DNA from: an uncultured Clostridia bacterium | Lineage (GTDB): Bacteria; Bacillota; Clostridia; Peptostreptococcales; Anaerovoracaceae | Direction: 5' to 3' | DNA: 35,278 bases | NCBI GenBank assembly: GCA_945876935.1 | Contig: CAMCQA010000005.1 | Coordinates: forward strand, 1 to 35,278 | Position numbers and translations under genes: made by a program | Shown here: in pieces, positions 1 to 35,278 of the stretch | Layout: every line of letters starts with the position of its first letter | Position numbering within the stretch: the stretch's first letter is position 1 | The notes under the pieces: model-generated | What the model was told of the DNA's origin: nothing | Seen by the model: the letters and a program-made list of their open reading frames with translations, nothing else | Database searches by the model: none

Positions 1-166
1 CGTGTTCTCCTAAAAATATAGCAACTTCATGCTGACCCATTGGATATAGGTTAATAAGTTCAACACTTGCAACCTGATTATCAACTATATTATAAAATTT
101 GAAATTTTCACAATGTCCAAAATGATTGAAAATTTTACCTTCGTTATATGTAACTGCTATTTTCAT
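1..166 (-). CDS. NifX/NifB-family iron-molybdenum cluster-binding protein (partial, N-terminus only)
   Basis: The first 55 codons can be read on the minus strand from an ATG at 166-164, beginning MKIAVTYNEGKIFNHFGHCE and continuing past the window edge. The opening MKIAVTY, the HFGHCE motif and a later G-H-EVAIFLGEH stretch match the dinitrogenase iron-molybdenum cofactor biosynthesis domain, a small RNase-H-like fold that binds Fe-S/Mo clusters. Many non-nitrogen-fixing anaerobes carry such proteins, so this does not imply nitrogen fixation. A strong ribosome binding site (TAGGAGGT on the minus strand, 173-180) lies 6 bases before the ATG. The gene is divergent from asnS. The rest of the domain and its neighbours lie outside the window. 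Confidence 0.78.
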   Translation of the reverse strand, partial: MKIAVTYNEGKIFNHFGHCENFKFYNIVDNQVASVELINLYPMGQHEVAIFLGEH

Positions 167-264
167 CTCTATACCTCCTATTTTTTATATATATTCCCAT
201 ATAGAAACAAGTTAAACATTTATGAAGAAACAAAGTTAGTTTTATGGAAAGATTAGTTAAGTTG

Positions 265-273
265 TGATATAAT
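265..273 (+). promoter_or_regulatory. Candidate extended -10 promoter for asnS
   Basis: TGATATAAT carries an extended TG and a perfect TATAAT (268-273). The -35 region (TGGAAA, 245-250, 17-base spacer) is weak, as is common with extended -10 promoters. It sits about 85 bases before the asnS ATG. The rest of 167-358 is AT-rich intergenic DNA between divergent genes with no other recognisable element. Confidence 0.45.
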
Positions 274-358
274 TATTGGTACGTTTTTAATAAGAAATAA
301 AGCATAGGTAGCTTTACATATTTTAGAATATACTGAAAAATAGGAAGGTAATTTAGAG

Positions 359-1747
359 ATGGAATTGAAAGTAAAACAACTTTATAGGGAAACAGAAAAA
401 TTTTCAGATAAAGAGGTCGTTATCAGAGGCTGGATTAGAACTAATAGAGGTTCAAATAAGTTTGGATTTTTAGAAGTAAATGATGGAAGCTTCTTTAAGT
501 CAGTGCAGGTTGTGTATGAAAATGATAATTTAGATAACTTTGATGAAGTTTCAAAACTGCCTATTTCCACAGCTGTTAGAGTTGAAGGTATCCTTGTTAT
601 AACTCCAGATGCTAAGCAGCCTTTTGAGATAAAAGCAAATAATATAGTAGTTGAAGGTAGTTCTTCATCTGATTATCCACTTCAGAAGAAGAGACACAGT
701 CTTGAGTACCTTAGAGAAATTGCTCACCTTAGACCTAGAAGCAATACGTTTTCAGCAGTTTTTAGAGTGAGATCTTTGGTTGCTCATGCAATTCATTGCT
801 TCTTCCAGGATAGAGGCTTCGTATACGTTCATACTCCGATCATAACAGGTAGTGATGCTGAGGGTGCAGGAGAGATGTTCAGAGTAACAACTTTAGACCT
901 TGAAAATATTCCGTCAAAAGATGGTAATATAGATTTTTCACAGGACTTTTTTGGAAAAGAGGCAAGCCTTACTGTATCAGGACAGCTTGAAGGAGAAATA
1001 TTTGCTCATGCATTTAGCGATATATACACTTTTGGACCAACTTTTAGAGCAGAGAACTCAAATACTACTCGTCATGCATCAGAATTTTGGATGATTGAGC
1101 CAGAGATGGCATTTTGCGATCTAGAAGGAAATATGTCAGTAGCTGAAGATATGATAAAGTATATTATCAGTTATGTAATGGAGCATGCTCCAGAAGAAAT
1201 GGAATTTTTCAATAGCTTTGTAGATAAGGGGCTTTTGGCTAGATTAGATAATATAATAAACTCCGAGTTTGGAAAAGTTACGTATACAGAAGCAGTAGAA
1301 ATTTTAGAAAAGTCAGGAAAAGAATTTGAATATCCTGTTTCTTGGGGAATAGATTTACAAACGGAGCATGAGAGATACTTAACAGAAGAAGTGTTTAAAA
1401 AACCGGTCTTTGTAACAAACTATCCGAAGGATATAAAGGCTTTCTATATGAGACTTAACGATGATGGAAAGACTGTTGCGGCATGCGATTTGTTAGTTCC
1501 AGGAATAGGCGAGATAATTGGAGGAAGTCAGAGAGAAGAAAGGCTTGATCTGCTTACTGAAAGAATGGAAGAGTCAGGTCTTAACAAGGAAGACTACTGG
1601 TGGTATTTGGAACTTAGAAAATATGGTGGAGTTGTTCATTCCGGATATGGTCTAGGATTTGAAAGAATGATTATGTACATAACTGGTATGGGTAATATCA
1701 GAGACGTGCTACCATTCCCTAGAACGCCTAAGAATGCAGAGTTTTAA
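359..1747 (+). CDS. asnS: Asparaginyl-tRNA synthetase
   Basis: Class II aminoacyl-tRNA synthetase that charges tRNA-Asn with asparagine in the cytoplasm. The 462 residues have the family's usual length. An OB-fold anticodon-binding domain covers about residues 18-100 ([18 protein letters not shown]). The catalytic core follows, with motif 2 at about 228-250 ([16 protein letters not shown]), a [12 protein letters not shown] segment, and motif 3 near the C-terminus (GLGFERM, 431-437). The PFPRTP ending is typical of AsnRS and argues against aspartyl- or lysyl-tRNA synthetase. The start has an AGGAAGG ribosome binding site about 10 bases upstream. It appears monocistronic: a hairpin follows at 1775 and the next gene belongs to cobalamin synthesis. 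Confidence 0.97.
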
Positions 1748-1774
1748 TATACTATAAAAGCGAAAGAGAATTGG

Positions 1775-1808
1775 AGCTAGGGGTGCTGATATGCACCTCT
1801 AGTTTTGT
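1775..1808 (+). terminator. Probable rho-independent terminator after asnS
   Basis: A 10-bp stem (1777-1786 with 1793-1802, one G-U pair) with a TGATAT loop is followed by a short T run (TTTTGT). The T tract is weak, so partial read-through into cbiG is possible; no clear separate promoter for cbiG is visible in the 88-base gap. Confidence 0.6.
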
Positions 1809-1835
1809 AAATAGGCCTATGGTCATGGAGGTAAA

Positions 1836-2852
1836 ATGAATATAGGTATAGTGTTTTTCACAGATAATGGAAGAGTTTTATGTGAAAAAATAGAGAAGCT
1901 TTTGAATGGTAAACAATACAGAGAGAAAGAGATTGCTCTAGAGATAAGAAACAAAGAAGAGAAATTATCTCATTGGGTTGAGAAAGCATTTAAAGAAAAG
2001 GATGCTATTATATTTATTTCAGCCACTGGCATTGCTGTCAGAAGTATTGCTCCATTTATAAAATCAAAAACGACTGATCCAGCAGTAATTGTTATAGATG
2101 ATATGGGCACTTTTGTTATTTCTCTATTATCCGGACATGTGGGCGGTGCAAATGGACTTACAACATTGATAGCAGATGAGCTGAAAGGACAGCCAGTTAT
2201 TACTACAGCGACCGATGTTAGCAATAAGCTGGCCATTGACTCGTGGGCAGTAGAGAATGGTCTTATCATTGACAATATAAAGCCTGCTAAAGATATTGCG
2301 ATGGATATCCTTGCTGGGAAATTGATTAAGACGAGAAGCTTAGTTAATATGAATATAAAAGATGAGCAAATATTTTTAGTAGATGATACCCCTAGGGATA
2401 GAGGAATAAATATAAGTTATAAAAATGATAAAATATTTGATCATGAGCTGAAACTAATTCCTAAGATTATAACTTTAGGTATAGGTTGCAGAAGGGGTAA
2501 AAGCAAAGAAGAGATAGAAGAGCTTGTCAATAAAGCTTTGAAGGAAGAAAATATAGATATAAGAAGCATAAAAAACATAGCTTCAATAGATTTAAAAAAA
2601 GATGAAATTGGACTTATTGAGTTTGCAAGAAGTCTTGGTGTGGAATTTATTACATATACAAGTGATGAATTAAAAAATGTAAAAGGTGACTTTCCACCAT
2701 CAAGCTTTGTAAGTTCTGTTACAGGTGTAGACAATGTTTGTCAGAGAGCAGCTGTTTTGGCTAGTGATAATGGAAATGTAATAAGAGAAAAAACATCTTT
2801 AAATGGTGTAACTTTATCGATTGCAAAGAAAGAGATTATTCTGGAAATTTAG
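1836..2852 (+). CDS. cbiG: Cobalt-precorrin-5A hydrolase CbiG
   Basis: CbiG opens the delta-lactone ring of cobalt-precorrin-5A and releases acetaldehyde in the anaerobic cobalamin pathway. The 338 residues have normal length. The N-terminal/central domain shows IIFISATGIAVRSIAPFI and LLSGHVGGANGLT, both hallmark CbiG segments. The C-terminal CbiG_C domain begins around residue 209 with ITLGIGCRRGKS and includes the SVTGVDNVCQRAA segment. The start has a GGAGG ribosome binding site (1827-1831). Its stop lies 13 bases before the hemB ATG, so the two are co-transcribed. It is the first gene of a tetrapyrrole cluster whose other cobalamin genes are not in the window. Confidence 0.94.
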   Translation: MNIGIVFFTDNGRVLCEKIEKLLNGKQYREKEIALEIRNKEEKLSHWVEKAFKEKDAIIFISATGIAVRSIAPFIKSKTTDPAVIVIDDMGTFVISLLSGHVGGANGLTTLIADELKGQPVITTATDVSNKLAIDSWAVENGLIIDNIKPAKDIAMDILAGKLIKTRSLVNMNIKDEQIFLVDDTPRDRGINISYKNDKIFDHELKLIPKIITLGIGCRRGKSKEEIEELVNKALKEENIDIRSIKNIASIDLKKDEIGLIEFARSLGVEFITYTSDELKNVKGDFPPSSFVSSVTGVDNVCQRAAVLASDNGNVIREKTSLNGVTLSIAKKEIILEI

Positions 2853-2865
2853 TATGGAGGATGCT

Positions 2866-3840
2866 ATGTATAGAGGAAGAAGACTTAGAATACTAGAAAA
2901 TATAAGGGAGCTTACAAGAGAAACTAGAGTTTCTAAAAAGTCCTTGATATATCCAATGTTCATTGAGGAAGGTAGTGGTATAGTTAAAGAGATACCATCT
3001 ATGCCAGGTCAGTTTAGATATAGCACAGATACAATGATAGACAAGTTGAAAGATGTGCTTAGCTGGGGCGTAACGAGCGTTATGTTTTTTGGCATTCCTA
3101 AAGAAAAGGATGAAGTAGGAAGCGGTGCATACGATCCACATGGTATCGTTCAGGAGGCTCTAAGAATAGCAAAGAAAGAAGTTCCAGAGATTACATATAT
3201 CGGTGATGTCTGCATGTGTGAATACACTTCTCATGGTCACTGTGGAATAGCTTGTGAACATACGGTAGACAATGATAAAACTCTGCCTTTACTATGTAAG
3301 ACAGCTGTTACTCAAGTAGAAGCTGGAGCTGATATGGTCGCTCCATCTGATATGATGGATGGGAGAATAGAGGCAATAAGAGAAGCATTAGATGAAGCAG
3401 GATACTACAATACTCCTATCATGTCATATGCAGCAAAATACGCATCAGCTTTTTATGGGCCATTTAGAGATGCGGCAGGCTCCGATGGATTTAAAGGCGA
3501 TAGAAAATCTTATCAGATGGATTATCACAATAGAAGACAGGCAGTTATGGAGGCTGTATCAGACATAGAAGAAGGAGCAGACATAATAATGGTTAAACCA
3601 GCTCTTGCATACCTAGACATTATAAGAGAGCTGAAAGATATAACAGATGTTCCTGTTGCAGCTTACAGTGTTAGTGGAGAATACTCTATGATAAAAATGG
3701 GAGCTAAGGCTGGTGTTATAGATGAAAAAGAGATTATTGCTGAAACTGCTATAAGTATATTTAGGGCAGGTGCAGACATTCTTATTACATATTTTGCAAA
3801 AGAGATTGCAGAGATGATAGATAGAGGAGAAATAGGATAA
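2866..3840 (+). CDS. hemB: Delta-aminolevulinic acid dehydratase (porphobilinogen synthase)
   Basis: HemB condenses two 5-aminolevulinates into porphobilinogen, the pyrrole precursor of cobalamin, siroheme and heme. I place the start at the ATG at 2866 (324 residues) because GGAGG at 2856-2860 is ideally spaced. A longer frame begins with a TTG at 2821 inside cbiG and has no such site. The cysteine zinc cluster is complete (DVCMCEYTSHGHCG; C116, C118, C126), so it is a zinc-type enzyme. The two Schiff-base lysines are K191 (SYAAKYAS) and K244 (IMVKPALAY). Flanked by cbiG and hemL, it most likely feeds cobalamin production. Confidence 0.96.
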   Translation: MYRGRRLRILENIRELTRETRVSKKSLIYPMFIEEGSGIVKEIPSMPGQFRYSTDTMIDKLKDVLSWGVTSVMFFGIPKEKDEVGSGAYDPHGIVQEALRIAKKEVPEITYIGDVCMCEYTSHGHCGIACEHTVDNDKTLPLLCKTAVTQVEAGADMVAPSDMMDGRIEAIREALDEAGYYNTPIMSYAAKYASAFYGPFRDAAGSDGFKGDRKSYQMDYHNRRQAVMEAVSDIEEGADIIMVKPALAYLDIIRELKDITDVPVAAYSVSGEYSMIKMGAKAGVIDEKEIIAETAISIFRAGADILITYFAKEIAEMIDRGEIG

Positions 3841-3854
3841 TTAAGGTGAAAACT

Positions 3855-5153
3855 ATGAAAGTACAGAATATATCCAAGTCAGAAAATCTTTTTGAAGAAG
3901 CAAAAAAATATATTCCTGGAGGCGTAAACAGCCCTGCTAGAGCTTTTCAGTCTGTTTATGCAACTCCAAGATTTATAAGCGAGGCAGATAAGCAGTTCAT
4001 ATTCGATGAAGATGGAAATAAATATATTGACTATGTGGGATCATGGGGACCTATGATTCTTGGAAACAACAGTGATACTATAAGAGATGCTGTTTTAAAT
4101 CAGATTCCAAAGGGACTTAGCTACGGAGCAGCTACATCACAGGAAACGGAGATGGCTAAGCTATTATGTGAATTAGTTCCAGCCTTTGAGAAGGTAAGAA
4201 TGGTTACATCTGGAACAGAGGCTACAATGAGTGCCATTAGAGCTGCTAGAGGATATACGGGAAGAGATAAAATAATTAAGTTTATTGGCTGCTATCATGG
4301 TCACCACGATGCTCTTCTAGTGAAAGCCGGTTCAGGTCTTATTACAAAAGGTTCAGAGCCAGATAGCTCAGGTGTTACAGAAGGTAATGCAAAAGATACT
4401 CTTTTAGCTGTATATAACGATATTGACAGCGTAAAGAAGCTGTTTGAAGATAATAAAGGAGAAGTTGCAGCTCTTATTGTAGAGCCAGTTGCAGCAAATA
4501 TGGGAGTTGTTTTACCTAAAGAAGGTTTTCTTAAGGAGCTTAGGAAGCTTTGTACAGATGAAGGTGCTGTTCTAATCTTCGATGAGGTTATAACCGGCTT
4601 CAGGATAGCTTTAGGTGGCGCGCAGGAAGTTTTTGGTGTAGTTCCAGATATGGCAACCTTTGGTAAGATTATTGGAGGAGGTCTTCCAGTGGGCGCTTAT
4701 GGTGGTAAAAAAGAAATAATGGATACTATTGCGCCTCTGGGAAAAGTATATCAAGCTGGGACGCTTGCAGGAAACCCTGTTGCTGTAGCTGCAGGCATTG
4801 CTCAACTTAAATTCTTAAGAGATAATCCTAAGGTATATGAAGAAATTGAAAGGCTCTCAAAAAAACTTTTTGACGGATATGAGAAAGCTATAAAAGAGTC
4901 AGGTAAGAAGCTTACTATGAATAGAATAGGATCTATCGGTACGTTATTCTTTACAGAAAATGAAGTGAATAACTATGACGATGCCAAGATGAGTGATACA
5001 GATGAGTTTGCAAGATATTTTCGTCATATGATGGAGAGAGGAAATTATATTGCTCCATCACAGTTTGAAGCAATGTTCATATCTTTTGCCCACACTGATG
5101 AGGATATAGATAAGACCGTTGAGGACTTTAAAGAGTACATAGGCACGTTATAA
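3855..5153 (+). CDS. hemL: Glutamate-1-semialdehyde 2,1-aminomutase
   Basis: A PLP enzyme that turns glutamate-1-semialdehyde into 5-aminolevulinate, the step before HemB, so this organism uses the C5 pathway. I prefer the ATG at 3855 (432 residues) over a GTG at 3846 because AAGGTG (3843-3848) is well spaced from the ATG and the GTG has no site of its own. Motifs: NSPARAF near the N-terminus, VTSGTEATMSAIR (117-129), YHGHHD, FDEVITGFR (242-250) and the PLP lysine K271 in FGKIIGGGLPVG. HemA (glutamyl-tRNA reductase) and other early genes are not in the window. It starts 14 bases after hemB. Confidence 0.95.
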   Translation: MKVQNISKSENLFEEAKKYIPGGVNSPARAFQSVYATPRFISEADKQFIFDEDGNKYIDYVGSWGPMILGNNSDTIRDAVLNQIPKGLSYGAATSQETEMAKLLCELVPAFEKVRMVTSGTEATMSAIRAARGYTGRDKIIKFIGCYHGHHDALLVKAGSGLITKGSEPDSSGVTEGNAKDTLLAVYNDIDSVKKLFEDNKGEVAALIVEPVAANMGVVLPKEGFLKELRKLCTDEGAVLIFDEVITGFRIALGGAQEVFGVVPDMATFGKIIGGGLPVGAYGGKKEIMDTIAPLGKVYQAGTLAGNPVAVAAGIAQLKFLRDNPKVYEEIERLSKKLFDGYEKAIKESGKKLTMNRIGSIGTLFFTENEVNNYDDAKMSDTDEFARYFRHMMERGNYIAPSQFEAMFISFAHTDEDIDKTVEDFKEYIGTL

Positions 5154-5165
5154 ATAAATTGATTA

Positions 5166-5228
5166 GGCTAAATTTAGCCATAGAGAGCAGCTAATTGCTA
5201 TAAAGAAAGGATAACTGAAAGATCAGTT
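5166..5228 (+). other. Small palindrome and hairpin between hemL and cbiET
   Basis: The 85-base gap holds a perfect 14-base palindrome (GGCTAAATTTAGCC, 5166-5179). It also holds a 6-bp hairpin (5213-5218 with 5223-5228, loop AAGA) just before the cbiET ribosome binding site. Neither has a T tract, so neither looks like a terminator. They could be an mRNA processing or translational control site; this is inference. Confidence 0.3.
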
Positions 5229-5238
5229 AAAGGTTTAT

Positions 5239-6471
5239 ATGAAAAATATAAGCATTGTAGGAATAGGTATGGGAAACATTGATACCATAACTATTAAAGC
5301 TTTAGAAAAGATTAAAACGGCAGAAGTTCTCATAGGAGCAGAAAGAATGATTGAATCTCTTAAAGTTCTATGGGATGCTGATAAATGGGAGAAAATAAAA
5401 AAAGATTTTTCTATTGCTCCATTAAAAATACTTGATGCTATTGAAAATTTGGGATTAGAAGATGATAACATTGTAATTCTTATGTCTGGAGATACAGGAT
5501 TTTTCAGTGGCACAAAAAAACTTTCAAAAGAGTTAAAAGAAAGAAATATTAACTGTGAAATACTTCCTGGAATAAGCTCGTTATCATACCTAAGCTCAAA
5601 GGTTGGAGAGAGCTGGGGAGAGTTAAAGATTGTTAGCTTGCATGGTAGAAAAGGAAATCCTGCTGGCTATGTTATGAAAAATGATGGAGTTTTCTTTCTT
5701 CTAGATAAGAAGAATACTCCAGCCGCAGTATGTGAATGTCTTGTTGGCGCTGGACTTGGTGATAGCCAGGTTATTATAGGTGAGCGTCTCTCTTATGAAG
5801 ATGAAAAGATATCAAATGGAAAGGCTAGAGATTTTGTTGAATCAGAGTTTGATAGCTTATCTGTAATGATTGTTAAGAGATCTGGAGAGCTAAATATCCA
5901 GAGTTATACTTTGGGAATTTCAGATGATGACTTCATAAGAGGAAAGGTTCCTATGACGAAGGAAGAAGTTAGAACCATTTCTATATCTAAATTAGGGATA
6001 AAACCGAGCGATATTATATATGATGTTGGAGCTGGAACGGGATCCGTTGCAATAGAGATGGCTCTTCAAGCTCCTTATGGAAAAGTTTATGCTATAGAGA
6101 CTAAACCTGAGGCAGTTGATCTCATAAAGGTGAATAAAGAGAAGTTTTATGCTCATAATTTAGAGGTTATATCGGGTCTTGCCCCAGAAGCTTTTTCTGA
6201 ACTTCCAGCCCCAGATAAAGTGTTTATCGGTGGAAGTAAAGGGAATATGAAGGAGATTATACTTCAGATTTTAGATAAAAATCCAGATGTTAAATTTGTT
6301 ATAAACGCTATCGCTCTTGAAACTTTAAGCGAAGTAATAGCTATTTTCAAGGAGTTAGAGTTTTCTAAGACGGATATTATTCAAATGGCAGTTACAAGGA
6401 CTAAGAAGGTTGCTAGCTACACTATGCTAGATGCTATAAATCCAATTTTTATAGCAGTAGCTGAAAAGTAG
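5239..6471 (+). CDS. cbiET: Fused cobalt-precorrin-7 C5-methyltransferase / precorrin-6B C15-methyltransferase (CbiE-CbiT)
   Basis: One chain carries both activities that methylate C-5 and C-15 and decarboxylate the C-12 acetate in the corrin pathway. Residues 1 to about 205 are the CbiE tetrapyrrole-methylase fold (ISIVGIGMG at the N-terminus, SGDTGFFSG at 83-91, LPGISSL at 109-115). Residues about 225-410 are the CbiT Rossmann methyltransferase (PMTKEEVR, then the SAM loop DVGAGTGSV at 262-270, and FIGGSKGN). The fusion order matches CobL of aerobic organisms and the CbiET fusions known in Firmicutes. It starts with a modest AAAGG site and continues the cbiG-hemB-hemL run. Confidence 0.94.
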   Translation: MKNISIVGIGMGNIDTITIKALEKIKTAEVLIGAERMIESLKVLWDADKWEKIKKDFSIAPLKILDAIENLGLEDDNIVILMSGDTGFFSGTKKLSKELKERNINCEILPGISSLSYLSSKVGESWGELKIVSLHGRKGNPAGYVMKNDGVFFLLDKKNTPAAVCECLVGAGLGDSQVIIGERLSYEDEKISNGKARDFVESEFDSLSVMIVKRSGELNIQSYTLGISDDDFIRGKVPMTKEEVRTISISKLGIKPSDIIYDVGAGTGSVAIEMALQAPYGKVYAIETKPEAVDLIKVNKEKFYAHNLEVISGLAPEAFSELPAPDKVFIGGSKGNMKEIILQILDKNPDVKFVINAIALETLSEVIAIFKELEFSKTDIIQMAVTRTKKVASYTMLDAINPIFIAVAEK

Positions 6472-6528
6472 TTCGTGACACTATATTAAGTTTATTTCAG
6501 TAATAGTTTGTAAAGATAAGTAAAAGAT

Positions 6529-7911
6529 ATGAAAAATTTGACTACACCTAGAGTGTTAATAGGAGCCACTGGTAGTGGAGTAGGTAAGACTACAGTGGTG
6601 TGTGCTATTTTAAAGGCATTGAAAAATAGAAAAAAGAAAGTTGTATCTTTCAAGTGTGGACCAGACTATATAGATCCTATGTTTCATAGAAGAGTTCTAG
6701 ATATACCATCGTCTAACTTGGACTTATTTTTTAATGACAAAAATACAGTAAGATCTCTTATGGCAGACCATATTGAGCTAAACGAAGCTGATATCGCTGT
6801 TGTAGAAGGTGTAATGGGATACTATGATGGTCTTGCAGGGATTTCCAGTGAGGCCAGCAGTTATGATCTTGCAAAGGCAACAGATACACCAGGAATACTA
6901 ATCGTAGATGGTAGAGGTAAGTCTGTATCCATACTTGCTGAAATAAAAGGATTTTTAGAGTTTGAAGAAAACAGTCATATAAAAGGCGTTATTATAAACA
7001 GAATGTCTCCTATGATGTATAAGGAACTAAAGTCTTTAATTGAAGATAGAATGGATATAAAAGTTTTAGGATTCTTACCAAAGAATGAAGATATAGCTCT
7101 TGAAAGTAGACATTTAGGGCTTGTTACAGCAGAGGAGATAAAAGATTTAGATAAGTTAATTGATAAGCTAGGTACTGCAGCAGAGGAGTACCTTGATATA
7201 GATGGCATTTTAGAGCTTGCAGCTTTAACCAGGGAAGTGGAGTATGAGGGGGTCACTGTGAGGAAGCTGGGAAGCGTTAACATAGCCATAGCAATGGATA
7301 AGGCTTTTTCTTTTTACTATGATGCTAATTTGAGGCTTCTTGAGAAAATGGGAGCAAACCTAAAGTTCTTTAGTCCTGTTAATCAGGAGAGACTTCCTGA
7401 GGACAGCCATGCGCTGATTATCGGAGGAGGATATCCAGAGCTTTATTTAAAGGAGCTTGAAAATAACGAAGGTCTAAAGGAAGATATAAGAATTTGTAGT
7501 GAGAAGAATATGCCTATACTGGCTGAATGCGGTGGTTTTATGTACCTTCACCAGTGGATTGAAGATGAAAAAGGTGTGAAGTACAATATGGCAGGCTTAA
7601 TAGAAGGAGGATCTTTTCCAACAGGAAAGTTAGGTCGATTTGGATATATAGACGTGGAAACTCTTGAGGATACAGTTTTAGGAAAAGCTGGAGTCAAGTT
7701 TAAAGCCCACGAGTTTCATTATTGGGATAGTGAAAATCCAGGCGATGCAGCAAATGGAAAGAAGCCTCTCAGAAAGAGAAATTGGAATTGTATTCACAGC
7801 TTTAATAAGGTTTTTGCAGGCTATCCTCATATACATTATTTTTCTAATATAAAGATGATTGAGGAATTCTACAAAAGTGTTTTGCAATATAAGGAGAACC
7901 TTCATGTTTAG
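6529..7911 (+). CDS. cbiA: Cobyrinate a,c-diamide synthase
   Basis: ATP- and glutamine-dependent amidation of the a and c carboxylates of cobyrinate. The 460 residues have family length. The N-terminal P-loop is at 12-22 (GATGSGVGKTT) and is followed by FKCGPDYIDP, a CbiA/CobB signature. The C-terminal class I glutamine amidotransferase domain has GGGYPEL (299-305) and the nucleophile C334 in AECGGFMYL. KPLRKRNW and GYPHIHYFSN near the end are also typical. The ribosome binding site is weak (no clear GGAGG before 6529). The stop overlaps the next start by 8 bases, so translation is probably coupled. Confidence 0.95.
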   Translation: MKNLTTPRVLIGATGSGVGKTTVVCAILKALKNRKKKVVSFKCGPDYIDPMFHRRVLDIPSSNLDLFFNDKNTVRSLMADHIELNEADIAVVEGVMGYYDGLAGISSEASSYDLAKATDTPGILIVDGRGKSVSILAEIKGFLEFEENSHIKGVIINRMSPMMYKELKSLIEDRMDIKVLGFLPKNEDIALESRHLGLVTAEEIKDLDKLIDKLGTAAEEYLDIDGILELAALTREVEYEGVTVRKLGSVNIAIAMDKAFSFYYDANLRLLEKMGANLKFFSPVNQERLPEDSHALIIGGGYPELYLKELENNEGLKEDIRICSEKNMPILAECGGFMYLHQWIEDEKGVKYNMAGLIEGGSFPTGKLGRFGYIDVETLEDTVLGKAGVKFKAHEFHYWDSENPGDAANGKKPLRKRNWNCIHSFNKVFAGYPHIHYFSNIKMIEEFYKSVLQYKENLHV

Positions 7912-8374
7912 AGAAATGCGAAGAATAGAAAAATCTATGAATCTTGATGAAGTTATGAAAAGACTTGATGAAGCTAGTCATGGTATTTTATGCGTGCATG
8001 GAGATCACGGATATCCGTTTGGAGTGCCGGTAAGCTACAGCGTGTGGAATGATAAGATAGTCGTTCATTGTGCTTCGGAAGGACACAAGATTGAATCGAT
8101 AAAAAAAGACGAGAAAGTTTCATTTACTATTGTCCTAAAAGATGAAATTGATCAATCTAGATTTACGACAGACTATGAAAGTATTGTGGCTTATGGAAGA
8201 GCAAAGATATTAGATGACTTAGACGACAAGAAGGCAGCTCTATTAACATTGATAGAAAAATATAGTCCTGATTTTATCGAGGGTGGTAAAAAATATATTC
8301 AGGCTTCAGCCGCAAAGACCTGTGTACTATTAGTTGAAATTGAGAGTATTACAGGAAAGAGAAGTAAAAAATAG
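7904..8374 (+). CDS. Pyridoxamine 5'-phosphate oxidase-like FMN split-barrel protein (NimA-like)
   Basis: The real start is the ATG at 7904, with AAGGAG (7891-7896) 7 bases upstream and inside the end of cbiA; this gives 156 residues. The N-terminal [12 protein letters not shown], then [20 protein letters not shown] and [21 protein letters not shown], match the NimA/PPOX-like flavin-binding split barrel. Relatives include 5-nitroimidazole reductases and many uncharacterised flavin proteins. Substrate cannot be told from sequence. Tight coupling on both sides (8-base overlap with cbiA, TAGTG overlap with potA) puts it in the same transcript as both systems. A role in cobalamin metabolism, for example corrin reduction, is speculation. 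Confidence 0.85.
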
Positions 8375-9951
8375 TGGAAAATAAAAAAATCATACAGTTT
8401 AGAAATATCGTTAAGGAATTTGACGGACAGGTGGTTTTGAAGAGTATTGATCTTGACATTAACGAAAATGAATTTGTTACTCTTCTAGGACCAAGTGGTT
8501 GTGGGAAAACGACTTTATTAAGAATCTTAGGCGGTTTTTTAGATGCCAATGAAGGAGAGATAATCTTTGATGGAGAGGAAATTAGCAAAGTTCCACCTCA
8601 TAAAAGAGAATTGAATACAGTTTTCCAAAAGTATGCTCTATTCCCTCACATGAGCGTAGGAGAAAATATTGCTTTCGGTCTAAAGATTAAGAAGATGAAC
8701 GATGGCGTTATAGAGCAAAAAGTTATGAAAATGCTAAAGCTAATAGGTCTAGAAGGATATGAAAACAAAGATGTTACAAAGCTTTCTGGTGGACAACAGC
8801 AGAGAGTTGCTATTGCGAGAGCTTTGGTAAATGAGCCTAAAGTCCTTCTTTTAGATGAACCTTTAGGAGCTCTTGACCTAAAACTTAGAAAAGAGATGCA
8901 GTATGAGCTTAAGAGAATACAGAAGGAAGTGGGCATTACATTTATCTATGTAACCCACGACCAGGAAGAAGCTCTAACAATGTCTGATAAAATTGTTGTA
9001 ATGAACAAGGGAGAAATTTATCAAGTTGGAACACCTGTTGAAATTTACAATGAACCTGAAAACAGATTTGTTGCAAGCTTCATAGGGGAGAGCAACATAG
9101 TTCCTGGTATAATGCTAGAGGATTACAAAGTAAAGTTTGATGATAAGACATTTGATTGCGTTGACTTTGGATTTAAAGAAAATGAAGCTGTAGATATTGT
9201 CATAAGACCTGAAGACTTAGATATCGTTGAGAGAGGAAAAGGTAAAATTTCAGGTCAAGTTGAGGATGTTTTCTTCAAAGGTGTATACTATGACGTAACA
9301 GTTGAGACTGTTGAAGGTACAAGTGTAACAGTTGATATGGAAGTTGTTAAAGAGCATGAGATTACAAGTGCTGATGGTAAGGAGAAAATCTCAGCTAACG
9401 ATTTCTATGTTGACATAGAGGATATGGCAAGCTTAGATGAAAAAGAAATTATAGCAAGAGCTGATGCTCAGGCATGGAATCCTGAAACAGATGACTATAT
9501 AGCCATATCAAAGATAGAATACGATTTAAAAGAGGAGCTTGGTTCTTACTCAATTAAATTTTCAACAAATAGCGGAACGGCTATAGAGAGAAAGATTTAT
9601 GTTATAGACCAGCCTTATGTGAGAAATGAGAAGGCTAATGAAGCAGTAAGCGCTTTCAATTTCTATAAGACTGTTGAAGAAATAAGTGAATCAGTTGCTC
9701 TTGATACAGACCTTAAAACTTGGGCTAATGCTCAGGGATGGAAACTTAATAACGAGGAAGAAAGTGTAGACATATATGTAAGCTACGATTTCGATCCAGA
9801 AGAAGTTAAGGAAGGCAAGTATAAGGTTACTTTTTCAACGGAAGGAAGAGAATTTAAGGTTAATACTACAGATTTTGTGGAGGTTGGTACAGAAGTTGAT
9901 CTTACTTTCTTCCCAGAAGATATACATGTTATGAAGAAGAGGGTTTTTTAA
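8374..9951 (+). CDS. potA: Spermidine/putrescine ABC transporter ATP-binding protein PotA, with inserted repeat module
   Basis: The cytoplasmic ATPase of a polyamine importer. It starts at a GTG that overlaps the previous TAG (TAGTG). Walker A is GPSGCGKT (39-46), the signature is LSGGQQQR (137-144), Walker B is VLLLDEP (157-163) and the switch histidine is H195. At 525 residues it is about 150-170 longer than ordinary PotA. The TOBE domain begins normally ([18 protein letters not shown], about 295-312) and ends normally ([21 protein letters not shown], about 502-522). Between these lie about 170 residues made of two diverged repeats ([18 protein letters not shown] at 340-413 and [17 protein letters not shown] at 426-497). 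The frame is intact through the insertion. Followed directly by potB. Confidence 0.93.
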
Positions 9952-10791
9952 ATGAAGAAAATTTCGCATTTAGCAGTGCCATACGTGGTCTGGACGATTT
10001 TACTTCTAGCCCTTCCTATGGTGCTCATAGTATTCTATTCTGTAGTTGGAGAAGGAAACACAATACTGGATGTATCTTTTACAATTGACAACTACAAAAA
10101 GTTTTTTACAGATAAAGATTTCTTAATTGTTCTTTGGAGATCTGTTAAGATTGCTCTTGAAACGACAGTAATATGCATCTTAGTAGGCTACCCTATCGCC
10201 TATTTTATCTCTAGAAGCGAAGAGAAATATAGAAATCTATTTATATTATTAGTGACAATACCTATGTGGATAAATATGCTTGTTAGAACATATGCTTGGA
10301 TAGGTATACTTTCAGAAAACGGTGTAGCTAATAAGATATTGAGCTTTATCGGACTTGGAGATGTTCAGCTTATTCATACTCAGGGAGCTGTAATCTTAGG
10401 GATGGTTTACAACTTTATACCTTTTATGATATTGCAGATAAATTCATCTCTATCCAAGATGGATAACTCTCTGCTTGAGGCTAGCCAGGATCTTGGAGCA
10501 GATGGAAAGACAACTTTTATGAAGATTGTTCTACCGTTATCATTGCCGGGAGTAGTTAGTGGTATAGCACTAGTATTTTTACCTAGTGTAAGCTCTTTCT
10601 TCATTCCGAAGATGCTTGGGGGAGGCCAGTTCTTCCTAATCGGTAATGTTATAGAGAATCAGTTTATAACTGTTGGAGAATGGTCCTTTGGAAGTGCTAT
10701 ATCGGTAATTATGGCAGCTCTTATGATGCTAAGTATGTATGTAGTTAGAGCCATAGAAAAGAAGAATAAAGTAGATAGGGGGGATGACTAG
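9952..10791 (+). CDS. potB: Spermidine/putrescine ABC transporter permease PotB
   Basis: Inner-membrane permease of the polyamine importer, 279 residues with six predicted hydrophobic segments. The EAA loop that docks on PotA is EASQDLGADGKTTFMKIVLPL. The N-terminal VPYVVWTILLLALPMVLIVFYSV and the MWINMLVRTYAWIGIL segment are typical of PotB. Its ATG follows the potA stop with no gap, and its own stop is immediately followed by the potCD ATG, so the three proteins are translationally coupled. Confidence 0.94.
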   Translation: MKKISHLAVPYVVWTILLLALPMVLIVFYSVVGEGNTILDVSFTIDNYKKFFTDKDFLIVLWRSVKIALETTVICILVGYPIAYFISRSEEKYRNLFILLVTIPMWINMLVRTYAWIGILSENGVANKILSFIGLGDVQLIHTQGAVILGMVYNFIPFMILQINSSLSKMDNSLLEASQDLGADGKTTFMKIVLPLSLPGVVSGIALVFLPSVSSFFIPKMLGGGQFFLIGNVIENQFITVGEWSFGSAISVIMAALMMLSMYVVRAIEKKNKVDRGDD

Positions 10792-12693
10792 ATGAAAAAA
10801 GATAAAAGAATTTTCGGAAAGTTTATCTTCAGCAGTGCTATGATATTTTTCTATCTTCCGATTTTATATGTAGTGATATTTTCTTTTAACTCATCTAAAT
10901 CCTTAACAAGTTTTTCAGGATTTAGTTTGGAGTGGTACAAGAGGATAAGTGAAAGTAGCGAGATGATGGTTGCTCTATATACGACCATTGCAGTAGCTGT
11001 TATAGCTACTATAGTTTCTACTTTTATAGGGACGATTAGTGCGATTGGATTGTTCAAGTCAAATAAGCTTATAAAAAGGCTGATTGGGCAAATCAACGAT
11101 CTTCCTATTATGAATCCGGAGATTGTTACAGCGATAGGCTTGATGCTTCTTTTTATAACATTCAAAGTTGAAAGAGGCCTTCTAACTATGTTGCTGGCTC
11201 ACATCTCATTTTGTATACCTTACGTTATATTAAGTGTTATGCCAAAGATTAAATCGCTCGACGAAAACTTGGCAGAGGCTGCTATGGATTTGGGAGCTAC
11301 TCCTTGGCAGGCTTTATATAAGGTGATAGTTCCACAAATAAAGCCAGGTATTATAGCTGGAGCTTTAATAGCATTTACTATGTCAGTTGATGATTTTGTA
11401 ATATCTTACTTCGTATCAGGTAGAGGTGTAAAGAACTTAAGTATGGTTGTATACACTATGAGTAAGAGAATAAACCCTAGTATTAATGCAATTTCAACCC
11501 TTATTATTGTGGCTATAACTATTGTACTTATAGTTATAAATGTTGCTCCAGTGATAAGAAGAAAGATAGACTCTAGCAATGCTAAGGAAAAGCATTTTCT
11601 TGCAAAAAAGAGTAAGGCTCCAACTATTATGGTAGTCGCTGGTGCATTGCTTCTATTTATATTTTCATTTAACTTTTTCTTTGCTAGCGGTGGAAAGTAT
11701 GAAGGTAAGACTCTCCATGTTTACAACTGGGGTGAATATACAGATCCAGAAACAATAGCTGAATTTGAAAGAGAGACGGGTGCTAAGGTTGTCCTGGATA
11801 ACTTTGACTCAAATGAACAGATGTATATAAAGCTAGCTAATGGAGAAAGTTATGATGTTATCTTCCCAAGTGACTATATGATAGAGAGACTTATTCAGGA
11901 AGATATGATTCAAAAGCTTGATAAGAGCAAATTAGACTTTTTGGATGACATTTATCCGGGGGTTAGAAACCTTGATTACGATCCGAACAATGAGTATTCT
12001 GTTCCTTACTTCTGGGGAACTGTTGGAATTCTTTACGATACGGAGAAGGTAAGCGAGGAAGAAGTAGCAGAGCAAGGTTTTGATATTTTTAGAAATCCTA
12101 AATACAAAGGAGAAACTTATTTATATGATTCAGAGAGAGACTCTTTCATGATGGCTCTTAAAGCTTTAGGATATTCTATGAACACTCAGAGCGAAGAAGA
12201 ACTAAATGAAGCGTACAATTGGCTTTTAGATGCAGTTGAAACGACAGAACCGGAAATTGTTACAGATGAGATTATAGATAATATGGCTCAAGGTAGAAAA
12301 GCTTTGGCGATTATGTACTCTGGAGATGCAGCTTTCGCTATGTCAGAAAATGAATCTATGGCATTCCATCTACCAAATAGTGGTACTAACCTTTGGTCAG
12401 ATGCTATGGTAATTCCAAAGAATGCAAAAGAAGTTGAATTAGCTCATGAATTTATAAGGTTCAATTCATCTTATGAAACTACTATAAAGAACTCTAACTT
12501 TGTAGGATACACAGCATCAAATGAAGAAGCTTTTGACTTCTTGAGAACGGACAAAGAGTACTTTGGAGAAATAGATGCATATACTCCTAGAGTAGGTTAT
12601 GAAAAAGATGAAATATTCCATTACGATGAAGAAATGAGAAAGATAATGGCAAATCTTTGGAGTAAAGTTAAAATACTTGCGACTTCCAAATAG
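10792..12693 (+). CDS. potCD: Fused PotC permease - PotD polyamine-binding protein
   Basis: Residues 1 to about 255 are the PotC permease (six hydrophobic segments, EAA loop AEAAMDLGATPWQALYKVIV at 161-180). A lysine-rich cytoplasmic linker (256-276) leads into an extra transmembrane segment at about 277-298. Residues about 305-633 are the extracellular binding protein PotD, starting TLHVYNWGEYTDPETIAEFE, with DVIFPSDYMIERL and IMYSGDAAFAM. The extra helix would place PotD outside, tethered to the permease instead of being a lipoprotein. Potential polyamine-binding acidic and aromatic residues (W313, Y316, D361) are present but assigned only by analogy. Fused PotCD proteins occur in some Firmicutes. 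Confidence 0.94.
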   Translation: MKKDKRIFGKFIFSSAMIFFYLPILYVVIFSFNSSKSLTSFSGFSLEWYKRISESSEMMVALYTTIAVAVIATIVSTFIGTISAIGLFKSNKLIKRLIGQINDLPIMNPEIVTAIGLMLLFITFKVERGLLTMLLAHISFCIPYVILSVMPKIKSLDENLAEAAMDLGATPWQALYKVIVPQIKPGIIAGALIAFTMSVDDFVISYFVSGRGVKNLSMVVYTMSKRINPSINAISTLIIVAITIVLIVINVAPVIRRKIDSSNAKEKHFLAKKSKAPTIMVVAGALLLFIFSFNFFFASGGKYEGKTLHVYNWGEYTDPETIAEFERETGAKVVLDNFDSNEQMYIKLANGESYDVIFPSDYMIERLIQEDMIQKLDKSKLDFLDDIYPGVRNLDYDPNNEYSVPYFWGTVGILYDTEKVSEEEVAEQGFDIFRNPKYKGETYLYDSERDSFMMALKALGYSMNTQSEEELNEAYNWLLDAVETTEPEIVTDEIIDNMAQGRKALAIMYSGDAAFAMSENESMAFHLPNSGTNLWSDAMVIPKNAKEVELAHEFIRFNSSYETTIKNSNFVGYTASNEEAFDFLRTDKEYFGEIDAYTPRVGYEKDEIFHYDEEMRKIMANLWSKVKILATSK

Positions 12694-12745
12694 AGTACAT
12701 TAAGTCATTTGGAAGCTACTGGTATAGAAGCTAACTCTAATATAG

Positions 12746-12782
12746 GCTCCCATAATATCGTTGATTTTATGGGAGCTTTGTG
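12746..12782 (+). terminator. Rho-independent terminator after potCD
   Basis: A perfect 10-bp stem (GCTCCCATAA, 12746-12755, with 12767-12776) is followed by TTTGTGTT. It closes the long cbiG-to-potCD run. No clear promoter for sstT can be read in the remaining 50 bases. Confidence 0.75.
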
Positions 12783-12834
12783 TTAGTATTATACTAAATT
12801 GTTGAAATTATAGTAAAAAAATGAAGGAGAAATT

Positions 12835-14064
12835 ATGAAAGGATTTTTGAATGCATGGAACAAAATTAGCCTGGTTCAGAAAATTATAATCGGTTTAATT
12901 ATCGGTGCTCTATTAGGACACTTCTTCCCAGAAGAATTGGCACTTATTTCTGTTCTAGGTAATCTTTTTGTAGGAGCTTTGAAAGCGGTTGCACCAGTTT
13001 TGGTATTATTTTTAGTTATGTCCGCTATAGCTCAGCACCAATCAGGCAAAAAGACAAATATGAAGGATATACTTATTCTGTACATAGTGGGTACTTTGAC
13101 AGCATCTATTATTGCTGTTATTGCTAGCTTCATATTTAAGGTTAGCCTAGTACTACCTAACGCTGGTGAAGGAAGTCTAGCGCCTCCGGGAGATATTAAA
13201 GAAGTAATTTTAACTCTTCTTGGAAAGATTGTTGACAACCCAGTTAACGCTGTTTTAAGTGCTAACTATATTGGAATTTTAGCTACTGCTATTATTTTAG
13301 GTTTTGCTCTAAGAAAATCGAGCGATAATACAAAGAATCTAATTAGTGATATTGCTGAGGCAGTTTCACAGGCAGTTAGATGGATTATTAATATGGCGCC
13401 ATTTGGTGTAATGGGTCTTGTTTTTGCTACAGTTAGAGAAACTGGTTTTGCAGGTATGAAAAACTACCTACAGATTATAGCTCTTCTAGTTGGAGTTATG
13501 TTCTTTGTAGCACTTGTTATTAACCCTATTATTGTTTTCATCAAGACAAAGAAGAACCCTTACCCTCTAGTGCTTACTTGTTTAAAAGAATCAGGAATAT
13601 ATGCTTTCTTTACAAGAAGTTCAGCTGCAAATATTCCTATTAATATGAGACTTTGTGAAAAGCTTGGTTTAGATAAAGATACATATTCTATATCAATTCC
13701 TCTAGGAGCTACTATAAATATGAGTGGTGCAGCAATTACAATTGCTATACTTACTCTAGCAGCTACTAACACATTAGGTATCTCTGTAGATATACCTACA
13801 GCTATTCTGCTTTGTGTTATTTCAGCTGTAAGTGCGTGTGGTGCTTCTGGTGTTGCAGGAGGTTCATTGCTTCTTATTCCTCTAGCTTGTAGCCTATTTG
13901 GTATTCCAAATGCTATAGCTATTCAGGTTGTAGGTGTAGGCTTTATCGTAGGTGTTATTCAAGACTCTTGCGAAACTGCTTTAAACTCTTCGACTGACGT
14001 TCTATTTACAGCAGCTGCTGAATTAGGAAAGAAGAAGGATAAGGAAGAAAAAGAGGAAATGTAG
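12835..14064 (+). CDS. sstT: Serine/threonine:Na+ symporter SstT
   Basis: A dicarboxylate/amino acid:cation symporter (DAACS family) in the cytoplasmic membrane that imports serine and threonine with Na+. The 409 residues have SstT length. The start [17 protein letters not shown] and [18 protein letters not shown] are SstT-like. [13 protein letters not shown] and [16 protein letters not shown] correspond to the conserved serine-rich re-entrant loop and the NMSG sodium/substrate motif. [28 protein letters not shown] is the C-terminal family block. The ribosome binding site is AAGGAG (12824-12829). It appears monocistronic between two terminators. Confidence 0.93.
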
Positions 14065-14069
14065 AATCT

Positions 14070-14099
14070 ATGATTTAAATTGAAAATAATTTGAATCAT
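14070..14099 (+). other. 12-bp stem-loop just after sstT
   Basis: ATGATTTAAATT (14070-14081) pairs with 14088-14099 with one U-G pair and a 6-base loop. No T tract follows directly, so it is not a standard terminator; it may protect the 3' end of the sstT message. Confidence 0.35.
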
Positions 14100-14114
14100 G
14101 CTACTGAATTTTTA

Positions 14115-14157
14115 GGATATTGGGTCTTTACACAAGCCTCAATATCCTTTTTTATTT
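14115..14157 (+). terminator. Rho-independent terminator downstream of sstT
   Basis: An 8-bp stem GGATATTG (14115-14122) / CAATATCC (14140-14147), with further internal pairing, is followed by a run of six T. Confidence 0.85.
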
Positions 14158-14181
14158 AAAAGTACTAAAAAAGAGACTTTA

Positions 14182-14248
14182 TATGTACCTATAAAATTTG
14201 AAAAAAATATTGAATTTTCTCTTGATGTGAAGTAATATAAGGTACATA
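14182..14248. repeat. 9-bp inverted repeat flanking a promoter
   Basis: TATGTACCT (14182-14190) and its exact complement AGGTACATA (14240-14248) lie 49 bases apart, one on each side of the promoter for the CoA-transferase gene. It could be an operator pair or the ends of an invertible segment; see findings. Confidence 0.5.
14210..14238 (+). promoter_or_regulatory. Sigma-A-type promoter for the CoA-transferase/brnQ operon
   Basis: TTGAAT (14210-14215), a 17-base spacer and TAATAT (14233-14238) form a good housekeeping promoter about 50 bases before the ATG at 14288. The right arm of the inverted repeat covers the expected start of transcription. Confidence 0.6.
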
Positions 14249-14287
14249 GCAATAAAGAGGATAAAATTTTATAAAAGGGGGTATATT

Positions 14288-15622
14288 ATGAATTTTTTTC
14301 AAGAATATCAACAAAAGCTTAGAACACCAGAAGAAGCTGTTAAAGTTGTAAAAAGTGGAGACTGGGTTGATTATAGCTTAGGGCTAGGATGGCCTGTGCT
14401 TTTAGATCAGGCACTAGCAAATAGAAAAGATGAGCTTGAAGATATTAAAATAAGAGGATACCTAGCATTACAGCCTATAGCAGCTGTTGAGGCAGATCCA
14501 AATAGAGAAGTATTCACATACAATTCTTGGCATTGTGGAGGATATGAAAGAAAATTAGTAGATAAGGGACTATGTAACTACATTCCTATGATTTTTAGAA
14601 ATGTAGGTGCATATTATGAAAGATATCTGACAGTTAATGTTGCAATGATGGCAGTACCTCCGATGGATCAGCATGGTTACTTTAACTTTTCGTTAAATGC
14701 AGCTACTGCTAAATCAACATTACAGGCTGCAGATGTGGTAATTTTAGAAATTAATGAAAATCTTCCAAGAGTATTTGGTGGAAGAGATGAATGTATACAT
14801 ATTTCAGAAGTTGATATGATAGTTGAAGGTCCACATTCTCCTTTAGCTACTTTAGCATCACCTCCAGCAACAGAAATAGACCAGAAGATTGCAGAACTGG
14901 TTGTTTCAGAGATGGTTGATGGATCAACTGTTCAGTTAGGTATCGGTGGTATGCCAAATGCAGTAGGACAGATGATTGCTAAATCAGATCTTAAAGACTT
15001 AGGTATACACACAGAAATGCTAGTAGATGCTTACTTGGACATGTTTGAAGCAGGTAAGATTACTAACAAGAAGAAAAATATTGATAAAAACAAAGGCTAT
15101 TTTGGCTTTGGTATAGGATCGCAGAGACTTTACGATTGGGCTCGTGAGAACCCAGGTCTAGTTACAGCTCCAACTGACTATGTAAATGCTCCAAGCGTAA
15201 TTGCTCAGCTAGATAACTTTGTTTCTATAAATAACTGTATTGCTGTTGACTTATATGGCCAAATTTGTGCAGAAACTGCAGGAACTAGACATATCAGTGG
15301 AACAGGTGGACAACTTGACTTTTTAACAGGTGCTTTCGACTCTAAAGGCGGTAAGAGCTTTATATGTATGACATCATCCTTTACAGATAAGGAAGGCAAC
15401 TTACAGTCAAGATTTAAGCCGGTGTTTAATGGGGACATAGCTACAGACCCTAGAAGCCAGGGCTTCTACCTTGTAACTGAATATGGATTAGCGAATCTTT
15501 CTGGACTTTCTACATGGGAAAAGGCTGAGAAACTTATTTCTCTAGCACACCCAGAACATAGAGATGGACTTATAAAGGCCGCTGAACAACAGAAAATATG
15601 GAGAAAATCTAACAAAAAATAA
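14288..15622 (+). CDS. Acyl-CoA:acetate CoA-transferase (butyryl-CoA/4-hydroxybutyrate CoA-transferase family)
   Basis: A cytoplasmic enzyme that moves CoA from an acyl-CoA to acetate, allowing a short-chain acid to be excreted and acetyl-CoA recovered. The 444 residues and the N-terminal EEAVKVVKSGDWVDY, FTYNSWHCGGYERK and VAMMAVPPMDQHGYFNF resemble butyryl-CoA:acetate CoA-transferases of gut Clostridia. GIGGMPNAVG (218-227) is the CoA-site glycine loop. E243 in GIHTEM sits where the catalytic glutamate of 4-hydroxybutyrate CoA-transferase is found (assigned by analogy). GTRHISGTGGQLDF and EYGLANL are further family blocks. Which acyl group it prefers cannot be decided. It is followed after 18 bases by brnQ, which hints at branched-chain acyl-CoAs. 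Confidence 0.88.
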   Translation: MNFFQEYQQKLRTPEEAVKVVKSGDWVDYSLGLGWPVLLDQALANRKDELEDIKIRGYLALQPIAAVEADPNREVFTYNSWHCGGYERKLVDKGLCNYIPMIFRNVGAYYERYLTVNVAMMAVPPMDQHGYFNFSLNAATAKSTLQAADVVILEINENLPRVFGGRDECIHISEVDMIVEGPHSPLATLASPPATEIDQKIAELVVSEMVDGSTVQLGIGGMPNAVGQMIAKSDLKDLGIHTEMLVDAYLDMFEAGKITNKKKNIDKNKGYFGFGIGSQRLYDWARENPGLVTAPTDYVNAPSVIAQLDNFVSINNCIAVDLYGQICAETAGTRHISGTGGQLDFLTGAFDSKGGKSFICMTSSFTDKEGNLQSRFKPVFNGDIATDPRSQGFYLVTEYGLANLSGLSTWEKAEKLISLAHPEHRDGLIKAAEQQKIWRKSNKK

Positions 15623-15640
15623 ATAAGAAGGAGAAAAAAG

Positions 15641-16984
15641 ATGGAAGGTAAGACTTTGCAGCCTCAGAAAAAGAGATTTGACTTTGTCGTTGTCGGATTA
15701 GCTTTGTTTGCAATGTTCTTCGGAGCAGGAAACCTAATTTTCCCACCAGATCTTGGACTTAAGACTGGTACAGATTGGTTTTTAGGATTTGTTACTTATT
15801 TCATCGTAGATGCAGGATTAGCAGTTGTAGGTGTACTTGCTATGATTAAAGCTGACGGTAAAACGGAAAATGTTACTAACGTAGCAGGCAAGTTCGTTAG
15901 TGTAGTTGTTTGTACAGCATCAATTCTTGCTATAGGGCCTGGATTGGCTATTCCAAGAAACGGAGCTGTTACATACTCTCTAGGAATCGCGCCACTATTT
16001 GGTTTTGCACCAGATGACAAAATGGCATTAGCAGTATTCTCAGTTGTATTTTTCGGCATAGTTCTTCTGCTAACTATCAGACCATCAAAGGTTGTTGATA
16101 TAGTTGGTAAAGTATTAACACCAGCTTTGGTTGGAGCTCTAGTACTACTAATCTTTATAGGTGTATTTGCACCTAAGGGCGAAGTTATGGAACCAGTGAC
16201 TCAGACAGTTGTTAAAGATGGTATCGTTAATGGATATCAGACTCTAGATGCTATAGCGTCTCTATTCTTTGGTATCGTTATCATCAACGCTGTAAAGAGC
16301 AAAGGTTATAGCTCAAACAGAGAAAGCAGTTCAACAGTTCTTAAGGCTAGTGTTATAACAGGTGTTATCCTATTTGTAGTTTATGGAGGTCTAGCTTTCC
16401 TAGGTGCTACAACAGGAACACTTTGGAGAGATGGTGTTGTAGGAGGTAAAGTTGATCAGGCTACACTTCTAATAAACATCACTAATAAGCTTCTTGGAGG
16501 AGCTGGAGTTACAGTTCTAGCAATAATAGTTGCTTTGGCTTGTTTGACAACAGCTATAGGTCTAACTACTGCTACAGCGGAATATTTTGAAAACTTAACT
16601 AATGGAAAATTAAGCTACAAGACATTAGTTATCGTAATATCAGTAGTTTCTGCTGTACTATGTAACATGGGTCTAGCACAGATACTAACAGTTTCAGTAC
16701 CTGTACTATTAATCCTATATCCAGTTGTACTATTACTAATGTGTGCTACATTCCTTCATGGAGTTGTTAAAAATTCAAACGCTTACAAACTTTCATGTGC
16801 AGTAACATTTATAGTTAGCTTACTAACAGTTGCTAATGATATGCTTCTTACTGGAAAGTTTAATTGGATACACAAGCTACCTTTAGATAGCTTCGGTATC
16901 AACTGGGTTGTTCCAGCTGTTGTTGCTTTCGTTGTAGGAGCTGTAATACCTGGAAAAGAAATTCCAAAGCGTGAAGAAGCTTAA
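15641..16984 (+). CDS. brnQ: Branched-chain amino acid:cation symporter BrnQ
   Basis: A LIVCS-family membrane carrier that imports leucine, isoleucine and valine with Na+ or H+. It has 447 residues and about 12 hydrophobic segments. GLALFAMFFGAGNLIFPPDLG near the N-terminus is the strongest BrnQ signature; IGPGLAIPRNGAVTYSLG, LDAIASLFFGIVIINAV and ACLTTAIGLTTATAEYF are also conserved. The ribosome binding site AAGGAGA lies before the ATG. It shares the promoter at 14210 with the CoA-transferase and ends at a strong terminator. Confidence 0.95.
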   Translation: MEGKTLQPQKKRFDFVVVGLALFAMFFGAGNLIFPPDLGLKTGTDWFLGFVTYFIVDAGLAVVGVLAMIKADGKTENVTNVAGKFVSVVVCTASILAIGPGLAIPRNGAVTYSLGIAPLFGFAPDDKMALAVFSVVFFGIVLLLTIRPSKVVDIVGKVLTPALVGALVLLIFIGVFAPKGEVMEPVTQTVVKDGIVNGYQTLDAIASLFFGIVIINAVKSKGYSSNRESSSTVLKASVITGVILFVVYGGLAFLGATTGTLWRDGVVGGKVDQATLLINITNKLLGGAGVTVLAIIVALACLTTAIGLTTATAEYFENLTNGKLSYKTLVIVISVVSAVLCNMGLAQILTVSVPVLLILYPVVLLLMCATFLHGVVKNSNAYKLSCAVTFIVSLLTVANDMLLTGKFNWIHKLPLDSFGINWVVPAVVAFVVGAVIPGKEIPKREEA

Positions 16985-17015
16985 TATAATTAAGTAAAAT
17001 AATAGGAGCTATTTG

Positions 17016-17047
17016 GAGACGACTTATGTCGTCTCTTTAATTTTTTG
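17016..17047 (+). terminator. Rho-independent terminator after brnQ
   Basis: A perfect 8-bp GC-rich stem GAGACGAC (17016-17023) / GTCGTCTC (17028-17035) with a TTAT loop is followed by TTTAATTTTTT. Confidence 0.9.
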
Positions 17048-17080
17048 AAGTTAATAGAAATCAAAGTTTTAATAAAATAG

Positions 17081-17218
17081 TTTTGTGAAAACTATTACAA
17101 GAAATTCACATAAGATATTTCTTTTGACATCTTTGCAAATCATTGGAAAATCAATAGTTTGTGGGAGGTTTAACATCTTTTGTGAAAATTTAAAATTTCT
17201 TTTGTGAAGTTTTGTGAA
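17081..17218 (+). repeat. Four direct copies of TTTTGTGAA upstream of the NlpC/P60 gene
   Basis: The 9-base motif occurs at 17081-17089, 17178-17186, 17200-17208 and 17210-17218. A TTCACA half in the other direction lies at 17105-17110. The last two copies are one helical turn apart (10 bases) and end 17 bases before the -35 box, a position suited to an activator site. The region 17048-17234 holds nothing else recognisable. Confidence 0.45.
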
Positions 17219-17234
17219 GAATTCTTCAATGTTA

Positions 17235-17263
17235 TTGAGTGAATTTTTTATATGCTGTATCAT
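17235..17263 (+). promoter_or_regulatory. Promoter for the NlpC/P60 gene
   Basis: TTGAGT (17235-17240), a 17-base spacer and TATCAT (17258-17263), 30 bases before the ATG at 17294. Confidence 0.55.
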
Positions 17264-17293
17264 TACTATTGTAATAAAGAAAAGGAGAAATTT

Positions 17294-18421
17294 ATGTTGA
17301 ACTTTGATAAGAAAATGCTTTTTACAAAGACAAAAGAAAAGGCTTCAAATGTATTTGGTAAAGCTAAAAACTTAAAAAAGAAAACTAAAGAAATAATATG
17401 TGTTGGTGCTGTAGCTTGTATGATAGGTTCATTCGTATTCTACGATGTAGCTGCTGGTGTGGCTCATGCTTCAGGAAGTATTGAATCAACACCATACATC
17501 ATAAAAGCAGGAGATACAGAACTAGTAGTAGTAAAGTCAAAGAGTGATGCTGAAACAGCTATTGAAAATGTTAAGCTAGCTTATGGAAAACTAAATATGG
17601 AAACTACTGCAATTGTTACTCCGGCTATCAGCATTGAAGAAAAAGAGTATATAACAGCAGAAAATGTTGAGGTTCTTGATGCAAATGAAGCAACTAAGAA
17701 GATTATAGAAAAAAATGATAGCGACAACCCAATTTTTAAAGTTTATGTGGAACAGCCTTCTATAAAGACTGAAGCTATCCCATTTGAAACAGAAGAAGTA
17801 GCAACAGATGAACTTTTAAAGGGTGAGAGAGAAGTAAGAGACGAAGGTAAAGTTGGCGTTAAGCTAATAAGCTCTAAGGAAACTCTAGTTAATGGTAAGG
17901 TAGTAAAGTCTGAAGTTTACAACTCAGAAGTTAAACAGGAACCTGTTAAGCAGGTAGTTCTAGTTGGAGATAAAGAACCTCCAGCACCAGAGCCAGTAGC
18001 AACTACTACTAATAGAAGTTCTAGCTCTTCTAACTCTGCATCTAGATCTTCTTCAAGAAGCACTAGTGTATCATATAGTTACAATGCCGCTGCAAGTGGT
18101 GGAGTTGTAGGATATGCACAGTCTTTCCACGGAGTACCATACGTTTATGGTGGAACAACACCTTCAGGATTTGACTGTTCTGGTTTCACAAGCTATGTAT
18201 ATAGAGCATATGGAGTAAGCCTACCTCGTACATCTGGTGGTCAGGGTGCATGTGGTGTTGCAGTATCAGCGTCAGAAGCTAGACCTGGAGACTTAGTTGT
18301 TTACGGAGATCATGTAGGAATATATGCAGGTGGCGGACTTATGGTTCATGCTCCTAGACCAGGAAAATCTGTAAGCACAGTACCAGTATTTGGATCACCT
18401 AGCTACAGACGTGTACTTTAA
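17294..18421 (+). CDS. Secreted G5-domain NlpC/P60 peptidoglycan endopeptidase
   Basis: A probable cell-wall hydrolase that cuts peptide stems of peptidoglycan. The start is the ATG at 17294 (375 residues) because AAAGGAGAAA ends just before it; an earlier in-frame start at 17252 overlaps the -10 box. A basic N-terminus and hydrophobic segment (about 34-56) serve as signal or anchor. Residues about 66-150 form an unassigned domain, 150-228 a G5 domain (adhesion/murein-associated), 230-265 a Pro/Ser-rich linker. Residues 268-375 are NlpC/P60 with C295 (GFDCSGF), H340 (GDHVGIY) and H352 (MVHAP) as the expected catalytic set. Promoter, repeated upstream motif and terminator make it a single-gene unit. 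Confidence 0.93.
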   Translation: MLNFDKKMLFTKTKEKASNVFGKAKNLKKKTKEIICVGAVACMIGSFVFYDVAAGVAHASGSIESTPYIIKAGDTELVVVKSKSDAETAIENVKLAYGKLNMETTAIVTPAISIEEKEYITAENVEVLDANEATKKIIEKNDSDNPIFKVYVEQPSIKTEAIPFETEEVATDELLKGEREVRDEGKVGVKLISSKETLVNGKVVKSEVYNSEVKQEPVKQVVLVGDKEPPAPEPVATTTNRSSSSSNSASRSSSRSTSVSYSYNAAASGGVVGYAQSFHGVPYVYGGTTPSGFDCSGFTSYVYRAYGVSLPRTSGGQGACGVAVSASEARPGDLVVYGDHVGIYAGGGLMVHAPRPGKSVSTVPVFGSPSYRRVL

Positions 18422-18435
18422 TAAGAGTAATTTAA

Positions 18436-18463
18436 GGGACTATCAAAAGATGGTCTCTTTTTA
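18436..18463 (+). terminator. Rho-independent terminator after the NlpC/P60 gene
   Basis: Stem 18436-18444 with 18449-18457 (two G-U pairs), AAAA loop, followed by five T. Confidence 0.85.
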
Positions 18464-18482
18464 TTTCCAAAATAAAAAAATG

Positions 18483-18524
18483 TTCACTAAGTGAATGAAT
18501 ATGATTTTTTTTGAATAATATTCA
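18483..18524. repeat. Two inverted repeats upstream of the riboswitch promoter
   Basis: TTCACT-A-AGTGAA (18483-18495) is a near-perfect palindrome; TGAATAT (18496-18502) and ATATTCA (18518-18524) form a second inverted repeat ending 8 bases before the -35 box. They may be operator sites, giving control beyond the riboswitch; no regulator can be named. Confidence 0.35.
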
Positions 18525-18532
18525 TAAAACCT

Positions 18533-18562
18533 TTGACATTAAGTATAAAGATAGTGTATCAT
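18533..18562 (+). promoter_or_regulatory. Promoter of the riboswitch-controlled surface-protein gene
   Basis: A perfect TTGACA (18533-18538), 18-base spacer and TATCAT (18557-18562). The transcript would begin near 18569 and carry a leader of about 300 bases. Confidence 0.7.
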
Positions 18563-18589
18563 TTTTAGTATAGACAAACTAATACAAGG

Positions 18590-18775
18590 AGAATTGCGTT
18601 TCTCTTACTATACTTATGTAGAGACAAAGATGGAAACAGGTTAAAATCCTGTACGGTCCTGCCACTGTGATTGGTTGGTAATATATTACCTCTGAAAAAA
18701 TAGGAGTAGTTTATTGCTATGTACCATAAGTCAGGAAACATGCGCAGCTCATATTTTAAGGCGAGGATCTTATAT
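18590..18775 (+). ncRNA. Cobalamin (B12) riboswitch
   Basis: The conserved core is visible: GGAAACAGG..AAAATCCTG..ACGGTCCT followed by the B12 box GCCACTG (18661-18667) and TGTGA, then AGTCAGGAAACATGC (18729-18743). These are the consensus blocks of adenosylcobalamin-class leaders. Ends are approximate. It lies between a strong promoter and an intrinsic terminator directly before the 960-residue surface-protein gene, so bound cobalamin should cause early termination and repress that gene. Confidence 0.93.
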
Positions 18776-18797
18776 AAAATAACTAACAACGTTGATA

Positions 18798-18835
18798 ATG
18801 CGGGCAGAATTTTTCTGTCTGCATTTTTTATTTTA
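18798..18835 (+). terminator. Riboswitch expression-platform terminator
   Basis: An 11-bp stem (18799-18809 with 18813-18823, one G-U pair) with TTT loop is followed by TTTTTTATTTT. It is located 33 bases before the ATG at 18868, so it must be bypassed for expression. This fits transcriptional control by the riboswitch. Confidence 0.88.
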
Positions 18836-18867
18836 AGTTAATATAGATTTGTTGAGAAAGGATTAAG

Positions 18868-21750
18868 ATGAAATTAAAGAAATTTTCTAAAAGTTTTGCA
18901 GCATGCCTATCGGCATTTTGTTTAGTTTCAGGTTCGATGAGCATACCAAATTCATACGGGGCAGAAGAAGCTGGAATTGTAACGAGATCAACTGTGGACG
19001 GATTTGGCTATGATGTAGTGCTGGAAGTTCTGGTAAATGAAGATGGAACTATAAAGGAAGTTAAAGATGCAGGAACTGAACCAGGCACATCAAATAAGAC
19101 TTTCTGGAGAACATTTTTAGAAGGAAATGGTCTGAAAAACTTTACTGGTAAGTCTAAATCAAATATTGATCAAGTAGATGCAGTTACTGATGCTACTGTA
19201 ACTAGCAAGGCTGCTAAGAATGCTGTTAAGCAAGCTTTGGCGAATGTAGATTATAAACCTGAAGAGCCAAGTGCACCAGCAGAGAAATACCCAAGACTAA
19301 CTCCAGGTGTAAAAAAAGGTGAGGCTGCTATTCCAGGTGAGTCATCTTCAAGAAAAATGAAAGTCATCGTAACTGTTGGAGAAGATGGAAGAATTTCAAA
19401 AGTAGAAAATAACGGCAGCTCTGTTTCTTTCTCAAAGAAGCAACAGTTAAAAGATTATTGGGGCAAATTTAAGGGAAGCAATTACTTTGTAGGAAAAACA
19501 CTAAAAGAAGTAATTGAAATGGATGTGCACAGTGGATATGGTGCTCACGTTCCAGGTAGCAGAGGTGAAGACTCTCCTTATGCACCACTTTCTTTAGGAG
19601 CTAGAAATGCAGTATTAAATGCTTTAGGATACGACTACACTATGAAGGAAAGCGATACAGATAAAGTAATTAATGTGGTATCAATCCTTAACAGATATAA
19701 CTATGAGCAAAGATTTGACGTAAGAATAAGTAAAGAAGGTAAAGTTGTATCGATAGTTGATAAGGGTACTGATGAAGAGAGCAATTATAAAACTTCAGAT
19801 AACTTACATAGAATTAAACTTTTTAATAAAGGTAAGGGATACGATAAGTACATAGGAAAGACTCTCTCTGAAGTAAAAGCTATGGATACTGGTAAACATG
19901 GTATAGACGGTGTAGCCGGAGCGACATATAATGCTACAGCAGTAAAAAGTGGGGTTATTAGCGCTTTTGAAAAAGGTGGTTTTGATACAAATGTAGAAGC
20001 CGCTCCGATTGGTGGAAGAATGTTCAAAGCCTCATCAACATCAGCCTATGATAATACTGGTAAGAAAATTAAAATAAGGGCTTACATAGATAATGACAAT
20101 AGAATCATCAAGGTATTAGATGATGGGAGCAATCCAGGAGAATCCCCTTGGACAGGTCTTCATCATGAAGATGATGCTTGGGATAAGTTTGCTAAGTACA
20201 GAGGATTTGCAAAGTTTAATGGAAAGAGTCTAGATGAAGTAAATGCTATGAATATGTCTAGTCCTGATAGTATAGATGTAGCGGGAAGACAAATTCAGGT
20301 ATCAGCTGCAGCTAAAGAAGCAGTAATCGCTGCTATCAATATGGCTATGTCTCATCCGATAGTAGATAAGGAAGCGTTAAAATCTGAAATTTCTAAGGCT
20401 AAAGAGTTCTTGAAAACAGTAGTAGAAGGAGAAGAGCCAGGTCAGTACCCATTAGGAACAATGGCAAAGCTACAGGCTAAGATAGGTCTTGCAGAGAAGC
20501 AGGTTAATAATGATATTGCATCAGAGGACGAAGTTAATACTGCTAAAAATGAGCTAAAAGCAGAAGTTGAAATGGCTAAGCAGTCAGTTATAAAAGTAAA
20601 TAAAGATGAATTGAAAGAAGCAATTTCAAAGGCAAAAGAGTTCTTGAAAACAGTAGTAGAAGGAGAAGAGCCAGGTCAGTACCCAGAAGGAACTACAGCA
20701 AAGCTACAAGAAAAAATTGATTTGGCAGAAACTCAGGCTAATAGTGAAATGGCATCAAAAGAAGATGTTGCATCAGCGAAGGCTCAGCTTGATGAAGCAG
20801 TTGAAATGGCTAAGCAGTCAGTGATAAAAGTAAATAAAGATGAATTGAAAGAAGCAATTTCAAAGGCAAAAGAGTTCTTGAAAACAGTAGTAGAAGGAGA
20901 AGAGCCAGGTCAGTACCCAGAAGGAACTACAGCAAAGCTACAAGAAAAAATTGATTTGGCAGAAACTCAGGCTAATAGTGAAATGGCATCAAAAGAAGAT
21001 GTTGCATTAGCGAAGGCTCAGCTTGATGAAGCAGTTGAAATGATTAAAGAAACAGTTGTTAAACCACTAATGGAAAGAGAGCTTAAATCGATAGAACATA
21101 AAGTGTCTGTAAAAGCTATGATGTCTGAAAAAGCGGAGCTTATGGTTAAAAATATTAATCTGGAAATTGATTCTTTAACTCTAGATAAGGCTTTAAAAGA
21201 AGATGGAAGGATATCAAAGGTAATTGGCACATACGATATTTCCATTATCAATGGTAAATATAAAGAGCCTATAGTTGTTTCATTTAATCTGGGTAACGAT
21301 GCTAATGGTAAGAAGATGGTTATTAAGCATGTGAAGCATGATGGCCAAGTAGAGTCTAAGGATACAGTTGTTGAGAATGGAACAGTTAGTATAACTGTAG
21401 ATTCTTTGTCTCCTTTTGCTGTTTCTGAGTTTACAGAAACTACAGAGCCAGATACACCGGCACCAGATCCAGATCCAGAGACTCCGGTAGAAGATCCGGT
21501 TCCAGCACCGAATAATCCTGATGTTGTAGATACAGATGTGGCAAATAACAATGATTCAAATATGGATATGTCAGATGATAATAATAAGGTTGAACCAAAT
21601 TCAAACAAAGTAATAAAGCCTATAGAAAAATCGAAAGAGTCTAAAAACACACCTAAAACCGCAGATAATAGAGATTTAGCAGTTGTTATGACTATTATGT
21701 TAATATCAGCAACTGTGGCAGTATTATTTAGAAGAAAGTTTAATAAATAA
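18868..21750 (+). CDS. B12-riboswitch-controlled wall-anchored protein with FMN_bind-like and FIVAR-like repeats
   Basis: A 960-residue exported protein. A signal peptide (1-32, SYGA end) is followed by four FMN_bind-like units at about 38-125, 150-255, 265-368 and 385-495. The flavinylation-type motif is partly kept in unit 1 (DAVTDATVTS, 104-113) and unit 3 (DGVAGATYNAT, 347-357). It is degenerate in units 2 and 4, so covalent FMN is uncertain. Three FIVAR-like repeats of 78 residues cover 501-734. A beta-rich domain (about 735-855), an Asp/Pro-rich linker (856-890) and a sorting signal (NTPKTAD 927-933, hydrophobic stretch, RRKFNK) finish the protein. The riboswitch implies expression when cobalamin is scarce. 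A role in corrinoid capture, reduction or adhesion is inference; no family name can be given. Confidence 0.88.
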   Translation: MKLKKFSKSFAACLSAFCLVSGSMSIPNSYGAEEAGIVTRSTVDGFGYDVVLEVLVNEDGTIKEVKDAGTEPGTSNKTFWRTFLEGNGLKNFTGKSKSNIDQVDAVTDATVTSKAAKNAVKQALANVDYKPEEPSAPAEKYPRLTPGVKKGEAAIPGESSSRKMKVIVTVGEDGRISKVENNGSSVSFSKKQQLKDYWGKFKGSNYFVGKTLKEVIEMDVHSGYGAHVPGSRGEDSPYAPLSLGARNAVLNALGYDYTMKESDTDKVINVVSILNRYNYEQRFDVRISKEGKVVSIVDKGTDEESNYKTSDNLHRIKLFNKGKGYDKYIGKTLSEVKAMDTGKHGIDGVAGATYNATAVKSGVISAFEKGGFDTNVEAAPIGGRMFKASSTSAYDNTGKKIKIRAYIDNDNRIIKVLDDGSNPGESPWTGLHHEDDAWDKFAKYRGFAKFNGKSLDEVNAMNMSSPDSIDVAGRQIQVSAAAKEAVIAAINMAMSHPIVDKEALKSEISKAKEFLKTVVEGEEPGQYPLGTMAKLQAKIGLAEKQVNNDIASEDEVNTAKNELKAEVEMAKQSVIKVNKDELKEAISKAKEFLKTVVEGEEPGQYPEGTTAKLQEKIDLAETQANSEMASKEDVASAKAQLDEAVEMAKQSVIKVNKDELKEAISKAKEFLKTVVEGEEPGQYPEGTTAKLQEKIDLAETQANSEMASKEDVALAKAQLDEAVEMIKETVVKPLMERELKSIEHKVSVKAMMSEKAELMVKNINLEIDSLTLDKALKEDGRISKVIGTYDISIINGKYKEPIVVSFNLGNDANGKKMVIKHVKHDGQVESKDTVVENGTVSITVDSLSPFAVSEFTETTEPDTPAPDPDPETPVEDPVPAPNNPDVVDTDVANNNDSNMDMSDDNNKVEPNSNKVIKPIEKSKESKNTPKTADNRDLAVVMTIMLISATVAVLFRRKFNK
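20368..21069 (+). repeat. Three tandem 234-bp coding repeats (FIVAR-like, 78 residues each)
   Basis: Units span 20368-20601, 20602-20835 and 20836-21069. Units 2 and 3 differ at a single base (TCA/TTA, Ser to Leu) over their first 207 bases, whereas unit 1 is clearly diverged. The pattern indicates a recent in-frame duplication of unit 2. Confidence 0.92.
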
Positions 21751-21801
21751 CATTGATTAAAAAATGTCGTAAATGTTATGTTTACTAATCGAATAACAAT
21801 A

Positions 21802-21832
21802 AAAAATGACTTGGTTTTACCAAGTCATTTTT
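21802..21832. terminator. Bidirectional terminator between the surface-protein gene and the SEC-C gene
   Basis: A 13-bp stem, AAAAATGACTTGG (21802-21814) with its complement at 21820-21832 and a 5-base loop, gives T runs on both strands. It serves the plus-strand gene ending at 21750 and the minus-strand gene ending at 21845. Confidence 0.9.
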
Positions 21833-21844
21833 GTTTATTTAATA

Positions 21845-22339
21845 TTATTTGCCACAGCACTTTTTATATTTTTTACCACTGCCACAAGGACAAGGTTCAT
21901 TTCTTCCAATTTTTTTATCTTTGACAATAGTTCTTGAACGTCTATATTCATCTACAAGTTCTTTCTGCTCTTCTACTGTAAAGATATCCATCCACTCTTC
22001 TAAAGAGTATAGATAGTCAGCATCTGCCTTAAGCATGTTCTTAAATAGCTCTGCAAAATCAATTTCTAAATCAATTTCAGTATCTTCCGAAATATCCTCT
22101 AGAACTAATTCTTTTTTTAGGCTAGTGTTGATGCCATCTAAGAAGCCCATGTATATAACGGGTCTTATGTTATGCTCTTCAGCTAAAGTAGATACTACAC
22201 CTGTAATTTTATTTTTTTTATTTCCAAGAATATCTTTATATAAAGTTGTTTCCGCACCTGAATATTCTTTCCAAAAATCTTCGAATGTTGCGTCTGTTTG
22301 CTCTTCTAAAAGTTTTCTCCACTGATCAAATAATGACAT
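21845..22339 (-). CDS. SEC-C zinc-motif protein of unknown function
   Basis: 164 residues, mostly acidic and helical, ending in a complete SEC-C motif ([21 protein letters not shown], 143-163). This is the four-cysteine zinc-binding tail also found at the end of SecA and in many small YecA-like proteins. The first 140 residues match nothing I recognise. There is a strong AGGAGGAT ribosome binding site. It begins 35 bases after hom on the same strand, so it is likely co-transcribed with it. A chaperone or nucleic-acid-linked role is only a guess. Confidence 0.82.
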
Positions 22340-22374
22340 GTTATCCTCCTATATTTTGTAACCTATTCTATATA

Positions 22375-23355
22375 TTACCTTCTGTGAGAAGCTATTATTT
22401 GAGCTGTTCTTAGAACATCTCCAGCCACTGCACTTCCTGTTGGTAGAGATCCAGCCCCTCTTCCATAAAACATAAGTTCATCTACAGCATTGCCTTTTAC
22501 AAAAACTGCATTAAACTCATTTTTTACTCTAGCCAAAGGATGTTCATTATCTAAAGCCATAGGCTTAACAGAATAATCAAGTTGTCCATCTTTTATTTTG
22601 GCTTCAGCAATTAGTTTTATTGTTTTATTATCCTGTTGTGCTTTTTCTATGTCCTCTAAAGTTACATTTCTTATTCCTACTGTAGGTATTTGGCTAGGAT
22701 GAACATATTTTCCCATAGATAGAGCCATTAAAAGAGACAGTTTGTTAGCGGCATCTATACCATCAACATCAGCTGTCGGATCTGCTTCAGCAAATCCCTT
22801 TTCTTGAGCATCCTTTAAAACATTATCGTAAGACAAGCCTTCGTCAGCCATCTTTGTAAGTATATAATTTGTTGTGCCGTTAAGTATTCCTAAAATCTCA
22901 TCAAACTGATTTGCCTTTAAAACTGTTGTTATGGCATTTAAAATAGGAATTCCACCAGCTACGCAGCCCTCGAACTTTATTGTTAATTTGTTTTTCTCTG
23001 CAAGAGATACTAAGTCTTCAAACTGATCTGCAGCAGCAGCTTTGTTAGCAGTAACTACATGTTTACCATTTTCTAAAGCTTTTTTCATATATGATGCTGC
23101 AGGTTCAACGCCTCCAAGAACCTCAACAACTATATCTATATCTTTGTCTAATAAAATATCATCAGCGTTCGTTGTAAAAAGCTCTTGAGGAGCTTCAACA
23201 AGTCTTGGTTTATCTAGGCTGTTTACAAGTATTTTTTTAACCTGAATATCAACCTTAGCTTCTTTTTCAATGTGGCTTTTATTCATGTAAAGAGTTTCGT
23301 AAGTTCCAGCTCCTACATTTCCAAAGCCTAATAATCCAATATTTACTTTTTTCAT
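22375..23355 (-). CDS. hom: Homoserine dehydrogenase (short form without ACT domain)
   Basis: NAD(P)H-dependent reduction of aspartate semialdehyde to homoserine, the branch point to threonine and methionine. The nucleotide loop is GFGNVGAGT (10-18), with TANK at 102-105. The catalytic core shows GILNGTTNYIL (156-166) and GFAEADPTADVDGIDAANKL (187-206, K205). At 326 residues it stops right after the catalytic domain (SAVAGDVLRTA), whereas the common bacterial enzyme has about 100 more residues with a regulatory ACT domain. The stop is followed at once by the SEC-C gene's ribosome binding site, so no broken ACT remnant is present. The ribosome binding site is modest (AGGAC). Confidence 0.94.
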   Translation of the reverse strand: MKKVNIGLLGFGNVGAGTYETLYMNKSHIEKEAKVDIQVKKILVNSLDKPRLVEAPQELFTTNADDILLDKDIDIVVEVLGGVEPAASYMKKALENGKHVVTANKAAAADQFEDLVSLAEKNKLTIKFEGCVAGGIPILNAITTVLKANQFDEILGILNGTTNYILTKMADEGLSYDNVLKDAQEKGFAEADPTADVDGIDAANKLSLLMALSMGKYVHPSQIPTVGIRNVTLEDIEKAQQDNKTIKLIAEAKIKDGQLDYSVKPMALDNEHPLARVKNEFNAVFVKGNAVDELMFYGRGAGSLPTGSAVAGDVLRTAQIIASHRR

Positions 23356-23404
23356 ATTACAGTCCTGTGCATAAGCATCCTTTCTTTAAATGTTCAATAC
23401 TAAG

Positions 23405-23433
23405 ATTATACAATAAAAACCCATTGCTGTATA
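23405..23433 (-). promoter_or_regulatory. Promoter for hom
   Basis: On the minus strand TATACA (23433-23428), a 17-base spacer and a perfect TATAAT (23410-23405) lie about 50 bases before the hom ATG. Confidence 0.6.
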
Positions 23434-23589
23434 GTAAATAAAGGCTATAAAGAGGAAATAAGAGAAAATGTTGAAAACTATGCGTAGAATAAGAATGTAT
23501 AGAATGATTTAAGTGGGTGTCGAATACAAATGAATTTATAAAATTTTGTTATTTAATAATAAAAAAGTTTCAAAGTTTCTATATTTCTA
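23434..23589. other. Intergenic DNA between the divergent hom and ileS promoters
   Basis: AT-rich sequence with no convincing gene. A 14-codon plus-strand reading frame (23468-23512) has no good ribosome binding site or context and is not called. Confidence 0.5.
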
Positions 23590-23618
23590 TTGACTTTATA
23601 TTCTCAATAATGTAGACT
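23590..23618 (+). promoter_or_regulatory. Promoter of the ileS T-box leader
   Basis: TTGACT (23590-23595), a 17-base spacer and TAGACT (23613-23618) lie just before the T-box structure. Confidence 0.65.
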
Positions 23619-23624
23619 GATGTT

Positions 23625-23829
23625 AAATAAAGGCAATGAAGGAACCGGTTGTAATTCTAAAATCCTTACAGAGAGACTGGGGTGGTGAGATCCAGTTGGT
23701 GAAAATTGCAATAGATCAGTCTGGAGCCTACAATTTGATACCAATAAGTGGCACAAGTTGCAACTAGGGTGGTACCGCGGTTTGTTTAATCGTCCCTAAT
23801 CTATGAAAATAGATTAGGGATTTTTTTTT
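23625..23829 (+). ncRNA. T-box leader (tRNA-Ile sensing) with terminator, upstream of ileS
   Basis: The T-box sequence AGGGTGGTACCGCGG is at 23766-23780. Stem I carries the usual GGTGAGATCC motif (23691-23700) and an ATC isoleucine triplet at 23715-23717, which is the likely specifier. The terminator is a 12-bp stem, 23793-23804 with 23809-23820, GAAA loop, then nine T. AGGG of the T-box can instead pair with CCCT (23794-23797) to form the antiterminator. Uncharged tRNA-Ile should therefore switch ileS on. Confidence 0.95.
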
Positions 23830-23869
23830 ATATGAAATTATGTGTGCAAGTTTTAAAGGAGAAGAGAAA

Positions 23870-26800
23870 ATGTTTAAGAATTTATCTGATATGCCAATAG
23901 CAGATCTTCAAAGAGGTCAGGCAGACAAATGGCAGGAAGACAACTTACTTGAAAAGTGCGTTACGACTAGAGAGGGTATGCCTCAATATATATTTTATGA
24001 AGGTCCTCCAACAGCTAATGGTAGACCTGGAATCCATCACGTTATGGCTAGAACACTTAAAGACTCTGTTTGTAGATATAAAACAATGCAGGGCTTTCAG
24101 GTTAGAAGAAAAGCTGGCTGGGATACTCATGGGCTTCCAGTAGAACTAGAGGTAGAAAAGCAGTTAGGTTTCAATGATAAAAAAGATATAGAAGCCTATG
24201 GTATAGCAGAGTTTAACGAAAAGTGTAGAGAGTCTGTATTCACATACGAAGGTCTTTGGAGAGATATGACTCACAGAATGGGTTACTGGGTTGATATGGA
24301 TAACCCTTATATAACACTAGACAATAACTATATTGAGTCAGTTTGGTATATACTTAAAAAATTCTTCACAGAAGGAATGATATATGAAGGACATAAAGTT
24401 CTTCCTTACTGCCCAAGATGCGGAACTGGTCTAGCTTCACACGAAGTAGCTCAGGGTTACAAGGAAGTTAAGACTCTTACTCTTACAGCTAAGTTTAAAA
24501 AGAAAGATACAGAAAACGAGTATTTCTTAGCTTGGACAACAACACCTTGGACTCTTGCAGCAAACGTTGCTTTAACAGTTCATGCAGATGTTGACTACGT
24601 TAAGGCAAAGATGACAGAGGGTGATGAAAAAGGCAATGTTATGTACGTTGCTAAGGAATTAGCAAACAAGGTTCTAGGTGAAGGAAACTATGAAGTTGTT
24701 GCTGAAATGAAAGGTAAAGAGCTAGAATTTGCAGAGTATGAACAGCTAATGCCTTTTGTAAAGCCTGATAAGAAAGCCTTCTTTGTAACTTGTGCCGACT
24801 ATGTAACGACAGGTGACGGAACAGGTATCGTACATACTGCTCCAGCATTTGGGGAAGATGATTATAACACTTGTATGAGATATTCTTTACCTGTTCTTAA
24901 CCCAGTTGATGAGGAAGGAAAATACACAGATACTCCATGGGCAGGAAGAGGCGTTATGGATGAAGGGTTAGATGTTGATATCATCAAATATCTAGCTGCA
25001 GAAGGAAAACTTTTCTCTAAAGAAAAAATAGAGCATAACTACCCACACTGCTGGAGATGTTCAACTCCACTAGTATACTATGCAAAGCCGAGCTGGTATA
25101 TCGAGATGAGCAAACTGAAGGATCAACTTGTAGCAAATAATAATAAAGTAAATTGGTATCCTGATTTTGTTGGTGAAAAGAGATTTGGAAACTGGCTAGC
25201 AGAAATAAAGGACTGGGCTATATCCAGAAATAGATACTGGGGAACACCTATACCAGCATGGAAGTGCGACTGTGGCCATGTTCATTTTGTAGGATCTAGA
25301 GAAGAGCTTAGAGAGATGTCTGTAGAGCCTATCGGAGAAGATGTGGAGCTACACAGACCTTATGTAGACGATATTCATCTAAAATGTGAAAAATGCGGAT
25401 CTTCAATGAACAGAATACCTGAGGTTGTTGATGTATGGTTTGATAGTGGAGCTATGCCTTTTGCACAGCAGCATTGGCCATTTGAAAATACAGAAAAATT
25501 TGATGAAGAAATGTTCCCAGCAGACTTTATATGTGAGGGTATCGACCAGACTAGAGGTTGGTTCTATACTCTGATGGCAATATCTACTTTCATGAAAGGA
25601 AAAGCTCCTTACAAGAACGTTCTTGTAAATGATTTAATCCTAGATAAAGACGGAAAGAAGATGAGTAAGTCAAGAGGCAACACAGTGGATCCGTTCCAGT
25701 TGTTTGACAAATATGGTGCTGATGCTCCAAGATGGTACATGCTTCATTCTTCACCGGCTTGGTCTCCAACAAAGTTTGATGAAAACGGTCTAATTGAAAT
25801 CGTTTCAAAGTTCTTTGGAACTCTTAAGAATATATATAACTTCTTTGTTTTATACTCTAACGAAGATAATATAAATCCTGCAGAATATGATGTTTCTGTA
25901 GCAAATAGACCTGAACTAGACAGATGGATCGTTTCAAGATACAACAATGTTGTTAAGGATGTTGAAGAGCATATGTCTGTTTACAACCACATGAAAGCAG
26001 TGAGAGCAATACAGGACTTTGTAACAGAAGATTTTTCTAACTGGTATATCAGAAGAGCTAGAAGAAGATTCTGGGGTGAAGATATGACAGAAGATAAGAA
26101 AGCTGTATATAAGACAACATATGAGTTACTTGTAGGTGTAAGTAAACTTATGGCACCTTTTGCTCCTTTCTTGGCGGATGAGTTATACGTTAACCTAACA
26201 GGAGAAGAATCTGTTCACTTAGCATTCTTCCCAAAACATGATCCAAGTTTAATAGATGAAAAATCTGAAGAAAGAATGGATATAGTTAGAACTCTTGTTG
26301 GTCTAGGTAGAGGTGTTCGTGAGAAAGAGAAGTTAAAAGTTAGACAGCCGCTCCCTAAGGTTATAGTATACGGTAAATACGAAGAAACTATGGGAGATTT
26401 AGCAGACCTTATAAAAGAAGAGCTTAATATAAAGGAAGTTCAATTTGAAAAGGATCTTTCAACTTATATGAACTTTGCTTTGAAGCCTAACTTCAAGGTG
26501 GCAGGACCTGTTCTAGGAAGCAAGATGGGGGCATTTTCAAAATATCTTGCAAGTGCAGATGTTGCTAAATACATGAATTTAGATAGCTGGATGTGCGAGC
26601 TTGATGGTGAGAGTTTCGAAGTGACAAAAGATATGGTAGAGCTTCAAATAAATGCTAAAGAAGGTTTTGCTGTAGCAATGGAAAACAATGTATTTACAAT
26701 TCTTGACACTACTCTTAACCAGCAGCTTGTGGATGAGGGTCTAGCAAGGGAAGTTGTATCAAAGGTTCAGCAGATGAGAAAGCAGTACGACTTTGAAATG

Positions 26801-26974
26801 ATGGATAGAATCACAGTATCTTTAGAGTGTGATGATGAGGTTAAGAATGCGGTAGAAGCTTACGAAGAATATATCAAGGTTGAAACTCTAGCTGATAAGA
26901 TCTTATTTGATGGAGGAAAAGAAGAGTTTGATGTAAATGGTCACAAGACTAAACTAACTGTTGAAAAGCTATAA
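23870..26974 (+). CDS. ileS: Isoleucyl-tRNA synthetase (eukaryotic-like type 2)
   Basis: Class I synthetase charging tRNA-Ile. The start is the ATG at 23870 (1034 residues) with AAAGGAG (23855-23861) upstream; an earlier in-frame ATG at 23840 lacks a site. The HIGH-type motif is in GPPTANGRPGIHHVMAR and the KMSKS motif in DGKKMSKSRGN. Cysteine pairs (CPRCGTGLASHE; CWRCSTPL; CDCGH; CEKCGSS) suggest bound zinc. The length, the TANGRPGIHH wording and the C-terminal region without the IleS1 zinc finger place it with the type 2 enzymes, some of which resist mupirocin. Resistance here is inference. It is controlled by the T-box leader. Confidence 0.95.
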   Translation: MFKNLSDMPIADLQRGQADKWQEDNLLEKCVTTREGMPQYIFYEGPPTANGRPGIHHVMARTLKDSVCRYKTMQGFQVRRKAGWDTHGLPVELEVEKQLGFNDKKDIEAYGIAEFNEKCRESVFTYEGLWRDMTHRMGYWVDMDNPYITLDNNYIESVWYILKKFFTEGMIYEGHKVLPYCPRCGTGLASHEVAQGYKEVKTLTLTAKFKKKDTENEYFLAWTTTPWTLAANVALTVHADVDYVKAKMTEGDEKGNVMYVAKELANKVLGEGNYEVVAEMKGKELEFAEYEQLMPFVKPDKKAFFVTCADYVTTGDGTGIVHTAPAFGEDDYNTCMRYSLPVLNPVDEEGKYTDTPWAGRGVMDEGLDVDIIKYLAAEGKLFSKEKIEHNYPHCWRCSTPLVYYAKPSWYIEMSKLKDQLVANNNKVNWYPDFVGEKRFGNWLAEIKDWAISRNRYWGTPIPAWKCDCGHVHFVGSREELREMSVEPIGEDVELHRPYVDDIHLKCEKCGSSMNRIPEVVDVWFDSGAMPFAQQHWPFENTEKFDEEMFPADFICEGIDQTRGWFYTLMAISTFMKGKAPYKNVLVNDLILDKDGKKMSKSRGNTVDPFQLFDKYGADAPRWYMLHSSPAWSPTKFDENGLIEIVSKFFGTLKNIYNFFVLYSNEDNINPAEYDVSVANRPELDRWIVSRYNNVVKDVEEHMSVYNHMKAVRAIQDFVTEDFSNWYIRRARRRFWGEDMTEDKKAVYKTTYELLVGVSKLMAPFAPFLADELYVNLTGEESVHLAFFPKHDPSLIDEKSEERMDIVRTLVGLGRGVREKEKLKVRQPLPKVIVYGKYEETMGDLADLIKEELNIKEVQFEKDLSTYMNFALKPNFKVAGPVLGSKMGAFSKYLASADVAKYMNLDSWMCELDGESFEVTKDMVELQINAKEGFAVAMENNVFTILDTTLNQQLVDEGLAREVVSKVQQMRKQYDFEMMDRITVSLECDDEVKNAVEAYEEYIKVETLADKILFDGGKEEFDVNGHKTKLTVEKL

Positions 26975-26991
26975 ATCATAATAATGTATTT

Positions 26992-27024
26992 AAATAGCCT
27001 GCCTATGCAGGCTATTTTTATGTT
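26992..27024 (+). terminator. Rho-independent terminator after ileS
   Basis: An 11-bp stem AAATAGCCTGC (26992-27002) / GCAGGCTATTT (27007-27017) with CTAT loop runs into T-rich sequence. Confidence 0.9.
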
Positions 27025-27058
27025 TTTACTGTAAATATATCGAATTAATTTAAGATCG

Positions 27059-27087
27059 TTGACAAGTGAAATGAAGAAGCGTATGCT
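27059..27087 (+). promoter_or_regulatory. Promoter for the 64-residue membrane protein
   Basis: A perfect TTGACA (27059-27064), a 17-base spacer and TATGCT (27082-27087), 50 bases before the ATG. Confidence 0.65.
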
Positions 27088-27136
27088 TTAGCTAATTAAA
27101 TAAAGATATAACAAGTTTTATGCAGAGGAGGATATT

Positions 27137-27331
27137 ATGGTTAAGAACTCCAAGTTTATGCAAGTGACTATCATTATTATAAGTGTTATTTTTGGTGCAA
27201 TAGCAATATATGCTCTTGTGAAATTTGATTTTGTCAATGCAAGCGTCGTCAATGTGATACGAAAAATTTTAATTCCTGCTGCAGCTGCTATAGCTTGTAT
27301 TATTCGCAATAAATTAGGGAATAAAAAATAA
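27137..27331 (+). CDS. Small two-helix membrane protein, unknown function
   Basis: 64 residues with a basic start (MVKNSK), two hydrophobic segments (about 9-28 and 42-56) and a basic tail (RNKLGNKK), consistent with a helical hairpin with both ends inside. The ribosome binding site AGAGGAGGAT (27124-27133) is one of the best in the window. With its own near-consensus promoter and a terminator at 27424, it forms an independent transcription unit. I recognise no family. It lies between ileS and the V-ATPase operon and no functional link to either is visible. Confidence 0.7.
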   Translation: MVKNSKFMQVTIIIISVIFGAIAIYALVKFDFVNASVVNVIRKILIPAAAAIACIIRNKLGNKK

Positions 27332-27664
27332 GCAATTTCTCATTGATTGTAGCAGGTGAGAAAAGCACCGATAGAGAAAGTTTGTTATAGCTTACTAAAA
27401 AATAGAACTGAAAAAATATATTTAAAGCTGTTTTTGTGGTGAAAATAGCTTTTTTTATTGTAATATGAAACTTTATATAAGATGAAAATTTCAATATATA
27501 TGCGTGATCTTAAAAAATTATGCAAATTAAATTAAAATTTTTGTAAAAAAATTGATATATGATAAAAATTAGGGGTAAATACTAATGTGATACTGATAAA
27601 AATATGATAGTATTGTAATAATAGTCAATAAAACTTTTTATGAGGAAAAAGAGGTGATTTATTT
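27332..27664. other. Intergenic region before the V-ATPase operon
   Basis: It contains the terminator at 27424-27457 and an AT-rich upstream region for the ATPase operon. TTGATA (27552-27557) with TAAATA (27576-27581, 18-base spacer) is a possible but weak promoter. An inverted repeat AATACTA (27578-27584) / TAGTATT (27608-27614) overlaps its -10 and start region and could be an operator. No RNA gene was recognised. Confidence 0.35.
27424..27457 (+). terminator. Rho-independent terminator after the small membrane protein
   Basis: AAAGCT-G-TTTT (27424-27434) pairs with AAAA-T-AGCTTT (27442-27452), with one G-U pair, followed by T. Confidence 0.8.
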
Positions 27665-27973
27665 ATGGTTCAAGAGATGATTACTGCCGTTAAAGAGGCC
27701 GAAACGAAGGCTGAAGGAATCATCGTTGATGCTGAAGCTCAGAAGAAACAGCTTATAGCTGATGCTAAGCAGAAGGCGATAGATGATAAGATGGCAGCTA
27801 TTCAAATGATTGATGAAACAAAGGTAAGTAAACTGGCTGAACAGAAACTTCAGCTTGAAAAGGCTACAGAGGAGGCAAATGCTCTCATATCTAAAGAGGT
27901 TTCTGATTTAGAAGTAGCTGTTAAGGAAAAGGAAAATCAAGGAATAGAAGCTATTATGAAGAATTTTTACTAA
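27665..27973 (+). CDS. ntpF: V/A-type ATPase peripheral stalk subunit H (G)
   Basis: 102 residues, almost wholly Ala/Glu/Lys-rich helix (VKEAETKAEGIIVDAEAQKKQ), the coiled-coil partner of subunit E in the peripheral stalk. Its place as first gene of the operon and its size match NtpF of Enterococcus hirae (called AtpH or G elsewhere). Ribosome binding site GAGGTGA lies 7 bases before the ATG. Assignment rests on position and composition more than on a sharp motif. Confidence 0.85.
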   Translation: MVQEMITAVKEAETKAEGIIVDAEAQKKQLIADAKQKAIDDKMAAIQMIDETKVSKLAEQKLQLEKATEEANALISKEVSDLEVAVKEKENQGIEAIMKNFY

Positions 27974-28001
27974 AGTTTCTTAATAGTGAAAGGAGGTCAG
28001 T

Positions 28002-30492
<2,491 letters not shown>

Positions 30493-30518
30493 TTAAAAGG
30501 AAATAGAGGAGACTTGGT

Positions 30519-31109
30519 ATGAGAGGAATAGAAAAAATAGTTAATCAGATTCTTGATGAAGCTTATGAAAAGCAGACTGAAATTCTTGATGAAGCTCATA
30601 TTGAAGTGAAGAAGATTGAAGATGCAGCTAGTGAAGAGATATCCAAGCTAAAGGCTGCAGGAGAAAAGGATCTTTCAGCTAGCCTCAGCCAGCAGGAAGA
30701 ACTTACAAGACTATCTATCGATCAAAATAAGAGAAGAAACATTCTTTTAAAGAAGCAAGAAATTATTGCAGAAATTCTAGATAAGTCATATGAAAGACTA
30801 TTAAGTTTAGATGATGAAGCTTATTTCAAACTTCTTTCTGATATGTTAGATAAATTTGCTTTGAATGAAGATGGAGAAATCTATTTGAATCAGAGAGATT
30901 TAGATAGAATGCCATCTAGCTTCAATGAAAAGATATCATCATTATCAAAAGAAAAATCTGTTAATTTAGCTCTTCAACAGGAAGCTAAAAATATAGATTC
31001 AGGCTTTGTACTTGTGTACGGAGGAATCGAAGAAAATTGTACTTTTAAGGCTTTAATGGATGCTAGACGAGAAGAACTGCAGGATTTAATGCAAGAAATT
31101 CTTTTCTAG
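30519..31109 (+). CDS. ntpE: V/A-type ATPase subunit E
   Basis: 196 residues. The N-terminal half is a long charged helix (VNQILDEAYEKQTEILDEAH) that pairs with subunit H, and the C-terminal half is the globular head that binds the A3B3 part. GFVLVYGGIEENCTFKALMDARREE near the end is the recognisable E-subunit block. Ribosome binding site GAGGAGA. It lies 26 bases after subunit K, in the standard operon position. Confidence 0.92.
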   Translation: MRGIEKIVNQILDEAYEKQTEILDEAHIEVKKIEDAASEEISKLKAAGEKDLSASLSQQEELTRLSIDQNKRRNILLKKQEIIAEILDKSYERLLSLDDEAYFKLLSDMLDKFALNEDGEIYLNQRDLDRMPSSFNEKISSLSKEKSVNLALQQEAKNIDSGFVLVYGGIEENCTFKALMDARREELQDLMQEILF

Positions 31110-31130
31110 TTGACTGCGAAAGGAGTAAAG

Positions 31131-32102
31131 ATGTCAAAACAGGACTACACATACGCAGTTGCACGAATAAGAGCTTTGGAAACACATCTTTTAAATCAGG
31201 ACGATATAAACCAGCTTTTAGCTACAGCTGATGAAGATGATGCTGTAGAATGGCTACTTGCAAGAGGCTGGGGAGACGGTGAAGAGGCAAAGGATGGAGA
31301 AACAATCCTAGAGTACGAGCTTGATAAAACTTGGGATATTGTTAGGGAACTAGTTGATGATATGTCAACTTTAGATGTTCTTTCATATATGGACTTGAGT
31401 CACGATATAAAGGGCGCAATAAAGAAGGTAATATCAGACACAGTTGATCCTGAAACATATATTCACAACTCATTTTACAGCGATGAAGATCTTTTAGAAA
31501 TTGTTAGAGATGAAGCTTGGAATAGACTTCCAGACTTTGTTGCTGATGATGTTAGAAAGGTTTATGATGCTGCAGTAAAGACGAAGGATGGACAGCTTAT
31601 AGATATACTTATGGATAAGCTTTGCCTTCAAAAGATTGCTTCAGCAGGAAGAATCTCAGATCATCAGGTAATTAAAGATTATGCTGAAAGAACTGTTGCT
31701 GTAATAAATATAAAGATAGCTGTTCGTGCACAGAGAACAGGAAAGTCTGCCGAATTTATGCGTATGGCTATGGCAGAATGTAAAACAATCAATTTGGATC
31801 TTCTAATAAAAGCTGCTTTGACAGGTGGAGATGCGATAATTGAATATGTTGAAAAAACAGATTATGCTGACGGTTCAGAAGAATTGAAAAAATCACTTTC
31901 AGCTTTTGAGTGTTGGTGTGATAACAAAATTATAGACCTTATTAAACCACAACTTAGAAATTCATTTTCTATAGGACCAATATTTGCTTATATTTACGCA
32001 AGAGAAAATGAAATAAGGTCAGTTAGAAACATTCTTATGGGTAAGAGAAGTATGCTTCCTATAGGAGACATTAGAGAAAGGGTAAGGAAGATGTATGTAT
32101 AA
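31131..32102 (+). CDS. ntpC: V/A-type ATPase subunit C (d)
   Basis: The funnel-shaped subunit linking the central shaft to the K ring. The ATG at 31131 (323 residues) is preceded by AAAGGAG; a TTG further upstream at 31110 is not used. The start QDYTYAVARIRALETHLL, the central VINIKIAVRAQRTGKS and the ending PIFAYIYARENEIRSVRNILMGK are typical of C/AC39-type subunits. The final codons overlap the next gene by 8 bases. Confidence 0.94.
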   Translation: MSKQDYTYAVARIRALETHLLNQDDINQLLATADEDDAVEWLLARGWGDGEEAKDGETILEYELDKTWDIVRELVDDMSTLDVLSYMDLSHDIKGAIKKVISDTVDPETYIHNSFYSDEDLLEIVRDEAWNRLPDFVADDVRKVYDAAVKTKDGQLIDILMDKLCLQKIASAGRISDHQVIKDYAERTVAVINIKIAVRAQRTGKSAEFMRMAMAECKTINLDLLIKAALTGGDAIIEYVEKTDYADGSEELKKSLSAFECWCDNKIIDLIKPQLRNSFSIGPIFAYIYARENEIRSVRNILMGKRSMLPIGDIRERVRKMYV

Positions 32103-32415
32103 GATTGCAGTTATGGGCGATTACGAAAGTATATACGGATTTGCCGCTATAGGGCTTGAAATCTTCCCTGTTACTTTACCAGAAATGGCTAAAGATACTC
32201 TAAGAAAGCTGGCAAAAGATAAGTACGGTGCTATTTATATCACAGAAGTGCTTGCAGATTTAATAAGGGAAGAGATTGAACTTTACAAAGAGATGGTTAC
32301 TCCAGCAATTATACTGATTCCGGGTACTTACGGCAATACTGGACAGGGTGTAGCTAGCGTAAAGTCTTCAGTTGAGCAGGCCGTGGGCTCAGATATTTTG
32401 TTTGGAAACGATTAG
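32095..32415 (+). CDS. ntpG: V/A-type ATPase subunit F
   Basis: 106 residues, a Rossmann-like central-shaft subunit (named NtpG in E. hirae). KIAVMGDYESIYGFAAIGLEIFPV is the standard N-terminus, and AIYITEVLADLIREEI and PAIILIPGT are conserved. The start lies within the end of ntpC (8-base overlap), with AAGGAAG as ribosome binding site, so translation is probably coupled. Confidence 0.94.
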   Translation: MYKIAVMGDYESIYGFAAIGLEIFPVTLPEMAKDTLRKLAKDKYGAIYITEVLADLIREEIELYKEMVTPAIILIPGTYGNTGQGVASVKSSVEQAVGSDILFGND

Positions 32416-32435
32416 AAAGCAGGTGAATATCCAAA

Positions 32436-34205
32436 ATGAGCAAAGGTAAGATTAAGAAAGTTGCTGGACCTTTAGTAATCGCTGAGGGTATGAGAGATGC
32501 TAACATGTACGACGTAGTGCGTGTAAGTAATGAGCGACTTATTGGAGAAATAATAGAAATGCACGGGGATGAGGCTTCTATTCAGGTTTACGAGGAAACT
32601 GGTGGACTTGGACCGGGAGAGCCTGTAGAGTCAACAGAAAGACCTCTTTCTGTTGAACTTGGACCAGGACTTATCTCAAGTATATATGATGGTATACAGA
32701 GACCTCTAGATGCTATTATGAAAGCATCAGGCGGAAATAGCCTAAAGAGAGGTGTTGAAGTATCGTCACTAAATGAAGAAAAGCTATGGAACTTTGTTCC
32801 GGTTGCAAAGGTTGGAGACAACCTTGAAGGTGGAGATGTTCTTGGTACAGTTCAGGAAACTGCTATTGTAGAGCAGAAAATCATGGTTCCACCAAATGTA
32901 AAAGGTGTTCTGAAAGAAATAAAATCAGGAGAGTTTACTATAAGAGATACTGTTGCTGTTCTTGAGACAGAAAACGGAGATTTTCCTCTTACAATGGTTC
33001 AGTATTGGCCTGTACGTAAAGGAAGACCTTATAAGAAAAAACTTCCTCCTCAGAGACCTCTTGTTACAGGTCAGAGAGTAGTTGATACTTTCTTCCCTAT
33101 AGCAAAGGGTGGTGTAGCGTCAGTTCCAGGACCTTTCGGTTCAGGAAAGACTGTTATTCAGCACCAGCTTGCAAAGTGGGCTGAAGCAGATATCGTAGTA
33201 TATATCGGATGTGGAGAGCGTGGTAACGAAATGACAGACGTACTTAACGAGTTCCCAGAGCTTAAGGACCCTAAGACAGGAAGATCTCTTATGGAGAGAA
33301 CTGTTCTTATCGCTAACACATCAGATATGCCTGTAGCTGCAAGAGAAGCATCTATATATACAGGTATAACTATTGCAGAATATTTCAGAGATATGGGATA
33401 CTCAGTAGCACTTATGGCTGACTCTACATCAAGATGGGCAGAGGCTCTTAGAGAAATGTCAGGAAGATTAGAAGAAATGCCTGGTGAAGAAGGATATCCG
33501 GCATACCTAGGTTCAAGACTAGCTCAGTTCTATGAAAGAGCAGGTCATGTTATCGGTATAGGTAAAGATGAAAGAGAAGGAGCACTTTCAGTAATTGGTG
33601 CCGTATCTCCTCCAGGTGGTGATATATCTGAGCCTGTAGCTCAGGCTACACTTCGTATTGTAAAAGTATTCTGGGGTCTAGATGCTAACCTTGCATATAA
33701 GAGACACTTCCCAGCTATTAACTGGCTAACAAGTTACTCTTTATACTTACAGGATATGCAGAAGTGGTTTGATAGTGAAGTTGCTAGTAACTGGATGTCT
33801 AACAGACAGGAAATGATGGCGCTTTTACAGGATGAAGCTGAACTTGAAGAAATTGTAAAGATGGTAGGTATGGATGCTCTATCAGCAACTGATAGACTGA
33901 AGATGGAAGCTGCTAGATCTATAAGAGAAGACTTCCTTCACCAGAACTCATTCCACGAAGTTGATACATATACTTCTTTAAAGAAACAGCACATGATGAT
34001 GAATTTAGTTTTAGCATTCTATACAGAAGCTTTAAATGCTCTTGAAGAAGGTGCTAAAATAAACGATATTGTGGCTATGCCAGTGAGAGAATCTATCGGT
34101 AGATTTAAGTATGTTGAAGAAGATAAGCTTGATGAGCAGTTTGAAGTTGTAAAACAGACACTGGCTAAAGAGCTTGGAGAAGTTGTAAGAAAGGGGGACT
34201 TGTAA
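32436..34205 (+). CDS. ntpA: V/A-type ATPase catalytic subunit A
   Basis: The ATP-hydrolysing subunit, 589 residues. P-loop GPFGSGKT at 232-239, catalytic glutamate E261 in GERGNEM, and the non-homologous region found only in A subunits at about 120-180 ([12 protein letters not shown]). [32 protein letters not shown] covers the arginine- and substrate-binding block. The ribosome binding site is AGGTGA (32421-32426). It is followed one base later by the ntpB ATG. Confidence 0.97.
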
Positions 34206-34206
34206 T

Positions 34207-35278
34207 ATGCCAAAAGAGTATAGAACTATAAAGGAAGTAGCAGGTCCGCTCATGCTCGTTGAGGGCGTTAGTGATGTTACATACGATGAGCTTGGAGAAA
34301 TTGAGCTTGTAGATGGCGAAGTTAGAAGATGTAAGGTACTTGAAGTAAATGGTAGCAATGCACTTGTTCAGCTATTTGATGCTTCAACAGGTATCAACCT
34401 ATCTAACAGTAAAGTTAGATTCCTTGGAAAGAGTATGGAATTAGGGGTTAGTGGCGATATGTTAGGCCGTGTATTTAATGGTCTAGGTCAGCCTATTGAT
34501 AATGGTCCAGAAATTCTTCCAGAGAAGAGACTTAACATCAACGGGGTAGCAATGAACCCGGCTGCAAGAATGTATCCGGAAGAATTTATTCAGACTGGTG
34601 TATCATCTATTGATGGTCTAAATACTCTAGTTAGAGGTCAGAAGCTTCCTATATTCTCGGCTTCAGGTCTTCCACATGCTAACTTAGCTGCACAGATTGC
34701 TAGACAGGCAAAGGTAAGAGGAACAGATGAGAAGTTTGCTGTAGTATTTGCTGCAGTAGGTATTACTTTTGAAGAAGCAAACTTCTTTGTAGAGAGTTTC
34801 AAAGAAACTGGTGCTATCGATAGAACAGTTTTATTTACAAACTTAGCAAATGACCCAGCTATCGAGCGTATAGCTACTCCTAGAATGGCTTTAACTTGTG
34901 CTGAGTATTTGGCTTTCGAAAAGGATATGCATGTTCTAGTAATAATAACAGATATTACAAACTATGCTGATGCACTTAGAGAAGTATCAGCTGCTAGAAA
35001 AGAAGTTCCAGGTAGAAGAGGTTACCCAGGATATATGTATACTGACCTTGCAACTCTATACGAAAGAGCTGGTAGACAGATTGGTAAGGCAGGAAGTATA
35101 ACTATGATTCCTATTCTTACAATGCCTGAAGATGATAAGACTCATCCAATTCCTGACTTAACAGGATATATTACAGAAGGACAGATCATTTTGAGTAGAG
35201 AACTTTACAGAAAAGGTCTAAAGCCACCTGTAGATGTACTTCCTTCATTATCAAGACTTAAGGATAAGGGTATTGGCG
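34207..35278 (+). CDS. ntpB: V/A-type ATPase subunit B (partial, C-terminus beyond window)
   Basis: An open frame runs from the ATG at 34207 to the window edge (357 complete codons). It begins [20 protein letters not shown], and shows [17 protein letters not shown] and the degenerate nucleotide loop [18 protein letters not shown] in place of a Walker A motif. This is the mark of the non-catalytic B subunit. [14 protein letters not shown] and [21 protein letters not shown] are further family blocks. GGGGGACTT-type spacing upstream gives a good ribosome binding site. Subunit D is expected just downstream. Confidence 0.96.

Follow-up and report, generated by a model that had tools for sequence, protein, structure and literature searches.

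A cobalamin riboswitch precedes a predicted surface protein with four FMN_bind-type units in an uncultured member of the Anaerovoracaceae

Here, we describe a gene of an uncultured bacterium of the family Anaerovoracaceae that stands alone behind a complete cobalamin riboswitch and encodes an exported protein of 960 residues with four FMN_bind-type units. We consider it probable that this protein has some role in corrinoid acquisition, whether by redox chemistry or by plain capture. Our favored but tentative reading is more specific, namely, that its units form a surface redox factor, induced by B12 starvation, that acts on corrinoid for acquisition. The source genome amounts to 1.29 Mb in 67 contigs; the window analyzed, 35,278 nucleotides long, is contig C5 of this genome (G000:C5). 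The features of the gene and its leader, in window positions, are as follows.

18533-18562, plus strand: sigma-70-type promoter, TTGACA-18-TATCAT (11/12 matches; consensus match only)
18579-18761, plus strand: cobalamin riboswitch aptamer (RF00174; covariance model 67.0 bits, E = 1.2e-14, full model 1-189)
18797-18825, plus strand: intrinsic terminator serving as expression platform (13 pairs, then a T tract)
18868-21750, plus strand: open reading frame of the 960-residue exported surface protein
18868-18963, plus strand: signal peptide, residues 1-32 (read from the sequence)
18979-19248, plus strand: FMN_bind unit 1 (U1), residues 38-127, site DAVTDAT (Pfam, profile and structure model)
19315-19635, plus strand: FMN_bind-like unit 2 (U2), residues 150-256, acceptor Thr lost (profile match and alignment)
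19672-19977, plus strand: FMN_bind unit 3 (U3), residues 269-370, site DGVAGAT (profile match)
20032-20346, plus strand: FMN_bind-like unit 4 (U4), residues 389-493, acceptor Thr lost (profile match)
20359-21060, plus strand: three FIVAR-like repeats (two stretches by Pfam, third copy by eye)
21085-21477, plus strand: C-terminal stalk domain, residues about 740-870 (32% identity to surface proteins on contigs C2 and C38)
21645-21747, plus strand: sortase-like tail with TPKTADN, a membrane helix and RRKFNK (by eye)
21802-21832, plus strand: bidirectional terminator 3' of the gene

The leader scored well above the gathering score of the cobalamin riboswitch model (67.0 versus 31.5 bits) and over its full length, and the terminator lies as an expression platform between the aptamer and the controlled gene, bearing out the preliminary description of a complete riboswitch with its terminator. 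The terminator hairpin was also present in the folded leader. Two terminator-like sites were found in the leader region (0.2 expected by chance), one of which belongs to the upstream gene. Because the terminator 3' of the reading frame is bidirectional and the neighboring gene on that side is convergent, the riboswitch controls a single gene, as had been proposed. Given that the leader is a riboswitch, control of the 960-residue protein by B12 status is well supported at the level of sequence.

The four FMN_bind-like units of the preliminary description are real, judging from their sequences, with U1 and U3 clear and U2 and U4 divergent. Pfam FMN_bind (PF04205) matched two stretches of the protein at 54.5 bits (cutoff, 22). 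A profile built from seven related units, which included U1 and left out U2 to U4, still detected U3 (6e-17), U4 (3e-9), and U2 (5e-7); its score for U1 (104.5 bits) is circular, since U1 is among its members. An AlphaFold2 model of U1 from a 6-row alignment (pLDDT 91.2) was matched best in VIA-align by domain 2 of SaFMN3 (8p2a; Z 10.3, 2.2 Å, 84 residues), followed by domain 1 of CbFMN4 (8p2b; Z 10.1) and RnfG (Z 9.6), with the unrelated IscU group below the FMN_bind domains (Z about 7.5). U1 is therefore predicted to adopt the FMN_bind fold rather than that of an unrelated adhesin. An IscU-type fold stood near the top in Foldseek alone, where no match fell below 1e-3, and was rejected on the VIA-align ranking. 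A single-sequence AlphaFold2 model of residues 31 to 500 was poor (pLDDT 41), and only its strand-helix pattern was usable.

The reading frame and its signal peptide agree with the earlier claim of an exported protein, and a Pfam search of the 960 residues likewise agreed that BtuF, DUF4430/SLBB, and ABC domains are absent; the same search returned no Peripla_BP, NEAT, or Shr-like HID domain. Other parts of the earlier account were upheld only in part. Two stretches of the FIVAR-like region passed Pfam (29.8 bits; cutoff, 29.2), while the third copy is known from repeated sequence alone, without a Pfam score. The sortase-type tail, read by eye as TPKTADN, helix, and RRK, is degenerate (TA where TG is expected), and no Pfam wall-anchor domain matched in the protein; a class B sortase-like gene is encoded in the source genome. 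FIVAR repeats, a stalk domain, and an LPXTG-like tail are the usual parts of an adhesin, and many large surface proteins of the family share riboswitch control, so that the protein might be an adhesin or wall-structure protein, induced by B12 shortage to let the cell attach to a host surface or to partners rich in B12, with FMN_bind units that are only structural. However, a structural role leaves unexplained the repeated link of riboswitch-led FMN_bind genes to redox partners, as well as the link of the nearest relatives to a heme operon (both described below), and we regard this explanation as quite unlikely.

The company that the gene keeps in its regulon bears on the role of the protein. 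Nine cobalamin-clan riboswitches were found in the source genome, some of which seem to be orphans. One precedes btuFCD-type genes (contig C52), another precedes a MoxR-DUF58-transglutaminase-DUF4430-PQQ surface operon (C38) of a type that recurs behind a riboswitch in the congener G001, and a third precedes an exported GLUG protein (C39) that is cut by the contig end and shares 40% identity, over the 258 residues available, with a riboswitch-controlled GLUG+DUF4430 protein of Eubacterium infirmum. A role in corrinoid acquisition fits these regulon mates. The presence of MetH-like and OraE-like (aminomutase) genes indicates that the bacterium needs cobalamin. E. infirmum (G014), which belongs to a sister genus, has some 15 B12 riboswitches, sub-gathering elements included, and about 11 of them lead to large surface proteins. 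Riboswitch-controlled surface proteins in this genome and in G159 were of DUF4430+GLUG, toroid+CWB2, DUF4430, LRR, and other types, and they account for the majority of the elements. The preliminary statement that B12 riboswitches usually control import, synthesis, or isoenzymes is therefore too narrow for this family: the survey shows that here their control falls largely on a surface proteome. Transcobalamin-like SLBB (DUF4430) surface proteins of Firmicutes, with FIVAR, toroid, and propeller fusions, were predicted to be B12 scavengers in 2007 (Burroughs, PMC1796856).

Full-length homologues of the 960-residue protein were found neither among 350 genomes of the family nor by a pattern scan of genome contigs; a three-unit alignment scan, for which alignment A2 was too divergent, returned solely the heme-operon protein of E. 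infirmum. The pairing of a riboswitch with FMN_bind genes did recur in another three genera of the Anaerovoracaceae (g5, g12, and g20), as listed here.

G080 (g5): RF00174 element, 84.6 bits, before a wall-type gene with two FMN_bind domains, broken by two frameshifts in the assembly
G159 (g12): compact cobalamin-type element, 25.2 bits, E = 1.9e-4 (below gathering), and terminator, before a wall-type FMN_bind protein
E. infirmum, G014 (g12): compact cobalamin-type element, 19.1 bits, E = 0.56, and terminator, before a wall-type FMN_bind protein
G312 (g20): element of 95.2 bits, promoter (12/12), and terminator, before genes for four FMN_bind domains plus Big_2, FMN_bind, a Fer4_5 membrane protein, and ApbE
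G073 (g5): element of 78.6 bits, promoter, and terminator, before genes for three FMN_bind domains plus Big_2, Fer4_5, and an ApbE-like protein
G007 (g5): element of 32.0 bits, E = 1.7e-5, and terminator, before genes for an Shr-HID/FIVAR/fn3 surface protein, two FMN_bind domains, FMN_bind, and Fer4_5

The core of the compact element and its terminator are conserved between G159 and E. infirmum. The last three cases are riboswitch-led flavin electron-export modules, two of which include ApbE (G312 and G073; G007 is without it). In all, about 20 Fer4_5 modules from the family were inspected, some of them cut by contig ends; 3 carried a riboswitch, versus roughly 0.1 expected (a rough estimate, with roughly 5 riboswitches to a genome of about a thousand transcription units). 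A riboswitch in G071 was also considered as the control of a flavin module; it lies 7 kb away and was assigned to an operon for ABC transport.

The complete flavin modules could have the disposal of electrons as their purpose rather than corrinoid handling. In this reading, B12 shortage would slow B12-dependent fermentation steps such as that of ornithine aminomutase, extracellular flavin electron transfer would be induced to dispose of the reductant, and the wall protein would be an outer relay of this alternative electron sink. The riboswitch-led operons of G312, G073, and G007 and the OraE-like gene of the source genome are consistent with such a sink. However, the gene for an extracytosolic protein of three FMN_bind domains on contig C9 of the source genome has no riboswitch, the 960-residue protein stands alone with decayed acceptor sites, and the G007 operon starts with the gene of an Shr-HID/FIVAR surface protein, a sign of ligand handling. 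We therefore judge the electron sink to be unlikely.

Flavin attachment by ApbE requires the flavinylation motif D-x-x-[ST]-G-A-[ST] (PMC12052999). The exact motif was present in 0/4 units of the 960-residue protein. U1 is one step off, with Asp replacing Gly but the motif Asp, Ala, and Thr retained; U3 is also one step off, with Ala replacing Ser/Thr; and the acceptor threonine is absent from U2 and U4. Among about 93 FMN_bind units tabulated, about 65 carry the canonical motif, whereas the nine units closest to U1, which come from three genera, each have another residue instead of the motif Gly. As a tree gave no support to these nine as a single clade, and such a clade was not rejected by an AU test (P = 0.228), we take the Gly-less motif as a tendency and not as a clade trait. 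Replacement of this Gly by Asn, Asp, His, or Ser may be structurally mild. Because U1 and U3 are off motif and U2 and U4 are without acceptor, we do not class the protein as multi-flavinylated; a load of at most two flavins is plausible from these residues. The operon of the gene contains no electron-transfer partner and no ApbE. Elsewhere in the genome, an ApbE-like gene on C49 (L047 7938-8588, cut by the contig end), adjoining rnf genes, scored 70 bits with the ApbE model, below the model cutoff.

Because the sites have decayed, a role without redox is nearly as likely as the redox role, although by itself still somewhat improbable: the FMN_bind fold may have been recruited to capture corrinoid or another tetrapyrrole, with the wall protein passing its ligand to BtuF in the manner of NEAT and heme. 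We know of no FMN_bind domain with shown corrinoid binding. Capture is in keeping with U2 and U4, which cannot be flavinylated, with the deviation of U1 and U3, and with the Gly-less sites of the nine U1-like units. It also suits the surroundings of related units in G014 and G159, which are fused to NEAT-like repeats (read from the sequence, with no Pfam match) in an operon encoding the heme-binding protein Shp (157 bits), a Peripla_BP_2 protein, a permease, and an ATPase, the last three forming an iron/heme-type ABC importer. Since related units sit in this heme operon and have as their sister (support 99/96) the FMN_bind unit encoded behind the G080 riboswitch, the sequences suggest that the handling of tetrapyrroles is a theme they share. 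Against capture alone, U1 keeps the Asp, Ala, and Thr of its site, and a tested protein in which the motif Gly was changed to Ala retained about 50% flavinylation (PMC12052999).

The favored reading, a surface redox step on corrinoid, would proceed as follows. Low cellular cobalamin would let the riboswitch, assuming the usual OFF-switch architecture, pass transcription beyond the terminator. The protein would be exported and probably anchored to the wall by the class B sortase of the genome, and the FIVAR repeats and stalk would keep four FMN_bind-fold units at a distance from the wall. U1 and U3 may carry FMN put on by the ApbE encoded on C49, and electrons may come from the extracytosolic protein encoded on C9 or from Rnf. 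If a corrinoid is the substrate, cob(III)alamin would be reduced to cob(II), a less tightly ligated form that would be more easily released from carriers and handed over to BtuFCD. Going by the potential of cobalamin, a flavin at -184 mV could bring about this step. The redox role is favored on two grounds: the switch is shared by complete flavin export modules, and flavins of the SaFMN3 type, at -184 mV (PMC10339131), could perform the reduction; moreover, an FMN_bind domain has been proposed to supply electrons to corrinoid dehalogenases (PMC5928378). This support is weakened by the lack of any exact motif, by the absence of ApbE or an electron partner from the operon, and by the small share of Fer4_5 modules (3 of about 20) that are riboswitch-led. 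The earlier idea of extracellular corrinoid reduction gains support from the riboswitch-led flavin-export operons of other genera but stays tentative for the protein itself, in which no site is exact and two are without acceptor Thr. Rather doubtful, in our estimate, is the wider proposal that Gram-positive anaerobes of the family have a flavin relay induced by B12 starvation, running from a Fer4_5 membrane protein through multi-FMN proteins to wall-anchored FMN_bind proteins and reducing surface corrinoids for uptake.

B12-scavenging surface proteins have been a known prediction since 2007, and their FMN_bind branch under riboswitch control appears to be undescribed. In the open-access literature, we found no paper on FMN_bind, ApbE, or LPXTG flavin proteins that links them to the cobalamin riboswitch. 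The redox reading would join riboswitch-controlled B12 acquisition with flavin-based extracytosolic electron transfer, fields that were unconnected in the literature found. A 2025 review termed the functions of multi-flavin surface proteins enigmatic (PMC12052999); if the reading is true, these proteins gain a testable job, and corrinoid scavenging in monoderm bacteria would be suggested to include a redox step.

Among known systems, the multi-flavinylated FMN_bind (PF04205) proteins SaFMN3 and CbFMN4 share tandem exported units with the 960-residue protein, and the U1 model matches both structures; unlike them, it has no exact flavinylation motif and combines its units with FIVAR repeats, a wall-type tail, and a cobalamin riboswitch. 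SLBB/DUF4430 surface proteins (PMC1796856) are likewise exported, often wall anchored, and fused to FIVAR, with members in the same riboswitch regulon, but their defining domain is absent here. Heme-uptake proteins (NEAT, Shp, and HtsABC-type importers) are approached by the G014 and G159 versions, which carry related FMN_bind units, whereas the 960-residue protein has no NEAT or Shr-HID match and no importer in its operon. BtuH, BtuJ, and other B12-binding surface lipoproteins of Bacteroides (PMC8941943, PMC12751083) are also at the surface, under cobalamin riboswitches, and of various folds; they differ in being diderm lipoproteins of families other than FMN_bind. Finally, PceC/RdhC of reductive dehalogenase operons (PMC5928378) has an FMN_bind domain proposed to hand electrons to corrinoid, but as a membrane subunit serving a corrinoid enzyme and not as a wall protein.

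Whole operons for extracytosolic flavin electron transfer lie under cobalamin riboswitches in three family genomes (G312, G073 and G007), encoding FMN_bind proteins, a Fer4_5 membrane protein and, in two of the three, the flavin-attaching enzyme ApbE. These operons perhaps exceed the riboswitch-led FMN_bind gene of the window in interest (coordinates here and below count within each excerpted locus, L).

L234 (G312), 3913-3732, minus strand: riboswitch, with downstream flavin operon genes
L232/L240 (G073), 394-4778: riboswitch-led flavin operon
L189 (G007), 2852-7920: riboswitch-led flavin operon

In Eubacterium infirmum (G014), about 10 cobalamin riboswitches each control one large surface protein. 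These proteins are of the LPXTG or CWB2 type and contain DUF4430, GLUG, LRR, toroid or NEAT-like parts. In another riboswitch-controlled operon of this species, the gene for an exported protein of 213 aa that weakly matches NEAT lies between the gene for a CbiK-like lipoprotein and one that resembles cbiD; the exported protein possibly handles cobalt or tetrapyrrole intermediates at the surface. At two loci, a wall protein with two FMN_bind domains and a NEAT-like part shares an operon with the heme-binding protein Shp and an iron/heme-type ABC importer.

L116, L117, L119, L120, L122-L127 (G014): riboswitch-led surface-protein loci
L118 (G014), 2053-2691: 213-aa protein; counterpart in congeneric G159
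L051, 6110-12450, and L114, 3972-10791: FMN_bind/NEAT-like, Shp and importer operons

Within the window genus, a cobalamin riboswitch controls a MoxR-DUF58-transglutaminase-DUF4430-PQQ surface operon in two species. Three further switches of the window genome are followed by a terminator and then by no nearby same-strand gene, or by mreB about 430 bases on; they may be orphan switches or regulatory RNAs.

L015 (window genome, contig C38), 324-8808, minus strand: DUF4430 operon
L115 (congener G001), 6273-16457: DUF4430 operon
L001, 1501-1681: riboswitch
L005, 1501-1630, minus strand: riboswitch
L009, 1478-1610, minus strand: riboswitch

The window protein has an 830-aa FMN_bind surface paralogue, encoded without a riboswitch.

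L045 (window genome, contig C2), 4217-6709, minus strand: paralogue

It shares an ADFYYGE-type domain with the protein encoded after ApbE in G312, and its gene is divergent from genes resembling part of the D-ornithine aminomutase cluster.

Follow-up and report, generated by a model that had tools for sequence, protein, structure and literature searches.

A cobalamin riboswitch upstream of a wall-anchored protein with four FMN_bind-like units, two of them lacking a flavin acceptor

Background

Covalent flavinylation occurs, in the motif passages of PMC12052999, at the sequence D-x-x-[S/T]-G-A-[S/T], the last residue of which bears the FMN, and the variants of K. pneumoniae fumarate reductase described there range from Thr to Ala, which abolishes flavinylation, through Gly to Ala, which keeps approximately 50% of it, to Asp to Ala, which has minor effects. 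The portions of PMC10339131 on SaFMN3 and CbFMN4 give a looser form of the motif, DxxxGAT; FMN is carried there on the equivalent Thr of both proteins, and in SaFMN3 the phosphate touches the backbone amide of the motif Gly.

Little is known of how Gram-positive anaerobes capture extracellular B12, and FMN_bind surface proteins are concrete, testable candidates. Our search of the open-access literature, which left subscription papers aside, returned no earlier report of a cobalamin riboswitch paired with an FMN_bind surface protein, and none was found by look-ups in the text of PMC8238504, PMC11334425 and a review of NEAT domains (PMC7815599). Here we describe such a pairing in a 35,278-nucleotide stretch of DNA, the whole of which is called the window.

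Results

Beginning at 18868, the surface-protein gene (18868..21750; all features below lie on the + strand, in window coordinates) was delineated as an ORF with Pfam matches, and encodes 960 aa comprising a signal-peptide-like N-terminus recognised by eye, four FMN_bind-like units, FIVAR repeats and an anchor. The four-unit block occupies residues 34-494 (18967-20349) and divides into unit 1 (residues 34-128, 18967..19251; unit profile and AF2 model), unit 2 (residues 146-256, 19303..19635; profile, alignment and model), unit 3 (residues 265-371, 19660..19980; unit profile) and unit 4 (residues 385-494, 20020..20349; unit profile and alignment). Pfam finds FMN_bind in two stretches of the protein (54.5 bits, cut-off 22), while a nine-unit profile matches all four units (iE 1.5e-30, 3.4e-23, 1.5e-36 and 1.7e-32 for units 1-4), scores that are not independent because the profile includes these units among its own rows. 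Together with the 8p2a fold in models of units 1 and 2, these matches bear out the four units named in a preliminary description of the sequence. An extra stretch, W..F....GL..F.GK, distinguishes the window units from known FMN_bind domains.

The block is followed by a FIVAR region in three stretches (20350..21054, limits approximate; PF07554, 29.8 bits, cut-off 29.2), a C-terminal module (21055..21477, limits approximate) that is also present, at 32% identity, in surface proteins encoded elsewhere in the genome, on contigs C2 and C38 (E 5.9e-16 and 1.0e-13), and a sortase-type anchor identified by eye (NTPKTADNRD, a hydrophobic stretch and RRKFNK; 21646..21747). Pfam recognised no B12-binding domain in the protein, and neither DUF4430 (PF14478) nor NEAT gave a match up to E 10. 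The neighbourhood consists of a G5/NlpC-P60 gene and otherwise unrelated genes, and because the next genes downstream lie on the opposite strand, the surface-protein gene is probably alone in its transcript. Identification of the protein as a Shr-type NEAT heme receptor was considered and rejected, as both a NEAT match and Shp/Hts neighbours are missing.

Upstream of the gene and on the same strand are a cobalamin riboswitch aptamer and its expression platform. The aptamer (RF00174, 18579..18761) scores 67 bits against a gathering score of 31.5 and covers model positions 1-189; an intrinsic terminator (18797..18825), with a 13-pair stem and a T tract, lies between aptamer and gene. Terminator-like sites in this region number 2, versus 0.1 in shuffles, and the hairpin is present also in the folded RNA. 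A consensus scan located a promoter-like TTGACA-18-TATCAT (18533..18562; 11/12 matches, which are not evidence of function).

The motif states of the four units differ. The preliminary description held that two of the four had lost key residues, a statement that is sound for units 2 and 4 and too strong for the others, one residue being altered in unit 1 and the essentials being kept in unit 3. Unit 1 (VDAVTDATVTS, 19174..19206) reads D104-A-V-T-D108-A-T110-V-T-S, where Thr110 is the acceptor equivalent; its sole departure from the strict motif D-x-x-[ST]-G-A-[ST] is Asp for Gly, as previously given for DAVTDATVTS. Unit 3 (IDGVAGATYNA, 19903..19935) reads D347-G-V-A-G351-A-T353-Y-N-A-T, and keeps Asp, Gly, Ala and the acceptor-equivalent Thr353, only the Ser before Gly being changed, to Ala. 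It fits the looser DxxxGAT and departs from the strict motif at the Ser/Thr position. Its spelling (DGVAGATYNAT) and its Ser-to-Ala change had been read correctly, but the Asn had been misread: together with a second Ala-Thr it lies downstream of an intact Thr353.

Units 2 and 4 carry Ala239 and Ile476 at the acceptor position in our own reading, aligned from the last helix, and Gly and Ile, respectively, in the MAFFT alignment; none of the alignments places Ser or Thr there, so that these units do lack the motif, as first described, and cannot be ordinary flavinylation sites. The flavin-stacking aromatic is present in units 1 and 3 and is Arg in unit 2, the alignment of unit 4 being ambiguous at this point. 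Both motif-less units contain paired His, at 221/227 in a loop of unit 2 and at 432/433 in unit 4. Judged by these residues, loss of the flavin anchor is firm for units 2 and 4, doubtful for unit 1, and unlikely for unit 3, for which the proposed loss of flavin conflicts with the retained D...GAT and aromatic. Asp108 of unit 1 might hinder flavinylation, because in SaFMN3 it is the backbone amide of the motif Gly that the phosphate touches.

A census of 160 distinct FMN_bind-type domains in the loci fetched, 158 readable at the motif and 2 not, comprised 102 canonical domains, 35 with another G-A-[ST], 19 with Gly replaced and A-[ST] kept, and 2 lost, both from the window; these counts are biased, in that the domains come from fetched loci and were detected by a profile into which the motif is already built, and two further motif-less units (from the host genome's own contig C13 and from G002) stand outside the 158. 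Ala in place of the Ser before Gly occurs in 14/158 sampled domains, and on this evidence and the downstream position of the Asn we rejected the reading that unit 3 had lost its motif. The 19 Gly-replaced domains have Thr in 19/19, Asp in 17/19 and the stacking aromatic in 18/19, where Thr belongs to the definition of the class and Asp and aromatic do not; the single domain without a scored aromatic is truncated. For comparison, the aromatic is present in 96/102 canonical and 33/35 other G-A-[ST] domains. Natural replacements of the Gly include Asp, Asn, Ser, His, Lys, Gln, Tyr and Thr. Because Asp and aromatic are kept, and would be expected to drift had the flavin been given up, domains of the unit-1 type may still be flavinylated. 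The recurrence of Gly-replaced units with Asp, Thr and aromatic, along with the half-retained flavinylation of the published Gly-to-Ala variant (motif passages of PMC12052999), leaves the flavin loss earlier proposed for unit 1 unsupported.

AlphaFold2 models, built from alignments of the window units and two [Eubacterium] infirmum units, reached a pLDDT of 90.8 for unit 1 and 81.4 for unit 2, with the loop that stands in place of the motif in unit 2 falling below 50. The best structural match of both is SaFMN3 domain 2, 8p2a (unit 1: Z 10.7, rmsd 2.3, 87 aligned; unit 2: Z 10.3, rmsd 2.5, 88 aligned), followed by 8p2b and then RnfG or NqrC; even the motif-less unit 2 therefore has a predicted FMN_bind fold. 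Thr110 (model residue 77) sits at the start of the last helix in the unit 1 model, like the FMN-bearing Thr in the SaFMN3 portion of PMC10339131. Foldseek on its own placed IscU chains ahead of FMN domains in both cases, and VIA-align ranked FMN domains first and IscU-type chains next at Z about 7-8. In the models, the margin of the FMN_bind fold over IscU-type chains is clear for unit 1 and smaller for unit 2.

These observations bear on whether worn units were reused to bind cobalamin directly, all four, or units 2 and 4, being flavin-free corrinoid-binding modules. The upstream riboswitch fits such reuse, unit 2 has no flavin site yet keeps its fold, the paired His of units 2 and 4 could ligate cobalt, and a heme locus of the same genome has a motif-less FMN_bind unit divergent from Shp- and IsdE-type genes. 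The flavin-site residues kept in units 3 and 1 argue otherwise, and we know of no precedent for a corrinoid in the FMN_bind fold. A swap of cofactor to cobalamin in the worn units, as the preliminary description suggested, is a possibility; as an account of the protein we regard direct cobalamin binding as improbable.

The host genome (1.29 Mb, 67 contigs) contains apbE, split into two pieces that lie at contig ends and cover complementary parts of the profile (2-172 and 171-265), an rnf cluster that includes rnfG, and a canonical flavoprotein of three units together with its membrane partner, so the search for apbE and a flavin electron-transfer locus proposed at the outset returned apbE, rnf and a canonical flavin chain. 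It contains one sortase gene (53.3 bits) and nine riboswitch-family matches, among which one precedes a btuFCD-like ABC transporter and one an operon with a DUF4430 protein. The window also carries cbiG, hemB, hemL, cbiET and cbiA/cobB-type genes.

The suggested cobalamin link gains from the riboswitch and terminator described above, and from other genomes in which a riboswitch again accompanies an FMN_bind surface protein, directly upstream in two members of the family and, below threshold, in a third. In G322 a riboswitch of 84.6 bits lies 391 nt before the first FMN_bind unit of a gene whose reading frame is interrupted, and in G007 (contig C34) one of 82.0 bits precedes a 632-aa FMN_bind protein with VDSVTGATVTS. 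G121 has a riboswitch match below the gathering score (25.2 bits) at a gene with VDTITSAT, near an NlpC/P60-like gene as in the window; no riboswitch was found at E 0.1 before the G014 orthologue of this gene. In G109 an FMN_bind protein is encoded within a riboswitch-led gene row that includes a BtuC-like permease, and a weak partial aptamer (32 bits) precedes a canonical flavin chain on contig C24 of G007.

Adjacency was assessed in 22 genomes, chosen because they carry the unit type or to serve as comparators from the same genus and elsewhere, and not for their riboswitches. Together they hold 71 riboswitches above threshold and 88 FMN_bind genes, and a pair was a riboswitch with an FMN_bind gene on its own strand no more than 1500 nt downstream. 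Leaving the window itself uncounted, there were 2 such pairs (G322 and G007 C34) against 0.125 expected (chance of 2 or more, 0.007), and with 13 weaker matches added (84 riboswitches) 3 pairs against 0.156 expected (chance of 3 or more, 0.0006); the expectations assume uniform placement, use rounded genome sizes, and count FMN_bind places thinned by hand to the 88, extra units of one protein being dropped. The unit type is not specific to B12, because 69/71 above-threshold riboswitches have no FMN_bind gene within 1500 nt, 7/22 genomes have FMN_bind genes and no riboswitch match, and the type occurs also in electron-transfer loci (G121, G238 and G330, as canonical units followed by one Gly-replaced unit) and in multi-unit proteins of G227 and G234.

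A second alternative is a surface protein for redox or adhesion that is tied to B12 through its regulation and nothing more, for example as another outlet for electrons once B12-dependent fermentation halts, with the degenerate units as structural spacers. The electron-transfer loci, the weak aptamer before the flavin chain of G007 C24 and the lack of a B12-binding domain recognised by Pfam all accord with it, and FIVAR repeats are common in adhesins. It sits less well with the same-genome riboswitches that lead the btuFCD-like transporter and the DUF4430 operon, or with G109, where the FMN_bind gene follows BtuC-like transporter genes, and we consider it rather unlikely.

The unit profile matched in 16 of 197 genomes of the family, and a revised profile in 20/393 genomes of the order and 10/391 of the class, sets that overlap. 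Searches for a relative of the whole protein confirmed none in GTDB contigs (68 stretches) or phages, and in 61 related genomes returned partial matches only. Contexts of the unit type linked to B12 are G322, G007, G121 (weak) and, at operon distance, G109. A heme context is found in G014 ([Eubacterium] infirmum NCTC12940) and G121, where the gene of a two-unit protein (SQAT, SNAT) lies ahead of Shp-type genes and genes for an SBP, a permease and an ATPase (in G014, Shp PF11545 at 4.2e-46 and IsdE at 391.9 bits, cut-off 298.65), and in G728 a canonical-motif FMN_bind protein adjoins NEAT, Shp and IsdE genes. NEAT matches in L108, L111 and the host's C13 are below the Pfam cut-off, and NEAT-like or DUF4430-like domains read by eye in L114, L163, L223, L224 and L226 were unconfirmed by Pfam at the limits used. 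GAT motifs are kept in B12- or heme-linked surface proteins of G007, G109, G220 and G728. In G322 the motifs are VSGAT, without an Asp in register, and SHAT; close homologues thus fall short of a perfect motif in every unit, and the corresponding condition that the preliminary description had set for its own refutation did not arise.

A tree of 39 hand-chosen rows groups unit 1 with the G322 riboswitch unit and the [Eubacterium] infirmum heme-operon unit b (support 94/82; inner branch 97/88), so that its nearest kin belong to a second riboswitch gene and to the Shr position of Shp/IsdE-type heme operons. Units 2 and 4 form a sister pair (97/95). Canonical G220 falls beside the motif-less units of G000 C13 and G002 (98/96), indicating that the motif was lost more than once, from canonical ancestors; by well-supported branches Gly-replaced units reflect at least 3 changes (6 in the tree) and lost units at least 2. 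The tree rejects a single clade of degenerate units.

A further alternative is that all four units are non-functional relics of a decaying multi-flavin protein. Loss is certain for units 2 and 4, the reading frame of the G322 gene is broken, and the host's own C13 relative has a stop; set against this, the 960-aa frame in the window is intact and comes with riboswitch, terminator and anchor, and the unit 1 model is of high confidence. We find wholesale decay scarcely credible.

Discussion

We lean, by a little, towards a B12-repressed, wall-anchored scavenging protein derived from flavinylated ancestors, with FMN on unit 3, with or without unit 1, and with units 2 and 4 dead. Its computed parts are the riboswitch, the terminator, the fold of units 1 and 2, the motif states, the apbE, rnf and flavin-chain genes, and the recurring association. 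Cobalamin would turn the gene off through the transcription-terminating riboswitch, so that the protein would be made under B12 shortage and most likely serve corrinoid scavenging at the cell wall. Descent would be from surface proteins with ApbE-flavinylated FMN_bind domains: units 1 and 3 keep a flavin site that is complete in its essentials, unit 3 very probably carries FMN on Thr353, unit 1 possibly on Thr110 at reduced efficiency, and units 2 and 4 can bear no covalent FMN, their acceptor having been lost, most simply, before their duplication. Electrons could be fed by the cell's flavin chain (the rnf genes and the canonical three-unit flavoprotein with its membrane partner), and the flavin might hand them to a captured corrinoid, reducing cobalt and loosening the upper ligand or the hold of a carrier, with units 2 and 4 as putative spacers or binding surfaces.

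FMN_bind surface proteins pair with cobalamin riboswitches and, separately, with Shp/IsdE heme operons. This hints that surface flavins are connected with the scavenging of vitamin or heme, and raises the question whether surface flavins reduce captured tetrapyrroles. The broadest version, that FMN_bind is a little-noticed tetrapyrrole-scavenging module of Gram-positive bacteria, in which surface FMN units reduce the metal of cobalamin or heme, units 1 and 3 of the window protein bearing FMN while units 2 and 4 hold the corrinoid, strikes us as a long shot. The natural Gly variants are in any case material with which to probe the strictness of the ApbE motif.

Compared with SaFMN3, CbFMN4, RnfG and NqrC (PF04205), the window protein is alike in fold (units 1 and 2, as modelled), in the position of the unit 1 Thr before the last helix, and in the stacking aromatic of units 1 and 3; it differs by Asp for Gly in unit 1, Ala for Ser in unit 3 and the missing acceptor in units 2 and 4. 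Like the multi-flavinylated extracytosolic proteins in the relevant parts of Meheust et al. 2021 (PMC8238504), it has several FMN_bind units in one secreted protein and apbE in the genome, but half of its units are dead, and it is a single gene behind a cobalamin riboswitch, lacking the adjacent membrane electron-transfer partner of the systems in those parts. Unlike the Shr-Shp-HtsABC and Isd heme relay, as far as described in the parts of PMC2266757 considered, it has neither a NEAT domain nor Shp/IsdE neighbours, although a relative of unit 1, the infirmum unit b, occurs in a surface protein encoded before Shp and IsdE genes. Finally, while the protein differs from DUF4430 proteins in having no DUF4430 match, it resembles both DUF4430 proteins and BtuG/BtuH, as portrayed in portions of PMC8941943, in its cobalamin-riboswitch control and surface location.

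Related surface proteins and cobalamin riboswitches in the same genome

The window protein shares its C-terminal module with an 830-residue surface paralogue encoded in the same genome (locus L021, 4217-6709, in the locus's own coordinates), which has one D-x-x-SGAT unit, and with the surface protein encoded by the last gene of a row on contig C38 (L022, 321-8956). An AdoCbl riboswitch heads this row, which also encodes a MoxR-like ATPase along with a DUF4430 protein. On contig C13, a stop codon interrupts an FMN_bind-like surface gene adjoining a heme operon (L119, 1091-1699 and below). Cobalamin-riboswitch matches number nine in this 1.29 Mb genome, and at least three of them, on contigs C11 (L026, 3758-3938; 106 bits), C36 (L029, 3250-3379) and C3 (L031, 6864-6996), have no obvious B12 target immediately 3'.

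Flavin transferase and flavinylation motifs

Two contig ends of the same genome, on C49 and C45 (L001 and L002), each hold part of apbE with complementary profile ranges, and the pieces are probably a single gene spanning an assembly gap. In G007, another genome of the family, a partial and weak cobalamin aptamer (L225, 3852-3917; 32 bits) lies 5' of genes (4250-8920) that encode a surface protein as well as a canonical multi-FMN chain accompanied by a membrane protein. Among multi-unit proteins, the Gly of the flavinylation motif is replaced by Asn, Tyr or Thr in the final or an extra FMN_bind unit (L113, L158, L159, L160, L217).
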